Shown here one piece after another: positions 1 through 64,000 of a stretch of DNA of 64,000 nucleotides (positions are counted from its first letter, which is position 1; each line of letters opens with the position of its first letter). The notes beneath the pieces were generated by a model that saw only the letters and a list, made by a program, of their open reading frames with translations, ran no database searches and had not been told where the DNA came from. Source of the stretch: Limnohabitans sp. (GTDB lineage Bacteria; Pseudomonadota; Gammaproteobacteria; Burkholderiales; Burkholderiaceae_C); contig NZ_JAOASQ010000038.1 of assembly GCF_030158565.1 (NCBI RefSeq), positions 1 to 64,000 of the forward strand, read 5' to 3'. A program made the position numbers and the translations under genes.

Positions 1-2474
1 ACCAGCAGCGCGAAGACTTCAAGCGCCTGGGCGTGCTGGGCGACTGGGAGCGCCCTTACCGCACCATGGACCCGGCCAACGAAGCGGGCGAAATCCGCGC
101 CTTCAAGCGCGTGATCGAGCGCGGCTTTGTGTACCGGGGCCTCAAGCCCGTGTACTGGTGCTTCGACTGCGGCTCGTCGCTGGCCGAATTCGAGATCGAA
201 TACGCCGACAAAAAGAGCGACACGCTGGACGTGGCTTTTGAAGCCGACAACAACGCTGCGCTTGCCGCCGCCTTTGGCCTGCCCAAGCTGCCCGGCGAGG
301 GCAGCAAAAAAGCCTTTGCCGTGATCTGGACCACCACCGCCTGGACGATTCCTGCCAACCAGGCGCTCAATGCCCACCCCGAGCTGGAATACGCGCTGGT
401 GGACACGCCCCGTGGCGTGCTGCTGCTGGCCGCCAGCCTGGTCGAGAAATGCCTGGAGCGCTACAAGTTGGAAGGCACCGTGATCGCCACCGCTGTGGGC
501 GAGAAGCTGCGCGGCCTGGTGTTCCGCCACCCGCTGCACGACACCGTGACCGCTGAAGAAGGCGGCCCCTACAGCTACCGCCGCACATCGCCGCTGTACC
601 TGGCCGATTACGTGACCGCCACCGACGGCACGGGCATCGTGCACTCGGCCCCGGCCTATGGCGTGGACGACTTCAACTCCTGCGTGGCCCACGGCCTGAA
701 ATACGACGACATCCTGAACCCGGTGCAGGGCAACGGCGTGTACGCGCCCGAGTTGCCCTTCTTTGGCGGCCAGCACATCTGGAAAGCCTGCGCCCGCGTG
801 ATCGAGGTGCTGGGCCAAAGCGACCGCCTGATGTCCACCGTGGAAATCACCCACAGCTACCCGCACTGCTGGCGTCACAAAACCCCCGTGATCTACCGTG
901 CCGCCGCCCAATGGTTTGTGCGCATGGACGAGGGCGAGGGCGTGTTCACCAAAGACAAGGCCCCCAAGACCCTGCGCCAGCTGGCCTTGGACGCCATCGA
1001 GCAAACCCAGTTCTACCCCGAGAACGGCAAAACCCGCCTGCGCGACATGATCGCCAACCGCCCCGACTGGTGCATCTCGCGTCAGCGCTCGTGGGGCGTG
1101 CCGGTGCCCTTCTTCCTGCACAAGGACAGCGGCGAGCTGCACCCACGCACCATGGAAATCCTCGATCAGGCCGCTGACATCGTCGAAAAAGGCGGCATCG
1201 AAGCCTGGAGCCGCGTGACGGTGGAAGACATCCTGGGCGCAGCCGATGCGCCCAGCTACACCAAGAGCACCGACATTCTGGAAGTCTGGTTCGACTCCGG
1301 CTCTACCTTCCGCCATGTGCTGCGCGGCAGCCACAAGGACGCCTATGGCGTGCCCCCCTTCCACGCCGAAGGGCCTGAGGCCGACCTGTACCTGGAAGGC
1401 CACGACCAGCACCGCGGTTGGTTCCACTCGTCGCTGCTGCTGGGCTGCGCGCTGGAAGGCCGTGCGCCCTACCGGGGCCTGTTGACCCACGGCTTTGCCA
1501 CCGACGGCCAAGGCCGCAAGATGAGCAAGTCGCTGGGCAACACCGTCGAGCCGCAAACCATCACGTCCAAGATGGGTGCAGAAATCGTGCGCCTGTGGGT
1601 GGCCTCGACCGACTATTCGGGCGACCTGAACATCGACGACAAAATCCTGGCCCGCGTGGTCGACGCCTACCGCCGCATCCGCAACACCCTGCGCTTCTTG
1701 CTGGCGAACGTGAGCGACTTCGACCCGGCCACCGACACCGTGCCCGACGACCAGCTGCTGGAGATCGACCGCTTTGCCCTGGCCCGTGCGGCCCAGTTGC
1801 AAGCCGACATCCGCGCCCACTTCGACGCGTACGAATTCCACCCCGTGGTCAGCAAGCTGCAGGTTTACTGCTCGGAAGACCTGGGCGCGTTCTACCTGGA
1901 CGTGCTGAAAGACCGCCTGTACACCACCGCGCCCAAATCGCTGGCCCGCCGTAGCGCACAAACGGCGCTGTACCGCATCACCCACGGCATGCTGCGCTGG
2001 ATGGCGCCGTTCCTGTCCTTCACCGCCGAGGAAGCTTGGAGCAGCTTCGGCAGCTCCGAGTCCATCTTCATGGAGCAATTCAGCGACTTCGGCGCCCCCG
2101 ACACTGCACTGCTGGCCAAGTGGGGCCGCATCCGCGACATCCGCGATCTGGTCAACAAGGACATCGAAGTGGTCCGCGCAGCAGGCCAAGTGGGCGCATC
2201 CCTGCAAGCCGACATCACACTGACGGCACCTGCAGATGACCACGCCCTGCTGTCCAGCCTGGGCGCAGACATCAAGTTCGTGTTCATCACCTCCAAAGTC
2301 ACCTTGCAAGCAGGCGATACTTTGGCCGTGCAAGTGGCGGCCAGCCAGGCCGTCAAGTGCGAGCGCTGCTGGCACTACGCCGACGACGTGGGCCATGACG
2401 CCGCGCACCCCACCATTTGCGGCCGCTGCGTGAGCAACCTGCATGGCGCGGGTGAAACCCGCCAGATCGCCTGA
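1..2474 (+). CDS. ileS: Isoleucyl-tRNA synthetase, 3' part (5' end outside window)
   Basis: Cytoplasmic class I aminoacyl-tRNA synthetase that charges tRNA-Ile and edits misactivated valine. The reading frame is open from base 3, so about 823 residues of a roughly 940-residue enzyme are visible; the N-terminal HIGH-motif region lies upstream. The segment holds the editing (CP1) domain, the KMSKS signature (bases 1518-1532, [10 protein letters not shown]), the anticodon-binding helical domain, and a C-terminal zinc-binding segment with CERC and CGRC pairs (from base 2358). The gene runs straight into lspA 17 bases later, the usual ileS-lspA arrangement of proteobacteria. Identification is secure; only the start is unseen. 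Confidence 0.97.
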
Positions 2475-2491
2475 CCCTCAAGGAAGCACGC

Positions 2492-3001
2492 ATGGCCAGC
2501 TCGAAAAAATTTGCCAAAAGCGGCTCAGGCCAAGGCTTGGTGCTCTGGCTGGGCATCGCCCTGCTGGTGCTGCTGATCGACCAGTTCACCAAGGTCTTGG
2601 TGCTGGGCGCTTTCCAGCTGGGCGACAGCACACCGGTCACCTCGTTTTTCAACTTGGTGCGGGTGCACAACCACGGCGCGGCGTTTTCCTTCCTGGCCGG
2701 TGCGGGCGGCTGGCAACGCTGGTTCTTCACAGGCATTGGCGTGGTCGCAGCCCTGTTCATGTTGTGGATGCTGCGCTCGCATGCCGGTCAGACCCTGTTT
2801 TGCCTGGCCATCTCGCTCATCCTGGGCGGCGCTGTGGGCAACGTGATCGACCGCCTGCTGCATGGCTACGTGGTCGACTTCCTCGACTTCTTCTGGGGCA
2901 GCTGGCACTTCCCCGCCTTCAACGTGGCCGACAGCGCCATCACGTTGGGCGCAGGCCTGCTGATCCTCGACGAAATTTTGCGCGTACGGCGCGGGCGTTG
3001 A
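2492..3001 (+). CDS. lspA: Lipoprotein signal peptidase (signal peptidase II)
   Basis: Inner-membrane aspartyl protease that cleaves signal peptides from diacylglyceryl-modified prolipoproteins. The 169 residues are typical of the family, with four hydrophobic segments. The two catalytic aspartates are visible in [15 protein letters not shown] (Asp120) and FNVADSAI (Asp147). It starts at an ATG 17 bases after ileS and is probably co-transcribed with it. No T-tracted terminator follows; instead a long palindrome lies 31 bases past the stop. Confidence 0.95.
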
Positions 3002-3032
3002 AACGCATCGCACGCACCTTGAGCCCCACTGC

Positions 3033-3113
3033 GTTGGCCATAGGGCGGTGCGGATGGCCGATTTGCTGGCGCGAAGCGACTGATGAGGCCGTCTGCAGCG
3101 CCCTATGGCCAAC
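3033..3113. repeat. 81-bp long palindromic element with structured apical loop
   Basis: The outer arms GTTGGCCATAGGGCG (3033-3047) and CGCCCTATGGCCAAC (3099-3113) are perfect 15-bp inverse complements. Pairing continues inward to about 3059/3087 with one mismatch and two wobble pairs, giving a stem of about 27 positions. The apex has an asymmetric internal loop, GAT opposite CTGATGA, then a short hairpin closed by TTGCT/AGCGA. There is no T-tract, so it is not a classical terminator. The shape suggests a mobile palindromic (REP/MITE-like) element or a structured RNA between lspA and the aminotransferase gene. No second copy was found in the window. Confidence 0.7.
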
Positions 3114-3173
3114 ACCCTCAACGTCCAGATCTCAGGTAAGCTCTTCCCCCTGATTGAAAAAACGGAGACGCCC

Positions 3174-4322
3174 ATGCCTGGCTTGTTGCCCCACATCGAC
3201 CCTGACGGTCTGCTCGAATTTTCGGTGGTCTACACCGACCGCGCCCTGAACCACATGTCCAAGCGCTTTGGCGGTGTCATGACCGACATCTCGCGCATGC
3301 TCAAGAACGTTTATGGTGCCCACTCGGTGGCGCTGGTGCCTGGCAGCGGAACCTTTGGCATGGAGTCGGTGGCCCGCCAGTTCGCCACGAACCAACACGT
3401 CATGGTGATCCGCAACGGCTGGTTCAGCTTCCGCTGGACACAAATCTTTGACATGGGCCAGATCCCCAAGAGCCACAGCGTGCTCAAGGCCCGCCGCATC
3501 GCGGCTGGCTCGCAAGCGGCCTGGGCACCTGCACCGATTGAAGAAGTCAAAGCCGCCATTGCCGCTGAAAAGCCCGCACTGGTGTTTGCACCACACGTGG
3601 AAACCGCCGCCGGCATGATCTTGCCCGACGATTACCTCAAGGCTGTGGCCGATGCCGTGCACGCTGTGGGCGGTTTGCTGGTGCTGGACTGCATTGCCTC
3701 GGGTGCCATGTGGGTGGACATGAAAGCCACCGGCGTGGACCTGCTGATCAGCGCGCCGCAAAAAGGCTGGAGCAGCTCGCCTTGCTGCGCCATGGTCATG
3801 ATGAGCGAACGCGCCCGTCAAGCGATTGACGGCACCACCAGCACCACCTTCGCCATGGACCTGAAAAAATGGCTGCAAGTGATGGAAACCTACGAAGGCG
3901 GTGGCCACATGTACCACACCACCTTGCCCACCGATGCTTTGCTGCGCCTGCAAGAAGCCATGCTGGAAACCGAAGCCTATGGCTTTGCCAAAGTGCGCGA
4001 AGAACAAATGGCGCTGGGCCGACAGGTGCGTGCTTTGCTGCTGGAACACGGCTTCCCGAGTGTGGCTGCACCGGGCTTTGAAGCACCCGGCGTGGTCGTG
4101 AGTTACACCACCGACCCTGACATCCAGAGCAGCAAGAAGTTCCTGGCCCTGGGCTTGCAAACCGCCGCAGGCGTGCCGCTGCAGTGCGATGAACCGGCCG
4201 ACTTCCGCACCTTCCGCATGGGCCTGTTCGGTCTGGACAAATGGCACCAAGTGCCGCGCACCCTGCAAATCTTGCGCGAAGCGCTGGAGACCATCGCACC
4301 CAAGGCCAAACTGGCCGCGTGA
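3174..4322 (+). CDS. Class V PLP-dependent aminotransferase (alanine-glyoxylate / serine-pyruvate type)
   Basis: PLP enzyme of the small-subunit class V aminotransferases (COG0075-like), a group that includes alanine-glyoxylate and serine-pyruvate aminotransferases; the exact substrate cannot be read from sequence. The 382 residues from the ATG at 3174 fit the family, and a purine-rich ACGGAGA lies just upstream. An earlier in-frame ATG at 3105 lies inside the palindrome and was rejected. The Schiff-base lysine is in APQKGWSSSP, the cofactor-holding aspartate in LVLDCIASG, and a glycine/serine-rich GSGTFGMES loop sits near the N-terminus. The gene appears monocistronic, ending in a strong hairpin. 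Confidence 0.85.
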   Translation: MPGLLPHIDPDGLLEFSVVYTDRALNHMSKRFGGVMTDISRMLKNVYGAHSVALVPGSGTFGMESVARQFATNQHVMVIRNGWFSFRWTQIFDMGQIPKSHSVLKARRIAAGSQAAWAPAPIEEVKAAIAAEKPALVFAPHVETAAGMILPDDYLKAVADAVHAVGGLLVLDCIASGAMWVDMKATGVDLLISAPQKGWSSSPCCAMVMMSERARQAIDGTTSTTFAMDLKKWLQVMETYEGGGHMYHTTLPTDALLRLQEAMLETEAYGFAKVREEQMALGRQVRALLLEHGFPSVAAPGFEAPGVVVSYTTDPDIQSSKKFLALGLQTAAGVPLQCDEPADFRTFRMGLFGLDKWHQVPRTLQILREALETIAPKAKLAA

Positions 4323-4345
4323 TCGGACGCGCTGAGCGCCCACAA

Positions 4346-4380
4346 AAAAACCGCTGCCCTTGAGGGTCAGCGGTTTCTTT
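4346..4380 (+). terminator. Rho-independent terminator after the aminotransferase gene
   Basis: AAACCGCTGCCC and its partner GGGTCAGCGGTTT form a stem of about 12 bp with one bulged T and a 3-nt loop, followed by a T-rich tail (TTTCTTTC). The A-run on the other side makes it plausibly bidirectional, serving the convergent quinone oxidoreductase gene as well. Confidence 0.85.
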
Positions 4381-4433
4381 CATTCAGCGCCGTGTGGATG
4401 GGCATCCGGCGCCGAAGCGCCGACGCCCAAGGC

Positions 4434-5417
4434 TCACAACGTGATGATGGTGCAACCCGTGGTTTTGCGCGCTTCCAAAGCGATGTGCGCGTCCTGGATT
4501 TGTGCCAGCGGGAAGGTCTGGTCGATGTGGATCTTGACCTTGCCGCTGGTCACGGCTTCGAACAAATCGTCGGCCATCTCTTGCGTGCTTTCGCGCGTGG
4601 TGATGTGGCTGAACAAAGTCTGGCGCGTCACATAGATGGAGCCCTTGGGGCCGAGGATGCCCGGTGCAAACGGCGCCACGGCACCGGATGCGTTGCCAAA
4701 GCTGGCCATCAAACCAAAGGGGGCCAGGCAGTCGAGCGACTTGTCCCAAGTGTCTTTGCCCACCGAGTCGTAAACCACTTTGACGCCCTTGCCACCGGTG
4801 ATCTCTTTGACCTTGGCCTGGAAGTCATCGGTCGAGTAGTTGATGCAGAACTCCGCGCCATTGGCCAAGGCCAGCGCGCATTTGGCATCACTGCCTGCGG
4901 TGCCAATCAGGCGCAAGCCCAGGGCCTTGGCCCACTGGCTGGCGATCAGGCCCACGCCACCGGCTGCGGCATGGAACAGCACAAAGTCACCGGCTTTGAG
5001 GCCGCCCTGGGGGAGTGTGCGCTTGAGCAAATATTGTGCTGTCAGGCCCTTGAGCATCATGGCCGCACCCGTCTCAAACGAGATCGCATCGGGCAGCTTG
5101 CACACGCACTTGGCGGGCATCACGCGCACTTCGCAGTAGCTGCCGGGCGGCTGGCTGGCATAGGCTGCGCGGTCACCGACTTTGAGGTGCGTGACGCCCT
5201 CACCCACGGCTTCGACCACGCCCGAGGCTTCCATGCCCAGCTTGAGCGGCATGGGCAAGGTGTACAGGCCGCTGCGCTGGTACACGTCGATGAAATTCAG
5301 ACCAATGGCCTTGTGGCGGATGCGGATCTCGCCGGGGCCCGGTTCGCCGACGGTCACGTCGACGAGTTTCATGACTTCGGGACCACCGTTCTGGTCGATC
5401 TGGACTGCAAGGCTCAT
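4434..5417 (-). CDS. NAD(P)H:quinone oxidoreductase, zeta-crystallin-like
   Basis: Zinc-free member of the medium-chain dehydrogenase/reductase superfamily, predicted to reduce quinones with NADPH in the cytoplasm (QorA-like). The 327 residues match the family. The N-terminal GroES-like domain contains GLNFIDVYQRSGLY and GMEASGVVEAVGEGV; the Rossmann fold shows HAAAGGVGLIASQWAKALG. The start at MSLAVQ is chosen because CAGGAGAAAG sits just upstream; a longer frame to 5507 lacks such a site. It is convergent with the aminotransferase gene and divergent from a DMT transporter gene. Confidence 0.9.
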   Translation of the reverse strand: MSLAVQIDQNGGPEVMKLVDVTVGEPGPGEIRIRHKAIGLNFIDVYQRSGLYTLPMPLKLGMEASGVVEAVGEGVTHLKVGDRAAYASQPPGSYCEVRVMPAKCVCKLPDAISFETGAAMMLKGLTAQYLLKRTLPQGGLKAGDFVLFHAAAGGVGLIASQWAKALGLRLIGTAGSDAKCALALANGAEFCINYSTDDFQAKVKEITGGKGVKVVYDSVGKDTWDKSLDCLAPFGLMASFGNASGAVAPFAPGILGPKGSIYVTRQTLFSHITTRESTQEMADDLFEAVTSGKVKIHIDQTFPLAQIQDAHIALEARKTTGCTIITL

Positions 5418-5539
5418 GGCTTTCTCCTGAAAGGGTAAAAACAAACGATGCGTGACTGTGCCACGAATTGCATGCCCGACAAGCGCACATGGACAGCTTG
5501 GCGACAACGGGAAAACCCGAATACCGATACAGTCGCCGC

Positions 5540-6442
5540 ATGTCTCAAAAACTCTCTCCCGTCACGGCCTTGCTGTTGACCGTGCCGCCGCTGCTTTGGG
5601 CAGGCAATGCCGTCGTGGGGCGTATGGTGAATACCTTGGTGCCCCCCATCACGCTGAATTTCTTGCGCTGGGCTGTGGCCTTCGTGATCTTGCTGCCTTT
5701 GGCCGCTTGGGTTTTGCGCTCGGGCAGCGGCTTGTGGGCGCATTGGCGGCGCTTTGCGCTGCTCAGCCTCTTGGGCGTGGGCTGCTACAACGCCTTGCAA
5801 TACCTGGCCTTGCAAACGTCCACCCCGCTGAACGTGACCCTGGTGGCCGCCAGCGGGCCCGTGTGGATGCTGGCCATCGGCGCATTGTTTTTTCAGGCGC
5901 CTGTGCGTCGCGCGCAAATTCAAGGCGCCGTGTTGTCCATTCTGGGTGTGCTGGTGGTGCTGTCACGGGGCGATTGGGCTCAGCTGATGGCTGTGCGGCT
6001 GGTGGTGGGCGACTTGTTCATCTTGCTGGCCACCGCCTTTTGGTCTTGGTACAGCTGGCTGCTCAGCCGCAAAGACGAGCCCGAAGCCATCCGACAGAAC
6101 TGGGCCGCCTTCTTGCTGGCGCAAGTGGTTTTTGGACTGGGGTGGTCCGGTTTGTTTGCTGGCATGGAGTGGGGCTTGACCGATGCCCACATCACCTGGG
6201 GCTGGCCTTTGGTGAGCGCCCTCGCCTTTGTGGCCGTGGGCCCTGCGGTGCTGGCCTACCGTTGCTGGGGGCTGGGCATCCAGCAAGCCGGTCCTGCTGT
6301 GGCCGGTTTCTTTGCCAACCTCACGCCCTTGTTTGCAGCCATCTTTTCGGCCGCGTTTCTGGGCGAGTTGCCGCACGCCTACCATGCACTGGCGTTTGCA
6401 CTGATCATCGGCGGCATCTGGGTGTCGTCAAGGCAGCGCTGA
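5540..6442 (+). CDS. DMT-superfamily (EamA) transporter
   Basis: Ten-helix inner-membrane transporter of the drug/metabolite superfamily with two EamA repeats; members export amino acids, nucleotides or other metabolites, and the substrate here is unknown. The 300 residues from the ATG at 5540 fit the family. Hydrophobic segments alternate with short loops, and the first repeat carries the typical LLWAGNAVVGR and ITLNFLRWAVAF segments. The ATG at 5540 aligns with normal family starts; the upstream in-frame ATG at 5468 would add 24 polar residues. It ends 16 bases before a block of REP-like repeats. Confidence 0.88.
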   Translation: MSQKLSPVTALLLTVPPLLWAGNAVVGRMVNTLVPPITLNFLRWAVAFVILLPLAAWVLRSGSGLWAHWRRFALLSLLGVGCYNALQYLALQTSTPLNVTLVAASGPVWMLAIGALFFQAPVRRAQIQGAVLSILGVLVVLSRGDWAQLMAVRLVVGDLFILLATAFWSWYSWLLSRKDEPEAIRQNWAAFLLAQVVFGLGWSGLFAGMEWGLTDAHITWGWPLVSALAFVAVGPAVLAYRCWGLGIQQAGPAVAGFFANLTPLFAAIFSAAFLGELPHAYHALAFALIIGGIWVSSRQR

Positions 6443-6458
6443 AACCCGCGGTGCCATG

Positions 6459-6560
6459 TCATCCCCGGCAAAGACCCGGGGCCGAATGCGACATATCACC
6501 CCGGGGGAAGACCCGGGGCCGAATGCCTGATGTCACCCCGGGCGAAGACCCGGGGTCCAT
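6459..6560. repeat. Three tandem REP-like hairpin repeats, 37-bp period
   Basis: Units begin at 6459, 6496 and 6533 with TCA(T/C)CCCGG, then a short GAAGA-type spacer and ACCCGGGG. Each unit can fold as a CCCGGG/CCCGGG hairpin. Units 1 and 2 share the tail CCGAATGC; the third is shorter and ends in TCCATC. They lie between the convergent DMT and SDR genes, a classic place for repetitive extragenic palindromes that can act as transcription stops or mRNA stabilisers. Confidence 0.8.
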
Positions 6561-6574
6561 CTCAATCTGCCGGC

Positions 6575-7375
6575 TTAGAAACTGCCCGGGTACGCGCCCC
6601 CATCGGCCAACACGTTCTGGCCCGTCATGTAAGCCGCATGCTGGCTGCACAAGAAGGCACAAATCGCACCGAACTCCTGAGGGTTGCCATAGCGCCCGGC
6701 GGGAATCTGCGCTTGCTGGATGGCACGCATTTCTTCCACGGTCTTGCCCTGCTTTTGCGCCATCGCAGGCAGCGTGGCGCGGATGCGGTCGGTGTCGAAT
6801 TTGCCGGGCAACAGGTTGTTGATGGTCACGCCCTGGCCTGCGATCTTGCTGCGCGAGGCACCCGCCACAAAACCAGTCAGGCCGCTGCGTGCGCCGTTGG
6901 ACAAGCCCAGCACATCGATGGGCGCCTTCACAGCGCTGGAGGTGATGTTGACGATGCGGCCAAAGCCGCGTGCGGCCATGCCGTCCACCGTGGCTTTGAT
7001 CAGTTCAATCGGGGTGAGCATGTTGCCGTCGATGGCCTTGATCCAGGCGTCGCGATCCCAGTCGCGGAAGTCGCCGGGGGGTGGGCCGCCTGCGTTGGTG
7101 ACCACGATGTCGTAGTCCTTGCCGGGGCCACCGGCCACGTTCCAGATGGCTTCGCGGCCCGCTGAGGTGGTGATGTCATGTGCCACCGCGATCAATTTCA
7201 CCTTGCCGCCTGTTTCGGCGCGCAAGTCGTCGACGGCCTTGTCCAGCACCTCAGCGCCCCGCGCCACCATGACCACGTTCACGCCTTCGAGCGCCAAGGC
7301 GCGTGCGCAACCCCAGCCCAAGCCTTTGCTCGCGCCCCCCACCAAAGCCCATTTGCCTGCAATGCCCAAATCCAT
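6575..7375 (-). CDS. SDR-family oxidoreductase with altered catalytic tetrad
   Basis: Short-chain dehydrogenase/reductase with a Rossmann fold. It keeps the nucleotide-binding GGASKGLG (residues 13-20), TNAGG (93-97) and the ITSSAV serines (near 146). At the usual YxxxK site the sequence reads LSNGARSGL, so Tyr becomes Ser159 and Lys becomes Arg163. This matches the divergent 'BKR-like SDR-like' subgroup, whose members lack the standard tetrad, so genuine reductase activity is uncertain. It follows the DMT gene by 16 bases and is the last gene of the ggt-DMT-SDR operon. Confidence 0.85.
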   Translation of the reverse strand: MDLGIAGKWALVGGASKGLGWGCARALALEGVNVVMVARGAEVLDKAVDDLRAETGGKVKLIAVAHDITTSAGREAIWNVAGGPGKDYDIVVTNAGGPPPGDFRDWDRDAWIKAIDGNMLTPIELIKATVDGMAARGFGRIVNITSSAVKAPIDVLGLSNGARSGLTGFVAGASRSKIAGQGVTINNLLPGKFDTDRIRATLPAMAQKQGKTVEEMRAIQQAQIPAGRYGNPQEFGAICAFLCSQHAAYMTGQNVLADGGAYPGSF

Positions 7376-7391
7376 TTTGTTCTCCTGAAAA

Positions 7392-8297
7392 TCAATTGCT
7401 GCGGCCGGCTGGCCGCGTCACAAAAAACACACCACTGACCACCAAAGCGGTGCCAGCGATGACCCACACATTGAAGGGCTCGTCCAAAATCAAAACGCCC
7501 ATCAAAATCGTCGACATGGGGCCGATCATGCCCGTCTGCGCCGTCAGGCCCGGGCCAATGCGCTCGATCGCCATCATGACCAGCAACACCGGCAAGGCGG
7601 TGCAGGCCGTGGCATTGAGCAGCGACAGCCACAGCACCGGCTCGGCCACTTGCGCAGCGGCCCAGGGCCGCAGCAGGGCAAACTGCAACAAGCAAAAAAA
7701 GCAAGCGGCCGAAGAGGCCAACCCCGCCAGCCGCAAAGAACCCAAGCGTTGCACCATCTGGCCACTGTAGGTGAGGTAAACGGCATAGGTGAATGCGCTG
7801 GAGAACACCAAAAAGGCGCCCAAAGCGGCATGCGTGCCGGCCAGGCTGACTTCGTGCCCGAACACCAGCAAAACCCCGGAGTAACTGATGGCCATGGCCA
7901 TGCCCTGGCGGGTGCTGATGCGCTTTTTGAACAAGAACCAACCCAGCACCAGCACCAGCGTGGGGTTGAGGTACAGGATCAAGCGCTCCAGCGAAGCGCT
8001 GATGAACTCCAGGCCCCAAAAGTCCAAAAAGCTCGACAGGTAATAACCGCTGAAACCCAAGCCGATCACACCCAGCCCGTCGCGCCCAGTCAACGCGGCC
8101 TTGCCACGCCCTGCCCACCAGGCCATCAGCAAAAACATGGGCAGCGCAAACAGCATGCGGTACATCAAAAGCGTGATCGCATCCACGCCATGGCGGTAGG
8201 CCAGTTTGACGATGATGGCCTTGCCACTGAAGGCGATGGCACCGGTCGCCGCCAGGATCAAACCAGCGGAGGCTTTGTGCGGCTGTCCCTGCACCAT
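7392..8297 (-). CDS. DMT-superfamily (EamA) transporter, second copy
   Basis: Membrane protein of 301 residues with ten predicted helices and two EamA domains; a metabolite exporter of unknown substrate. The start (MVQGQPHKAS) overlaps the ggt stop in a TGATG, which implies translational coupling. Upstream in-frame extension only enters ggt and was rejected. Sitting directly behind a secreted-type gamma-glutamyl hydrolase gene suggests transport of an amino acid or peptide product, but that is inference. Confidence 0.88.
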   Translation of the reverse strand: MVQGQPHKASAGLILAATGAIAFSGKAIIVKLAYRHGVDAITLLMYRMLFALPMFLLMAWWAGRGKAALTGRDGLGVIGLGFSGYYLSSFLDFWGLEFISASLERLILYLNPTLVLVLGWFLFKKRISTRQGMAMAISYSGVLLVFGHEVSLAGTHAALGAFLVFSSAFTYAVYLTYSGQMVQRLGSLRLAGLASSAACFFCLLQFALLRPWAAAQVAEPVLWLSLLNATACTALPVLLVMMAIERIGPGLTAQTGMIGPMSTILMGVLILDEPFNVWVIAGTALVVSGVFFVTRPAGRSN

Positions 8298-9919
8298 CAA
8301 AAGCCCACCGCCTGCCCGTCCCGGCGCGGGTCGCTGGCGGCCATATAACCCTCCACACCCGGATCGCCCATGCGCCAGATGAATTGGCCAGCGCCAAAGT
8401 CCTGGTAGGAGTCGTTGATGATGTCGAGCTGGTGACCGCGCTCGGTCAGTGCTTGCACGGTCTGGGCGTTCATCGCGGCTTCCACGTTGATGTTCAGGCC
8501 CGTGTTGTAGCGCCAGCGCGGCGCATCGCAAGCGGCCTGCGGGTTCTGCTTGTAGTCCAACATGCGCACCAGCGTTTGCATATGACCCTGGGGCTGCATG
8601 TTGGCGCCCATCACACCGTAGCTCATCACGGGTTGGCCGTTTTGGGTCAGGAAAGCCGGGATGATGGTCTGAAATGGCCGCTTACCGGGCATCACCAAGT
8701 TGGCCGTGTTGGGCCCCTTCGCGTTGGTGCTGAAGCCATGGCCGCGATTTTGCAAGCTGATGCCATAGGTCGGCTCCACACAACCGGAGCCAAAACCCAT
8801 GAAATTGCTCTGGATGAAGCTGACCATCATGCCGCTTTCGTCAGCCGCCGTGAGATAAATCGTGCCGCCCTTGACCGGGTTGCCCGCCTGGAAATTTTTC
8901 GCCTTCTTCATGTCGATGAGCTTGGCACGGCTGGCCAGGTAAGCCGGGTCAAGCATCTGCTCGGGCGTGACTTCCATGTAGCGCGGATCGGCCACATAGC
9001 GGTACACATCGGCAAACGCCAGCTTCATGGCTTCGATCTGCAGGTGCTGCGAATCGACCCCGTCCACCGCGTGACTGGCCAGGTCAAAGTTGGACAAGAT
9101 GCCCAACGCGATCAAGGCGGCGATGCCCTGCCCGTTGGGCGGGATCTCGTGCAGGGTGTAGCCCCGGTAGTCTTGCGCAATCGGCTTGACCCACTCGGGC
9201 TTGAAGTCGGCCAAGTCTTTGGCGGTGATGCTGCCACCGTTGTCTTTGGCAAAACGCTCAATCGCTTCGGCGATCTCGCCACCGTACAAGGCTTGGCCTT
9301 TGGTGGCGGCGATGGCTTTGAGACCTCGCGCCGCGTTCTTGAACTGGAACAACTCGCCCACCTCGGGCGCACGGCCCCAAGGCAAAAAGCTCTGCGCAAA
9401 GCCCGGCTGCGATTGCAGCTCGGGTGTGGCCGCCGCCCATTTTTGTTGCACCACCACTGGCACCAGATAACCGCGCTCGGCCACCTCAATGGCGGGCTCC
9501 AGCAAGTCGGCAAAAGGCAGCTTGCCGAAACGCTCACTCATGGTCACCCAGCCTGCGACGGCGCCTGGCACGGTGACCGAGTCCATGCCGCGCTTCGGAG
9601 GCGCGACCGCATCCGCGCCATATTTGCGGTGAAAGTATTCGGGCGTCCAGGTCGATGGCGCAGGGCCCGAAGCATTGAGCCCATGCAGCTGTTGCCCATC
9701 CCAAAGAATGGCAAAAGCATCAGAGCCCAGACCGCAGCTCACAGGCTCGGTCAAGGTGATCACGGCCGCAGCGGCGATGGCGGCATCGACCGCGTTGCCG
9801 CCTTTGAGCATCATGCGCAGGCCCGCTTGCGCCGCCAAGGGGTGTGAGGTCGACACCACATTGCGGGCAAACAAAGGCAAGCGTGTGCTGGTGTAAGGGT
9901 ATTGGTTGTGAAACTGCAT
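8297..9919 (-). CDS. ggt: Gamma-glutamyltransferase / gamma-glutamyl hydrolase family protein
   Basis: N-terminal-nucleophile hydrolase of the gamma-glutamyltranspeptidase family, about 540 residues as a proenzyme. These enzymes cleave themselves before a threonine that then acts as nucleophile on glutathione or other gamma-glutamyl amides. Visible features are the N-terminal VVSTSHPLAAQAG and GGNAVDAAIAAA region, and the predicted cleavage site GGTIYLTAAD with Thr353, followed by SFIQSNFMGFGSG. No clear signal peptide is seen, so the protein may be cytoplasmic. MQFHNQ was chosen as start because the longer form to 9964 begins before the conserved region. It heads the operon with DMT and SDR genes. 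Confidence 0.88.
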   Translation of the reverse strand: MQFHNQYPYTSTRLPLFARNVVSTSHPLAAQAGLRMMLKGGNAVDAAIAAAAVITLTEPVSCGLGSDAFAILWDGQQLHGLNASGPAPSTWTPEYFHRKYGADAVAPPKRGMDSVTVPGAVAGWVTMSERFGKLPFADLLEPAIEVAERGYLVPVVVQQKWAAATPELQSQPGFAQSFLPWGRAPEVGELFQFKNAARGLKAIAATKGQALYGGEIAEAIERFAKDNGGSITAKDLADFKPEWVKPIAQDYRGYTLHEIPPNGQGIAALIALGILSNFDLASHAVDGVDSQHLQIEAMKLAFADVYRYVADPRYMEVTPEQMLDPAYLASRAKLIDMKKAKNFQAGNPVKGGTIYLTAADESGMMVSFIQSNFMGFGSGCVEPTYGISLQNRGHGFSTNAKGPNTANLVMPGKRPFQTIIPAFLTQNGQPVMSYGVMGANMQPQGHMQTLVRMLDYKQNPQAACDAPRWRYNTGLNINVEAAMNAQTVQALTERGHQLDIINDSYQDFGAGQFIWRMGDPGVEGYMAASDPRRDGQAVGF

Positions 9920-10025
9920 ATCAGTCCGTAAGTCGCCAAAAATTCGTGGCCCAAGGCCAGCCAATCCTTGATTTTGTCAGAGCCGGCAAACCATGGTGCT
10001 AGCAGAGGTGACACGGGGGCCGCCA

Positions 10026-10053
10026 TGAAAAACGGCCTCGCGAGGAGGCCGTT
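10026..10053 (-). terminator. Rho-independent terminator of the tct operon
   Basis: Perfect 9-bp stem AACGGCCTC/GAGGCCGTT with a 5-nt loop. On the minus strand it is followed by TTTTTC, placing it 24 bases after the tctA stop. Confidence 0.88.
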
Positions 10054-10076
10054 GGGATCAAGAAGACAAGCAGGGC

Positions 10077-11588
10077 TCAGTCTTCCACGAATGCTTCTTC
10101 GCGTTTGGATTTGATCGATGGCAAAGCCACGATGATCAGCAACAAAACAGCGGCAGCCAACAAACCAGCCGACAAAGGACGTGTCACAAACACACTCCAG
10201 TCACCACGCGAGAGCAACATGGCACGGCGCAGATTCTCTTCCATCATCGGGCCCAGGATGAAGCCCAACAGCAAAGGCGCTGGCTCCATGCCCAACTTGA
10301 TGAAGGTGTAACCGATCACACCGAACATGGCCACCATCCAGATGTCCCAGGTGTTGTTGTTGGTCGAGTACACACCGATCGCGCAAAACAGCACGATGGC
10401 CGGGAACAACCAGCGGTAAGGCACGGTGAGCAATTTGATCCAAATGCCGATCAAAGGCAGGTTCAAAATCACCAACATGGCATTGCCAATCCACATCGAT
10501 GCGATCAGACCCCAGAACAATTCGGGGTTGCTGGTCATCACCTGCGGGCCGGGCTGAATGTTGTGGATGGTCATGGCACCCACCATCAAAGCCATCACGG
10601 CGTTGGGCGGAATGCCCAAGGTCAGCAAAGGAATGAAGGATGTCTGCGAAGCCGAGTTGTTGGCCGACTCAGGGGACGCCACGCCACGGATGTTGCCTTG
10701 ACCGAAAGGCACTTCGCCCGGACGCAACTTGGTTTTCTTCTCAATGGTGTAAGCCGCAAAAGCAGCCAGCAAAGCACCGCCACCAGGCAAGATACCCAGA
10801 GCGGAGCCCAGCGCCGTGCCGCGCAAGACAGCAGGCACCATGTTCTTCAAATCTTCACCTGTAGGCATCAGACCCGTCACTTTGGCGGTGAAGACTTCGC
10901 GCTCGTCTTCAGGCTTGGACAAGTTGGAGATGATCTCGCCGTAGCCAAAAACGCCCATGGCGATGACGATGAAACCCACGCCGTCTGTCAGCTCAGGAAT
11001 ATCAAAGCTGAAACGAGCCACACCGGAATTCACGTCGGTACCAATCAAGCCCATCAACAGGCCCAGCACAATCATGCCGACCGCTTTGATCAGCGAGCCT
11101 GAAGCCAGCACCACGGCGCCAATCAGGCCCAAGATCATCAGGGAGAAGTACTCGGCGGGACCAAATTTGAACGCCACCTCGGTCAAAGGCGCCGCAAATG
11201 CAGCCAAGATCAGGGTGCCTACGCAGCCAGCGAAAAACGAACCCAAACCCGCCGCCGCCAATGCAGGACCTGCACGACCTTTGCGAGCCATCTGGTAGCC
11301 GTCGATCATGGTCACCACCGATGAAGCTTCACCGGGCAGGTTGACCAAAATGGCCGTGGTCGATCCACCGTACTGGGCACCGTAATAAATACCGGCCAGC
11401 ATGATCAGCGCAGCCACAGGGGGCAAGGCATAAGTAGCTGGCAGCAGCATGGCGATGGTGGCCACAGGCCCCACACCAGGCAACACACCGATCAGCGTGC
11501 CCAACAGGCAGCCAATGAACGCGTAAATCAGGTTCTGAAAGGTGAAAGCCACCCCAAAACCCAGCGCCAAGTTGTCAAACAATTCCAT
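10077..11588 (-). CDS. tctA: Tripartite tricarboxylate transporter, large permease TctA
   Basis: Large membrane subunit (503 residues, about 12 helices) of a TTT carboxylate transporter, driven by the cation gradient and fed by a periplasmic Bug-type receptor. The family signature GVLPGVGPVATIAMLLP lies near residue 35, and a second glycine/proline-rich site, LGILPGGGALLAAFAAY, lies mid-protein, reflecting the internal duplication. It follows tctB by 13 bases. No receptor gene is in this operon; a Bug-type receptor lies alone at 29.7 kb. Confidence 0.95.
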   Translation of the reverse strand: MELFDNLALGFGVAFTFQNLIYAFIGCLLGTLIGVLPGVGPVATIAMLLPATYALPPVAALIMLAGIYYGAQYGGSTTAILVNLPGEASSVVTMIDGYQMARKGRAGPALAAAGLGSFFAGCVGTLILAAFAAPLTEVAFKFGPAEYFSLMILGLIGAVVLASGSLIKAVGMIVLGLLMGLIGTDVNSGVARFSFDIPELTDGVGFIVIAMGVFGYGEIISNLSKPEDEREVFTAKVTGLMPTGEDLKNMVPAVLRGTALGSALGILPGGGALLAAFAAYTIEKKTKLRPGEVPFGQGNIRGVASPESANNSASQTSFIPLLTLGIPPNAVMALMVGAMTIHNIQPGPQVMTSNPELFWGLIASMWIGNAMLVILNLPLIGIWIKLLTVPYRWLFPAIVLFCAIGVYSTNNNTWDIWMVAMFGVIGYTFIKLGMEPAPLLLGFILGPMMEENLRRAMLLSRGDWSVFVTRPLSAGLLAAAVLLLIIVALPSIKSKREEAFVED

Positions 11589-11601
11589 GTTCTGTTACTC
11601 C

Positions 11602-12090
11602 TCAACCGGTGATGAATGTGGGCCAAACGGGAAACTGCAACTTGAGCAGCAACACGAAAGCGGCATAGCTGCCGATGGACAGAATGCTGGACAAAACCAA
11701 GACTTCCTTGAGGTTGAAGGTCTCACCCGCAAGGCTGACAACGATGGTGGTGCCAAAGATGGCCATGATCAGACCCATGGCCGGGACACCCCAGCTGGGC
11801 AAGCCGCCCAACAAGATGCCAAACAACAAGTTGCCAGCGATGATGAAAAACAAAGGCTTCCAAGCCCATTTGCCAATCTTTTCGCCGTCTTGTGTCTCCA
11901 CCGTCAAGGCCTTGAACATCACAAAGCCACCGATCACGGCCAATAAGATGCCCAATAACATGGGGAAGTAACCTGGCCCCATGCGGGCGCCAGAACCGAT
12001 GCTGTAATTTGTAGCGCCATATGCAAAAGCTGCACCCGCTACTGTAAAAAGCAGACCTGAAAAAAAGTCTTTTTGACTCTTGATGTTCAC
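11602..12090 (-). CDS. tctB: Tripartite tricarboxylate transporter, small permease TctB
   Basis: Small membrane subunit of 162 residues with four hydrophobic segments, partner of TctA. A GTG start is chosen (VNIKSQKDFFSG) because GAGGAG lies seven bases upstream; an ATG a few bases before reads into a stop immediately. The first helix, FFSGLLFTVAGAAFAYGA, and the YSIGSGARMGPGYFP loop are typical of TctB. It is the first gene of the tctB-tctA pair. Confidence 0.92.
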   Translation of the reverse strand: MNIKSQKDFFSGLLFTVAGAAFAYGATNYSIGSGARMGPGYFPMLLGILLAVIGGFVMFKALTVETQDGEKIGKWAWKPLFFIIAGNLLFGILLGGLPSWGVPAMGLIMAIFGTTIVVSLAGETFNLKEVLVLSSILSIGSYAAFVLLLKLQFPVWPTFITG

Positions 12091-12240
12091 GACATATCTC
12101 CTCTGATTGAGTTGGCATGATTTTGCGTGAAGATGCACTGCGGATGGATGTGGGTTACACCTATGTCCCGCAGAGGACAAATCGATGGTTTACCCTGATT
12201 TCAAGCGGCCATGCCAACGCATGGACCGCCTGTTTTGACT

Positions 12241-12999
12241 TCACTTGCTCAGCGGCTTGAACACCCTGAGCCATTTGGGTGCAGGCAGACCCCATTTGTC
12301 CTGGATGCGCTCGGCAGCCGCCAGCAACTCTTCGCGCTTGGGTCGGCTGCTGGTGCGCTGGGCCAGCACGATCGCATTGCCTTCGCGGGTGGGTTTGAAG
12401 GCCCACACCGCGTCTTCGCCAAAAGCCGCGCAAATCTTCTCGACGCTGGCCGGGTAGCTGGACGAGCGGCCAAACAGGTTGACCGTCATCACCCCTTGCG
12501 GGCTGAGCAAATCGCGGCAGTGGCGGTAAAAGTCGGGCGTGTCCAGCACGGGCGCGGCCGCGTGTTCGTCGTACAAATCCACCTGCAGCGCATCGACGGT
12601 GCCACGCCATTCGTCGGACTGGATTTCCAGCGCTGCATCGGCCAGCACCACGCGCAAACGTTCATCGTCTGGCGGCAAGCGGAACCAGCCACGACACGCA
12701 TGGAGCACACCCGGGTTGAGCTCGATGGCGGTGGTGGTCATCTTGAGCTTTTTGTAGCAAAACTTGGTGATGGTGCCTGCGCCCAGGCCCAGCTGCATGG
12801 CGTGCGCACCCTTGACTTCGTCGTGCGAAAAAAACAGCAGCCAGCCGAACATGCGCTGCACATACTCCAGCTCGATGTCGTAAGGCCTGTCGAGGAACAT
12901 GGAGCCCTGGATCCACTCGGTGCCCAAGTGCAGGTAACGGATTTCGCCGTCTTCAGAAAAATTGACTTCGGGCAGTTCGATTGCTTTTTTTCGGCTCAT
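12241..12999 (-). CDS. Spermidine synthase-like methyltransferase-fold protein
   Basis: Polyamine-synthase-fold protein of 252 residues. The cofactor-binding region reads AMQLGLGAGTITKFCYKKL, followed by an acidic turn AIELNPGV and VDALQVDLYDEHAAAP, the pattern of SpeE-like proteins. The N-terminal beta domain is short, and the aspartate pattern of true aminopropyltransferases is only partly kept, so polyamine synthesis is not certain. Its start codon overlaps the stop of the glycosylase gene by four bases, so the two are probably one transcript. Confidence 0.82.
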   Translation of the reverse strand: MSRKKAIELPEVNFSEDGEIRYLHLGTEWIQGSMFLDRPYDIELEYVQRMFGWLLFFSHDEVKGAHAMQLGLGAGTITKFCYKKLKMTTTAIELNPGVLHACRGWFRLPPDDERLRVVLADAALEIQSDEWRGTVDALQVDLYDEHAAAPVLDTPDFYRHCRDLLSPQGVMTVNLFGRSSSYPASVEKICAAFGEDAVWAFKPTREGNAIVLAQRTSSRPKREELLAAAERIQDKWGLPAPKWLRVFKPLSK

Positions 13000-13550
13000 G
13001 CCATCATTCCATGGGTGTTCATCACCGCCTGCCAGGCGCTGAGTTTTTGTTCAAAAGTCCACGACGCATTGGCCGGACTGGTCGATGGTAGGCGATGAAG
13101 CGTCACACGCTCGGCCAAACCCGCGCTGAGCAGCGCTTTTTCGACCGCTTTGGCGTGTCGGAAGCTCTCGCCGCCGTTGTGCAAAATGCCGCGCAACTGC
13201 GGGCAACGCCCAAGCAGACCCGGGAAATCGTTCAGCTGCGCATGGCGGATTGCACTGTCCAGACTGCCTTCGCGCTCGCAATGCGCATACACATCCCACA
13301 CACCCACGCCTTGGGCCAGCAAGCCTTGGCAGCGCTTGGCGTAATCGCCGTCAGCCGGCCAAGGGGCATCGGGCCACAGCGCCCGCATGATGCGCCAGAA
13401 ATGGTTTTGCGGGTGCGCGTAATACTGCTGCGACTGCAAAGACTTCACGCTGGGAAAACTGCCCAACACCAAGATCCGGGTGCAGGCATGCACCAAGGGC
13501 GGCAAACCCTGCAAACGTTCGGGCTGTTGAGCATCGTTGGACAACCTCAT
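12996..13550 (-). CDS. DNA-deoxyinosine glycosylase (family 6 uracil-DNA-glycosylase fold)
   Basis: Predicted base-excision repair enzyme removing hypoxanthine from deoxyinosine, 184 residues. The first motif, LVLGSFPSVKSLQSQQYYAH, followed by PQNHFW, and the second motif, RLPSTSPANASW, match the hypoxanthine-DNA glycosylase family and differ from classical Ung (no GQDPYH). Both ends overlap neighbours by four bases (ATGA-type), so it sits in a translationally coupled run tatD - glycosylase - spermidine-synthase-like. Confidence 0.87.
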   Translation of the reverse strand: MRLSNDAQQPERLQGLPPLVHACTRILVLGSFPSVKSLQSQQYYAHPQNHFWRIMRALWPDAPWPADGDYAKRCQGLLAQGVGVWDVYAHCEREGSLDSAIRHAQLNDFPGLLGRCPQLRGILHNGGESFRHAKAVEKALLSAGLAERVTLHRLPSTSPANASWTFEQKLSAWQAVMNTHGMMA

Positions 13551-14386
13551 CCCCCCGTCAAAGACAAGGCCGACAGCTTGGGCAAAACCCGCAGGGCATT
13601 GCTTGTGCTGGCTTGCGCGAGATCGTGGTGCGCCAGCCCACGCAAATCCGCCAGCACCTGCGCAATGCGCGGCAACTCGGCCGGACTGTTGCGGCCTTGC
13701 GCCTGGCCCAGCGCCCGCTGCTCAGCCGTCTGGTACAGCCAATGCGGCGGCATGTCGGGCGCATCGGTTTCCAGCACCAAAGCCGCAAGCGGCAAATCGC
13801 ACGCCAATCGGCGCAATTGCAAAGCCCGCTCGTAAGTGAGCGCACCGCCAAAGCCCAGCGCGAAACCCATCGCCACAAAATGCCCGGCCTGCTGCGCACT
13901 GCCATTGAAGGCGTGCGCGATGCCAGACACCACCGGGCATTGGCGCAGGCCTTTGAGCAAGAGGTCGGCCGATCGGCGCACATGCAAGATCACCGGCAAT
14001 TGGTGTTTTTGCGCCAGCATCAATTGGGCGGTGTAGAACCGCCACTGCCGCTCGCGCATGGCGGGCTCGCACAAGGCAGGCACAAAAAAATCCAGCCCTA
14101 TTTCGCCCACCGCCACCAAGCGCGGGTCGCCCTGGCGCTCGGTCAAGGCCTGGTCCAGCGCCAGCACGTCTTCTTCACTGGCCTGGGGCACATACAAAGG
14201 GTGAATGCCCAAGGCATAGGCATCGCCTTGCTGGGCCGCCAGCTGCGCCACGGCCGACCAATGGGAGCGCTCCACCGCCGGGATCACACACAGCGCCACG
14301 CCTTGTGCGCGGGCCTGCGCCCGAACCGCACTGCGGTCGGCGTCAAACTCCGCCGCGTCCAGGTGGCAATGGGTGTCGATCCACAT
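13547..14386 (-). CDS. TatD-family metal-dependent deoxyribonuclease
   Basis: Amidohydrolase-fold nuclease of 279 residues. The metal-binding motif DTHCHLD is at residues 4-10, then GEIGLDFF, the HVRRSAD histidine, a GIAHAFNGS segment and the ETDAPDMPP active-site aspartate. The family acts in DNA repair and RNA/DNA turnover in the cytoplasm. It begins six bases after the lolD stop on the same strand and may be transcribed with lolC-lolD. Confidence 0.92.
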   Translation of the reverse strand: MWIDTHCHLDAAEFDADRSAVRAQARAQGVALCVIPAVERSHWSAVAQLAAQQGDAYALGIHPLYVPQASEEDVLALDQALTERQGDPRLVAVGEIGLDFFVPALCEPAMRERQWRFYTAQLMLAQKHQLPVILHVRRSADLLLKGLRQCPVVSGIAHAFNGSAQQAGHFVAMGFALGFGGALTYERALQLRRLACDLPLAALVLETDAPDMPPHWLYQTAEQRALGQAQGRNSPAELPRIAQVLADLRGLAHHDLAQASTSNALRVLPKLSALSLTGG

Positions 14387-14392
14387 CGCAGC

Positions 14393-15076
14393 TCAAACAG
14401 CTGGTTGCAACACGCCTTTGACCAGATGCAATTGCCGGTCGCAGCGGGCCGCCAAGGCCTGGTCGTGCGTGACCACCACAAAAGCAGTGCCGCGCTCGCG
14501 CGCCAATTGCAGCATCAGCGCGAACACACCATCGGCCGTCTCGCGGTCCAGGTTGCCGGTGGGTTCGTCGGCCAGCACGCAAGCCGGATCGTTGACCAGC
14601 GCCCGGGCCAAGGCCACGCGCTGGCGCTCGCCGCCCGACAGCTCGGCTGGCCGGTGGTGCACGCGATCGGCCAGCCCCACGCGGGCCAACCACTGCGCCG
14701 CCACGGCGGCAGCCTGGGCGCGGTCCTGGCGGCGGATCCACAAGGGCATGGCCACGTTGTCCAGCGCGCTGAACTCGGGCAAGAGGTGGTGGAACTGGTA
14801 GACAAAACCCAGGTAACGGTTGCGCCACTGGCCTTGCTCGGCCGCGCTGAGCGCCGAGAGCAATTGACCCTGAAGCTGCACGCTGCCTAGCGTGGGCGCG
14901 TCCAGCCCACCCAGCAAATGCAAGAGCGTGCTCTTGCCCGAGCCCGAAGCGCCCACAATCGCCAAGGTTTGCCCCGCATGGACTTCCAGGTCCACGCCCT
15001 GCAAAACGGTCACATCCAGACGGCCTTCGGTGAAGCGCTTGGTCAGGCCCTGGGCTTTCAAGACAGTTTTATTCAT
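14393..15076 (-). CDS. lolD: Lipoprotein-releasing system ATP-binding protein LolD
   Basis: ABC ATPase of 227 residues powering lipoprotein release from the inner membrane to LolA. Walker [10 protein letters not shown], signature LSGGERQR and Walker [13 protein letters not shown] are visible. The start ([10 protein letters not shown]) overlaps the permease stop by eight bases. Upstream TTG-initiated reading was rejected because it lies wholly inside the permease gene. Confidence 0.95.
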
Positions 15077-16337
15077 AACGCAGCGCCTCGGCAGGGTTGA
15101 CCTGGCTGGCGCGCCAGCTGGGGTAGAGCGTGGCCACAAAAGCCAGCACCAAAGAGATCAACGCGATCGGCACGATGTCGCTGGCCAGCGGCTCGCTGGG
15201 CATGCGGCTGATGAGGTAAATGTCGCGCGGCAAGAAGCTGGCATTGAACAGCTTTTCCAGCGCGGGCACGATCACATCGATGTTGAAGGCCACCAGCAGG
15301 CCCAGCAACAAACCGCTCACCGTGCCGATCACGCCCACCGTGGCGCCCTGCACCACAAAAATGCCCATGATGCTGCGGGGGCTGGCCCCCAGCGTGCGCA
15401 AGATGGCGATGTCGGCGCGCTTGTCGGTCACCGTCATCACCAGCGTGCTGACCAGGTTGAACGCGGCCACCGCCACGATCAGGGTGAGGATGATGAACAT
15501 CATGCGTTTTTCCACCTGCACCGCGGCAAACCAGGTCTTGTTTTGCTGCGTCCAGTCGCGCACCCAAAAGCTGGCACCCAGTTGCAGTTGCAAATCACGC
15601 GCCACCCCACGGGCCTCGTGCAAGTCCTTGAGCTTGAGGCGAATGCCCGTCGGCCCCTCCAGGCGGAACATGCGGGCCGCGTCCTCCACGTGCATCATGG
15701 CCAGCGTGGAATCGTATTCGTAATGCCCGGAATGGAAGGCCCCGACCACCTGCATTTGTTTCATGCGCGGCACCACCCCAGCCGGGGTCACCTGACCCGA
15801 GGGCGAGACCAAGGTGACCGGATCGCCCAGTTGCACCCCCAGGCTTTGCGCCAAGTCTGCGCCCAGCACCATGCCAAACTGACCGGGCAGCAAGCGCATC
15901 AGGCTGGCGCGTTGTGCGTCCGAGGCCATGTCGGTCACTTCGGGCTCCAAAGCCGGATCGATGCCACGCACCAGCACGCCTTTCATGTCTTCGCCACGCG
16001 CCAGCAAGGCCTGCGCCGTGATGAAAGGCGCCGCGCCCACCACCTGGGGATGCGCTTTGAGCTTGGCCAGCAGCGCAGGCAGGTCCTGCACCGCACCGCC
16101 ATCGGCGGCGTACACCTCGATGTGCGAAACGACGCCCAACATGCGGTCACGCACCTCTTTTTGAAAGCCGTTCATCACACTCAACACGATGATGAGCGCC
16201 GCCACCCCCAGCGCAATGCCCAGCATGGACACGCCCGAGATAAAGGAAATGAACCCGTTGCGCCGCGTCGCGCGGCCCGCACGCGTGTAGCGCCAACCCA
16301 GCACGAGTTCGTAGGGGATATTTTTGAAAAAAGACAT
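15069..16337 (-). CDS. Lipoprotein-releasing ABC transporter permease (LolC/LolE/LolF type)
   Basis: Inner-membrane permease of 422 residues with the MacB/FtsX topology: an N-terminal helix ([26 protein letters not shown] region), a large periplasmic domain, and three C-terminal helices. [12 protein letters not shown] at the start and NPAEALRYE at the end are hallmark Lol permease sequences. Only one permease gene accompanies lolD, as in LolDF-type organisms where one protein replaces LolC and LolE. It is the first gene of the lol-tatD run. Confidence 0.92.
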
Positions 16338-16411
16338 AAGCCCCTATTGTGACCAATCGGCCCATGCCTCGTGAAAAGATGTGTGTCCTCAACTGGGTGG
16401 ACAACGGGCTT

Positions 16412-17695
16412 TCAGCGGCTGGCCTTGTCCAGCGCCTGGTCGATGTCCCACAGGATGTCGTCCAGGTTCTCCAGACCCACCGAAATGCGCACCATGTCGG
16501 GCGGCACGCCGGCGGCCAGTTGCTGGGCTTCGTCGAGCTGGCGGTGCGTGGTGCTGGCCGGGTGGCTGATCAGCGTGCGTGTGTCGCCGATGTTGACCAG
16601 GTGGCTCATGAACTGGGCCGACTCGATGAACGTCACGCCCTGTGCCAAACCGCCTTTCACCCCAAACGACAACAGGCCAGACGCGCCGCGCATCTGGCGC
16701 TGCATCAGGGCGTGCTGCGGGTGGTCGGGCAGGCCGGGGTAGTTGACCCAGGCCACACGCGGATCGGCTTGTAAAAATTGGGCCACGCCCAAAGCGTTGT
16801 CGCAGTGCTTTTGCATGCGCAGCGGCAAGGTTTCGACGCCTTGCAAAATTTGCCAGGCACTCATGGGGCTGAGCGCCGCACCGAACACGCGCAGGCTTTC
16901 CATGCGGCAGCGCATGGTGAAGCCAAAGTCGCCAAAGGTCTCGTAAAACTTCACGCCGTGGTAGCCCTGTGAGGGCTCGGTCATGCCCGGGAACTTGCCG
17001 TTGTCCCACGGAAATTGGCCGCCCTCCACCACCAGACCACCCAAGGTGGTGCCGTGGCCCGCCAGGTATTTGGTGGCCGAATGCACCACGATGTCAGCGC
17101 CCAGCGCCAGCGGGTTGCACAGCAGCGGGCTGGGCACGGTGTTGTCGATGATGAGCGGCACGCCGTGCGCGTGGGCCACCTCGGCCACGGCGGCGATGTC
17201 CAGCACCACCATGCTCGGGTTGCCCAGGCTTTCGGCGTACACCGCGCGGGTGTTGGGGCGCATGGCAGCGGCAAAGGCCTCGGGCTTTGTCGCGTCCACA
17301 AAGGTGGTTTCGATGCCGAACTTAGCCAGGCTCACGGCCAGCATGGTGACCGAGCCGCCGTACAAAGCCCCGGCCGCCACCACATGGTCGCCCGACTGCA
17401 AGATGGTCATCAGCGCCATGGTTTCGGCCGCCATGCCCGAGGCACTCGCCACGGCAGCGCGCCCACCTTCGAGCGCGGCCACGCGTTCTTCGAGCACCGC
17501 CACCGTGGGGTTGCTCAGGCGCGAATACACATTGCCAAAGGTCTGCAGGTTGAACAGCGATGCCGCGTGCTCGGCGCTGTCAAACACAAAGCTGCTGGTT
17601 TGGTAAATCGGCAAGGCGCGTGCGCCGGTGGCCGCATCGGGAATCTGCCCGGCGTGGATGGCCAGGGTTTCGGGGTGGAATTGGCGGTCGGTCAT
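16412..17695 (-). CDS. metY: O-acetylhomoserine aminocarboxypropyltransferase (sulfhydrylase)
   Basis: PLP enzyme of the Cys/Met-metabolism class, about 427 residues, making homocysteine from O-acetylhomoserine and sulfide. The PLP lysine is in [13 protein letters not shown] (Lys209); [11 protein letters not shown] and AESLGNPSM are other family motifs. The length and HAGQIPD...SFVF N-terminus favour MetY over cystathionine gamma-synthase. ATG at 17695 is preferred to a TTG nine codons earlier. It lies 48 bases after the CoA-binding protein gene on the same strand, a pairing common in Burkholderiales. Confidence 0.92.
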
Positions 17696-17743
17696 GGTGT
17701 TCGGGTCATCAATTTGTTTCAAATGGCAAGGGGAAAGAAACCT

Positions 17744-18211
17744 TCACACCAGCCGCCGCGCCGAGATGATGCCGGTGTTCACACCCACCCAGTTCAGGCC
17801 GCCAAACAGACGGGCGTGTTCGATCTTCACGCAGCGGTTGGTGACCGAATCCATGCCCGCCAGCCGGGCCAGCGCATCGGCCTCGGGGTTGGCCACGCCC
17901 AGTTGCTGCCACAGGCAACGCGCGCCGATCTGCACCGCTTGCTCGGCAATGGGCAACACGTCTTCGGCGCGGCGAAACACGTCGACCATGTCCACCTTAA
18001 AAGGGATGTCGCCCAGGCTGGCGTAACAGGTCTCGCCCAGCACGGGCGTGCCCACATAGCGCGGGTTCACGGGCACGATGCGAAAGCCATGCGACTGCAT
18101 GTACTTGGCCGCAAAGTAGCTCGGTCGGTGCCATTCAGCCGACAGGCCCACCACGGCGATGGTGGTGCATGTTTTGAGGATGCGCCTGAGCGCGTGCAAA
18201 TCGTTGTGCAT
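17744..18211 (-). CDS. CoA-binding domain protein (YccU-like)
   Basis: Single-domain Rossmann protein of 155 residues of the CoA-binding family: TIAVVGLSAEWHRPSYF forms the nucleotide loop, followed by YMQSHGFRIVPVNPRY and VDMVDVFRRAEDV. Members bind CoA, but their physiological role is not established. The start MHNDLHA is preceded by AAGGACC; extension upstream shows no conservation pattern. It is probably co-transcribed with metY, hinting at a role in methionine or acyl-CoA metabolism. Confidence 0.88.
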   Translation of the reverse strand: MHNDLHALRRILKTCTTIAVVGLSAEWHRPSYFAAKYMQSHGFRIVPVNPRYVGTPVLGETCYASLGDIPFKVDMVDVFRRAEDVLPIAEQAVQIGARCLWQQLGVANPEADALARLAGMDSVTNRCVKIEHARLFGGLNWVGVNTGIISARRLV

Positions 18212-18299
18212 GGAGGTCCTTCTTTTTTGCCGTGCTGGTCTGTGGCAGCTTGGCGGATGGTCTATTTTCTGTGAGCGTTGGCCTGCAAGCGATGGCCGG

Positions 18300-19483
18300 T
18301 CAATAACGCGCCTGCCCACTGCGCTTCATTTGCCGCGAGGCCCAGGTGGCACACAGCGACAGCACGCCGCACACCGCCATCACCCCCAGGTAGTGGCCGC
18401 TGTGGTCAAACACCGCGCCCGCCAACACAGGCCCCAGCAAGTTCCCCAGAGCCGCGCCGCTGTAGAGCGTGCCCACCACGCTGGCCACCGATTTGCCGCC
18501 AAAGTAATCCATGCAAATGGCGGGCAAAAGCGACACGATAGAGCCATAACTCAGGCCAAACCAGAGCGCAAACAAGGCCAACAGCACATGCCCACCGGCC
18601 ATGGCCCACAGCACATACGACGCGCCCATGGACAGCTGCATCAGCACCAGGGTTTGCGCCCGCCCCAGCCGGTCGGCCACCACACCGATGGCAAAGCGCC
18701 CGACCAGGCTGCCCACACCGATCAAGCCCACCAGGCCCACAGCCAGCGCCTCACTCAGGCCCAAATCGCGGGCCGATGCAGACACGTGCGCGAAAGGAAT
18801 GAACATCACGGGCGAAGCCAGCACCGTGGCCAAGTAGAACCAGCGAAAGGTCGATGTGCGCAAGGTTTCACGCAAGCTCAGGCCCGAGGCTGAGCCGCCA
18901 GCGTCTGCTCCGGTGGCCGCAGGCGCACGTTTGAGCAAAGCCGCCGCCAGCAGGCCCAGCACCAGCACGCCCAACGCCAACACCCGCATGGCCTCGCGCC
19001 AGGGCATGGGGCCAATGGCCATGGCCACCAGCACCGGCACCAGCAAGGTGCCCGCGCCCACGCCCGAACTGGCAATGCCCCCGGCCAAACCGCGCCGGGT
19101 GGTGAACCAGGGCTGCACGCTGGCAATCGACGGGGTGTAGACCAGGGCAATGCCAGGCCCACCAGCAGGCCGTAACTCACGTACACCGCCAACAAAGACG
19201 TGGCCCAACTGGTAGCCAGCAAGCCCAGTGCAATCAAAGCCATACCGGCCGAGCACACGATGCGCGGGCCAAAACGGTCGGCCAGCATGCCGCCGCCAGC
19301 ACCCATCACAAAATACACAAAGCCCGAAAGGCCAAAAATCCAGGACACATCGGCCCGCTGCGCCGAAAACTCACCCGCAAACGATTCAAAAAACGCCGCG
19401 AACGAATACGACACCCCAAAGATCAGCGCCAGGCACACAAACGTGGCCCAAACCACCACCCAGGCGTAGGGGGTTTCTTTCAT
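18300..19483 (-). pseudogene. MFS transporter (OFA/monocarboxylate type), frameshifted
   Basis: The N-terminal part begins MKETPYAWVVVWATFVCLALIF in one frame; the rest, from IALVYTPSIASVQPWF to the stop, is in another. Together they make a complete 12-helix major-facilitator transporter of about 394 residues. The join lies near 19151-19160, where GGCCTGGCATTGCC should read with one more G to give VGLGIALVYTP; the span of 1184 bases is one short of a multiple of three. It resembles oxalate/formate or monocarboxylate antiporter-like MFS proteins. It is a real recent frameshift or a sequencing error. Confidence 0.85.
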
Positions 19484-19578
19484 GCGGTCTCCTGTCTTTG
19501 GGTTTTGAGGGTCATTGTGCCTTTGAACAGCCCCCTCAGCCTGCCAGGCCGTTCAGGGGCCTGCGACAATCATGCCCC

Positions 19579-20514
19579 ATGCACCTGATCATTCCCTACG
19601 CTGCCAGCCACGCCCTAGCAGGCCCAGAGGCCTTGGCCGATTTGCAGTTGCCCCATTTACAAACCTTGCTGGCAGTTTTGCAGCGCCAGCCTGTGCAGCA
19701 AGACAGCGAGGACACGCCACTGCACATGCCGCACGAACGCTTGCACGCCCAAGCTTTGGGCTGGAATGATGGGCTTGCCGCCCTGCCCTGGGCCGCTTGG
19801 CAAACCGCGCAAACGGGCACGACACCACAGGCCTGGATGACGCCTTGCCATTGGCAGATCGGCATGGACCAGGTGGTCATGCTGGACCCGACCAGCCTGT
19901 TCCTGTCGGACGATGAATCGCAGCAATTGCTGCAGGCCATGCAGCCGTTTTTGCAAGAAGACGGTTTGCAGGTCACCTGGCACAGCGCACTCAAGTGGCA
20001 TGTTCAGGGTGCGCTGCTGACGGACCTGGCCTGCGCATCGCTCGACCGGGTGATCGGCCAAAACATCAAACGCTGGATCCCCGAGAGTCCCGCCGCACGC
20101 CCCTTGCAGCGCCTGCAAAGCGAGATGCAAATGCTGCTCTACAACCACCCGGTGAACAATGCCCGCGATGCACGCCGGCAGATCTCGGTCAACTCCTTCT
20201 GGCTGCATGGCGCGGGCACACTGCCGACGGCTGCAGCCCCTGCCCGGCACGTGGCGTTGCCCGAAGCCCTGCGCCACAGCGCCTTGCGCGGCGATGTGCA
20301 GGCTTGGCGGCAAGCCTGGCAAGGGCTTGACGCCACCGCCGTGGCCGATTTGCTCACGCACTTCAAAGCCACAGGCCAGGCCACGCTCAGCCTGTGCAGC
20401 GAACACGCGGCCCAAACCTATGAGGCCGCCCCCGCCGCCTGGCACCAACGCATCACGCGACTGTTCAACAAGACCACACCTGCAGCGGCACTGGCCGCCC
20501 TGATCACCCCATGA
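19579..20514 (+). CDS. RpfE-type conserved protein (phosphoglycerate mutase-like fold), upstream of recJ
   Basis: Protein of 311 residues of the betaproteobacterial 'regulatory protein RpfE' type that lies before recJ in many Burkholderiales. It begins MHLIIPYAASHALAG and contains conserved CHWQIGMDQVVMLDP and ISVNSFWLHGAGTLP segments. That last stretch resembles a sugar-phosphate mutase/alkaline-phosphatase-superfamily core, but I see no complete metal site. No function is established. Its stop overlaps the recJ start by four bases, so it is coupled with recJ. The ATG at 19579 is chosen; the open frame further upstream overlaps the divergent MFS gene. Confidence 0.75.
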   Translation: MHLIIPYAASHALAGPEALADLQLPHLQTLLAVLQRQPVQQDSEDTPLHMPHERLHAQALGWNDGLAALPWAAWQTAQTGTTPQAWMTPCHWQIGMDQVVMLDPTSLFLSDDESQQLLQAMQPFLQEDGLQVTWHSALKWHVQGALLTDLACASLDRVIGQNIKRWIPESPAARPLQRLQSEMQMLLYNHPVNNARDARRQISVNSFWLHGAGTLPTAAAPARHVALPEALRHSALRGDVQAWRQAWQGLDATAVADLLTHFKATGQATLSLCSEHAAQTYEAAPAAWHQRITRLFNKTTPAAALAALITP

Positions 20515-22220
20515 ATTTGCTCACCCGAGATGTGCCCCCCCGCAGCGCCTGGGCGCTGGAACAAGCGGGCATCCACCCCCTGCTGGCCCGCCTGTACGCC
20601 GCCCGTGGCGTGCAATCCAAAGACGAACTCGACGACGCGCTGAACCTGCTGTTGCCCCCGGCAGGCATGTTGGGCACGCAGGCAGCGGCCCAGTTGTTGG
20701 CCGACGCCATGGCAGACAACAAGCGCTTGTGCATCGTGGCCGATTACGACTGCGACGGCGCCACCGCCTGCGCCGTGGCGGTGCGCGGCCTGCGCATGCT
20801 GGGTGCGCAAAACGTGAGTTATCTGGTGCCCGACCGCGTGGTGGACGGCTATGGCCTGACGCCGCCGATTGCCCAGCGTGTGCATGCGCAAGGTGCCGAT
20901 GTGCTGATCACGGTGGACAACGGCATCGCCAGCGTGGCGGGCGTGCAAGCGGCGCAAGCCCTGGGCCTGCAGGTGCTGGTGACCGACCACCATTTGCCCG
21001 GCAGCGAACTGCCCACGGCAGAAGTCATCGTCAACCCCAACCAGCCCGGCTGCAGCTTCACCAGCAAGTCCATCGCCGGTGTGGGCGTGATGTTTTATGT
21101 GCTGCTGGCCCTGCGCGCCGAGCTGCGCCAGCGCGGCGTGTTTGACGCCAGCACCCAGCCGCGCCTGGACGCACTGCTGCCCCTGGTGGCACTGGGCACC
21201 GTGGCCGACGTGGTCAAGCTCGACCCCAACAACCGCCGTCTGGTGGCACAAGGTTTGCGCCGCGTGCGGGCGGGCGCCCTGCCGCCCGGCATGGCGGCGC
21301 TGATGCGTGCGGCAAGCCGCGAAACCGCCAAGGCCACGACCTTTGACTTCGGCTTTGCCCTGGGCCCACGCATCAACGCCGCAGGCCGCCTGGCCGACAT
21401 GACGCTGGGCATCGAATGCCTGCTGACCGACGACGCGGGCCGCGCCGACGAGCTGGCCAAGCAGCTGGACGCGATCAACCGCGAACGCCGCGTGATCGAG
21501 GGCGACATGCGCGAGATGGCCATGGAGATGGCCGAGTCGCTGTTTGACGAAGGCGACGAGCCGCCGCCGGCCATTTGCGTGTTCGACCCGGATTTTCACG
21601 AAGGCGTGGTGGGCATCGTGGCCTCGCGCATCAAGGACAAGCTGCACCGCCCCACCTTTGTGTTCGCGGCCAGCAGCGCGCCGGGCAAGGAGCATGAACT
21701 CAAAGGCTCGGGCCGATCCATTGCGGGCTTTCATTTGCGCGATGCGCTCGACCTGGTGGCCAAACGCGCCCCGGGCGTGCTGCTGCGCTTTGGCGGTCAT
21801 GCCATGGCGGCGGGCTGCACGGTGGCCGAAGAACACCTCGATGTGTTCGAAGAAACGCTCAACCAAGTGGCCATGGAATGGCTGGACGCCGCCACGCTGC
21901 AGCGCCGCCTGGAAACCGATGGGCCATTGCCCGCCGAATACCGCCGGGTCGATCTGGTGGACATGCTGCACCACGAAGTCTGGGGCCAAGGCTTTGCGCC
22001 GCCCGTTTTTTGCGAAGAGATCGAGATCGTGTCACAGCGCCTGGTGGGCGAGAAACACCTGTCGCTCAAGATGAAGCACCAGGGCCAGCCGGTGGACGGC
22101 ATCTGGTTTGGTCGCACTGAGCCTTTGCCCTCGAAAGTGAAGCTGGCCTACCGGCTCGATGCCGATGAGTGGCAAGGCCAAAAGCGGGTGCGCTTTCTGG
22201 TGGAAGGCGCCGAGGGCTGA
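20511..22220 (+). CDS. recJ: Single-stranded-DNA-specific exonuclease RecJ
   Basis: 5'-3' single-strand DNA exonuclease of the DHH family for recombination and mismatch repair, 569 residues. Motifs VADYDCDGATA (DYD), VDNG and TDHHLPG (DHH) lie in the N-terminal half, and FGFALGPRINAAGRL and LLRFGGHAMAAG in the core/DHHA1 region; the C-terminal OB domain follows. It ends two bases before the convergent coaD stop, leaving no room for a separate terminator. Confidence 0.95.
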   Translation: MNLLTRDVPPRSAWALEQAGIHPLLARLYAARGVQSKDELDDALNLLLPPAGMLGTQAAAQLLADAMADNKRLCIVADYDCDGATACAVAVRGLRMLGAQNVSYLVPDRVVDGYGLTPPIAQRVHAQGADVLITVDNGIASVAGVQAAQALGLQVLVTDHHLPGSELPTAEVIVNPNQPGCSFTSKSIAGVGVMFYVLLALRAELRQRGVFDASTQPRLDALLPLVALGTVADVVKLDPNNRRLVAQGLRRVRAGALPPGMAALMRAASRETAKATTFDFGFALGPRINAAGRLADMTLGIECLLTDDAGRADELAKQLDAINRERRVIEGDMREMAMEMAESLFDEGDEPPPAICVFDPDFHEGVVGIVASRIKDKLHRPTFVFAASSAPGKEHELKGSGRSIAGFHLRDALDLVAKRAPGVLLRFGGHAMAAGCTVAEEHLDVFEETLNQVAMEWLDAATLQRRLETDGPLPAEYRRVDLVDMLHHEVWGQGFAPPVFCEEIEIVSQRLVGEKHLSLKMKHQGQPVDGIWFGRTEPLPSKVKLAYRLDADEWQGQKRVRFLVEGAEG

Positions 22221-22222
22221 AA

Positions 22223-22717
22223 TCAGTCCGCGCTGGAGAGCTTGAACTCCAACGCGTTGAGCACAGGCGCAGAGACCAGGCCCGACACATCACCGCCGAG
22301 CTTGGCGATCTCGCGCACCAAAGTGCTGCTGATGTGTTGCACGTTCGCGCTGGTGTGCAAGAACACGGTATCCACAGCGGGCGCCAGGTGGCGGTTCATG
22401 CCCGACATCTGGGTTTCGTAGTCGTAGTCGGTCACCGAGCGCAGACCGCGCACGATCACTTGCGCCTTTTGGGCGCGCACAAAGTCCACGATCAAGCCAT
22501 CAAAAGGCACCGCCTTCACATTGGCGCAATCGTGCAAGGCCGACTGCGCCAGGTGCAGGCGCTCGTCCAGGCTGAACAGGGTTTTCTTGTGGTGCGCAGT
22601 GGCCACCGCGATGATGACTTGATCGAACAATTGGGCCGCACGGCGCACCACGTCCTCATGGCCCAGCGTCAGCGGGTCGAAGGTACCGGAGTAAACAGCG
22701 ATCACGGGGTGTTTCAT
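22223..22717 (-). CDS. coaD: Phosphopantetheine adenylyltransferase
   Basis: Nucleotidyltransferase for the fourth step of CoA synthesis (4'-phosphopantetheine + ATP to dephospho-CoA), 164 residues. The T/HxGH signature is seen as SGTFDPLTLGHEDVV, with VRGLRSVTDYDYE and the ISSTLVREI segment completing the active site. It starts 42 bases after the rsmD stop, the familiar rsmD-coaD order. Confidence 0.96.
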   Translation of the reverse strand: MKHPVIAVYSGTFDPLTLGHEDVVRRAAQLFDQVIIAVATAHHKKTLFSLDERLHLAQSALHDCANVKAVPFDGLIVDFVRAQKAQVIVRGLRSVTDYDYETQMSGMNRHLAPAVDTVFLHTSANVQHISSTLVREIAKLGGDVSGLVSAPVLNALEFKLSSAD

Positions 22718-22759
22718 GGTGGAGTCCTCGGTTCAGTCTGCACAAATTATGCAGTGCGT

Positions 22760-23404
22760 TTATGCCGTGCGCTGCAGCAAATGGGCGTGCACGGCACCGG
22801 CCTTCAGGTGACGCTCCAGCTTCAGACCCCAAACACCGAGCGCCTCGTCGGTCCAGGCCACGGGCGCTTCCAGGTACACCCAGCCGCCCAGCGGCACCGC
22901 GGCTGCGGCCGCCTTGAGCGCGGACTCGAACCAGGGGCCGTCAAACGGCGGGTCGATGAACACCAGATCCACGCTGCCTGCGGGCAGGCGTTGCAATGCC
23001 GCGATGGCATCGCCGCGCTGCACCTGGACCATGCCCGCCTGCAAGCGCAGCACATGGGCTTGCAAGGCGCTCACCAAGGCGGGGTCTTGCTCCAACATCA
23101 ACACATGGGCCGCACCACGCGAAGCGGCCTCCAGCCCCAGCGCGCCCGTGCCGGCAAAGGCATCCACGCAGCGCCAGTCGCTCAGGTCTTGACCCAGCCA
23201 GTTGAACAAGGTTTCGCGCACGCGGTCGGGCGTGGGGCGCAGCCCGGGTTTGTCGATGACTTTGAGGCGTGTGCGGCGCCATTGGCCACCGATGATACGC
23301 ACTTCGTGTGCGGCATGGCCTTTGGGCTTGCCTGCTTGGGCTGAAGGGGGCGCGGACGCACGCGCGGCCTGGCGCGGCGCAGGAGAAACTTTGGATGAAC
23401 GCAT
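22760..23404 (-). CDS. rsmD: 16S rRNA (guanine966-N2)-methyltransferase RsmD
   Basis: SAM-dependent methyltransferase modifying G966 of 16S rRNA during 30S assembly, 214 residues. RIIGGQWRRTRL, RPTPDRVRETLFNWL, the SAM motif DAFAGTGALGLEAASRG and catalytic DPPF (VFIDPPFDG) are all present. The first 30 or so residues are a basic, Ala/Pro-rich tail not found in shorter homologues. In many relatives this gene follows the M16 peptidase pair; here a small secreted protein and a hemerythrin gene intervene. Confidence 0.94.
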   Translation of the reverse strand: MRSSKVSPAPRQAARASAPPSAQAGKPKGHAAHEVRIIGGQWRRTRLKVIDKPGLRPTPDRVRETLFNWLGQDLSDWRCVDAFAGTGALGLEAASRGAAHVLMLEQDPALVSALQAHVLRLQAGMVQVQRGDAIAALQRLPAGSVDLVFIDPPFDGPWFESALKAAAAAVPLGGWVYLEAPVAWTDEALGVWGLKLERHLKAGAVHAHLLQRTA

Positions 23405-23484
23405 GGGGCCAAGTGTAAAGGCCCGCCTGCGGCCCTTGCGGCCCTTGCTTCATGCTGGCACGCGCCAACGACACCCACCAACAA

Positions 23485-23510
23485 AGAAGCCTGCACAGGT
23501 GCAGGCTTCT
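23485..23510 (-). terminator. Rho-independent terminator of the small Ala/Lys-rich gene
   Basis: Perfect 11-bp stem AGAAGCCTGCA/TGCAGGCTTCT with a 4-nt loop. On the minus strand it is followed by TTTGTTGG, about 45 bases past the small gene's stop. Confidence 0.8.
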
Positions 23511-23555
23511 CGTGGGGTGAAGCGCTGGCCGGACAAACTGTCCGGCTGGCGGGTA

Positions 23556-23846
23556 TCACTTGCCTTGTGTCAGTTTGGCGTCGACCTTGGCAGCAGCTTT
23601 GTCGGTCATTTTTTCTGCGGCAGGGGCCACTTTGCTTTCAGCGGGGGCTTGTGCCGCTTTCGCTTCGGCCTTGTGGGCTGCTTTCTTTTCGGCTTTCGCA
23701 GCTTTGGCCTGGGCTTTGGCTTCGGCCTTGGCAGCAGGTGCTACGGCGGCTGCGGGTGCAGCAGCTGTCGCAGGCGCGGCGGGGGCTTGGGCGAATGCAC
23801 CGGCAGCGAAGAAACCGGCGATCAGGGTGGCGAGCAGCTTGTTCAT
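23556..23846 (-). CDS. Small Ala/Lys-rich secreted protein
   Basis: Ninety-six residues: a clear signal peptide (MNKLLATLIAGFFAAGAFA, cut after AFA or AFAQA), then a mature part made almost wholly of Ala, Lys, Pro and Glu with repeated AEAKA/AKAEKKA units, probably helical and highly soluble. AAGGAC precedes the ATG; a longer frame lacks this context. Similar low-complexity periplasmic proteins occur in Comamonadaceae without known function. It has its own terminator and appears monocistronic. No enzymatic motif is visible. Confidence 0.75.
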   Translation of the reverse strand: MNKLLATLIAGFFAAGAFAQAPAAPATAAAPAAAVAPAAKAEAKAQAKAAKAEKKAAHKAEAKAAQAPAESKVAPAAEKMTDKAAAKVDAKLTQGK

Positions 23847-24003
23847 GAGAAGAGTCCTTCTTTCAGTTTTCAGTCCAACACCTTGTTGGACTTGCAACTA
23901 CAACGCGGCCCGTCTGCGCCCTGATGACCCAAGTGCCGGGCCAGTTGTAACGGCATGTGTGTTGCGTGCGATCCACTCGCGCCGCACGGTGGACTGGATG
24001 CAC

Positions 24004-24017
24004 ATGACTTGCGTCAA
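24004..24017 (+). promoter_or_regulatory. FNR/CRP-family-like dyad upstream of the hemerythrin gene
   Basis: ATGAC-TTGC-GTCAA is a TGAC-N4-GTCA dyad, close to the FNR/Anr/Dnr consensus TTGAT-N4-ATCAA. It sits about 75-87 bases before the hemerythrin start. Oxygen- or NO-responsive control would suit a hemerythrin, but the site deviates from consensus. Confidence 0.4.
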
Positions 24018-24090
24018 ACAAATCGCACACCGCACTTGGCGCAACCGCCCATGCGGCCTACAGTGAAACCATTCACTGAATGGAAAAGTC

Positions 24091-24621
24091 ATGAGCCACA
24101 ACACATCTGAAGCCCCCATCACCCATTTTTCCAATTGCCATGTGGGCATCTTTGCCCAGCTCGATCGCATGGGCGATTTGCCCGCGCTGCTGGGGCCTGC
24201 CGCGCAGGCGCGCAAAATTGCCGAGCAGTCTCTGGCCTTCTTCAGCACAGGCATGTACACCCACCACAGCGAAGAAGAAAAAGACCTGTTCACGGCCGTG
24301 CGCGCCAGCGCTCAGGCAGGCGCTGAACGCATGCAGGTGGACGCCCTGATCGAACAACTCACACAGGACCACCGCAGTCTGGAAAAGATTTGGGAATCGC
24401 TGGAGCCCAGTTTGCGCAAAGTCGCCAAAGGTCAAGATGCCATGCTGGACGTGAGCGCCCTGCAGGCCATGGTCCAGCGCTACCAGGCCCACGCCAAACT
24501 GGAGGAACAAGCCTTCCTGCCGCTGGCGCAAAGCATCCTGGGCCGCAACGACAACCACATGGCGGCGCTGGGCCTGACCTTGCACATGCGCCACGTGCCG
24601 CCTTTTGCGGCGCACATCTGA
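24091..24621 (+). CDS. Hemerythrin-domain protein
   Basis: Helical-bundle, di-iron-type protein of 176 residues. Candidate iron ligands are spaced as in hemerythrin-like proteins: FSNCHVGIFAQL, MYTHHSEEEKDLF, LTQDHRSLEKIW and YQAHAKLEEQAFLP, with HMRH near the C-terminus. Such cytoplasmic proteins sense or handle oxygen, NO or iron. The ATG at 24091 begins MSHNTSEAP. It ends four bases before the convergent M16 peptidase stop. An FNR-like dyad lies upstream. Confidence 0.85.
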   Translation: MSHNTSEAPITHFSNCHVGIFAQLDRMGDLPALLGPAAQARKIAEQSLAFFSTGMYTHHSEEEKDLFTAVRASAQAGAERMQVDALIEQLTQDHRSLEKIWESLEPSLRKVAKGQDAMLDVSALQAMVQRYQAHAKLEEQAFLPLAQSILGRNDNHMAALGLTLHMRHVPPFAAHI

Positions 24622-24625
24622 AGAC

Positions 24626-25978
24626 TCAGGGCTGCGCGCCCAGCACCACCGTGACCATGCGCTCGGGTTGCAGCACCCGGGCCATGGCGCGGCGCACATC
24701 GTCGGCGCTCACACGCCCGACTTGTGCCGTCCAGGTGTCCAGGTAGTTCAGCGGCAAACGGTTCCACGCGATGTTGGCCACGTTGTCGAGCAGCTTGCGG
24801 TTGCTGTCAATGCGCAAGGCAAAGCCACCAATCAGGTTGGCCTTGGCCGCTTGCAACTCGGCTTCGGTGGGGCCGTCCTTGACGAAGGTCTGCACCACCT
24901 CTTGCGCCACGGCGATGGCCTGCGCCGCTTGGTCTGGCCTTGTTTGCAGGCCCACCGTGAAGGCCCCCGCATGCAGCCCCGGCGCGAAATAGCTGTACAC
25001 GCTGTAACTCAGGCCCCGCTTTTCTCGCACCTGCTCGGTCAGGCGTGACACGAAGCCGCCACCGCCCAAAATGTGGTTGCCCACCAGCATGGGGAAAAAG
25101 TCCGGATCGTTGCGCTTGTAGCCGGGCTGGCCCATCAGCACATGGGCCTGTGCAGAATCGAAAGGCACGCTCACCGCTTGCGCGGCCTTCAAGGGCTGCA
25201 CTTCAGCCACTGGCGGCATGTCCTGGCAAGCCGACATGGCCGGCCACAAGGCCAGCAAGCGCTTGACCAGCGCGTCAACTTGGGCGCGCGACAAATCACC
25301 CACCACGCTGACCGATGCATTGCAGGTGCGCAATGCTCGCGCGTGCAAGGCTTTCAGGTCAGCGGCCCCGATGCGCGACAAGGATTCGGGCGTGGTTTTG
25401 TAGCCATAGGGGTGGCTGCCATAGACGGCCGAGGCATAGCTGTTTTGCACCACCGTGCCAGGCTGCGTCAAAGACTCGCGGATGGCGGCGGACAAACGTT
25501 CGCGGTCACGCCCCCATATCGCTTCAGGAAAGGCCGGATGCGCCATTTGACGGGCCGCTAGAGCCACCGCCTTGTCCAGCAAGTCCGGGTAGCTCAGGCT
25601 GCGCAGCGAGAAACTCAAACGGTCTGCGCCAGCCCCGGCGCCAAAGCTGGCCCCCAGATCGGCCCAGGCTTCACCCAACTGGTTTTCGTCCATGGCCCGG
25701 GCATAGGGGCCTGCGCCTTGGGGATCGGCGCGCAAGCCACTGGCCATTTGCCCGGCCATGACCGAGGCCAAACCCGCCTGCGCGGCCGGATCGCGCCGGC
25801 TGCCAGCGTCCAGATCAATCTGCACATCGACCATCGGGATGGCATGGCTTTCCACCAGGTAAACACGGGCTCCGTTGGGCTGGGTCCAGTGCTGGATGGG
25901 CAAGGCCGCTTGTGCCCACGTGACCGCCAGCAAGGCAGCGCCCACACACGCTTGATGCAACATGTTCTTGACTTTCAT
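24626..25978 (-). CDS. M16-family peptidase-like protein, non-catalytic partner
   Basis: Periplasmic or secreted pitrilysin/insulinase-fold protein of 450 residues with a signal peptide (MKVKNMLHQACVGAALLAVTWAQA). Where active members have HxxEH this one reads GLASVMAGQMASGL, so it lacks the zinc site; the C-terminal domain carries the partner-type RLTEQVREKRGLSYSVYSYF. It therefore looks like the inactive subunit of a two-chain M16B peptidase. Its start is 10 bases after the catalytic subunit's stop, so the two form an operon. Confidence 0.88.
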   Translation of the reverse strand: MKVKNMLHQACVGAALLAVTWAQAALPIQHWTQPNGARVYLVESHAIPMVDVQIDLDAGSRRDPAAQAGLASVMAGQMASGLRADPQGAGPYARAMDENQLGEAWADLGASFGAGAGADRLSFSLRSLSYPDLLDKAVALAARQMAHPAFPEAIWGRDRERLSAAIRESLTQPGTVVQNSYASAVYGSHPYGYKTTPESLSRIGAADLKALHARALRTCNASVSVVGDLSRAQVDALVKRLLALWPAMSACQDMPPVAEVQPLKAAQAVSVPFDSAQAHVLMGQPGYKRNDPDFFPMLVGNHILGGGGFVSRLTEQVREKRGLSYSVYSYFAPGLHAGAFTVGLQTRPDQAAQAIAVAQEVVQTFVKDGPTEAELQAAKANLIGGFALRIDSNRKLLDNVANIAWNRLPLNYLDTWTAQVGRVSADDVRRAMARVLQPERMVTVVLGAQP

Positions 25979-25988
25979 GACCGCCCCT

Positions 25989-27413
25989 TCAGTGCCGCGC
26001 ACCGGCAGCGGGCTTGCGTTTGACTTGGCCCGACAGGGGCTGTGGACGCAAAACCGCCACGGTGAGGCTGTCGTCACCAAAATACTTTTGCGCCACCGCC
26101 TGCACTTGCGCAGCGGTGACCCGGCGCAGACGCGCCATCAATTGTTCTCCGTGATCGGGCGGCAAGCCCAGCGTCCAGGCCACACCCAGTTCACGGGCTT
26201 GGTTGAAGACCGAGTCGAGTTTGTAGATTTCGCTGGCGACCCACTGGGTCTTCACGCGCTGCAGCTCGCTTTCGGCCACGCCTTCTTTGGCCACCTTTTG
26301 CACTTGTGCGCGCAAGGCGGCTTCCAGCGCCTCGGTGGTCTGGCCTTTGGCGGGCACACCTTCGAGGTAGAAAAATTGTGGCCCGCGCCCCATCAAGCCG
26401 TTGTAAGCGCCCACGCTGTCGGCCAGGCGCTGCTCACCTTGGGTCAAAGCGCGCTCCAGGCGGGCGCCGCTGTAACCGTCCAGCACAGCCGCCAGCACCG
26501 TGAGGGCCAGGGCATCGTCGTGCTCGGCAGAAGGCTGCAAACTGGCCAAGCGAGGCACTTTGAAAGCCAGCGCCACATACGACTGCTCGGCCGGGGCCTT
26601 GAATTCAAAGCGGCGCAGGCCTTGCTGCGCAGGCTCTTGCTGGGGCTTGCGATCGGCCACGCTGCGCGCGGGGATCGCGCCGTAATATTGGTCGGCCAAG
26701 GCTTTGACCTGCACAGGGTCCACATCTCCGGCCACGACCACGACCGCATTGCCGGGCACATACCAGCGGCGGTAAAAATCACGGGCATCTTGCGCCGTCA
26801 TGGCCTCCAGATCGCTCATCCAGCCCACGATCGGGCGGCGATAGGGCGATGCAGACAAAGCGGTGGCCGCCAGCATTTCGTGCAGCAAGGCCCGGGGGTT
26901 GTCTTCGGTGCGCAAGCGGCGCTCTTCCTTGACGACCTCCAGCTCTTTGGCAAATTCCGCATCGGGCCACTGGTTGTTGGCAAAGCGGTCCGACTCCAGA
27001 CGCATCACCGCCTCCAGCTGGTGCGCAGGGATCTGCTGGAAGTAACCTGTGTAGTCCTTGGAGGTGAACGCGTTTTCACGCCCGCCCAAAGCCGCCACAC
27101 GCCGCGAAAACTCACCAGCCGCCAAATTGGGCGTGCCTTTGAAGAGCATGTGCTCCAGCACATGGGCCACACCGCTGGTGCCATCCACCTCGTCCATGGA
27201 GCCCACCCGCAACCACACCATGTGCACGGCCGTGGGTGCCCGGCGATCGGGCTTGACCCACAAGGTCATGCCATTGGCCAAGGTGTAGGTGTGCACTTGC
27301 GCTGCGGGCTTCACCATTGCGGCCTGGGCCGCAGGGGCCTGCGACCAGGTGGTCAAAGGCACACTCCAAAGCACGGCCAGACAAGAAATTCCCAAGAGAA
27401 AGTTCGGTTTCAT
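25989..27413 (-). CDS. M16-family zinc metallopeptidase, catalytic subunit
   Basis: Zinc peptidase of 474 residues with a signal peptide (ends near TTWSQAPA). The inverted zinc motif HVLEH is at residues 84-88 (GVAHVLEHMLFKG), and the downstream glutamate lies in ELEVVKEERRL. It pairs with the next gene, which lacks the motif. Two in-frame ATGs exist; 27413 is preferred because AAGGA is 11 bases upstream, while the ATG at 27422 is only two bases from it. It is divergent from ftsY with just 28 bases between. Confidence 0.9.
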   Translation of the reverse strand: MKPNFLLGISCLAVLWSVPLTTWSQAPAAQAAMVKPAAQVHTYTLANGMTLWVKPDRRAPTAVHMVWLRVGSMDEVDGTSGVAHVLEHMLFKGTPNLAAGEFSRRVAALGGRENAFTSKDYTGYFQQIPAHQLEAVMRLESDRFANNQWPDAEFAKELEVVKEERRLRTEDNPRALLHEMLAATALSASPYRRPIVGWMSDLEAMTAQDARDFYRRWYVPGNAVVVVAGDVDPVQVKALADQYYGAIPARSVADRKPQQEPAQQGLRRFEFKAPAEQSYVALAFKVPRLASLQPSAEHDDALALTVLAAVLDGYSGARLERALTQGEQRLADSVGAYNGLMGRGPQFFYLEGVPAKGQTTEALEAALRAQVQKVAKEGVAESELQRVKTQWVASEIYKLDSVFNQARELGVAWTLGLPPDHGEQLMARLRRVTAAQVQAVAQKYFGDDSLTVAVLRPQPLSGQVKRKPAAGARH

Positions 27414-27441
27414 AGAATGCATGATCCTTGAAATCCAGACC

Positions 27442-28455
27442 ATGTTCAGTTTCTTCCGCAAAAAATCCCCGCCAGAGCCGGCGAAATCCTCCCCAACCGC
27501 CGAAAACACGGCCAGCGCCAGCACGCCTGCTGCGGTGCCCGCGCCTGAAGCCCCCGCCCGCCAGGGCTGGCTGGACCGCCTGAAAAACGGTCTGCGCAAG
27601 ACCGGCTCCAACATCGCCACGGTGTTCACGGGCACGCGCATCGACGACGAACTCTACGAAGAGCTCGAAACCGCCTTGCTGATGGCGGACACCGGTGTCA
27701 AAGCGACCGAACACCTGTTGCAAGACTTGAAACGCCGCGTCAAGGAAGCCAAGGCCACCGAACCCGCGCAGGTCAAAGGCCTGCTGGCCGAGGCCATCGC
27801 CGACTTGCTGCGGGTCTTGCAAAAGCCCCTCGAAATTGGCGCCCACCACCCCACGGTGATCATGGTGGCTGGCGTCAACGGGGCGGGCAAAACCACCTCG
27901 ATCGGCAAACTCACCAAACACCTGGCCGATGGCGGCCAAAGCGTCTTGCTGGCCGCAGCCGACACCTTCCGTGCAGCAGCGCGTGAACAGTTGGCCGTCT
28001 GGGCCGACCGCAACACGGTCGAGATCGTCAGCCAGGAAGGCGGCGACCCAGCGGCCGTGAGCTTTGATGCCGTGACCGCAGGCCGCGCGCGCGGCCGCGA
28101 TGTGGTGCTGGTGGACACGGCAGGCCGCCTGCCCACCCAGCTGCACCTGATGGAAGAGCTGAAAAAAATCAAGCGTGTGGTGCAAAAGGCCGAGGCCACG
28201 GCACCGCACGAGGTGCTGCTGGTGATTGACGGCAACACCGGACAGAACGCCCTGGCCCAAGTGAAAGCTTTTGACGACACACTGGGCCTGACGGGCCTGA
28301 TCGTGACCAAGCTGGACGGCACGGCCAAGGGCGGTGTGCTGTGCGCCATCGCCCGCGAAAAACCCATCCCGGTGTACTTCATCGGTGTGGGCGAAAAACT
28401 GGAAGACCTTGAAACTTTTGACGCCAGCGAATTCGCGCAGGCCTTGCTGAGCTGA
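27442..28455 (+). CDS. ftsY: Signal recognition particle receptor FtsY
   Basis: SRP-GTPase receptor docking ribosome-SRP complexes at the inner membrane, 337 residues. It has a short, Pro/Ala/Glu-rich N-terminal tail in place of the long acidic A domain of E. coli, then the N domain (WLDRLKNGLRKTGSNI), and the G domain with GVNGAGKTTSIGKL (P-loop), DTFRAAAREQL, DTAGRLPTQ, TKLDGTAKGG and GVGEKLEDLETF. The ATG at 27442 (MFSFFRKK) is preferred to one at 27421. Confidence 0.96.
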   Translation: MFSFFRKKSPPEPAKSSPTAENTASASTPAAVPAPEAPARQGWLDRLKNGLRKTGSNIATVFTGTRIDDELYEELETALLMADTGVKATEHLLQDLKRRVKEAKATEPAQVKGLLAEAIADLLRVLQKPLEIGAHHPTVIMVAGVNGAGKTTSIGKLTKHLADGGQSVLLAAADTFRAAAREQLAVWADRNTVEIVSQEGGDPAAVSFDAVTAGRARGRDVVLVDTAGRLPTQLHLMEELKKIKRVVQKAEATAPHEVLLVIDGNTGQNALAQVKAFDDTLGLTGLIVTKLDGTAKGGVLCAIAREKPIPVYFIGVGEKLEDLETFDASEFAQALLS

Positions 28456-28459
28456 AGCC

Positions 28460-28576
28460 ATGACCACCGCCCGGCTGAACTCGCCGGGCCACAAGCTGGC
28501 CGCCTTCGCCCGCCACGGCGTTGACCAAGCTGCCGTGCTGGGCCGCGCCCCCTCAGGCCTGCTGATGGCGCACTGA
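28460..28576 (+). CDS. Possible 38-residue small protein (doubtful)
   Basis: An ATG five bases after the ftsY stop opens 38 codons (MTTARLNSPGHKLAAF...LLMAH) with GC-rich third positions like the neighbours. There is no good ribosome-binding site and no recognisable family. It may be a remnant of a longer gene or chance. Confidence 0.2.
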   Translation: MTTARLNSPGHKLAAFARHGVDQAAVLGRAPSGLLMAH

Positions 28577-28621
28577 TCGCTCTACCTGTTACACCTGCTC
28601 ACGGCTTCTGTGTTTCAGGTA

Positions 28622-28648
28622 TTAGCACTCACTCTCAGGGAGTGCTAA
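28622..28648 (+). promoter_or_regulatory. CIRCE operator (HrcA site) upstream of rpoH
   Basis: TTAGCACTC-N9-GAGTGCTAA is a perfect 9-9-9 inverted repeat, identical to the consensus CIRCE bound by the heat-shock repressor HrcA. It ends 27 bases before the rpoH start, and the AAGGAG ribosome-binding site lies between. HrcA control of the heat-shock sigma factor gene is a direct prediction. Confidence 0.95.
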
Positions 28649-28675
28649 TATGTATGGATTGAAAGGAGTTCTGGT

Positions 28676-29608
28676 ATGACTACTCAAACCATTTCCCCGG
28701 CCACCGCGGTGACACTGAGCAATCCATGGGCCGTGGTGCCTTCGCTGGGTCACCTTGACGCGTACATCTCTGCGGTCAACCGCATGCCCATGCTCACCCT
28801 TGAGGAAGAGCAAGAAGCCGCCCGCCAACTCAAAGCCAACGACGATTTGGAAGCTGCCCGCAAGCTGGTGCTCTCGCACCTGCGTCTGGTGGTGTCCGTG
28901 TCGCGCCAATACCTGGGCTATGGCCTGCCACACGGCGACCTGATCCAGGAAGGCAATGTGGGCCTGATGAAGGCCGTCAAGCGTTTCGACCCAGACCAAG
29001 GCGTTCGTCTCGTCAGCTATGCGCTGCACTGGATCAAGGCCGAAATCCACGAGTACATCCTGAAAAACTGGCGCATGGTCAAGGTCGCCACGACCAAGGC
29101 CCAGCGCAAGCTGTTTTTCAACCTGCGCTCCATGAAGCAAGGCTTCAAGGCCGAAGCCGAAGAAGGCACGCACCGCGACACCTTAACGCCCGAGCAGGTC
29201 GACTCGATGGCGCACAGCCTGAATGTCAAGCGGGAAGAAGTCATCGAGATGGAAATGCGCATGTCCGGCGGCGATGTGCTGCTCGACCCCGCGCCATCCG
29301 ACGATGGCGAGCAGGCTTTTGGCCCCATTGCGTACTTGGCCGATGGCAGCCACGAACCCACCGCCATGATCGAAGCACACCAGCGCGACGTGATGGCCAG
29401 CGATGGCCTGGCTGCTGCGCTGAACGCGCTGGACGAACGCAGCCGCCGCATCGTGGAAGAGCGCTGGCTCAAGGTCAACGACAACGGCTCAGGTGGCATG
29501 ACGCTGCACGACCTGGCAGCCGAGTACGGCGTGAGTGCCGAGCGCATCCGCCAGATCGAAGTGGCGGCCATGAAGAAGATGAAAAAGGCGCTTGTCGAGT
29601 TCGCATAA
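28676..29608 (+). CDS. rpoH: RNA polymerase heat-shock sigma factor, sigma-32
   Basis: Sigma factor of 310 residues directing polymerase to heat-shock promoters. Region 2 has DLIQEGNVGLMKAVKRFDP and the -10-reading SYALHWIKAEIHEYIL; the diagnostic RpoH box QRKLFFNLR is at residues 143-151; region 4 ends with the helix-turn-helix LAAEYGVSAERIRQIEVAAM. AAGGAG lies seven bases before the ATG. A perfect CIRCE operator lies just upstream, and a strong terminator follows, so it is monocistronic. Confidence 0.97.
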   Translation: MTTQTISPATAVTLSNPWAVVPSLGHLDAYISAVNRMPMLTLEEEQEAARQLKANDDLEAARKLVLSHLRLVVSVSRQYLGYGLPHGDLIQEGNVGLMKAVKRFDPDQGVRLVSYALHWIKAEIHEYILKNWRMVKVATTKAQRKLFFNLRSMKQGFKAEAEEGTHRDTLTPEQVDSMAHSLNVKREEVIEMEMRMSGGDVLLDPAPSDDGEQAFGPIAYLADGSHEPTAMIEAHQRDVMASDGLAAALNALDERSRRIVEERWLKVNDNGSGGMTLHDLAAEYGVSAERIRQIEVAAMKKMKKALVEFA

Positions 29609-29631
29609 AACCCGATGACCCTGAATCACCG

Positions 29632-29658
29632 TACCCGGCCATGGCCGGGTATTTTTTT
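29632..29658 (+). terminator. Rho-independent terminator of rpoH
   Basis: Stem TACCCGGCC/GGCCGGGTA around an AT (in practice CATG) loop, followed directly by seven Ts, 23 bases after the rpoH stop. Confidence 0.95.
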
Positions 29659-29746
29659 ACATGCCCAGTCAATCTTTTGTCGTTTGCCAAGGCTTGCAGC
29701 GTCTGCGCTAAAGTGGCAGCTGTTGAGATGTTTTGGAGATCCCCTG

Positions 29747-30742
29747 ATGCGCTTGCACACCCTGCCCTTTCTTTCCCGCCGTTCCTTGTTGAGCGCTGCG
29801 GCCCTGGCCTTCGGTCTGGGCACTGCCGTGGCACAGGCCGCTGGCGAGTGGCCCAGCCAGCCTCTCAAGCTGGTGGTCGGCTTTCCGGCTGGCTCCAGCC
29901 CCGATTTGACAGCACGCGCACTGGCCGAACCTTTGGGCAAGGCCTTGGGGCAAACCGTGATCGTTGAAAACAAAGTAGGCGCAGGCGGCAACATCGCTGC
30001 CGACTTTGTGGCGAAGTCCACCGATGGGCACACCGTGGGTTTGATGATCAACGGCAACATGACGATTGCCCGCATCCTCAATCCCAAAGTGCCTTACGAC
30101 CCTTTGAAGGATCTTGCACCGGTGAGCCTGATCGGCACCGCCCCCCTGCTGCTGGCTGCACCGGCCAATGCCTCAGGCAGCACACCCGCCCAATGGCTGG
30201 CAGATGCCCGCCAAGCTGGCAACAAGCTGAGCTATGGCTCCCCAGGCGTAGGTACCGTGGCGCATCTGGGCATGGAGTTGCTCAAGGCGCAAACGGGCAT
30301 TGACCCGGTGCATGTGCCCTACCCTGGTAACCCACAAATCATGAACGCCATGATGGGCGGTCAAATCCAGTTGGCGCTGCTGCCACCCGCCATGGCCCTG
30401 ACACAGGTGCGCGCCGGCAAGCTGCGCGCCATCGGAACCACCAGCACCGGCCGCAGCACGCTGGCACCCGATGTGAGCAGCCTCGCCGAGATCGGCGTCA
30501 AGAATTACCAGCTGGAGATCTGGAACGCCGTGGCTGCGCCAGCGTCAATGCCGTCTGCCGTGCTGAACAAACTGTCGGCGACCGTGAGCGAGATCGTGCG
30601 TTCACCCGAGATGCGTGCGCGTTTGTTCCAGCAAGGCTGGCAGGTGGTGGGTTCATCGCCCGAGGGTTTGCGCAACCGCATTCAGGCCGACACCAAGGCA
30701 CTGGGCGACATCATCGTGCGCCAGAAAATTCAGATCAATTGA
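29747..30742 (+). CDS. Bug/TctC-type periplasmic solute receptor
   Basis: Tripartite tricarboxylate transporter receptor-family binding protein, 331 residues. The N-terminus has a signal peptide with a twin arginine (LSRRSLLSAAALAFGLG...AQA). The mature part shows the family segments WPSQPLKLVVGFPAGSSPD, GQTVIVENKVGAGGNIAAD and YGSPGVGTVAHLGMELL. The ATG at 29747 is chosen; upstream frame runs into the rpoH terminator. No permease is adjacent; tctA/tctB are 18 kb away, and Bug receptors are often orphans in Burkholderiales. Ligand unknown. Confidence 0.92.
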   Translation: MRLHTLPFLSRRSLLSAAALAFGLGTAVAQAAGEWPSQPLKLVVGFPAGSSPDLTARALAEPLGKALGQTVIVENKVGAGGNIAADFVAKSTDGHTVGLMINGNMTIARILNPKVPYDPLKDLAPVSLIGTAPLLLAAPANASGSTPAQWLADARQAGNKLSYGSPGVGTVAHLGMELLKAQTGIDPVHVPYPGNPQIMNAMMGGQIQLALLPPAMALTQVRAGKLRAIGTTSTGRSTLAPDVSSLAEIGVKNYQLEIWNAVAAPASMPSAVLNKLSATVSEIVRSPEMRARLFQQGWQVVGSSPEGLRNRIQADTKALGDIIVRQKIQIN

Positions 30743-30750
30743 TCCGATCC

Positions 30751-30766
30751 GGGGCGCCAGCGCCCC
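30751..30766. terminator. Possible hairpin between convergent receptor and SCO genes
   Basis: GGGGCG/CGCCCC, 6 bp with a 4-nt CCAG loop, lies in the 39-base gap between two convergent genes. No T-tract is present, so termination is only suggested by position. Confidence 0.35.
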
Positions 30767-30781
30767 GACAGTCACCTGACG

Positions 30782-31369
30782 TCACTTGAGCAAGATCTTG
30801 ACGTCTTCGGCCAAGGCCGCTGCGCCGCTGCCATAACGGTTGTACAAGCGGACCCGACCTTGCGGGTCGAAGGTGAAGCTGCCTGCAGAGTGGTCCATGG
30901 TGTAGCTGGTGGGCGTTTTGCCTTCGACCTTCTTGTAGTAAATCTTGAAGTCTTTGGTGACCTTGGGCAATTGCTCCAAGGTTGGACGCAAAGCCACAAA
31001 ATTCGGATCAAAGTTGGCCATGTAGGCCTTGAGCAGCTCGGCCGTGTCGCGCTCAGGGTCCACCGTGATGAACACGCCTTGCAGCCGCTCACCGTCCTTG
31101 CCCAGCAGGCGTTTGACCTCGGCCAGCTCCTGCATGGAGGTCGGACACACATCGGGGCATTGGGTGTAACCAAAAAACACAATCACGGCCTTGCCTGCAA
31201 AGTCCTTGAGCGTGCGGACCTGACCATTGTGGTCTGCCAGTTCCCAGCCTTGGGCATAGTCAGCGCCTGTGATGTCCACGCCGCGGAATGCGGGCTTGTC
31301 CTGACCGCAACCGCTCAGAGCCAGCACAGCTGTGAGCGCGAATCCGCCGAGCAATTGACGTTTGTTCAT
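30782..31369 (-). CDS. SCO1/SenC/PrrC-family copper chaperone (lipoprotein)
   Basis: Thioredoxin-fold assembly factor that helps deliver copper to the CuA site of cytochrome oxidase, 195 residues. A lipobox LALSGC marks it as an inner-membrane-anchored periplasmic lipoprotein. The copper ligands are visible: FFGYTQCPDVCPTSM (CxxxC) and the later histidine in YTMDHSAGSF. Last gene of the ctaA-ctaB-sco run, six bases after ctaB. Confidence 0.94.
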   Translation of the reverse strand: MNKRQLLGGFALTAVLALSGCGQDKPAFRGVDITGADYAQGWELADHNGQVRTLKDFAGKAVIVFFGYTQCPDVCPTSMQELAEVKRLLGKDGERLQGVFITVDPERDTAELLKAYMANFDPNFVALRPTLEQLPKVTKDFKIYYKKVEGKTPTSYTMDHSAGSFTFDPQGRVRLYNRYGSGAAALAEDVKILLK

Positions 31370-31375
31370 GGGTAC

Positions 31376-32266
31376 TCAGAAAAGGTAGTGGTCCACCAAG
31401 AGCGCCGCGAACAAGGCGCTGAGGTGAATCAAGGAGAACCGGAAAGTCTTGCGGGCCAATTCGTCAGAATAAGCACGGAACAAGGCCACGGCATACGCGA
31501 TGAAGCCGATGCTCAAGACCACCGCCACGATCAGGTAGAGCCAGGAACTCATGCCGTACACAAAGGGCATCAGGCATGCGGCCATCAAAACCACCGTGTA
31601 CAAGAGGATCTGCAAACGTGTGAATTCGTTACCGTGCGTCACGGGCAGCATGGGCAGGCCCGACTTGCGATAGTCCTCGACGCGGTAAAGCGCCAGCGCC
31701 CAAAAGTGCGGAGGGGTCCACAAAAAGATGATCAAAAACAAGATCAGCGCTTCCGGGCCCACATCGCCGGTCATGGCGGCCCAGCCCAGCACCGGCGGCA
31801 TGGCGCCGCTGGCGCCACCGATCACGATGTTTTGCGGCGTGAGCGGTTTCAGGATCACGGTGTAGATGATGGCGTAGCCCACAAAGGTGGCAAAGGTCAG
31901 CCACATGGTCAACGGGTTGACCATCAGGTACAAAATGGCCGAGCCCACCGCACACAGGGCAGCAGAAAACAACAAGGCCTGACGGTCGCTCAGCTCGCCT
32001 TTGGCGGTGGGACGCCAAGCGGTGCGCTTCATTTTCGCATCGATGGTTTTTTCAACCAGGCAGTTGAAAGCCGCCGCCGCTGCGGCCACCAACCAGATGC
32101 CCAGACAAGCCCAAAAACCCAACAACACCTCCGGTAAACGTGGCACGCCAGGCACCGCCAGCACCATGCCGATCAGTGCGCAAAAAACGATCAGTTGAAT
32201 GACACGGGGTTTGGTCAGCGCGTTGTATTGGCGCCAGACGGAGGGAGAAGCAGTCGCAGCAGTCAT
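31376..32266 (-). CDS. ctaB: Protoheme IX farnesyltransferase (heme O synthase)
   Basis: UbiA-family polytopic membrane prenyltransferase (also cyoE) making heme O from protoheme, 296 residues with about nine helices. The aspartate-rich prenyl-binding region is represented by the [15 protein letters not shown] motif, followed by [16 protein letters not shown] and the second loop [16 protein letters not shown]. The ATG overlaps the ctaA stop by four bases; together they supply heme A to the oxidase encoded upstream. Confidence 0.95.
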
Positions 32267-33435
32267 GCAGCAGGCCTTGTGTCAAAAGAAGAACGCTCAC
32301 CTGCGTCGGTGCGCGGTGAACTCACAGAAATATCTGAACGGCTGATGCCCAGCGCCCAGGTCAACACCAACACCAGGGCCGATGCCCCGCCGGTGTGCAA
32401 CACCGCGGCCACCAAAGGCCAGTCCAACACCACATTGCTCAGGCCCGTGGCCAACTGCAATGCGGACAAAATCAACAAGGCTTGCGCCAAGCGCTGCATG
32501 CCTGCAACCCGACGCAGACGCCAGCCCACACTGATGAGCACCGCCAACACAAGCCAAGCTGCACTGCGGTGGATGAAGTGGATGGTGGTCAAAGCCGCAA
32601 AAGGCAAGACCTGCCCCTCCACGGTGTGGCCCAGATCGCGCCACAGCGCGAAGCCCTGCCAATTGAGCGAGGGCACCCAAGTGCCGTTGCAAAACGGAAA
32701 GCCTGTGCACGCAAGCACCGCGTAGTTGGTGCTCACCCAGCCGCCCAAAGCAATTTGCAGCCAAAGCAAGCAAAAGGCCAGCCACAGCCCACGGCGCAGT
32801 GCAGGTGACACCGCAAGGCTTTGCCAACCGTCATACCGCACCGCCTGAGCGGCCAGCAAAGCCAGCAAGCCGATGCCAAACAGCAAATGCAAAGTCACGA
32901 TGGCAGGAAACAGTTTCATCGTCACTGTCAAGGCACCGAAAGCGCCTTGCAGGCAGACCCACAGCAAAGTGAACGTTGGCCAACCGGGGTTCACGGCTTG
33001 CGCTGGGTCTCGACGGCGCTGGCGCCAGGTCATCACCGCCAAGCTCAGGATCAAAACCCCCACACCTGTGGCCAGGTAGCGGTGCACCATCTCGACCCAT
33101 GCCTTGCCATGCGTGACAGGGCCTGTGGGCATGGCCGATTGCGCCGCCTCGATGTGCAGCTGCGCACCCACCGGCGTGGCACTGCCATAGCATCCTGGCC
33201 AATCGGGGCAGCCCAGGCCCGAGTCGGTCAGGCGGGTGAAGGCACCAAACAAGATCAGATCGAAGGTCAGGAACAAGGTCAGCATGGTCAGGGCTTGCAG
33301 GCGCCGCCCTGCAGACGCGTGTCGATGGCGCAAAACCCACCACGCCAGGGGCAGCACAGCCAATGCCAGTCCGACACCCATCACTTGCAAGATGGGATTG
33401 AGGTTGTACAGGTCCACCGTGCTCATGTGCATCAC
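32263..33435 (-). CDS. ctaA: Heme A synthase (CtaA/COX15)
   Basis: Eight-helix membrane monooxygenase converting heme O to heme A, 390 residues. Conserved heme-ligand histidines lie in [25 protein letters not shown] and [33 protein letters not shown] is the hallmark first loop with its cysteine pair. Stop and start overlap by four bases with neighbours on both sides, depending on the start of the preceding gene. Confidence 0.95.
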
Positions 33436-34082
33436 CGGCCAGCTTTATCCCAGAAGGCTGAGGCACGCATCAAACGGTCCAAATCCTTCTTGGCTTTGGA
33501 GGCGCCCGCCACATCCATGTGCGCTGGAAAGCGCATCATGAAATGACCCATGGGGTCGATCACATACAAATGGTCTTCGACCGAACGACCTTCAGCGGGA
33601 CTCAGCCAAGTTTTCACAACATCTGGCAGTACGCGAAGAACGTGGGCCTGATTCAAGGCGGGCAGCAAAGTAGCGTCCACCGGCGCGTCATCTGTGAGTA
33701 CCCAGACACGCTCGAGCCTGTCCTTTTCCTTGCCCATGATTTCACGCAATTGCCGCTGAAAATAGAGGTTCTGTTTGCAGGCCTCTGCACAAATTGCCGA
33801 ACTCACCGAGACCAGCAACCACTGGCCTTTCAAGGTGGACAAAGTGACTTCTTGCCCTTGCAGATTGAGCGCACGAGCGGTCGGCAGGTCAACCTGTGGC
33901 GTGATCAACTCGCCGTAATGCCGACGGGCCTCGGGTCGGACCACGTAATAAGTGAAATACGAAGCGATGACAGGCGCAGCACAGGCCAACAAAAGTGCCA
34001 GCATTTTCCAGCGGCCTGAATGGGTGCGCTGCGCATCTGCTTGCGCGACATCAGCTGGCAGCGGCAAAGCGTGCACGGTCAT
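33432..34082 (-). CDS. Membrane-anchored SCO/thioredoxin-like cytochrome oxidase assembly protein
   Basis: About 216 residues: one N-terminal transmembrane helix (MLALLLACAAPVIASYFTYYVV) and a periplasmic thioredoxin-like domain. It has a CxxxC pair, SSAICAEACKQNLYF, and a later histidine in VEDHLYVIDPMG, echoing the copper site of SCO proteins without the CP-x-x-CP sequence. It is a regular resident of betaproteobacterial cox clusters. The start is uncertain: ATG at 34082 clears the SURF1 gene by 13 bases, while ATG at 34145 would overlap it by 50. Confidence 0.8.
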   Translation of the reverse strand: MTVHALPLPADVAQADAQRTHSGRWKMLALLLACAAPVIASYFTYYVVRPEARRHYGELITPQVDLPTARALNLQGQEVTLSTLKGQWLLVSVSSAICAEACKQNLYFQRQLREIMGKEKDRLERVWVLTDDAPVDATLLPALNQAHVLRVLPDVVKTWLSPAEGRSVEDHLYVIDPMGHFMMRFPAHMDVAGASKAKKDLDRLMRASAFWDKAGR

Positions 34083-34095
34083 GCCCAAAGGTACA

Positions 34096-34836
34096 TCAGA
34101 CAATTCGTTTTTTTCTACGTGCTTGGACAATTTGAAACCAGACATAAAGTGATGCGATCAGGGCGCAAAGCCCGAACCATTGAAAAGCATATCCTTGGTG
34201 TTTTTCCACACCCGACGCCACCACAGGCCAATCACGCGCAAGCCCTTCGGAAGCTGTGCCAGTTTGGATCAGTGTGAAATTTTTCAGATCCAAACCAGTT
34301 TGCTGTCGAAAAGCGCCAAAGTCTAGATTTTGCCGTATGGCACCGGCTTCCACCCCGCCGAAATCGTACAGCCGTGACGGCCAAGGGGCCAATATCCCAG
34401 TGACTTCGACCATCCCCTCGGGCGTCTGCGTCAAAGGCAGTGCTTGTCTGTCATTGAAATCCCGTGGTGCCCAACCACGCTGCACCAGAACGACAGTGTC
34501 TGCTGAATCGAGCTGCATCGGCGTCATGACGTAAAAGCCAGCACGCCCGTTCATCTGTCGGTTTTCCAGGTACACCGTGTGCGCTTTGAGCCATCGTCCC
34601 CTGAGCACCATTGGTCGGTGCATCAGAGCGTTCAACTCTGTGGGCGAGATGGATGCGGAGAGACTGCGTCCATCGAGTACCGTCATGGCGCCGCGCTCGT
34701 CTTTGGCGGCCTGCAGCGCCAACTTTTCGGACCCACGGCCGACTTGCCACATGCCCAAGGAAAAGGTCAAAGCCATACCCAATGCGGCAGCCGCAAAAAT
34801 CAAAATGCTTTGGAAAGCCGGTCGGGACAGAGTCAT
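34096..34836 (-). CDS. SURF1-family cytochrome oxidase biogenesis protein
   Basis: Inner-membrane protein of 246 residues involved in heme A insertion or delivery to cytochrome c oxidase. Two transmembrane helices flank a periplasmic domain: ILIFAAAALGMALTFSLGMWQVGR at the start, GFQ-type HQGYAFQWFGLCALIASLYVWF at the end. VLVQRGWAPRDFNDR is the typical central motif. The start MTLSRPAF at 34836 lies 15 bases from the divergent DUF2909 gene. Confidence 0.92.
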   Translation of the reverse strand: MTLSRPAFQSILIFAAAALGMALTFSLGMWQVGRGSEKLALQAAKDERGAMTVLDGRSLSASISPTELNALMHRPMVLRGRWLKAHTVYLENRQMNGRAGFYVMTPMQLDSADTVVLVQRGWAPRDFNDRQALPLTQTPEGMVEVTGILAPWPSRLYDFGGVEAGAIRQNLDFGAFRQQTGLDLKNFTLIQTGTASEGLARDWPVVASGVEKHQGYAFQWFGLCALIASLYVWFQIVQARRKKRIV

Positions 34837-34851
34837 CGGATAATGCTGCTC

Positions 34852-35085
34852 ATGAAAATACTGGTTGCACTCGCTTTTTTGGCCATCTTGGCCAGCCTCG
34901 TTTCCGCCCTGCTTTACATGATGCGCAGTGGCACCCCGCGACAAGAGGGGGAGCCAGCGCGCAAGGGCAGCATGGCCACCGCTTTGGCACTGAGGGTCGG
35001 CTTGTCGATTGTGCTCTTTATCTGCGTCTTGATTTCCTGGAAGATGGGCTGGATTCAACCCACAGGCATTCCTGCTGGCGCCTGA
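34852..35085 (+). CDS. Twin-transmembrane protein, DUF2909 family
   Basis: Seventy-seven residues with two hydrophobic helices (MKILVALAFLAILASLVSALLYMM and ALRVGLSIVLFICVLISW) joined by a basic loop, matching the DUF2909 small membrane proteins found in betaproteobacterial cox clusters. Function unknown. It is the only plus-strand gene inside the cox cluster, convergent with ctaE and divergent from SURF1. An ATG at 34843 could add three residues. Confidence 0.8.
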   Translation: MKILVALAFLAILASLVSALLYMMRSGTPRQEGEPARKGSMATALALRVGLSIVLFICVLISWKMGWIQPTGIPAGA

Positions 35086-35104
35086 TCCATTGAGGACTCA
35101 GCAA

Positions 35105-35132
35105 CAAAAAAGCGCCCTGGGGCGCTTTTTTG
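35105..35132. terminator. Bidirectional Rho-independent terminator
   Basis: AAAAAAGCGCCC/GGGCGCTTTTTT, a perfect stem with a 2-nt core and A/T runs on both sides. It lies between the convergent DUF2909 and ctaE genes and can stop both transcripts. Confidence 0.93.
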
Positions 35133-35148
35133 TTGAGGCTGGAAGGCC

Positions 35149-36030
35149 TTACATCCAATAAACCAGGATGTACAGACCCAACCAGACCACGTCCACGAAG
35201 TGCCAATACCAAGCAGCGCCCTCGAAACCGAAGTGACGCTCAGGCGTGAAGTGGCCTTTTTGCAAACGCAAGGTGATGAACAAGAGCATCAACATGCCCA
35301 CGAACACGTGGAAACCGTGGAAACCGGTCAACATGTAGAAGGTGGAGCCGTAAATGCCCGAGGACAACTTCAAATTCATGTCATTCCAGGCATGTGCGTA
35401 CTCGTAGCCCTGGACAAACAGGAAAACAATACCCAGCAGCACAGTCATCCACATGAACTTGATGGTTTTACTGCGTTCACCATGTTGCATGGCATGGTGA
35501 GCAATGGTCAAGGTCACGCCTGAGGTCAGCAGCAAAGCCGTGTTGATGGTGGGCAGCCAAAACGGGCCCATCGTTTGGAAGGGCTCGACAATGCCCGCAG
35601 GAGAAGTGGTCGCACCTGCAACCATGCTTGGCCAAACCGCTTTGAAGTCTGGCCAGAGCAATGCGTTTTCAAGGCTGCCCAATGCAGGCACCGAGTGGGA
35701 ACGAGCCCACCACAAAGCGGTGAAAAACGCACCGAAGAACATCACTTCAGAGAAGATGAACCAGGTCATGCTCCAGCGGTAAGACAAGTCGATCTTGCGA
35801 CCGTATTGACCACCTTCGCTTTCAGCGATGGATTCTTTGAACCATTGGTACAAAACCGTCAACCACCAAATCAGGCCGAAAAACAGCGCATACATGCCCC
35901 AGCCTGAGCCGTTGATCCATTGGCCTGCGCCCAAGATCACGAAGAACAAACCAATGGCCGCCATCACCGGGTGACGCGACTCATGGGGTACGAAGTAATA
36001 AGGCGTAGTGCCGTGTGCTGTGGAACTCAT
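35149..36030 (-). CDS. ctaE: Cytochrome c oxidase subunit III
   Basis: Seven-helix membrane subunit of the heme-copper oxidase, 293 residues. YYFVPHESRHPVMAAIGLF, EVMFFGAFFTALWWAR, TINTALLLTSGVTLTIAHHAM, and GFHGFHVFVGMLML with the closing WYWHFVDVVWLGLYILVYW are all family hallmarks. It is the last gene of the run from ctaC, ending at a bidirectional terminator. Confidence 0.97.
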   Translation of the reverse strand: MSSTAHGTTPYYFVPHESRHPVMAAIGLFFVILGAGQWINGSGWGMYALFFGLIWWLTVLYQWFKESIAESEGGQYGRKIDLSYRWSMTWFIFSEVMFFGAFFTALWWARSHSVPALGSLENALLWPDFKAVWPSMVAGATTSPAGIVEPFQTMGPFWLPTINTALLLTSGVTLTIAHHAMQHGERSKTIKFMWMTVLLGIVFLFVQGYEYAHAWNDMNLKLSSGIYGSTFYMLTGFHGFHVFVGMLMLLFITLRLQKGHFTPERHFGFEGAAWYWHFVDVVWLGLYILVYWM

Positions 36031-36069
36031 ACTGACTCCTGCTCTCTTTTCTAAATCGAATCTTGGGGT

Positions 36070-36282
36070 TTAAAGACCCGTGGGTTGAACCACGACCCAA
36101 TTGACCAGGGCAACGAGCCCCAGCACAAACAACAAAGCGGCTGCAATGCCCACACCTAGGATGTGGAAGGGATTGAGCTTTTCAATGTCTTTTTGGTACT
36201 CCGCGTTTTTGCGGACACCGATGAATGACCACAACACGGCCTGCACCGTGCGGATCAAAGAGCCTTGGCGCTGTTCACTCAT
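36070..36282 (-). CDS. Small membrane protein, DUF2970 family
   Basis: Seventy residues with an amphipathic N-terminus (LIRTVQAVLWSFIGVRK), a KLNPFHILGVG turn and one C-terminal transmembrane helix. It matches the DUF2970 proteins of betaproteobacterial cox operons, proposed only by context to aid oxidase assembly. Its start overlaps the ctaG stop by four bases. Confidence 0.88.
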   Translation of the reverse strand: MSEQRQGSLIRTVQAVLWSFIGVRKNAEYQKDIEKLNPFHILGVGIAAALLFVLGLVALVNWVVVQPTGL

Positions 36283-36890
36283 GAACCGGCTCCTGGCTGT
36301 TTGTTCACCACTGCGGCAACTGGTGCTGCAGGCGTCTTGCCGCCGACTTCAAAGAAGGTGTAGGACAACGTGATCGTGGTCACGTCTTTGGACAACTTGG
36401 GGTCGATCACGAAAGCCACAGGCCAACGTTTCTTTTCCCCGGGCTCGAGGGTGTACTGGTTGAAACAAAAACACTCGAGCTTGTTGAAATGGCTGGCCGC
36501 TTGATTCGGTGCATAGCTGGGAATGGCTTGAGCCGCCATGCGGCGATTCTGGACATTCTGGAATTCATACATCACGGTGTTGAGCTCACCCGGGTGCACC
36601 TGGATCGAGCGCTTTTCCGGCTTGAAATCCCAAGGACCCCGTGCATTCGCATCAAATTCGACCGTGATGGTGCGGCTCAAATCAACTTGTGTGTTGGCTG
36701 GTAATTTGACCTGCGAGCCTGCTGTGCCATTTCCAGGCACCATGCGCTCGGAAAGGGACAGGATGTTGATCCCGGTCATCTCACAAATGTGCTTGTAAAT
36801 CGGAATCAGTGCGTAGCCGAAGCAGAACATGCCAGCGGTCACAACCACCAGCTTGCCCACCATCTTCAGGTTTTCACTGCGCAAGTTCAT
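36279..36890 (-). CDS. ctaG: Cytochrome c oxidase assembly protein CtaG/Cox11
   Basis: Membrane-anchored copper chaperone for the CuB site of subunit I, 203 residues. One N-terminal helix (LVVVTAGMFCFGYALIPIY) precedes a periplasmic immunoglobulin-like domain. The copper-binding CFCF motif is clear in LECFCFNQYTLEPGEK, with FVIDP further on. Located between the small assembly gene and DUF2970. Confidence 0.95.
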   Translation of the reverse strand: MNLRSENLKMVGKLVVVTAGMFCFGYALIPIYKHICEMTGINILSLSERMVPGNGTAGSQVKLPANTQVDLSRTITVEFDANARGPWDFKPEKRSIQVHPGELNTVMYEFQNVQNRRMAAQAIPSYAPNQAASHFNKLECFCFNQYTLEPGEKKRWPVAFVIDPKLSKDVTTITLSYTFFEVGGKTPAAPVAAVVNKQPGAGS

Positions 36891-36899
36891 CAGATCAAC

Positions 36900-37016
36900 T
36901 CAGCGTTGCAACAAGACCAGCTTGGCCACAAAACCGACCAGGATGGCCAATGCCACCGTGGCCAAAATCAGGCCCAAGCGCACATTGCTTTTCTTTTGTT
37001 CAGGTGTCATGGCCAT
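36900..37016 (-). CDS. Cytochrome oxidase small assembly protein (38 residues)
   Basis: Very short gene in the 133-base gap between ctaD and ctaG, below most gene-finder limits. It starts MAMTPEQKKSNVRLGLI and continues as one transmembrane helix (LATVALAILVGFVAKLVLL) before QR and stop. The polar, basic N-terminus and single helix match the tiny 'cytochrome oxidase small assembly protein' seen between these genes in other Burkholderiales. A second ATG two codons later could be the true start. Confidence 0.8.
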   Translation of the reverse strand: MAMTPEQKKSNVRLGLILATVALAILVGFVAKLVLLQR

Positions 37017-37023
37017 GGTCGAA

Positions 37024-38640
37024 TCAAGCAATCACGCGGGTCGCTGTGGCGTCCAGCTTGGGAGGATTCTCAAAAGTGTGGAATGGGGCAGGCGATGGCA
37101 CTTCCCACTCCAGACCTTCTGCTGCTTCCCAGGGTTTCTGAGGCGCTTTCTCGCCTTGACCACGCATGGCAGGCACCACGATGAACAAGAAGAAGTAAAC
37201 CTGAGCAAAACCGAAGAAGAAGGCACCTACGGATGCGATCATGTTGAAGTCGGTGAACTGCATGGGGTAGTCGGCGTAACGACGTGGCATGCCCGCCAGA
37301 CCCAGGAAGTGCATCGGGAAGAAGGTGACGTTGAAGGAGATCAGCGACCACCAGAAATGCAGTTTGCCGCGGCCTTCGCTGTACATCACACCGGTCCACT
37401 TGGGAGCCCAGTAGTAGAAACCAGCGAACAAGGCGAACAAGGAACCGGCCACCAGCACGTAGTGGAAGTGGGCCACCACGTAATACGTGTCTTGCATCTG
37501 AATATCGATAGGTGCCATCGACAAAATCAGACCGGTGAAGCCGCCCATGGTGAACACGAAGATGAAACCCACTGCAAACAACATGGGCGTTTCAAAGGTC
37601 ATGGAACCGCGCCACATGGTGGCGATCCAGTTGAAGATCTTCACGGCGGTCGGCACAGCGATCAGCATCGTGGCGTACATGAAGAACAGCTGACCGGTCA
37701 CAGGCATGCCGGTCGTGAACATGTGGTGCGCCCAGACGATGAACGACAAAATCGCGATCGACGAAGTGGCGTACACCATGGAGGCGTAGCCGAACAGCTT
37801 TTTGCGCGAGAAGGCAGGCACGATCTGGCTGATGATGCCGAAGGCCGGCAAGATCATGATGTACACCTCGGGGTGACCGAAGAACCAGAAGATGTGCTGG
37901 TACATGACCGGATCACCGCCGCCAGCAGGGTTGAAGAAGCTGGTGCCAAAGTGGCGGTCTGTCAGCGTCATGGTGATCGCGCCAGCCAACACAGGCATCA
38001 CGGCGATCAGCAGGTAAGCGGTGATCAACCAAGTCCATGCGAACATGGGCATCTTCATCAAGGTCATGCCAGGTGCGCGCATGTTCAGGATGGTCACGAT
38101 GATGTTGATCGAACCCATGATGGACGAAGCACCCAGGATGTGCATGGCAAAAATACCAGCATCCATGGAAGGACCCATTTGCAGGGTCAAAGGTGCATAA
38201 AGAGTCCAACCGGCAGCAGGTGCGCCGCCAGGCATGAAGAACGAACCCACCAGCATCAATGCGGCAGGAATCATCAGCCAGAAGCTGAAGTTGTTCATGC
38301 GGGCAAAGGCCATGTCGGAGGCGCCCACTTGCAAAGGCAGCATCCAGTTCGCAAAGCCCACGAAGGCCGGCATGATCGCACCGAACACCATGATGATGCC
38401 GTGCATGGTGGTGAATTGGTTGAACAACTCAGGGTTGACGATCTGCAGGCCAGGCTGGAACAGCTCGGCGCGGATCAACAAAGCCAACACGCCACCCACC
38501 ATGAGCATGGCAAAGCTGAACAGGAGGTACAGGGTACCAATGTCTTTGTGGTTGGTCGCGTAGACCCAGCGACGCCAGCCCGCAGGTGCGTGCCCGTGGT
38601 CGTCGTGGGCATGATCGTGATGGTCGAGAACGGCACTCAT
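37024..38640 (-). CDS. ctaD: Cytochrome c oxidase subunit I
   Basis: Catalytic heme a/a3-CuB subunit, 538 residues, 12 helices. Visible ligands and channels: [10 protein letters not shown] (heme a histidine), [17 protein letters not shown] (CuB His-Tyr crosslink), [10 protein letters not shown] (CuB histidines), and [24 protein letters not shown] (heme a3 and a histidines). The histidine-rich [17 protein letters not shown]-terminus may help metal loading. It follows ctaC by 32 bases. Confidence 0.98.
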
Positions 38641-38672
38641 CTTGATTTCCTCTTATTTAATGCGGTACTGAC

Positions 38673-39845
38673 TTACTTGCGTGCGGCCAACACTTCGGCT
38701 GGTTGCACGATCTGCCCGGTCTTGTTGGACCAGTTGTTTTTGGTGTACGTGATCACTGCAGCGATCTCGGTGTCCGACAATTGCTTCCATGCAGGCATGG
38801 TTCCATTGTTTTGACCGTTGAGCAAGACAGCAATTTGTTTGGCCTTATCGGCATCCAGAACAACGGCTGCTCCATCCAATGCCTTGATCGAACCAGCGCC
38901 CTTGCCGTTGGCTTGGTGGCAGGCGGCGCAGTTGGCGGCATACACTTTTTCGCCACGCTTGGCCAAGTCATCCAGGGCCCAGACTTTGGCTGGATCATCG
39001 GCTTTGGCGGCTTGTTTTTTCTTCTCGGCATCAACCCAAGCGGTGTAGTCAGCAGCAGACAGCACTTTCACGTGGATAGGCATGTACGCGTGCTCTTTGC
39101 CGCACAGCTCAGCACACTGACCGTAGAAATCGCCGGTCTTTTCGGCGCGGAACCAAGTGTCACGCACAAAACCAGGGATAGCGTCTTGTTTGATGCCGAA
39201 TGCGGGCACCATGAAAGCGTGGATCACGTCGTTGGCAGTGGTGATCACGCGCACTTTTTGACCCACTGGCACCACCAAAGGATTGTCCACTTTGAGCAGG
39301 TAATTGTCGCCTTGTGGCTTACCGGCATCCGACATGGCGCGATGCGAGGAATCCAGGGTAGAGATGTAGCTCAGACCTTCGCCTTGACCCTTGATGTAGT
39401 CATAGCCCCATTTCCACTGGTAGCCCGTGACCTTCACGGTCAAGTCGGCGTTGGTGGTGTCTTTTTGGGCCACCAGCACCTTGGTGGCGGGCAGCGCCAT
39501 CAAGATCACGATCAGGAAAGGCACAGCGGTCCAGACGACCTCCACGGTGATGGATTCGGTGAAGGTCGCAGGTTTGTGACCCACCGACTTGCGGTGCTTC
39601 CAGATGGAATAGAACATGACCGCGAAAACGGCGATGAACACCACGGTACAGATGATCAACATCATCCAGTGCAACCAGTGCTGCTCTTCAGCGATTTTGG
39701 TCGCTGGCGCTGCAAAGTTGAGCTGATTGACCGAAGGGCCACCCGGCAAGTCATTGACGGCATGAGCGGCAGTAGCCAGCCAAGCGCCTGCAAAAATGCC
39801 CGCGCGCGACAGCAGCGAAGCCAATTTGTTGGAAATGATCTTCAT
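38673..39845 (-). CDS. ctaC: Cytochrome c oxidase subunit II with fused cytochrome c domain
   Basis: Subunit II of 390 residues: signal sequence, two transmembrane helices, cupredoxin domain with the CuA site (YGQCAELCGKEHAYMPIHV), then a C-terminal class I cytochrome c domain with CAACH (38916-38930) and a distal methionine in NNGTMPAWKQL. Such fusion is the caa3-type layout, in which electrons pass through the attached cytochrome. The start MKIISNKLAS at 39845 is preferred to a longer form that lacks a signal sequence. Confidence 0.95.
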   Translation of the reverse strand: MKIISNKLASLLSRAGIFAGAWLATAAHAVNDLPGGPSVNQLNFAAPATKIAEEQHWLHWMMLIICTVVFIAVFAVMFYSIWKHRKSVGHKPATFTESITVEVVWTAVPFLIVILMALPATKVLVAQKDTTNADLTVKVTGYQWKWGYDYIKGQGEGLSYISTLDSSHRAMSDAGKPQGDNYLLKVDNPLVVPVGQKVRVITTANDVIHAFMVPAFGIKQDAIPGFVRDTWFRAEKTGDFYGQCAELCGKEHAYMPIHVKVLSAADYTAWVDAEKKKQAAKADDPAKVWALDDLAKRGEKVYAANCAACHQANGKGAGSIKALDGAAVVLDADKAKQIAVLLNGQNNGTMPAWKQLSDTEIAAVITYTKNNWSNKTGQIVQPAEVLAARK

Positions 39846-39922
39846 AGTTCTCACTAACTTCCAAGTCTCTGTTGAACCCACACCAGCGGCATGCCAAGCG
39901 ACCGCCTGAAACGCCACAGGCC

Positions 39923-40399
39923 TCACGCGGTGCGCAAGGCCCTTCTGATTTCTCGCGCCAGCAATTGCCGGAGCTCCGGGCGTATGAAACGCCCCACCTG
40001 CACCGAACGACCCTGGCCTGACAACTCGATCAGACTGTGGTCGCCCGATTCAGGCTCGACCCTCACCCATTGACGCGCAAACTCTGCCCGCTCGCGCCGG
40101 CCTGCAGTTTCCAGCTCAACGACCAGATGGGGCCCTTGCAATGAAATCCACTCACCGTCGGTCGCGTGGCGGGCATAGGCCAGAAAAGCCCAACCCACCA
40201 GAATAAGCTCCAAACCCGCAAACGTCAGCACCAGCGTCGCCCCCTGAAACCAAAAGAATAAGCCAATGGCCAAGGAGACTGCACACAGAGAGCCGTAAAA
40301 CCACCCCAACTGGGATGGCGTTACCGAACAATTGCGCCTGAGCCGCCAATCAATGGAAGGCCCGGACACCTGCGCGAACTGGTAAACCGGATTTGACAC
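39923..40399 (-). CDS. DUF2244 membrane protein heading the cox cluster
   Basis: Protein of 158 residues with two adjacent helices (LGWFYGSLCAVSLAIGLFFW and ATLVLTFAGLELILVGWAFL) and a soluble C-terminal domain, the DUF2244 family often found before ctaC. Function unknown. It begins with GTG; an in-frame stop lies two codons upstream so the start cannot be earlier. No good ribosome-binding site is seen. A perfect FNR box lies about 86 bases upstream. Confidence 0.85.
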   Translation of the reverse strand: MSNPVYQFAQVSGPSIDWRLRRNCSVTPSQLGWFYGSLCAVSLAIGLFFWFQGATLVLTFAGLELILVGWAFLAYARHATDGEWISLQGPHLVVELETAGRRERAEFARQWVRVEPESGDHSLIELSGQGRSVQVGRFIRPELRQLLAREIRRALRTA

Positions 40400-40406
40400 G
40401 CGTCAA
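40393..40406 (-). promoter_or_regulatory. TTGAC-N4-GTCAA dyad over the DUF2244 start codon
   Basis: TTGAC-ACGC-GTCAA is a perfect palindrome resembling a variant FNR/CRP-family half-site pair. It overlaps the GTG start, so if bound it would be expected to block rather than activate. Confidence 0.3.
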
Positions 40407-40459
40407 CTTTCAATAACCTAACGCGCCCAAGGGCGCGCAATTTGGCTAAATAACTGCGG

Positions 40460-40465
40460 ATTTTA
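40460..40465 (-). promoter_or_regulatory. Candidate -10 element of the cox operon promoter
   Basis: On the minus strand TAAAAT lies so that transcription would start near 40450-40453. The FNR box centre would then be at about -39 to -41, the class II activator position. No good -35 is visible, as expected for an activated promoter. A 7-bp CGCGCCC/GGGCGCG hairpin follows in the leader. Confidence 0.45.
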
Positions 40466-40484
40466 ACCGAGTTACGAGGGGCTT

Positions 40485-40498
40485 TTGATAAAAATCAA
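40485..40498 (-). promoter_or_regulatory. Perfect FNR/Anr-type operator upstream of the cox operon
   Basis: TTGAT-AAAA-ATCAA matches the FNR/Anr consensus at all ten specified bases. It overlaps the stop codon of the BioC-like gene and lies about 86 bases before the first gene of the cytochrome oxidase cluster. Confidence 0.75.
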
Positions 40499-41412
40499 AC
40501 CTTATCGGACAAGTCAGAAGACCGGCGCAGCATTTGGCGCATCTGATCCAGCCCGATTTCCGTTTGCGCAGTCACCGCCGCATGCGGCTGAGGCTTGAGC
40601 GCATGGCCATAAACGATTTCAAAGCTCAAAGACAGACGCCCCGCATCCTCAGGCTTGGCCAAGGCCATCAGGGCATCGGCCAGTTGCTGGCGCCAACGCC
40701 GCCCACGCAAACCTGCAAAGCGCTGCGTGTTGAGGTTGCGCCCCAATTCGCGCAACTCGGCCAGCAAACGCTCGGGCGTTTCATACGTCAAAGTGATGCG
40801 TTCCATGTCCATGACCGGCTCGGCAAAGCCCGCCTGCACCAGCATGTCCCCCCAATCGTGCATGTCGGTGAACTCGTGCGCAGGCGCAGGCCAGCCTTGT
40901 TGCGCATACAGCCCACGCAATTCGCGCAAAGTGTCCGGGCCGAAACAGGAAAACATCAAAAACCCATCGACCGCCAACGCCTGGTGCCACTGCTTGAGCA
41001 AACCCTGCGGCGCAGGCGACGCGTGCAACTGCATATTGGCCCAGACCATCTGAACCGACGCTTCTGGCGGCAACCCCATGTGCACGCGCGGCCCCGTCCA
41101 GTGGGCAGGCTGCCACCAAGCGGCCTTCAGGGCGTCTTGCGCGGCGTTGGCCTCCGCCGCGAGGGCGCTGGTCAGCCAGACATCGCCCTCGCGGTAGCGT
41201 TGCTGCAAAGCCTTGTGCGCCTGCAGTCCGCCGCGCAAAGGCTCCCAATGGGCCCACCGGCGCGGTTGCAGCTTGATGAAATCCAGGCGCTCTTGCATGC
41301 GCGACGCCACCTCCTCATGCAACCAGGGCGATACCGAGGTCGCCACAGGATAGGCCGCCCAGCGGGCAGCGGCGACAGGATCAAGCGAAGGGGGACGTTC
41401 GGGTGCGGACAT
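40495..41412 (-). CDS. BioC-like methyltransferase-domain protein lacking SAM motif I
   Basis: Protein of 305 residues resembling malonyl-ACP O-methyltransferase BioC in its second half: LMFSCFGPDTLRELRGLYAQ, FTDMHDWGDMLVQAGF and MERITLTYETPERLLAELRELGRN. The first half shows RARW-like AARWAAYP and RLDFIKLQPRRWAHWE, but where BioC has the glycine-rich SAM loop this protein has only WEPLRGGLQAH, so catalysis is doubtful. No other biotin gene is nearby. It is divergent from comF. Confidence 0.75.
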   Translation of the reverse strand: MSAPERPPSLDPVAAARWAAYPVATSVSPWLHEEVASRMQERLDFIKLQPRRWAHWEPLRGGLQAHKALQQRYREGDVWLTSALAAEANAAQDALKAAWWQPAHWTGPRVHMGLPPEASVQMVWANMQLHASPAPQGLLKQWHQALAVDGFLMFSCFGPDTLRELRGLYAQQGWPAPAHEFTDMHDWGDMLVQAGFAEPVMDMERITLTYETPERLLAELRELGRNLNTQRFAGLRGRRWRQQLADALMALAKPEDAGRLSLSFEIVYGHALKPQPHAAVTAQTEIGLDQMRQMLRRSSDLSDKV

Positions 41413-41505
41413 GGCCAGGGGAAAGAGAACTTCAAAGCCAAGAACACGCGCACAGGCAACCTGGCGCACTTGTCCTCAGGACGTTGGCGGCAGTATATTG
41501 ATTAA

Positions 41506-42261
41506 ATGTGGTCCAAGTTGTTCAAGGGGATGGCCTCACCGTTGGCCCTGCACCGGCCAGGCGGGGTTTGGCGCTGGCTACCCAGCCGCTGCGCTGTGTG
41601 CCGCAGCTGGCCGCAAGCGCCCTTGTGCGACACCTGCATCAGCCACTTTGCCCAGCCCTTGGCGCGGTGCGCAACCTGTGCCCTGCCCCTGACGGCCACC
41701 TCGGTGCTTCGGCCACAACGCTGTGGCGCGTGCCTTCAATCGCCTCCTCCGCTGGACCTGTGCCTGACCGCCACCGCTTATGCCTGGCCTTGGGTGGACC
41801 TGATCGCTCAGCTCAAATTTCACCAACAAGCTGGGTGGGCAGCGCCTTTGGCCACACTCATGCTGAGTGCGCCTTGGGTCGAAGACACGCTGGCCCAAGC
41901 AGACACCGTGCTGCCCATCCCGCTTTCACCCGAACGCCTGGCCGAGCGGGGGTACAACCAGTCGCTGCTGCTGGCGCGCCAGTTGTCCCCCGACAAAACG
42001 GACGATCGCTTGTTGCTGCGCACCCGCCACACCCCGTCCCAACGCAGCTTGCCACGCGCCGAACGACTGGCCAATTTGGTCGGGGCTTTTGCGGTGGACC
42101 CCCTGCGTGCCGCAGAGATTCGGGGGCAACGCATTGTGCTGGTGGACGATGTCATGACCAGCGGCGCTTCACTGCACACGGCCGCACAAGTTTTGCGCCA
42201 AGCCGGTGCGGCCCACATCAGCGCCGTGGTGTTGGCCCGCACCGAAGCCGACACGGCGTGA
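41506..42261 (+). CDS. ComF-family phosphoribosyltransferase-like protein
   Basis: Protein of 251 residues combining an N-terminal four-cysteine zinc-ribbon (CAVC...CDTC, CATC...CGAC) with a type I phosphoribosyltransferase domain. PLSPERLAERGYNQ and the PRPP-binding loop IVLVDDVMTSGAS are plain. ComF/GntX members support DNA uptake or use of DNA as nutrient; the reaction is unknown. Starts MWSKLFKG. Followed by trmL after 34 bases. Confidence 0.9.
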   Translation: MWSKLFKGMASPLALHRPGGVWRWLPSRCAVCRSWPQAPLCDTCISHFAQPLARCATCALPLTATSVLRPQRCGACLQSPPPLDLCLTATAYAWPWVDLIAQLKFHQQAGWAAPLATLMLSAPWVEDTLAQADTVLPIPLSPERLAERGYNQSLLLARQLSPDKTDDRLLLRTRHTPSQRSLPRAERLANLVGAFAVDPLRAAEIRGQRIVLVDDVMTSGASLHTAAQVLRQAGAAHISAVVLARTEADTA

Positions 42262-42295
42262 AAACCACTTGCCATCAACGGGCACAATACCGCCC

Positions 42296-42790
42296 ATGTT
42301 TCATATCGTCCTGGTCGAACCCGAAATCCCGCCCAACACGGGCAACGTCATCCGCCTGGCGGCCAACACCGGCTGCACCCTGCATTTGATCGAGCCACTG
42401 GGCTTCTCGATGGACGACAGGCACATGCGCCGGGCGGGCCTGGACTACCACGAGTACGCCGCTTTGTGCCGTCACGAGAATTGGGAAGCTTTTTTGGCCA
42501 GCGAGCAACCCGTTGCCGATCGCATGTTTGCGCTGACCACCAAGGGCAGCCGCGTGGCGCACACGGTGGCGTTTCAGGCCGGTGACTGGCTGGTGTTTGG
42601 GGCCGAGACGCGCGGCCTGTCGCCCGAATTGCGCGAAACATTCCCCCTGGCACAGCGCATCAAGCTGCCCATGCGCGAAGGCCAGCGCAGCCTGAATTTA
42701 TCGAATGCCGTGGCCGTGACCGTGTTCGAGGCCTGGCGGCAAAACGGCTTTGGCGGCGCCCTGTTGGACGCCCCCCACACTCAAACGTAA
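42296..42790 (+). CDS. trmL: tRNA (cytidine/uridine-34-2'-O)-methyltransferase TrmL
   Basis: SPOUT-fold methyltransferase modifying the wobble ribose of tRNA-Leu, 164 residues. FHIVLVEPEIPPNTGNVIRLAANTG, RAGLDYHEYA, LVFGAETRGLSPEL and the knot motif RSLNLSNAVAVTVFE are all present. The ATG at 42296 fits the family start. Its last 10 bases overlap the end of the convergent fusion gene. Confidence 0.94.
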   Translation: MFHIVLVEPEIPPNTGNVIRLAANTGCTLHLIEPLGFSMDDRHMRRAGLDYHEYAALCRHENWEAFLASEQPVADRMFALTTKGSRVAHTVAFQAGDWLVFGAETRGLSPELRETFPLAQRIKLPMREGQRSLNLSNAVAVTVFEAWRQNGFGGALLDAPHTQT

Positions 42791-43890
42791 AGACGCGCCA
42801 GCGATTCGGCCACACACACTGGCTTGTCGCTGCCCTCGCGCTCGACCGTCACATTCCACTGCACCTGCAGCCCGCCCTCAATGGGTGTGGCCGAATGCAA
42901 ATGCAGATGACCCCGCAAACGGCTGCCCACCAGCACCGGGGCCATGAAGCGGACCTTGTTCAGACCATAGTTGACACCCATGCGGGCTTCGGTCACTTCA
43001 ACGGTCTTGTCAAAAAACTGGGGCAACAAAGACAGCGTCAAAAAGCCATGCGCAATCGGGCCGCCAAAAGGGCCTTGCTTGGCACGCTCCACATCGACGT
43101 GGATCCACTGGTGGTCGCCGGTTGCATCAGCGAACTGGTTGACTTGTTGCTGGGTGATCTCCACCCATTCGGTGGTGGCCACGTCCTGGCCGACGCAAGC
43201 GGCCAGATCGGCCATGGTTTGAAAGGTTTTCATGACACCCACTTTAGTCAGGCCTGCGCTTTCGGGCTGTCCAGGCTGTGACAGCCCTGCAGCACCGACC
43301 TCAGGACGCAGTTGCTGGAGTTGTTGGCGCAGCTGTTCCAGCTGATCGCGGTAATTCTGCGCATCGCCGTAATCCACAAAACCACTGTAATAAGGATGCG
43401 CTTGCATGACGCGGCGCGCATGTTTGATCGGGCACCAATACTGCTCGGTCAGACCCACCACCTCGCGCATGTAGGCCGCCAAGCCATTGCCATACGAGCA
43501 ATAAGCGCAGTTGATTTTCTCCAGCACGTTCAGATAAGCCAGGTGCGCCCGGTCAAAGACAAAGTAATCCGAGCGCTTGACGCGTGGCATGCGGTACAGC
43601 GGAAAGCACACCCACTGGTACAACGTCACAAAAGCATCGAGCAGCAGCATCGGCAAGAGCACCGGGTAGATGAAAGGCACGATCAGCACATGCCGCCAGT
43701 CAGCGGTCAGCACATACTTGAACACCCCTTCCTTGAAGCGCCTTTGCTGCGCCAGAACTTCGGTTTCAAACCGGACCTTGCGGTTCTCAAAATCAGCCTG
43801 CAACTGCTGGCGCCGTTGCTGAAACTCTTGTTCGATCTGCGCCTCCAGCGCCCGGATGCGTTTGACAAATTCACCAATGTTGTCGTCCAT
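42781..43890 (-). CDS. Fusion of a coiled-coil membrane protein and a MaoC-type dehydratase
   Basis: One uninterrupted frame of 369 residues. Residues 1-60 form a charged coiled coil (RALEAQIEQEFQQRRQQLQ); 64-100 hold two helices; then a cysteine-containing segment KINCAYCSYGNG and YWCPIKHARR, and a second helix-forming stretch to about 200. From Met220 (MKTFQTMADL) a MaoC/hot-dog enoyl-CoA hydratase domain follows, with FADATGDHQWIHVD and GPIAHGFLTLSL, the catalytic Asp/His region. Relatives usually have two separate genes here, so this looks like stop-codon loss; the ATG at 43233 might still start a separate hydratase. Confidence 0.8.
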   Translation of the reverse strand: MDDNIGEFVKRIRALEAQIEQEFQQRRQQLQADFENRKVRFETEVLAQQRRFKEGVFKYVLTADWRHVLIVPFIYPVLLPMLLLDAFVTLYQWVCFPLYRMPRVKRSDYFVFDRAHLAYLNVLEKINCAYCSYGNGLAAYMREVVGLTEQYWCPIKHARRVMQAHPYYSGFVDYGDAQNYRDQLEQLRQQLQQLRPEVGAAGLSQPGQPESAGLTKVGVMKTFQTMADLAACVGQDVATTEWVEITQQQVNQFADATGDHQWIHVDVERAKQGPFGGPIAHGFLTLSLLPQFFDKTVEVTEARMGVNYGLNKVRFMAPVLVGSRLRGHLHLHSATPIEGGLQVQWNVTVEREGSDKPVCVAESLARLYV

Positions 43891-43988
43891 GGTCGTCCTT
43901 TGAATCTCGGTTACCCGATGGCATGCATTTTCATGACCTGGGTCAAGCCCATCTGCGCAACACTGCGGCACATTGGTCAACAGCCACC

Positions 43989-46541
43989 ATGACACAGAAC
44001 CACCTTAACACCCTTGAGGGCCTGAGCACAGTGCAAGCAGCCACGCGCCTGGCCGAAGACGGCCCCAACGACATCACGCAAACGCCTCGGCGCTCTTTGC
44101 CAAGGCGCTTGCTGGACATGCTGCGTCAACCCATGTTCGCCCTGCTGGTGGCCGCAGCCGTGCTCTACATGGCACTGGGCGACTTAACGGAAGGTCTGAC
44201 GCTGGGCGTGTTTGTGCTCGCGGTGCTGGTCCTGACTTTCTACCAGGAAGGCAAATCCGAAGCCTCCATCCAGGCGCTGCGCGACTTGACGCAAGCGCAG
44301 GCCCAAGTGATCCGATCAGGTCAAAAACTGCAAGTGCCTGCCCGCAATGTCGTGACGGGTGACTTGCTCGTCTTGTCCGAAGGTGACCGCGTGGCCGCCG
44401 ATGGGCAATTGCTGAACGCCAACAACCTGCAAATCGACGAATCGCTGTTGACCGGTGAATCGGTGCCCGTCAACAAGTCCACCGACGACAGTGACAACGC
44501 GGTCCATGCGGGCAGCTTCGTCGTGCGGGGTCAAGGCCTGGCCCGCGTCACCGCCACCGGCCAACGCAGCCAGATCGGGCGCATTGGCCAATCGCTGGGC
44601 CAGCTGACATCGGGCACCACGCCGCTGCAGGCGCAAACCGCGCAGCTGGTGCAAAGGCTGGCGATCATCGTGCTCGTCTTGTGCATCACCATGGTCCTCA
44701 CGCTGGGCCTGCGCTCGGGCCAGTGGATACCGGCCTTGCTCTCCGGCATCGCCTTGGCCATGGCCATCTTGCCTGAGGAATACCCGGTGGTGCTGACCAT
44801 CTTTCCGGCACTGGGCGCACACCGCCTGACGCGTGAAGGCGTGCTGACCCGGCGCATCAACGCGATCGAAACGCTGGGGGCCACCACGGTGCTGTGCACC
44901 GACAAAACCGGCACCCTTACCCAAAACCGCATGACCGTGACAGCCATGGCGGTCGGATCGGCGGATGCGCCGCTGATCGCCTCGCTGGCCACGCCCACCA
45001 CTGCACTGCCCCAGGCTTTTCATCCCCTGCTGGAACACGCCATCCTGGCCAGCGCACCCGAGCCCTTCGACCCGATGGAGACGGCCTTTCACAGCTCAGG
45101 ACAAACCCACTTGGCGCAAACCCCGCACCTGCACGGCGACGACTGGCGACTGGTGCAAAGCTACGCCCTGAGCCCGCAACTCAAAGCCATGTCACACGTC
45201 TGGCAATTCGACGAAGGGCTGGACCGCGTCGTGTCCGCCAAAGGCGCCCCTGAAGCCGTGATGGACCTGTGCCACCTGAGCGAGGCCGATCAGCAAGCCT
45301 GGTCCCACACCATCGACAGCATGGCCGCACAAGGCCTGCGCGTCTTGGCCGTGGCACAAAGCCGATTTGAAGGCAATGACTGGCCCGAAACAGCCCACGC
45401 CTTCGCCTTTGAATGGCTGGGCCTGATTGGCCTGACCGACCCCTTGCGGCCCGAGATCCCGCAAGCCATGGCCGAATGCCAGTCGGCCGGCATTCGCGTG
45501 ATCATGATCACGGGCGACTACCCGGCCACCGCACAGGTGATCGCCCAGCAAGCCGGTTTGCCGCCCGGCCAGACCTTGACCGGCGATGCACTCGATCAGC
45601 TCAGCGACGAAGCCCTGCACGCCTTGCTGCCCCAGGTCAGCGTGTGCGCCCGCATCTCGCCCCACCAGAAGCTGCGCATCGTGCAAGCCCTGCAAGCCCA
45701 TGGCGAAGTGGTGACCATGACCGGTGATGGGGTCAACGATGCCCCGGCCCTGCAGGCGGCGCATGTGGGCGTGGCCATGGGCCTGCGCGGCACCGATGTG
45801 GCCCGCGAAGCCGCCGACCTGGTGCTGGTGGACGACAACTTTGCATCCATCGTGCGCGGCATCCGTGTGGGGCGCCGCATCTTTGGCAACCTGCAAAAGT
45901 CCATGCGCTACATCTTTGCCATCCACATCCCGATCGCCGGCATCGCCCTCGCTCCGATGGTAATGGCCTGGCCTGCCCTGATGCTGCCGCTGCATGTGGC
46001 CCTGCTGGAGCTGGTCATCGATCCGGCTTGCTCCATCGCCTTTGAAAATGAACCGGCCGATGCCAACGTGATGCAACGCCCACCCCGAGATACCCGCGCC
46101 GCGCTGTTTGGCGCGAAAGACATTGCTCTGGCTTTGGCGCAAGGCCTGCTGGTCCTGGCCTGCGTGGGCTTGAGCTACGCCTGGGCCAAGGGCTGGATCA
46201 AGGGCGGCGCCACGCCCGCATTGAGCGAAGAAGAAACCCGCGCCATGGTCTTCGTCACGCTGGTGTTGGGTTATGCCGCGCTGATCGTGGTCAACCGCGC
46301 ACCACCTGGCCAGTTTCTGGCCAGCCTGCGCGTGCCAAATCCATCGGCCTGGGGCGTGATCTTGATGGCTTGGGCTTTGGTAGTGCTGGGCATGCAGTGG
46401 CCGTGGCTGGCCATGGCCCTGAAATTTGCGCCCTTGACAGTCTGGCCGTGGGCCGTCGCGCTGGGCTCGGGCGGGCTCAGCCTCTTGGCGATGGTGAGCC
46501 TGCATTGGCTCTTGGACCAGCACCAGGCCCGTCGGCCTTGA
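43989..46541 (+). CDS. P2-type cation-transporting ATPase
   Basis: P-type ATPase of 850 residues. Actuator motif DESLLTGESVPV, helix-4 ion site ILPEEYPVV, phosphorylation motif CTDKTGTLTQNRM, nucleotide-domain SAKGAPEAVMDLC, and hinge MTGDGVNDAPAL are present, with ten predicted helices. It lacks heavy-metal-binding N-terminal domains. PEEYP in place of the Ca2+-ATPase PEGLP or MgtA-type site leaves the transported ion open (Ca2+, Mn2+ or other). The start follows from the ATG in CCACCATGACACAG; the divergent fusion gene starts 98 bases away. Confidence 0.9.
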   Translation: MTQNHLNTLEGLSTVQAATRLAEDGPNDITQTPRRSLPRRLLDMLRQPMFALLVAAAVLYMALGDLTEGLTLGVFVLAVLVLTFYQEGKSEASIQALRDLTQAQAQVIRSGQKLQVPARNVVTGDLLVLSEGDRVAADGQLLNANNLQIDESLLTGESVPVNKSTDDSDNAVHAGSFVVRGQGLARVTATGQRSQIGRIGQSLGQLTSGTTPLQAQTAQLVQRLAIIVLVLCITMVLTLGLRSGQWIPALLSGIALAMAILPEEYPVVLTIFPALGAHRLTREGVLTRRINAIETLGATTVLCTDKTGTLTQNRMTVTAMAVGSADAPLIASLATPTTALPQAFHPLLEHAILASAPEPFDPMETAFHSSGQTHLAQTPHLHGDDWRLVQSYALSPQLKAMSHVWQFDEGLDRVVSAKGAPEAVMDLCHLSEADQQAWSHTIDSMAAQGLRVLAVAQSRFEGNDWPETAHAFAFEWLGLIGLTDPLRPEIPQAMAECQSAGIRVIMITGDYPATAQVIAQQAGLPPGQTLTGDALDQLSDEALHALLPQVSVCARISPHQKLRIVQALQAHGEVVTMTGDGVNDAPALQAAHVGVAMGLRGTDVAREAADLVLVDDNFASIVRGIRVGRRIFGNLQKSMRYIFAIHIPIAGIALAPMVMAWPALMLPLHVALLELVIDPACSIAFENEPADANVMQRPPRDTRAALFGAKDIALALAQGLLVLACVGLSYAWAKGWIKGGATPALSEEETRAMVFVTLVLGYAALIVVNRAPPGQFLASLRVPNPSAWGVILMAWALVVLGMQWPWLAMALKFAPLTVWPWAVALGSGGLSLLAMVSLHWLLDQHQARRP

Positions 46542-46545
46542 ATGA

Positions 46546-46579
46546 AAAACGCCCAGACCGGGGAAGCCGGTCTGGGCGT
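46546..46579. terminator. Terminator between convergent ATPase and desaturase genes
   Basis: ACGCCCAGACCGG/CCGGTCTGGGCGT, a 13-bp perfect stem with a 5-nt loop. On the minus strand it ends in TTTTTC, so it stops the desaturase transcript, and by position it may also stop the ATPase transcript. Confidence 0.9.
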
Positions 46580-46595
46580 CATGGATGCAGAACGC

Positions 46596-47480
46596 TCAGT
46601 GGCTTTTCGCCGTCACTTCGGGTTCAGCGTAAATGGTGCCGCCAAACTTCAAAGCTGAATGTTCACGCTTGGACTGGAGCAAGGGGTAAAACATCTGGTG
46701 GTACCAGCGCTCCTGACCAAACAGCTTGTCATCGATCAAGCCCACCTTGGCGGGGTATTGGCGTGTGATGTGGGCGCTGCCAAACAAGATGTCCCAAAAG
46801 AACAGCAGGTTGCCAAAGTTGCCTTTGTAGTGACCGATGCCATCGTTGTTGGTGATGGCGTGGTGCGCCCAATGCGTGGCCGGTGTCGAGATGGTGCGCT
46901 CCAACACCCACATGAGCGGATGCAAAGCACGGATGCGGTACAGCGGCTCGTCCCAACGCCATGCACAGTGGGCACCCAGAATCACAAACAACTTGACCGC
47001 GATGTACAGGGCATAAACCAGACCGCCAAAACCCAGGAACAGCAATGCACCGGCAAACCACAAGCCGGGCATCATCAGGTAATAAAAGAAGTTGTTGCGG
47101 AAGGTCACACGGATGCTCATGTACTCGGCCGAGTGGTGCGCGCGGTGCAGGGGCCACAAAAATGGCGAGTGCGACAGGCGGTGCCACCAATACTGCGTCA
47201 TATCGTCAAAGATCAAGAGCACACCCACCATGCCCCACCAGGGCATGTCGGCCAAGACACCTTTGAACTCAGGGAAAAATGCATGCCCGAGCTTGGAGGT
47301 CACCAAAATGGCCAGCGGCTGCGTGACCGCCAGAACACTCAGGAACATCAGCACTTCAAGCTTGGTGTCATTGGTGGTGGCATTGACGTTGTGCTTGTAG
47401 CGTCGGCTCACGAACTCCATCATGGCAAAGCCCAAGATGGTGCAAACCACCAAGGCGTTTTGAATCTGCGCAGCAGTCAT
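46596..47480 (-). CDS. Sterol desaturase / fatty acid hydroxylase family protein
   Basis: Integral-membrane di-iron oxygenase-like protein, 294 residues, five to six helices. The histidine clusters are complete: WWHRLSHSP, LHRAHHSAEYM and THWAHHAITNNDG with a further GNFGNLLFFWDILFG segment. Family members hydroxylate or desaturate lipids; the bacterial substrate here is unknown. Monocistronic, ending in a shared hairpin terminator; its upstream region faces the ppk2 promoter. Confidence 0.9.
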   Translation of the reverse strand: MTAAQIQNALVVCTILGFAMMEFVSRRYKHNVNATTNDTKLEVLMFLSVLAVTQPLAILVTSKLGHAFFPEFKGVLADMPWWGMVGVLLIFDDMTQYWWHRLSHSPFLWPLHRAHHSAEYMSIRVTFRNNFFYYLMMPGLWFAGALLFLGFGGLVYALYIAVKLFVILGAHCAWRWDEPLYRIRALHPLMWVLERTISTPATHWAHHAITNNDGIGHYKGNFGNLLFFWDILFGSAHITRQYPAKVGLIDDKLFGQERWYHQMFYPLLQSKREHSALKFGGTIYAEPEVTAKSH

Positions 47481-47680
47481 CGTCTGTTTCCTTTTGTAGG
47501 CTTTGACTGTTTAGACTTTCAACGGTCAAAGTATCACGAAGATAACCCTTTAGGCCCCAAGCATCCATTCGGGTAATCCCCGCGTATGCATGCGCAAGCT
47601 CAAACCATCTTTTGTGATGGATTCAAGGGACTGTGCGCGGCCACTGGCGAACAGGTCATACAAAGGCGAAGACGACAACA

Positions 47681-47720
47681 CCGTCATACAACTGCCACAG
47701 TTTCGTCATCGCCATTTCAT
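47681..47720 (+). promoter_or_regulatory. Tandem Pho boxes (PhoB sites) before ppk2
   Basis: CCGTCATACAACTGCCAC (47681-47698) matches the Pho box CTGTCATAAAACTGTCAC at 15 of 18 positions in 7-4-7 layout. A weaker unit, CGTCATCGCCATTTCAT, begins exactly 22 bases (two PhoB repeats) later, so four 11-bp units run in register. The boxes end about 28 bases before the ppk2 start. Confidence 0.75.
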
Positions 47721-47747
47721 TCGAAAAGACGAAATTAAGCTTTTTGA

Positions 47748-48677
47748 ATGGCACGTTGGCCCAAGACCATGCACCACCCCCATCAGATCAACGAAGACCA
47801 AATGCGCCAACTGCGCGAAGACCTGCTGGACAGTCTGGACGAAGAACTCGAACTGGAACTGGACGACCGCATCACGGAAAGCGGCGCATGCAGCCCCGAA
47901 AGTGTGAATACACGTGTGCGCTATTTCCGTGAATTGCTGCGCCTGCAATCTGAACTCGTCATGCTGCAAGACTGGGTGGTCAAAACCGGCCACCGCATGG
48001 TGATCCTGTATGAAGGCCGCGATGCCGCCGGCAAAGGCGGCGTGATCAAGCGCATCACGCAGCGCCTGAACCCTCGCGTGTGTCGCGTGGCCGCCCTGCC
48101 CGCCCCCAACGACCGCGAAAAAACCCAGTGGTACTTCCAGCGCTACATCTCACACTTGCCCGCAGCAGGCGAAATCGTGTTGTTTGACCGCAGCTGGTAC
48201 AACCGCGCGAGGGTCGAAAAAGTCATGGGCTTTTGCAACGACGAGGAATACGAAGAATTCTTCCGATCCGTGCCCGAGTTCGAGAAGATGCTGGTGCGCA
48301 GCGGCATTCAGTTGGTGAAGTATTGGTTTTCCATCACCGACGACGAACAGCATGCCCGCTTTTTGGGCCGCATCCACGATCCGCTGAAACAGTGGAAATT
48401 GAGCCCTATGGACCTGGAAAGCCGCCGCCGCTGGGAAGACTACACCCAGGCCAAGGAGACCATGATCGAACGCACCCACATCCCCGAAGCCCCATGGTGG
48501 GTGGTGCAAGCGGTGGACAAGAAGAAAGCACGTCTGAACTGCATTGACCATTTGCTCGGCCAAGTGCCTTATCACGAGATCGAGCACCCCCAGATCAATC
48601 TGCCGGGTCGCGTGCGCAACCCGGACTACATACGTCACCCGGTGCCACAAGACATGATCGTTCCAGAGAAATACTGA
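47748..48677 (+). CDS. ppk2: Polyphosphate kinase 2, class I
   Basis: Kinase using polyphosphate to phosphorylate nucleoside diphosphates (or the reverse), 309 residues. Walker A is YEGRDAAGKGG (residues 90-98 core), followed by VAALPAPNDREKTQWYFQRY, Walker B DRSWYNRA and the lid arginine region. The acidic N-terminal segment (LLDSLDEELELELDD) is typical of class I enzymes. A second ATG at 47769 (MHHPHQ) could be the start. It is convergent with phoR and preceded by tandem Pho boxes. Confidence 0.94.
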   Translation: MARWPKTMHHPHQINEDQMRQLREDLLDSLDEELELELDDRITESGACSPESVNTRVRYFRELLRLQSELVMLQDWVVKTGHRMVILYEGRDAAGKGGVIKRITQRLNPRVCRVAALPAPNDREKTQWYFQRYISHLPAAGEIVLFDRSWYNRARVEKVMGFCNDEEYEEFFRSVPEFEKMLVRSGIQLVKYWFSITDDEQHARFLGRIHDPLKQWKLSPMDLESRRRWEDYTQAKETMIERTHIPEAPWWVVQAVDKKKARLNCIDHLLGQVPYHEIEHPQINLPGRVRNPDYIRHPVPQDMIVPEKY

Positions 48678-48688
48678 TCAGCGCAAGA

Positions 48689-50023
48689 TCATCCCGCCTG
48701 GGGCTCCAGGCGGCTGACAGGCAAGACCAGCATGAAGGTCGATCCCTGCCCCACATGGCTTTCGATGCGCAACTCTCCGCCATGGCGTTGCGCCACATGT
48801 TTGGTGATGGCCAGACCCAAACCCGTGCCCCCCGTCTCGCGCGAGCGGCTGCGGTCCACCCGGTAGAAGCGCTCGGACAAACGTGGCAAATGTTCGGGCG
48901 CAATGCCCGGGCCCGTGTCGTTCACCGACAAGATGACTTGCTCGGCGTCACGTGTCCAAGCCACCCGGATCGTTCCCCCGGCTGGGGTGTAGCGCACCGC
49001 ATTGCTCACCAGGTTGGAAATCGCACTGAGCAACTCCGACCGCACACCCAACAAAACCCATGCGGGAGCAGGCTCGAACAAGAGCTCGTGCACACAACGG
49101 CGTTGGTCACTGTCTTGCCCAGACAGCATCGCCGACAAAGCCTGTGCATCCGAAGCGACCTGGGTCATCATTTCCTGCACGGAAATTTTCTCATTCATGC
49201 CGGGCGGCAAACTGCCCTCCAGCTGCGACAAGGTCAGCAAATCGGCCACCAGACTTTGCATGCGGGAAGCTTGCACCGCCATCAGGTCCAGATAACGCTG
49301 ACGCTCGTCCTCGGGCAAAGGGATCGATTGCAAGGTTTCCACAAAACCGCTCAACACCGTCAGCGGGGTGCGAATTTCATGCGATACATTGGCCACAAAG
49401 TCGCGCCGCATGGCATCGGCCAAGGCAATCGAAGTGATGTCCCGCGTGAGCAGCAACTGACGCCCCTCACCGTAGGCATGCAGCTGAACCGACAGCTTGA
49501 CACTGTGTGCCACCGACTGAGAGCGGCCTTCAATCACCACCTCGGCATCGTGCTGGGTCTGCGCAAAATACTTGGCAAAAACCGGATCGCGCACCAGATG
49601 CACCACATGCTGCAAGCGGTCACGCCGGATGTCCAAGCCCAAATGTGCAGCGGCTGTGTCATTGAACCATTCAATGCGGCCCTGATCGTCCAGCAAGGTC
49701 ACCCCATTGGGCGAGGCCTGAATGGCCTGCAGAAAATGCTGCAACCGTTGCTCATGCACCGCCACTTGTTTGTCGCGTTGTTTGATCAAACGCTGAATGC
49801 GTTGTGCAATCTCCAGCCAAAGGCCGCGCCACGCAACATCGCTGTTCAGATCGGGCCCAGCCAGCCAGCGCTCCAGCCTCTGCAACTTCCAGACCATCGC
49901 GCCAAAGCAGAGGCTGGCCGCAGCCAGCGCGGATGCAGCTGCGACGAATGCGCCCGACAGCCACCAGCCAAGGCCCGCGGCCAGCGCTGTCCAGAGCAGG
50001 AGTGAAAAAACCGGCATGAGCAT
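48689..50023 (-). CDS. phoR: Phosphate regulon sensor histidine kinase PhoR
   Basis: Membrane kinase of 444 residues that activates PhoB when phosphate is scarce. Two N-terminal helices (FSLLLWTALAAGLGWWL and FVAAASALAAASLCFGAMV), a basic linker, a PAS domain (NGVTLLDDQGRIEWFN), then the HisKA motif FVANVSHEIRTPLTVL and ATPase boxes NLVSNAVRYTP, DTGPGI and GTGLGLAI. It lies 14 bases after phoB at the end of the pst-pho operon. Confidence 0.96.
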   Translation of the reverse strand: MLMPVFSLLLWTALAAGLGWWLSGAFVAAASALAAASLCFGAMVWKLQRLERWLAGPDLNSDVAWRGLWLEIAQRIQRLIKQRDKQVAVHEQRLQHFLQAIQASPNGVTLLDDQGRIEWFNDTAAAHLGLDIRRDRLQHVVHLVRDPVFAKYFAQTQHDAEVVIEGRSQSVAHSVKLSVQLHAYGEGRQLLLTRDITSIALADAMRRDFVANVSHEIRTPLTVLSGFVETLQSIPLPEDERQRYLDLMAVQASRMQSLVADLLTLSQLEGSLPPGMNEKISVQEMMTQVASDAQALSAMLSGQDSDQRRCVHELLFEPAPAWVLLGVRSELLSAISNLVSNAVRYTPAGGTIRVAWTRDAEQVILSVNDTGPGIAPEHLPRLSERFYRVDRSRSRETGGTGLGLAITKHVAQRHGGELRIESHVGQGSTFMLVLPVSRLEPQAG

Positions 50024-50037
50024 GGCGAGATTCCCGA

Positions 50038-50733
50038 TCAGACCGCTGGCGAACCGGTCAGGCGGTAACCCGCCCCACGGACGGTCTCGATCATGGCACC
50101 CGCCTCACCCAAAGATTCACGCAAGCGTTTGACGTGCACGTCCACCGTGCGCTCTTCGATGTACACATGGTCGCCCCAAATTTTGTCGAGCAACATGCCA
50201 CGGGTGTGCACGCGTTCGGGGTGACGCATCAGGTACTGCAAGAGCTTGAATTCGGTCGGCCCCACCTTCAACGGCTTGTCTTGCCAGCTCACGCGGTAGG
50301 TGTCCGCATCCAGTTGCAACTCGGCGATCTTGACCAGCCCACCGGCAGACTCTGGCACACGGCGGCGCAAGACGGCGCGGATACGGGCCAGCAGTTCGCG
50401 CGGCGAAAAAGGCTTGACGATGTAATCGTCCGCGCCAGCATCCAGCCCGGCCACTCGGTCGGCCTCATCGCCACGCGCGGTCAGCATCAGGATGGGCACG
50501 GCCTTGGTGCGCGCCGCAGAGCGCCACCGACGTGCCAGCGCCAAACCACTCTCTCCGGGCAACATCCAGTCCAGCAAGATCACATCGGGCAAGACTTCAT
50601 CCAGCTCACGCTGGGCGGACTCGGCGTCCATGGCCCACACCGGTTGAAAGCCGTTGTGGCGCAAGTTCACCGAGATGAGTTCCGCAATCGCCGACTCGTC
50701 TTCGACAATCAGAATTCTGGGCAGGCTTCTCAT
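50038..50733 (-). CDS. phoB: Phosphate regulon response regulator PhoB
   Basis: OmpR-family activator, 231 residues. The receiver domain has VEDESAIAE, the phospho-acceptor aspartate in ILLDWMLPGESG, and KPFSPREL. The winged-helix domain includes PTEFKLLQYLMRHPERVHTR and the recognition helix EERTVDVHVKRLRE. Its ATG overlaps the phoU stop by four bases. It is the natural reader of the Pho boxes in this window. Confidence 0.97.
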   Translation of the reverse strand: MRSLPRILIVEDESAIAELISVNLRHNGFQPVWAMDAESAQRELDEVLPDVILLDWMLPGESGLALARRWRSAARTKAVPILMLTARGDEADRVAGLDAGADDYIVKPFSPRELLARIRAVLRRRVPESAGGLVKIAELQLDADTYRVSWQDKPLKVGPTEFKLLQYLMRHPERVHTRGMLLDKIWGDHVYIEERTVDVHVKRLRESLGEAGAMIETVRGAGYRLTGSPAV

Positions 50734-51428
50734 TTGACGGCTTGTTCAATGTCCGACAAAGCGGTGTGACGCACATCAGCGCCCTTGACCACGTAAATCA
50801 CAAACTCGGCGATGTTCTTGGCGTGGTCACCGATGCGCTCGATCGCTTTGGCCACGAACAGCAAGTCCAGGCTGGCCGAGATCGTGCGAGGGTCTTCCAT
50901 CATGTAGGTGACCAGTTTGCGCACAAAGCCATTGAACTCGGCATCGATCAGGTCGTCTTCTTTCAAGATCACCAATGCGGTGTTGACATCCAGACGCGCG
51001 AAGGCATCGAGCGACTTGCGCAGCAAGCCAGATGCCAAATCGGAGGCGATGCGCAGCTCGGACGATGGCAAATTGCGTGGGCTGCCCTGATCGAGAATCT
51101 GCTTGACCATGCGGGCAATGCGCTCGGCCTCGTCACCAGCGCGCTCCAGGTTGCCAGTGATCTTGGAGATCGCCATCAGAAGACGCAAATCGCGTGCGGT
51201 GGGCTGGCGGCGGGCGATGATCGAAGCCAATTCGGCATCGATCTCGACTTCCATGGTGTTGACCTGCTTTTCGCTGGCGATCACCTGATCGGCCACTTCG
51301 GCGCTGAACTGGGCCAGGGCGTAGACCGCGTGACGGGTCTGCGACTCCACCAAACCACCCAACTCCAGAACCCGCGAGGACACGTTGGTCAGGTCGGCAT
51401 CGAATTGACTTGAAATGTGCTTGTCCAT
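50730..51428 (-). CDS. phoU: Phosphate signalling protein PhoU
   Basis: All-helical regulator, 232 residues, that links the Pst transporter to PhoR and represses the Pho regulon under phosphate sufficiency. Two PhoU repeats are seen, each with acidic metal-binding turns (ERAGDEAERIARM and IERIGDHAKNIAEFVIY). It follows pstB by 13 bases. Confidence 0.96.
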   Translation of the reverse strand: MDKHISSQFDADLTNVSSRVLELGGLVESQTRHAVYALAQFSAEVADQVIASEKQVNTMEVEIDAELASIIARRQPTARDLRLLMAISKITGNLERAGDEAERIARMVKQILDQGSPRNLPSSELRIASDLASGLLRKSLDAFARLDVNTALVILKEDDLIDAEFNGFVRKLVTYMMEDPRTISASLDLLFVAKAIERIGDHAKNIAEFVIYVVKGADVRHTALSDIEQAVK

Positions 51429-51441
51429 GTTTTGCTCCTGA

Positions 51442-52233
51442 TCAGCCGAAACGGCCGGTGATGTAGTCTTCGGTTTCCTGGCGGGCGGGCTTCATGAAGA
51501 TCTGTTCGGTCTGACCAAACTCCATCAACTCACCCAGGTACATGTAGGCCGTGAAGTCCGACACACGCGCCGCTTGCTGCATGTTGTGGGTCACGATGGC
51601 CACGGTGTGGTCTTTCTTCAGCTCGCTCACCAGCTCTTCCACCTTGGCGGTCGAGATGGGGTCCAGGGCCGAGGTGGGCTCGTCCAGCAAGATGACTTTG
51701 GGCTTGACCGCCACGGTGCGCGCAATGCACAAACGCTGCTGCTGACCACCCGACAAGGACAAACCGCTTTGCCCGAGCTTGTCTTTGACCTCTGTCCAGA
51801 TCGCCGCCTTGGTCAGCGCCCATTCCACGCGCTCGTCCATGTCCGAGCGGCTCAAGTTTTCATACAAGCGGATGCCAAAAGCGATGTTGTCGTAGATCGA
51901 CATCGGGAAGGGTGTGGGCTTTTGGAAGACCATGCCCACACGGGCACGCAGCAAGTTCAGGTCTTGCTTGCTGTCCAGAATGTTCTGACCATAAAAATTG
52001 ATCTCGCCTTCGGCACGTTGACCGGGATACAGGCTGTACATGCGGTTGAGCGTGCGCAGCAAGGTGGACTTGCCGCAACCCGAAGGGCCAATGAAAGCGG
52101 TGACCTTGTTTTCGGCAATGTCCAGGTTGACATTCTTCAGACCCTTGAAGGCGCCATAAAAAAAGTTCAAGTTGCGGATTTCAATCGCGTTTTTCAATGG
52201 CAGGTTTTGCGTTGTGGGCATTGGAAATTCCAT
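51442..52233 (-). CDS. pstB: Phosphate ABC transporter ATP-binding protein PstB
   Basis: ATPase of the high-affinity phosphate importer, 263 residues. Walker [12 protein letters not shown]-loop [19 protein letters not shown], signature [13 protein letters not shown] and Walker [14 protein letters not shown] are present. A second ATG four codons in (MPTTQNLP) is preceded by GGAATTT and may be the actual start. Confidence 0.97.
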
Positions 52234-52246
52234 CCATTCAAAAAGA

Positions 52247-53095
52247 TTAGCCTTGGGCTTTTTCGCGGAAAAACACGCGGGCCAAGATGTTCAGGATCAA
52301 AACTGTCAAGGTGATCAGCAAGGCGCCGCCCCAGGCCAGACGCACCCAGTTGTCGTAAGGGCTCATGGCGAACTGGAAGATCACCACCGGCAAGTTCGCC
52401 ATCGGGGCGTTCATGTTGGTCGAGAAGAACTGGTTGTTCAAAGCGGTGAACAGCAAAGGCGCCGTCTCGCCGCTGATGCGGGCCAGTGCCAGCAACAAAC
52501 CGGTCATCACGCCTGATTTGGCCGCACGCAAAGTGATGAAGGTGGCCACCTTCCAGCGCGGTGCACCCAAGGCAAAGGCCGCTTCACGCAAGCTGCCGGG
52601 CACCAGGCGCAGCATGTTTTCGGTGGTGCGCACCACCACGGGCACCGCGATCAAGGACAAGGCCAAAGAACCGGCCCAGCCCGAGAAGTGCTGCACCTGT
52701 GCCACCAGCACCGCATACACAAACAGACCCAACACGATGGACGGGGCAGACAACATGATGTCGGTCACAAAGCGGGTGAGCTCTGCGGTTTTGCTTTGGT
52801 CGCCGTATTCGGCCAGGTACACCCCGGCGAAGATGCCGATGGGTGTGCTGACAAAAGCCGTCACCAGCACCATCATCAAGCTGCCCACGATGGCATTGGC
52901 CAAGCCACCGCCTTCGGAGCCGGGGGCCGGTGTGGATTGCGTGAACATGGCCCAATCCAGTGCGGCCAAGCCATTGGACAGCAGCACAAACAAGATCCAC
53001 AGCAAGACGAACAGGCCCAGGCCCATCGCCGTCAAAGACAAAGTCAAACCGATCCGGTTGGCCACTTGTCTGCGTTTGTAAATTTTCAGATCCAT
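52247..53095 (-). CDS. pstA: Phosphate ABC transporter permease PstA
   Basis: Six-helix inner-membrane permease, 282 residues. [32 protein letters not shown] and the ABC-binding EAA loop [24 protein letters not shown] mark the family. It pairs with PstC to form the phosphate channel; gaps to pstC and pstB are 22 and 13 bases. Confidence 0.96.
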
Positions 53096-53117
53096 CGTAT
53101 TTCTCCAGTGCGGGGCA

Positions 53118-54104
53118 TCAGGTCTTGGTGCCCTTGGCTTTTTCTGCGCGGATCAACATGATCTTGGCAGCGCTCAAGACGATGAAGGTGATCACGAACA
53201 GCAAGAAGCCCAATGCGAACAAGGTGGACAAGTGAAAGTCCGCCGCTTCACCAAACTCGTTGGCCAAGGTCGAAGCGATGGTGGTGCCGGGCGAAAACAA
53301 GGAAGCGCTCAGGCGCTGCGAATTGCCAATCACGAAAGTCACCGCCATGGTCTCGCCCAAAGCACGGCCCAAGCCCAACATGACGCCACCGATCACACCC
53401 TTTTGGGTGTAAGGCAAGACGATGCTGCGCACCACCTCCCAGGTGGTGCAGCCCAGGCCATAAGCCGACTCGCGCAAGATGGGCGGCACGATCTCAAACA
53501 CATCGCGCATGACGGCGGCGATGAAGGGCACGATCATGAACGCCAGCACAATGCCCGCGGCCAAAATGCCCACACCGTTCATGGCACCACCAAACAGGCT
53601 GCCGATGATGGGCATCTGACCCAGCGTCGATTGCAAGGCGGGTTGACCATACTCGGCAAACAGCGGCGCAAAGATGAACAGACCGAACATGCCGTAAATG
53701 ATGGACGGCACGGCCGCCAGCAACTCGATGGCCGTACCCAATGGACGGCGCAAATAAGTCGGGCAGGTTTCGGTCAAAAACAAGGCAATGCCAAATGACA
53801 AGGGCACGGCAATCAGCAAGGCGATCAATGCGCTGACCAAAGTACCGAAGATGGCAATCGCGGCGCCAAACTCTTCATTGACGATGTCCCACTCGACACG
53901 CCAGATGAACTGGAAACCGAATTTGGCCAATGCCGGCCAGGCATTGATCAGCAAGGAAATGATGATGCCCATCAGGGCAAACAAGACCAGCAGAGAAAAA
54001 CTCAGGGTGATCTTGTGGAAAAAGAAATCCTGGATGCGTTGACGCTTCACGACGGACAGCATGTTGTGATCGGGCGCATGGCTGGCCTGTTCGATCGGGT
54101 CCAT
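53118..54104 (-). CDS. pstC: Phosphate ABC transporter permease PstC
   Basis: Six-helix permease, 328 residues. The start [14 protein letters not shown] is chosen because AAGGA lies about six bases upstream; ATGs further up lie in the intergenic terminator region. The EAA loop reads [36 protein letters not shown] is another hallmark. Separated from pstS by 105 bases holding a hairpin terminator. Confidence 0.95.
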
Positions 54105-54146
54105 TTGAATTCCTTGTGACAACTGCATGGTGTTTACCACTTTGAA

Positions 54147-54177
54147 CAAAAACCCCTCACCCCGGAAGGTGAGGGGT
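54147..54177 (-). terminator. Attenuating terminator between pstS and pstC
   Basis: ACCCCTCACC/GGTGAGGGGT, 10 bp with a 6-nt loop; on the minus strand it ends in TTTTT. Placed inside the operon, it should let most transcripts stop after pstS and so give more binding protein than permease. Confidence 0.85.
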
Positions 54178-54209
54178 CAGGGGGCCGGACACCCGGCCTC
54201 CAGAACACA

Positions 54210-55226
54210 TCACTTGATCTCGGTCCAGACCTTGCTGCGGATCTGGCTTGTGAGACTGTCTGGCAGCGGCACATAGTCCAGGTCAGAAGCCATCTTCTTG
54301 CCGTTCTTGAAAGCCCAGTCAAAGAACTTCAGGACTTCATCCGAAGAAGCTTTGTCGGCAGGCTTTTTGTACATCAAGATGAACGAGGCGGTGCTGATGG
54401 GCCAGCTGTCATTGCCCTTGGCGTTGACCATCGACACACCCATGCCTGGCACGCTGAACCAGTCGGCGCCGGCAGCGGCAGCCGCAAAAGTCAGGTCGTC
54501 AGGGCTGACGTATTTGCCGGAGGCATTGAGCAACTGCAAAAAGTTCATGTTGTTTTTCTTGACGTAGGCGTATTCCACGTAACCCACAGCGCCTTTGACG
54601 CGGTTGACGTTGGCAGCCACGCCTTCGTTGCCCTTACCACCCACAGAAGAGTCCGCTGGCCACTTGACCGCAGCGCCCTTGCCCACTTTGTCGGACCAGT
54701 CTTTGCTGACCGCGCTCAGGTAGTCGGTGAAGTTGAAGGTGGTGCCCGAGCCGTCGGCGCGGTGCACCACGGTGATGGCTTGGTCAGGCAAGCTCTTGCC
54801 AGGGTTCAAGGCAGCCAGTTTGGCATCGTTCCATTTGGTGATGGTGCCCAGGTAAATGTCGGCCAGCACAGGGCCGCTGATGCGCAGCTCGCCTGGCTTG
54901 AAGCCTTGCAGGTTCACCACAGGCACTGTGCCGCCGATGATGGCCGGGAACTGCACCATGCCGTCTTTGTCCAGATCGGCACCCGACACGGGGGCGTCAG
55001 ACGCACCAAATGTCACCGTTTTGGCACGGATTTGCTTCAGACCGCCCGAAGAACCAATCGATTGGTAGTTCAAGCCTGTGCCCGTGGCGGCCTTGTAAGC
55101 CTCCGCCCATTTGGCGTACATGGGGTAGGGGAAGGTGGCGCCAGCGCCGGTGATGTCGGCAGCCCAGCTGGTGGCGGCCAAAACGCTCAAGCCCACGGCG
55201 GCAATCACGGATTTCATTTTCAACAT
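54210..55226 (-). CDS. pstS: Phosphate-binding periplasmic protein PstS
   Basis: High-affinity phosphate receptor, 338 residues, with signal peptide (MLKMKSVIAAVGLSVLAATSWA). Binding-site motifs: ITGAGATFPYPMYAKWAEAY, GSSGGLKQI, GASDAPVSGADL, and VVHRADGSGTTFNFTDYL. First gene of pstS-pstC-pstA-pstB-phoU-phoB-phoR; a Pho-box-like repeat lies about 90 bases upstream. Confidence 0.97.
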   Translation of the reverse strand: MLKMKSVIAAVGLSVLAATSWAADITGAGATFPYPMYAKWAEAYKAATGTGLNYQSIGSSGGLKQIRAKTVTFGASDAPVSGADLDKDGMVQFPAIIGGTVPVVNLQGFKPGELRISGPVLADIYLGTITKWNDAKLAALNPGKSLPDQAITVVHRADGSGTTFNFTDYLSAVSKDWSDKVGKGAAVKWPADSSVGGKGNEGVAANVNRVKGAVGYVEYAYVKKNNMNFLQLLNASGKYVSPDDLTFAAAAAGADWFSVPGMGVSMVNAKGNDSWPISTASFILMYKKPADKASSDEVLKFFDWAFKNGKKMASDLDYVPLPDSLTSQIRSKVWTEIK

Positions 55227-55314
55227 TTCAACTCCTGGTTCAGGGTCATCAAAAGACAGGAGGTCAGGAATTTGACCGCCCTTTCATTCATGGAATCGAA
55301 TTTAACGGTCGATT

Positions 55315-55332
55315 GTGACAAGAATGTGTCAA
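55315..55332 (-). promoter_or_regulatory. Pho-box-like repeat before pstS
   Basis: On the minus strand TTGACAC-ATTC-TTGTCAC, a 7-4-7 direct repeat whose second half fits PhoB's TGTCAC well (about 11 of 18 overall). It lies in the gap between pstS and the divergent MgtC-like gene and could serve both. Confidence 0.6.
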
Positions 55333-55455
55333 ACAAAAAACGGCTGTGTTTCAGCGCACGGAAGCCAAGGGCGGTCATCGCCATGATGGCCTTATATGCC
55401 GAGCACCCCGGTCCACGGCCCAAGCCATTGCGTATTTTTGGATTCAAAACATGTC

Positions 55456-56736
55456 ATGCTGACGCTCGTCGACCCTGCAGCACTCATCCCACTTTCTGTG
55501 GCATTGGGCATCGGTCTGCTGGTCGGCACGGAAAGAGAGCGCCACAAAGGCAGCGGTCCCCACCGCCGTTCCGCGGGCATCCGGACCTTCACAGGCGCGG
55601 CCATGCTGGGCTTTGCAGCGCAAAGTCTGGACGCGCCGTGGTTGGTGAGCGCGGCTTTGCTGGCCCTGGGCGCCCTGACCATGAGCGCTTACCAGCAATC
55701 GAGGCAACACGATCCGGGCCTGACCTCGGAAGTCGCCATTTTGCTGACCTGTCTGTTGGGCGCACTGTCGGGCGCATCCCCCGAATTGGCGGCCATCATG
55801 GGCATCGCCCTGGCGGCCATCTTGGCCGCGCGTGAGGAAATGCACCGCTTTGTGCACCAGGTCATCACAGAACAAGAGCTCAAAGACGTGATCATTTTCC
55901 TGGCAGCGGCCATGATCTTGCTGCCGCTGAGCCCAGACCATGACACGGGCCCTTTTCAAGCCATCAACCCGCATGACCTGGCGCGCTTTGTGGTCGCGGT
56001 CATGAGCATCAGCGCCTTGGGCTACATGGCCAAACGCATACTGGGCATGCGGGCTGGCATGGCCCTGACCGGTTTTGCCGGTGGTTTCATCTCCAGCACG
56101 GCCACCATCTTGGCCATGGGCCAGGCCGCCCAACGCGAGCCACACGTGCTGCATGCCGCCGCCATGGGCGCGGTGCTGTCCACGGTCTCGACCATGGTGC
56201 AGCTGGGCTTGTTGCTGGCCCTCTTTTTGCCCAGCCTGCTGCCACACATGCTTTTGCCCATCAGCCTGGGCTGCTGCACGGCGGGTCTTTATGCGCTGTG
56301 GCTGTACAAAGCCCATGAACCGGAATGCATGCCACCGAATCTGGACCTGAGGGGGCATGCCTTTGAGCACAAGACCACCTTGATCCTCAGCCTGGCGGTG
56401 CTCAGCATCACCGTCATGACCGCCGCCTTGAACCACTGGCTGGGCGAACCCGGCGTGCTCATCGCCAGCATGCTCGCAGGCCTGGTGGACGCGCACTCCA
56501 GCGTGGCCTCCATGAGCAGCTTGGTCCACCAAGGGCACGCCTCACTGTCCCAAGCACAGCTGGCCATTTTGTTGGCCGTCAGCACCAACAGCCTGAGCAA
56601 GTCCGCCGTCGCCATCGGTGCTGGCGGCAAAGCCTTTGCAGTCTTGATCCTGCCCGGTCTGCTGCTGGTGATCGCAGCAGTGTGGCTGGGCGCATGGGCC
56701 AAGCTGTGGCTCGCCAGCACCATCGGACCACTTTGA
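55456..56736 (+). CDS. MgtC/SapB and DUF4010 domain membrane protein
   Basis: Polytopic membrane protein of 426 residues. The N-terminal domain resembles MgtC (ALGIGLLVGTERER, HRRSAGIRTFTGAAMLGF), followed by the DUF4010 domain with ALTGFAGGFISSTATILAM and a conserved LAVSTNSLSKSAVA near the end. About a dozen helices are predicted. MgtC proteins affect phosphate uptake and magnesium homeostasis, but the reaction of this double-domain form is unknown. It is divergent from pstS and 14 bases ahead of a PPK2 gene, suggesting a role in phosphate or polyP-counterion balance. Confidence 0.85.
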   Translation: MLTLVDPAALIPLSVALGIGLLVGTERERHKGSGPHRRSAGIRTFTGAAMLGFAAQSLDAPWLVSAALLALGALTMSAYQQSRQHDPGLTSEVAILLTCLLGALSGASPELAAIMGIALAAILAAREEMHRFVHQVITEQELKDVIIFLAAAMILLPLSPDHDTGPFQAINPHDLARFVVAVMSISALGYMAKRILGMRAGMALTGFAGGFISSTATILAMGQAAQREPHVLHAAAMGAVLSTVSTMVQLGLLLALFLPSLLPHMLLPISLGCCTAGLYALWLYKAHEPECMPPNLDLRGHAFEHKTTLILSLAVLSITVMTAALNHWLGEPGVLIASMLAGLVDAHSSVASMSSLVHQGHASLSQAQLAILLAVSTNSLSKSAVAIGAGGKAFAVLILPGLLLVIAAVWLGAWAKLWLASTIGPL

Positions 56737-56750
56737 CAAGGAGAAAACGC

Positions 56751-57569
56751 ATGAGCCACATCGACTGGTCCGACTGGCGCGTGTCCGCCGGGCACCCTGT
56801 GAATTTGTCCGACAGGCCCACTTGGCCCGCCGCGCACACGGAGGCCGAAAAGCCACTGTGGCCCGCACGCATGGCCGAACTGGCAGACCAGCTCAACCGG
56901 CTGCAAGCCACGCTTCATGCCAGCAAAACACGCGCATTGCTCTTGGTGCTGCAAGGCATGGACACCGCAGGCAAAGACGGCTGTATCCGCAGTGTCTTTG
57001 CACACATCAGCCCCTTGGGCGTGCGGGCCGAGGCTTTTGGCGTGCCCCAGGCGCTGGAACAACAGCACGATTTCCTTTGGCGCATCCATGCCAAAACCCC
57101 GGCACTGGGGGAGATGGTGATTTTCAACCGCAGCCATTACGAAGATGTGCTGGTGCCCGTTGTGCAGGGCACCCTGCAGCGTGCCCTGTGTGAAAAAAGA
57201 CACCACCACATCCGGCACTTTGAAGCCTTGCTCCACGACAGTGGCGTTGCGGTCGTCAAATGCTATTTGCACATCTCCAAACAGGAACAGAAAAAGCGCC
57301 TGCAAGCCCGACTGGACGACCCTTTGAAACACTGGAAAGTCCAAGCCTCTGACTTTGAAGACCGCCGGCACTGGCGGGCCTACATGCACGCGTACGAAAA
57401 CGCCATGCAAGCGACCTGCAGCGACGAAGCGCCTTGGTATGTGGTGCCCGCCGATTCGAAGCCTTACCGCGATCTGTTGGTGGCCGAACTGCTGGTGCAT
57501 ACCCTGCAGGGCATGTCCTTGGTGATGCCCAGACCGAAGCTGGATCTGGCCGATTTCAAAATGAGGTGA
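56751..57569 (+). CDS. Polyphosphate kinase 2, class III-like
   Basis: PPK2-family nucleotide kinase of 272 residues. Walker A is LQGMDTAGKDG (residues 69-77), with GVRAEAFGVPQALEQQHDFLWR and Walker B FNRSHYEDVLVPVV, the class III pattern (enzymes that can phosphorylate both AMP/GMP and ADP/GDP). It differs clearly from the class I enzyme at 47.7 kb (DRSWYNRA). AAGGAG lies just before the ATG. Followed four bases later by the CHAD gene. Confidence 0.9.
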   Translation: MSHIDWSDWRVSAGHPVNLSDRPTWPAAHTEAEKPLWPARMAELADQLNRLQATLHASKTRALLLVLQGMDTAGKDGCIRSVFAHISPLGVRAEAFGVPQALEQQHDFLWRIHAKTPALGEMVIFNRSHYEDVLVPVVQGTLQRALCEKRHHHIRHFEALLHDSGVAVVKCYLHISKQEQKKRLQARLDDPLKHWKVQASDFEDRRHWRAYMHAYENAMQATCSDEAPWYVVPADSKPYRDLLVAELLVHTLQGMSLVMPRPKLDLADFKMR

Positions 57570-57572
57570 CCC

Positions 57573-58391
57573 ATGCCGCACAGCACACGGGCCAAAAGCA
57601 GGGCCGTTCAGAACCTGCTGCCCAACCCAGAACAACAAGCCTGGTGGTTTGTGAAACACCTGCTGCGGACCTCGCTGCAAGACACCCGGTCTTTGCTCCT
57701 GACCTGGACGCACACCCGGCAAACAGAAACCTTGCACCAGGCACGGGTGGCGTGGCGGCGTCAAAAATCCCTTTTGAAGTTTTACAGGCCCCTGCTGCCT
57801 GAACCGCCTCAGCGCCACAACGATGCGCTGCAAACTTTGTGGCGCCTGACGGGGCAGCTGCGCAATCTGGATGTGGCGCTGGAATGCACCCTGCCCGCCT
57901 GGCGCCATGCCCACCCGGATGCGTGCACCCACGAGTGGGCAGGCCTGGTGCAGCAACTGCACCAAGATCGTCAACTGGCGCGGCATGCATTGGCCAAGGA
58001 AATAGCAAGACCCCGCACCGCCGCCAGGTTCCAGCAACTGCGCACCTGGATGAAACGCTTGGACAGCGTCACCCTGAAGGTTCGGCGCAAATCCTTCGAG
58101 CAATGGGCCCAACACAGGCTGCGGCGTTTGCATCAAAAGATCAAGTCCCAACAGCATCCCTTCACGCCTGAGCGACAGCACCGATGCCGCATCCTCCTCA
58201 AGCAAGAGCGGCATGCCCTGGAGAGCCTGCTGGCGAACCACCCCGACAAAAAACGCCGTGCGCGGCTCAAGCGCAACAGAAAAAAACAAATAGTGTGGGG
58301 CCACGACCAAGACATGCAAACGGCGCTGGAGCTGATCGAAGGGCTGGGGCACTGCCCTGAATTGACAAAGGCTTGGCGTGCATCGATGTGA
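57573..58391 (+). CDS. CHAD-domain protein
   Basis: Helical, strongly basic protein of 272 residues. Conserved positions include TLHQARVAWRRQKSLLKFYRPLL and QLRNLDVALE, then many Arg/Lys/His-rich helices (RQHRCRILLKQERHALESLL, KKRRARLKRNRKK). CHAD domains bind polyphosphate and can sit on polyP granules. It stands alone here without the usual CYTH partner. Position four bases after a PPK2 gene and before ppx supports a polyP role. Confidence 0.88.
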   Translation: MPHSTRAKSRAVQNLLPNPEQQAWWFVKHLLRTSLQDTRSLLLTWTHTRQTETLHQARVAWRRQKSLLKFYRPLLPEPPQRHNDALQTLWRLTGQLRNLDVALECTLPAWRHAHPDACTHEWAGLVQQLHQDRQLARHALAKEIARPRTAARFQQLRTWMKRLDSVTLKVRRKSFEQWAQHRLRRLHQKIKSQQHPFTPERQHRCRILLKQERHALESLLANHPDKKRRARLKRNRKKQIVWGHDQDMQTALELIEGLGHCPELTKAWRASM

Positions 58392-58418
58392 CCCTTTGGA
58401 TTTCATGCGTGAAAAGGC

Positions 58419-58447
58419 TTGTCATCAATTTTTCAAATATCCGTCAC
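58419..58447 (+). promoter_or_regulatory. Pho-box-like triple repeat before ppx
   Basis: Three 7-mers spaced by four bases, TTGTCAT-CAAT-TTTTCAA-ATAT-CCGTCAC, each 11 bp apart, the spacing of PhoB subunits on DNA. They end 33 bases before the ppx start. The first ten bases, TTGTCATCAA, recur exactly before ppk1. Confidence 0.6.
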
Positions 58448-58480
58448 ATAATCCGGGCCACTGCTGCCACCGACTCCACC

Positions 58481-59980
58481 ATGCAAACCCAATCCCTCTT
58501 CGCCGCCATTGATCTGGGATCCAACAGTTTTCGTCTTGAAATCGGTCAACTGGAGGCGGGGCACCTGCGGCGTGTGGAATACCTCAAAGAAACAGTGCGC
58601 CAAGGCAATGGCCTGGATGCAGAGCGCCATTTGAGTGACGCCGCCATGCAACGCGGCTGGGACTGTCTGGCCCGATTTGCAGAACGGATTGCGGGCTTCC
58701 AGCCCCACCAAGTGCGCGCCGTGGCCACACAGACCATGCGCGAAGCCCGCAACCGAGAGGTTTTCTTGGCCAAAGCCAAAGACATTCTGGGTTTTCCGAT
58801 CGAGGTCATCGCGGGACGCGAAGAAGCACGCCTGATTTACCTGGGCGTTTCACACCTCTTGCCCCAATCCACAGAGCGCCGACTGGTGGTGGACATTGGC
58901 GGGCGCTCGACCGAATTGATCCTGGGCCAAAACGTCCAAGCCCAGACGCTGGAGTCTTACCGCGTGGGCAGCGTAGCCTGGTCGATGAAATACTTTCCCG
59001 ACGGGCAATGGACCAACTCGGCATTCAAGGCGGCAGAGATTGCGGCCAAAGCCATTTTGGACGAGGCGCAAATGCTCTACCCGCGTTCAAGCTGGGACAC
59101 CTGCTACGGTTCATCCGGCACCGTGGGCGCGGTGGCCGATGTGCTGGCTCTGGCGGGTTGGCCTGAAGGCCTGATCACACGCGATGGGCTGGACTGGCTC
59201 AAAGACAAACTGCTCAAGGCACAAAAACCTGAGCACCTCAAAATCGAAGGCATCAAAGAAGACCGCCGTCCGGTCATCGGCGGCGGCTTGGCCGTCTTGC
59301 GTGCCGTTTTTGATCTGCTTCAAATTGACGAGATGGTGGCCGCACAAGGCGCCCTGCGCCATGGTGCCTTGTACGACCTGCTGGACCGCGAAAGCCCGCA
59401 AGACGATGTGCGAACACACATGGTGGACTGGCTCACACAACGTTTTGGATCTGATCTGGTGCAGGCTGAACGCGTATCACGCACAGCTCAAACATTGCTG
59501 ACACACATGCTGGGCCAAGACAGCGATGACAAGGAAGCTGTGCGCCATTTGCGCAAAGTGGATTGGGCCGCCCAACTGCACGAAGTGGGCATGCGCATCT
59601 CGCACAGCGACTACCACAAGCACGGCGCCTACATTTTGGACAACACCGACTTGCCGGGTTTCACGATCGACGAATTGCACCGCCTGAGCCAGCTGGTGCT
59701 GGGCCACCGCGGCAAGCTGCGCAAACTCGATGCGCCTTTGCAAGACCCCTTATTTGTTCAGCAGCTCATGGCCTTGCGCATGAGCGTGATCCTTTGCCAT
59801 GCCCGCCGCGACCCGGACACCTCGTCGATGACGCTCCATGTGGACACGGCCAAACAAATCGCACGACTCAAAATCAGCGCACCATGGGCAGAGCAATGGC
59901 CACAATCGACCCATTTGCTGCGCGAAGAATGCATGGCCTGGCTCAAAACCGGCTGGGAGCTCAAGGTGCAATTCATCTGA
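58481..59980 (+). CDS. ppx: Exopolyphosphatase (Ppx/GppA family)
   Basis: Processive polyP hydrolase, 499 residues. Actin-like ATPase-fold motifs AAIDLGSNSFRLEIGQL, ATQTMREARN, AGREEARLIYLGV, VVDIGGRSTELILG and YGSSGTVGAVADVL are present; a C-terminal HD-type region follows (LHEVGMRISHSDYHKHGAYIL). The length favours Ppx over GppA. ATG at 58481 begins MQTQSLFAAID; the longer frame to 58373 overlaps the Pho-box region and the CHAD stop. Confidence 0.93.
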   Translation: MQTQSLFAAIDLGSNSFRLEIGQLEAGHLRRVEYLKETVRQGNGLDAERHLSDAAMQRGWDCLARFAERIAGFQPHQVRAVATQTMREARNREVFLAKAKDILGFPIEVIAGREEARLIYLGVSHLLPQSTERRLVVDIGGRSTELILGQNVQAQTLESYRVGSVAWSMKYFPDGQWTNSAFKAAEIAAKAILDEAQMLYPRSSWDTCYGSSGTVGAVADVLALAGWPEGLITRDGLDWLKDKLLKAQKPEHLKIEGIKEDRRPVIGGGLAVLRAVFDLLQIDEMVAAQGALRHGALYDLLDRESPQDDVRTHMVDWLTQRFGSDLVQAERVSRTAQTLLTHMLGQDSDDKEAVRHLRKVDWAAQLHEVGMRISHSDYHKHGAYILDNTDLPGFTIDELHRLSQLVLGHRGKLRKLDAPLQDPLFVQQLMALRMSVILCHARRDPDTSSMTLHVDTAKQIARLKISAPWAEQWPQSTHLLREECMAWLKTGWELKVQFI

Positions 59981-60011
59981 GAGACAGCGCACACACGCCA
60001 ACATGGCGGTC

Positions 60012-60039
60012 GTTGATTTCCTTTCATCAACGGTATAAA
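60012..60039 (+). promoter_or_regulatory. Inverted repeat and -10 before the basic protein gene
   Basis: GTTGAT-N8-ATCAAC is a perfect 6-bp inverted repeat (60012-60031), directly followed by TATAAA (60034-60039). The dyad covers the -35 zone, so a regulator bound there would control the gene starting 30 bases on. It is too widely spaced for FNR. Confidence 0.45.
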
Positions 60040-60068
60040 CTGTATGCACTGTTTTTCAAGGAAGCCCC

Positions 60069-60473
60069 ATGACCGCCTCATCCGTAAAAAGCCGAACCAC
60101 AACGACGGCCAAAGCACCCGCCAAGAAAACCAAACCATCAGCAACTCGCAAGACACCACCAAGTTCCGTCAAGCCTTCGGCCAAACCCCTCCAGGCCACG
60201 CCGGTTGAAGTGCCCCTGGCCACCACTGAAAAATCCAAGCCCGCCAAAGAGAAAAAAGTGAAAGTCGTGCGCGACAGCTTCACCATTCCCAAGACCGAAT
60301 TCACGCAAATCGCCGACATGAAAAAACGCGCCATGGCGCTGGGCGTCGAGATCAAGAAAAGCGAATTGATCCGTGCCGGCCTGCAAATCATTTCGGGTTT
60401 GCCAGACGCCAGCTTCAAAAAAGCGTTGGCTGCCATTCCTACGGTGAAAACAGGCCGCCCCAGCAAGGCTTGA
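60069..60473 (+). CDS. Lys/Ala/Ser-rich histone-tail-like protein with C-terminal helical domain
   Basis: Protein of 134 residues. Residues 1-60 are low complexity and strongly basic, with AKAPAKKTKPSATRK and PSSVKPSAKP runs like histone H1 or PhaF/PhaM tails. Residues 61-134 form a compact domain (VRDSFTIPKTEFTQIADMKKRAMALGV..., then KKSELIRAGLQIISGL and a closing KTGRPSKA) that may be ribbon-helix-helix-like. No characterised homologue is recognised. It sits between ppx and sixA-ppk1, ending four bases before the convergent sixA stop. Confidence 0.85.
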   Translation: MTASSVKSRTTTTAKAPAKKTKPSATRKTPPSSVKPSAKPLQATPVEVPLATTEKSKPAKEKKVKVVRDSFTIPKTEFTQIADMKKRAMALGVEIKKSELIRAGLQIISGLPDASFKKALAAIPTVKTGRPSKA

Positions 60474-60477
60474 GGGT

Positions 60478-60939
60478 TTACAGCCGATCAGGCACGGTGA
60501 CCGACATGATCACCGTCTGGTCGACGCCGTCGCGCAGGCGGCTTCGCAACCACCAGACGGCACCCTTGCGAACAGGGCAAGGAGACTCTCCCATCTGCAA
60601 CAAGCGGGAAGCCACCGCACCCAGTGCAGGCTGGTGCCCCACCAAAACCACCGGGTATTTGGCATGGGGCCAGCCTGCCGTTTCCAGCAAGTCATCCACC
60701 GATGCCCCCGGCGACAAGGCATCGCGCACTTTGTACCGGCGCCCCAAAGCACGCACCGTCTGTTCGGCCCGCACGGCAGGGCTGCTGAATATCCGCACGC
60801 CATCGGGCAGCTGGCGATCGAGCCAGACCGCCATCCGCGCGGCATGCTTTTCACCACGCGTGGTCAAAGCCCTTTGCATGTCATCCTGACCGGCCTCGGC
60901 ATCGTGGGCTTCGGCGTGTCGCCACAAGATCAAGTCCAT
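60478..60939 (-). CDS. sixA: SixA-type phosphohistidine phosphatase
   Basis: Histidine-phosphatase superfamily enzyme, 153 residues, with catalytic LILWRHAEAHDAEAG (RHA/G), a second arginine in FSSPAVRAEQTVRAL and the VVLVGHQPAL histidine. SixA removes phosphate from phosphohistidine. Start MDLILWRH is chosen with GGAG eight bases upstream rather than a GTG three codons earlier. It lies 11 bases after ppk1 and is probably co-transcribed with it. Confidence 0.9.
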   Translation of the reverse strand: MDLILWRHAEAHDAEAGQDDMQRALTTRGEKHAARMAVWLDRQLPDGVRIFSSPAVRAEQTVRALGRRYKVRDALSPGASVDDLLETAGWPHAKYPVVLVGHQPALGAVASRLLQMGESPCPVRKGAVWWLRSRLRDGVDQTVIMSVTVPDRL

Positions 60940-60950
60940 GCACTGCACTC

Positions 60951-63026
60951 CTAGGCTGCTGCGCTGTAGCGCGCCATCAAAGCGTTTTGTGCGCCATGCC
61001 CCGGAGCGTTCAGACCCACACGGTGGTAACGACCATCGGGGGCCAGATCCCAGGCATCCTTGCTGTCATGCAAATAGGCCAGCAAGCATTCATCGATGAT
61101 GCGTTGGCGCAAGATGGGGTCATCGACTGGCCAAGCCAATTCAATGCGCCGCATCATGTTGCGACTCATCCAGTCGGCACTCGACAAATACAAAGACTCT
61201 GTCTCACCCGCACGGAAATAAAACACGCGCGAGTGCTCCAGAAAGCGCCCAATCACCGAGCGCACCCGGATGTTTTCACTCACCCCGGGCACGCCCGCAG
61301 GCAACATGCAAGCACCGCGCACAATTAAATCAATCTTCGCGCCTTGCTGACCTGCCGCCAGCAAGGCTTCGATCAGAGGCACATCGGTCAAGGCATTCAT
61401 CTTCAGGACGATGCGGCCACCCCGGCCAGCTTTGGCCGAAGCACCCACCGCACGAATGCGCGAGAGCATGTCGGCGTGCAGGGTGAAGGGCGCCACCAGC
61501 AAGCGTTTCATCTTGGGCAAGCGACTTTGGCTGGCCAAATGGCCAAACAGCTGGTCCATGTCGGCCGTGATGGCGGGATCGGCCGTGAGGTAACTGATGT
61601 CGGTGTACAGCTTGGCAGTGCGCGGGTTGTAGTTGCCCGTGGACAAATGCCCGTAGCGCCGCAGTGAGCGGCCTTCCCGACGGGTGATCAGCAGCATCTT
61701 GGCGTGGGTCTTCAGGCCCACCACACCATAGACCACCTGGGCGCCGATCGACTCGAGCTGCTCGGCCCAGTTGATGTTGGCTTCTTCGTCAAAACGGGCT
61801 TTGAGTTCCACCACAGCAGTGACCTCTTTGCCCTGACGCACGGCTTCACACAGCAAATCCATCATGGCCGGGTCACTGCCCGTGCGGTAAATGGTCTGTT
61901 TGATGGCCAGCACGTTCGGGTCCGACACCGCCTCGCGCAAGAACGCCAGCACACCGTCAAAACTTTCAAAGGGCTGATGGAACATCACATCACCCTGGCG
62001 CAGCCGCGCCAGAACCGAGCCGTGGCTGGGCAACTGTGCCGGAAAGCTGGCCTTGTAAATCGGGAACAACAAATGCGGCGCCTGCGCCAGATCGATCAGC
62101 TGCATCAGGCGCACCAGGTTCACCGGGCCATTGACACGGAACACCGACGGCTCTGGCAACTGGAATTCTTTGCGCAAGAATTCGGCCAATCGCAGCGAAC
62201 AATCGGACGAGACCTCCAGCCGCACCGATTGACCGTAGTTCCGGTGCTGCAAGCCTTCTCGCAAAGCCGTGCGCAAGTTGCCGATGTCGTCTTCATCGAC
62301 CGCCAAATCCGAGTGGCGCGTGACCCTGAACTGCGAGAACTGCCCCACCACACGGCCTGGAAACAGCTCACTCAAATGGGCACGGATCACGCTCGACAAG
62401 AGCACAAAAGAAGTGGCGCCATCGCACAACTTGGCCGGCAGTGGAATCAATCGGGGCAAGACCCGTGGAACCTTGACGATGGCGATCTCGTTGGAGCGGC
62501 CAAATGCATCCTTGCCAGACAACTGGACAATGAAGTTCAAGGACTTGTTGGCCACCTGCGGAAAGGGATGAGCGGGATCGAGCCCCACCGGCACCAACAA
62601 GGGCTGCACTTCGCGGTGGAAATAACTGCGCACCCAGCGGCGTTGCTCGGCATTGCGCTCGCCGTGCGAGAGGATGCGAAAGCCCTGACGCTCCAGTGCG
62701 GGCAAGAGATCGTCGTTGTACAGCGCGTACTGCCGCGCCACCATGGCATTGGCTTGCTCGGTGATGGCCGCCAGGCTTTCGTGTGTGTAAGGGCCAGAAC
62801 GCAAACCCTGCAAGGCGCCCATCACATGCGGCTCGGCACGCACTTCAAAAAACTCGTCCAGGTTGGACGAGACAATGCACAAATAGCGCAGGCGCTCCAG
62901 CACAGGCACATCGGGCCGGTGCGCCCAATCGAGCACGCGCTCATTGAAGGCGAGGATGCTCAGGTCGCGGTCCAGCAGGGATGACTGGACCTTCTCGCTC
63001 AAGTTTGCAGGGAATTCAGAACGCAT
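60951..63026 (-). CDS. ppk1: Polyphosphate kinase 1
   Basis: Membrane-associated kinase that builds polyP from ATP, 691 residues. Visible: the N domain (SLLDRDLSILAFNERVLDWA and SSNLDEFFEVRAE), the Arg-rich middle (DVMFHQPFESFDGV), the catalytic phospholipase-D-like domains with the autophosphorylated histidine in GLKTHAKMLLITR and RYGHLSTGNYNP, and FYFRAGETESLYLSSADWMSRN. Start MRSEFPAN preferred, with GGAAAG upstream; an earlier ATG at 63068 lies closer to the Pho-box region. Confidence 0.96.
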   Translation of the reverse strand: MRSEFPANLSEKVQSSLLDRDLSILAFNERVLDWAHRPDVPVLERLRYLCIVSSNLDEFFEVRAEPHVMGALQGLRSGPYTHESLAAITEQANAMVARQYALYNDDLLPALERQGFRILSHGERNAEQRRWVRSYFHREVQPLLVPVGLDPAHPFPQVANKSLNFIVQLSGKDAFGRSNEIAIVKVPRVLPRLIPLPAKLCDGATSFVLLSSVIRAHLSELFPGRVVGQFSQFRVTRHSDLAVDEDDIGNLRTALREGLQHRNYGQSVRLEVSSDCSLRLAEFLRKEFQLPEPSVFRVNGPVNLVRLMQLIDLAQAPHLLFPIYKASFPAQLPSHGSVLARLRQGDVMFHQPFESFDGVLAFLREAVSDPNVLAIKQTIYRTGSDPAMMDLLCEAVRQGKEVTAVVELKARFDEEANINWAEQLESIGAQVVYGVVGLKTHAKMLLITRREGRSLRRYGHLSTGNYNPRTAKLYTDISYLTADPAITADMDQLFGHLASQSRLPKMKRLLVAPFTLHADMLSRIRAVGASAKAGRGGRIVLKMNALTDVPLIEALLAAGQQGAKIDLIVRGACMLPAGVPGVSENIRVRSVIGRFLEHSRVFYFRAGETESLYLSSADWMSRNMMRRIELAWPVDDPILRQRIIDECLLAYLHDSKDAWDLAPDGRYHRVGLNAPGHGAQNALMARYSAAA

Positions 63027-63070
63027 GTGTTTCTTTCCAACTCTATGGGTTCTGATGTTAGAAATCACTC

Positions 63071-63088
63071 AAGTCAGCTTGATGACAA
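63071..63088 (-). promoter_or_regulatory. Pho-box-like repeat before ppk1
   Basis: On the minus strand TTGTCAT-CAAG-CTGACTT, 7-4-7, about 12 of 18 bases of the Pho consensus. Its first ten bases are identical to those before ppx. It begins right after the stop of the upstream glycosyltransferase gene and about 45 bases before the ppk1 start. Confidence 0.5.
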
Positions 63089-64000
63089 TTATGTGAACGT
63101 AGCGTGTCCGGCTTCTGTGCCCTGACGCACATTGACGAGATGGGCTGCAAAGCTTTGGGCCGTCTGCGGCCAATCAAAGTGCATGGCGCGCTTGCGGGCT
63201 TCGTTTCGCGGCACCTGCAAAGCATGCGTCACGGCATGCCCGAGGTCTTCATGCAGCACACCACCGGCCACACCCGCTTGGTCTGCACCCAAGACCTGCA
63301 AGGGACCATCCACCGGATAAGCCGCCACCGGCGTGCCGCAAGCCATGGCTTCGAGCATGACCAGCCCAAAGGTTTCGTTTTTGGAAGGAAAAACAAACAC
63401 ATCACTGGCCGCATAAATTTTGGCCAACTCGGGGCGTGGCAACACCCCCATCCAGACCACATCCGGAAAGCGCTGACGCAAGTTGTCTTCCAGCGGCCCC
63501 ACCCCACACACGATGCGGGTGCCTGGCAAGTTCATGGACAAAAAGGCTTCGATGTTTTTTTCATAGGACACCCGCCCCACAAACAAGGACAAGGGCCTTG
63601 GCAAATGGGCCAAAGCGGGCAAGTCCAGCGGCTGCTCGTGGTATTCGAACAAGCCCAAGTCCACCCCATGGGTCCAGGGCTTGAGCTGGGCAAACCCTCT
63701 GGCCTTGAGCATGTCGAGCACACCTTGCGTGGGCACCATCACCCCCGCAGAAGGCCGGTGAAAGTGGCGAAACAAGGCATAGCCCCAAGACAGTGGAACC
63801 CGCAAAGCGGCATGCAAAATTTCCGGGAACTTGGTGTGAAAGGCCGTGGTGAAGGCCCATTTGTTCTTGCGGCAATAACGCCGCGCTGCCCAGCCCAGCG
63901 GGCCTTCGGTGGCCAGGTGGATCGCATCGGGCTGCAATCTGTCCAACATCTCGGCCAAGGGCTTGGCGGGGCGCACCGCCAGATCAATGCCCTTGTAGCC
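63089..64000 (-). CDS. Glycosyltransferase, GT4-type (5' end outside window)
   Basis: At least 303 residues, open to the window edge. The acceptor-side AIHLATEGPLGWAARRYC and AFHTKFPEIL resemble phosphatidylinositol-mannosyl or digalactosyl/sulfoquinovosyl lipid transferases; the donor domain shows LFVGRVSYEKNIEAFL, VVWMGVLPRPELAKIYAASDVFVFPSKNETFGLVMLEAM and AYPVDGPLQVL with the GT4 E-x7-E signature. A lipid glycosyltransferase (mgtA-like) is likely; the substrate cannot be fixed. It is the upstream neighbour of ppk1, same strand. Confidence 0.88.
   Translation of the reverse strand, partial: GYKGIDLAVRPAKPLAEMLDRLQPDAIHLATEGPLGWAARRYCRKNKWAFTTAFHTKFPEILHAALRVPLSWGYALFRHFHRPSAGVMVPTQGVLDMLKARGFAQLKPWTHGVDLGLFEYHEQPLDLPALAHLPRPLSLFVGRVSYEKNIEAFLSMNLPGTRIVCGVGPLEDNLRQRFPDVVWMGVLPRPELAKIYAASDVFVFPSKNETFGLVMLEAMACGTPVAAYPVDGPLQVLGADQAGVAGGVLHEDLGHAVTHALQVPRNEARKRAMHFDWPQTAQSFAAHLVNVRQGTEAGHATFT

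What the first reader, a model, noticed from the sequence alone, without database searches (positions are those of the whole stretch)
47681..63088. Phosphate-polyphosphate supercluster: Pho control, uptake, three polyP kinases, exopolyphosphatase, CHAD
Within about 15.5 kb lie ppk2 class I, the whole pstSCAB-phoU-phoB-phoR operon, an MgtC/DUF4010 protein, a class III-like ppk2, CHAD, ppx, a histone-tail-like protein, sixA and ppk1, with Pho-box-like repeats before four transcription units. Each family is known, but having synthesis, use, breakdown, binding and regulation contiguous suggests one PhoB-run polyP storage and energy module. The unassigned members (DUF4010 protein, basic protein) become candidates for new polyP functions.
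Basis: partly seen in the sequence, partly recalled or inferred. Interest (0 to 1): 0.75.

Follow-up and report, generated by a model that had tools for sequence, protein, structure and literature searches.

The report
Phosphate-storage gene cluster with histone-tailed DNA-binder
A freshwater bacterium keeps its phosphate-uptake and polyphosphate-storage genes together, apparently under one phosphate switch, and among them sits a widespread, so far unnamed protein with a histone-like tail that may tie polyphosphate stores to the chromosome.

Summary
In detail: the named genes are present, and the five best Pho-box scores in the 64-kb window lie before ppx, ppk1 (two), pstS/DUF4010 and ppk2-I. 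The host is probably Limnohabitans. The core order pho-pst / ppx / basic protein / sixA-ppk1 is widely shared in Comamonadaceae, a known kind of locus. The DUF4010-PPK2-CHAD block is a Limnohabitans insertion (4 of 37 comparable loci). The novelty is the 134-aa basic protein. It belongs to a family absent from Pfam and NCBIfam: a K/A/P-rich, H1-like tail on a ribbon-helix-helix-like core, found in 105 of 200 family genomes and, by profile, in 19 further families. Its gene sits near different polyP/phosphate genes in different arrangements (41 of 65 out-of-family loci against 1 of 40 random stretches). Most copies (138 of 159) have a tandem 9-bp-period operator upstream, found once in this genome. 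Two distant plasmid relatives sit beside ParA. I propose an autoregulated, polyP-linked nucleoid protein working like AlgP (a tether); a polyP-sensing repressor is the main rival. Function is inferred, not shown.

The parts
47681..47720 (+). three tandem 11-bp Pho-box-like units before ppk2-I
   Evidence: marginal against shuffles, p = 0.055
47748..48677 (+). ppk2 class I (TIGR03707)
48689..50023 (-). phoR
   Evidence: TIGR02966, 381 bits
50038..50733 (-). phoB
   Evidence: receiver + Trans_reg_C
50730..51428 (-). phoU
51442..52233 (-). pstB
   Evidence: translation; no family scan
52247..53095 (-). pstA
   Evidence: translation; no family scan
53118..54149 (-). pstC (start codon uncertain)
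   Evidence: translation; no family scan
54210..55226 (-). pstS
55315..55332 (-). Pho box between divergent pstS and MgtC-DUF4010
   Evidence: 12.9, p = 0.040 against shuffles; 38 of 38 pstS upstream regions in named loci
55396..56736 (+). MgtC + DUF4010 membrane protein (start may be 55456)
56748..57569 (+). second PPK2 (TIGR03709)
57573..58391 (+). CHAD protein
58419..58447 (+). tandem Pho box before ppx, best site of the window (16.2)
58478..59980 (+). ppx (ORF opens at 58373)
60031..60053 (+). tandem 9-bp-period operator of the basic gene; the only copy in the genome by the pattern used
60069..60473 (+). basic 134-aa protein: K/A/P-rich tail (1-~62) + RHH-like core (~63-134)
60478..60948 (-). 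SixA-like histidine phosphatase
   Evidence: below family cut-off
60951..63068 (-). ppk1 (start may lie a few codons further in)
63071..63099 (-). tandem Pho box before ppk1

Best explanation
This is a PhoB-controlled locus for phosphate uptake and polyP storage. Its core (pho-pst, ppx, basic gene, sixA-ppk1) is widely shared in Comamonadaceae, with lineage-specific additions here (ppk2-I nearby; DUF4010-PPK2-CHAD). The basic protein is one member of a broad undescribed family. Its core is a ribbon-helix-helix-like DNA-binding domain related to the partners of plasmid ParA; it binds a tandem operator before its own gene and so limits its own synthesis. Its lysine-rich, H1-like disordered tail binds polyanions (polyP and/or DNA), so that the protein links polyP granules to the nucleoid, as AlgP does in Pseudomonas. 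Shown here: gene content, shared order, recurrent linkage, the tail, one operator per genome in most. Inferred: PhoB binding, RHH fold, DNA binding and autorepression, polyP binding, tethering.
For: Linkage to polyP/Pi genes in varied arrangements: 74 of 80 named loci and 41 of 65 out-of-family loci, in 11 of 19 families, against 1 of 40 random stretches. Of 13 plasmid copies fetched (of 15 records), 4 lie beside PhoU, a CHAD protein, a 'phosphate transport regulator' or PPK1-PstS. In four of the five family genomes with the basic gene but no ppk1, PPK2-I lies within 3 kb of it (L208, L210, L211, L212). Tail: K 20%, A 24%, P 13%, median net charge +17, N-terminal in 127 of 145 proteins. Operator pair in 138 of 159 loci, spacing 9 in 130 of 138. 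AlgP precedent: H1-like KPAA tail, granule-bound, needed for even granule spacing (PMC9239181, passages).
Against: No test of polyP binding or localisation. 24 of 65 out-of-family loci and 6 of 80 named loci show no linkage; of 89 family genomes with both coordinates listed, 27 have it and ppk1 on different contigs and 11 far apart on one contig. Presence is not significantly tied to PPK1 across 200 genomes (p = 0.12). 9 of 13 plasmid copies fetched show no such neighbour. RHH fold not confirmed: Pfam ParD E 0.24 in 1 of 23 members; Foldseek best E 2.8. Basic tails also fit plain DNA binding.
Confidence: 0.45

Rival explanations
1. PolyP-sensing repressor: the core represses its own gene (perhaps also neighbours), and polyP draws the protein off the operator through the basic tail, so that its level follows the polyP store.
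For: Operator pair lies upstream of its own gene in 138 of 159 loci and is found once in the own genome; the tail is strongly basic; neighbours are often polyP enzymes.
Against: By the pattern used, no second operator in this genome, so no regulon beyond itself is visible; I know of no precedent for such a sensor.
Confidence: 0.25
2. Partition-type protein: an orphan centromere-binding RHH protein whose single tandem array acts as an anchoring site, working with a ParA ATPase.
For: Piscirickettsia and Calothrix plasmid relatives lie beside ParA and have 9-bp tandem pairs upstream (0 and 2 mismatches); orphan ParA-type genes lie within 1 kb of K-tailed copies in L062, L065, L106, L145, L151.
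Against: Only 9 of 160 loci have a KGGxGK[ST] motif within 3 kb. No such ParA in the own genome or in the same-genus genomes G087 and G189 at E<=1e-25; orphan ParA and basic gene are not associated (p = 0.61).
Confidence: 0.1
3. General nucleoid-associated protein; the linkage reflects old gene order only.
For: Basic tail; 24 of 65 out-of-family loci unlinked; presence not tied to PPK1.
Against: Linkage recurs with different partners and orders in 11 of 19 families and on some plasmids.
Confidence: 0.15
4. Antitoxin of a toxin-antitoxin pair.
For: RHH-like core, autoregulatory-type operator, weak ParD hits.
Against: No toxin gene seen next door here: the next gene is sixA on the other strand; sixA and ppk1 are in 69 of 80 named stretches.
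Confidence: 0.03

Closest known systems
AlgP / PhaF of Pseudomonas (H1-like granule tethers)
   Same: Disordered K/A/P-rich tail, tie to polyP (AlgP) or PHA (PhaF) granules
   Different: Here the tail is mostly N-terminal, the folded part is an RHH-like core of about 70 aa with an operator upstream, and the gene often sits in the polyP locus. AlgP's folded part is a 124-aa alpha-helical N-terminal domain (PMC9239181, passages)
RHH-like partner proteins of plasmid ParA (Piscirickettsia L231, Calothrix L229)
   Same: Homologous core (32% and 42% identity by tblastn), tandem 9-bp pairs upstream
   Different: Their tails are not K/A/P-rich and they have an adjacent ParA; most chromosomal copies have no ParA motif within 3 kb (151 of 160)
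PhoB-controlled pst-pho and ppk-ppx clusters (recalled as a known kind)
   Same: Gene content, Pho boxes
   Different: Additions here: second PPK2, CHAD, MgtC-DUF4010; the basic protein was not found described
Acidithiobacillus folD-ppk-parA-CHAD and archaeal sixA-ppx-CHAD clusters (PMC10892726, passages)
   Same: PolyP genes grouped with CHAD, parA or SixA
   Different: Other lineages and orders; no basic RHH protein in the passages seen

Membership tests
AlgP-type polyP granule tether | H1-like K/A/P-rich disordered tail | tested here: met
   tail without helix or strand in the AF2 model
AlgP-type polyP granule tether | AlgP N-terminal helical domain | not tested
   no AlgP sequence was compared
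AlgP-type polyP granule tether | localises to polyP granules and spaces them | not testable with these tools
   needs microscopy
Ribbon-helix-helix superfamily | significant profile or fold match | tested here: inconclusive
   ParD E 0.0097 best of 2 of 23 members (NCBIfam), Pfam E 0.24, PDB ParD E 0.75; Foldseek ranks 1, 3 and 6 are Reg576, a ParD and NikR (RHH by recall) but E >= 2.8
Ribbon-helix-helix superfamily | two helices after an N-terminal strand, SE..RAG motif, tandem operator | tested here: inconclusive
   helices 15-30 and 37-49 at high pLDDT, strand not seen in the monomer; tandem operator found; motif likeness is recalled
ParA-partner centromere-binding protein | core homology and tandem array | tested here: met
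ParA-partner centromere-binding protein | adjacent or cognate ParA | tested here: not met
   no hit in the window and none of the orphan type in the own genome at E<=1e-25; other ParA types in the genome were not searched
Pho regulon | Pho boxes before the units | tested here: met
   marginal for ppk2-I and pstS in this genome
Pho regulon | PhoB-dependent expression | not testable with these tools
   needs RNA-seq or footprinting
SixA (TIGR00249) | score over the curated cut-off | tested here: not met
   65.3 bits against 74.5
Type II antitoxin | adjacent toxin gene | tested here: not met
   convergent sixA next door

The most novel reading that the evidence does not exclude
A plasmid-partition protein was captured by the polyP locus: the ParA-partner RHH core, with one centromere-like array per genome, gained a polyP-binding H1-like tail and now positions or segregates polyP granules, in some lineages with an orphan ParA as motor. 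That would be a partition-type organelle-positioning system for polyP.
Probability: 0.15. Interest if true: 0.85.

Novelty: new variant of a known kind. Interest (0 to 1): 0.6.

Why it matters
How bacteria place polyP granules is open: in the passages I saw, a 2025 review lists AlgP of P. aeruginosa as its one polyP-granule positioning protein, calls the need for energy unknown, and says the responsible proteins in Caulobacter have not been identified (PMC13052382). A widespread single-gene candidate next to ppx and ppk1 in many Betaproteobacteria, with a defined operator, makes the question directly testable by one deletion and one fluorescent fusion.

Tried and rejected
Plain Pho-box consensus search: not enriched. 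The basic protein against Pfam, NCBIfam, PHROGs and PDB sequences: no convincing family (best PHROG E 0.0018 in 1 of 23 members, function unknown); the best PDB-sequence hits to the core (designed armadillo repeats, E 0.013) are partial helix matches. Foldseek: none significant. Presence-absence ties of the basic gene to PPK1, orphan ParA and DUF4010: none significant. DUF4010 as a general polyP partner: unsupported (81 of 200 genomes; I saw it near ppk1 or the basic gene in G080, G032 and G137 besides the window, by comparing listed coordinates). A contig-join artefact for ppk2-I next to phoR: unlikely, since Jir72 has the same block order with an insert; but in 11 other Limnohabitans loci read (of 19 other same-genus genomes with ppk2-I) phoR is not within 1.5 kb. 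Sigma-70 promoter scan of 55200-63200: none found. Paper searches for a published description: polyphosphate + ribbon-helix-helix gave 22 papers, the 12 listed being mostly on toxin-antitoxin systems; at least three of RHH, lysine-rich, histone H1, Burkholderiales gave none; polyphosphate + sixA + ppk gave 3; two searches on ppk/ppx/pho clusters gave 4 and 2, none on this locus by title.
Full report
WHAT IS THERE. The gene list is correct (pstB, pstA and pstC were not scanned against families). The two PPK2 genes found in the genome are both in the window. The genome is a 3.05-Mb, 92%-complete assembly. The host is judged to be Limnohabitans from the nearest named records: L035 is Limnohabitans sp. 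Jir72 and L034 an unnamed Comamonadaceae MAG (94% and 97% identity over residues 68-134 of the basic protein).

PHO CONTROL. A plain consensus count is at chance. With a two-unit 11-bp score whose weights I set by hand from the known consensus, the five best positions in 64 kb are the sites before ppx, ppk1 (two), pstS/DUF4010 and ppk2-I; against shuffles of each region ppx and ppk1 are clear, pstS/DUF4010 (p = 0.040) and ppk2-I (p = 0.055) marginal. In 80 named loci, upstream scores at or above the 90th percentile of 240 random 300-mers occur for pstS 38 of 38, ppk1 58 of 62, ppx 44 of 61, MgtC-DUF4010 4 of 4 (shared with pstS) and ppk2-I 2 of 3. Others: sixA 2 of 70, GT 5 of 34, phoR 1 of 18, phoB 2 of 31, phoU 1 of 28, pstB 3 of 37, pstA 2 of 37, pstC 4 of 35, CHAD 0 of 4, second PPK2 1 of 8. 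The ppx-basic gap shows no Pho box (p = 0.42). Before ppk2-I, 4 of 11 other Limnohabitans loci score 16 or more.

GENE ORDER. The 80 named loci are the best of 585 confirmed candidates, so a set chosen by likeness to the basic protein. Of them 69 hold sixA and ppk1 (one more, L080, with ppk1 cut by the stretch end), 63 hold ppx and 34 the downstream glycosyltransferase. The usual order is phoR-phoB-phoU-pstBACS, then ppx and the basic gene, then sixA-ppk1 on the other strand. The DUF4010-PPK2-CHAD block lies between pstS and ppx in 4 of the 37 loci whose stretch holds both (L034, L035, L038, L045). CHAD or PPK2 genes turn up near the locus singly in others (CHAD in L076, L080, L085, L090; PPK2-I in L059, L070, L072, L075, L086). 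In Jir72 ppk2-I also precedes phoR, about 7.4 kb away. So the core is old and ordinary; the additions are recent.

THE BASIC PROTEIN. It has no Pfam or NCBIfam family. It is in 105 of 200 family genomes and 80 of 141 genera; a 23-sequence profile finds it in 68 of 300 order genomes, 37 of 134 genera, the out-of-family matches falling in 19 families (a few weak, such as G431 and G362). The core is well conserved (82 of 152 distinct cores aligned, 61% mean column identity). Of 145 full proteins, 127 have an N-terminal tail of 25 aa or more (median 91 aa, K 20%, A 24%, P 13%, median charge +17), 23 such a C-terminal tail, and only the interrupted L199 neither. AlphaFold2 gives three helices at high confidence in the core and no structure in the tail. 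RHH likeness rests on weak ParD hits, on the pattern of the core (recalled), and on non-significant Foldseek hits of which three of the top six are RHH proteins.

LINKAGE. All 65 out-of-family matches were fetched: 41 have a polyP/Pi gene in the stretch (up to 20 kb), against 1 of 40 random stretches of 20 of these genomes (p = 8e-11). Linked loci occur in 11 of 19 families. The orders differ: ppk1|basic|sixA-ppk2; basic-phoU-ppx; phoU-ppx..sixA..basic; basic-pstSCAB-phoU-phoB-phoR; ppk1..basic..phoB. Of 13 plasmid copies fetched, 4 lie next to PhoU, a CHAD protein, a 'phosphate transport regulator' or PPK1-PstS; one follows an arsenic operon, two lie beside ParA and six show nothing telling, five of these being unannotated stretches screened only with the window's proteins. 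Four of the five family genomes that have the basic gene but no ppk1 have PPK2-I within 3 kb of it; the fifth (G036) has PPK2 elsewhere. Against this: 24 of 65 out-of-family loci are unlinked, and presence does not track PPK1 significantly (100 of 105 against 84 of 95, p = 0.12).

OPERATOR. Upstream of the gene lies a tandem of GTWTAWAC units with a 9-bp period: 138 of 159 loci have a pair with at most 3 mismatches in 16 (random 620-mers of the same loci: 44 of 805, not screened for overlap with the real sites); with spacings 8-11 allowed, 130 of 138 have spacing 9. By the pattern used it occurs once in the own genome, at 60033-60053. In 120 family genomes, sites are found in 45 of 62 with the gene and 3 of 58 without (p = 3e-15). 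In 44 of those 45 a site lies within 321 bp of the gene match; places elsewhere are in G004, G022, G035, G051, G072 and G093. 17 of 62 genomes with the gene have no site by this pattern.

RELATIVES. On a Piscirickettsia and a Calothrix plasmid the core's relatives (32% and 42% identity) sit beside ParA ATPases; a chromosomal relative without the long K-rich tail (L197) also pairs with ParA. Orphan ParA-type genes lie within 1 kb of K-tailed copies in L062, L065, L106, L145 and L151, but a ParA motif is within 3 kb in only 9 of 160 loci, none of this type was found here, and it is not associated with the basic gene (p = 0.61). Independently, Acidithiobacillus has a conserved folD-ppk-parA-CHAD group (PMC10892726, passages).

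READING. The best-supported mechanism is a self-limiting, polyP-linked nucleoid protein working like AlgP (PMC9239181, passages). It is not filed as an AlgP member, since the AlgP domain was not compared; nor as a ParA partner, since no such ParA was found. MgtC of Salmonella binds PhoR and raises phosphate transport (PMC6658541, abstract), which offers a lead, no more, for the MgtC-DUF4010 protein.

Noticed in passing
60478-60948 with 60951-63068; L033-L112: A sixA-like gene lies with ppk1 in 69 of 80 named stretches and recurs near polyP genes in other families; since PPK1 works through a phosphohistidine (recalled), SixA may act on PPK1.
   Followed up: partly
63089-63976: A glycosyltransferase-like gene follows ppk1 here and is in 34 of 80 named stretches; no reason known.
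   Followed up: no
L062, L065, L106, L145, L151: An orphan ParA-type ATPase (about 206 aa, KGGxGK[ST]) lies within 1 kb of the basic gene in these loci; relatives of the L106 protein are in 155 of 200 family genomes.
   Followed up: partly
L224: On a Comamonas aquatica plasmid the basic gene directly follows an arsenic resistance operon (arsenate is a phosphate analogue).
   Followed up: no
55396-58391; L034, L035, L038, L045: MgtC-DUF4010, PPK2 and CHAD travel as a block in some Limnohabitans-type genomes, divergent from pstS with a shared Pho box.
   Followed up: partly
43923-46541 and 46596-47480: A P-type cation ATPase and a sterol-desaturase-like gene (both read from translation only) lie just upstream; the latter stays near ppk2-I in L248, L251, L256 and L266.
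   Followed up: partly
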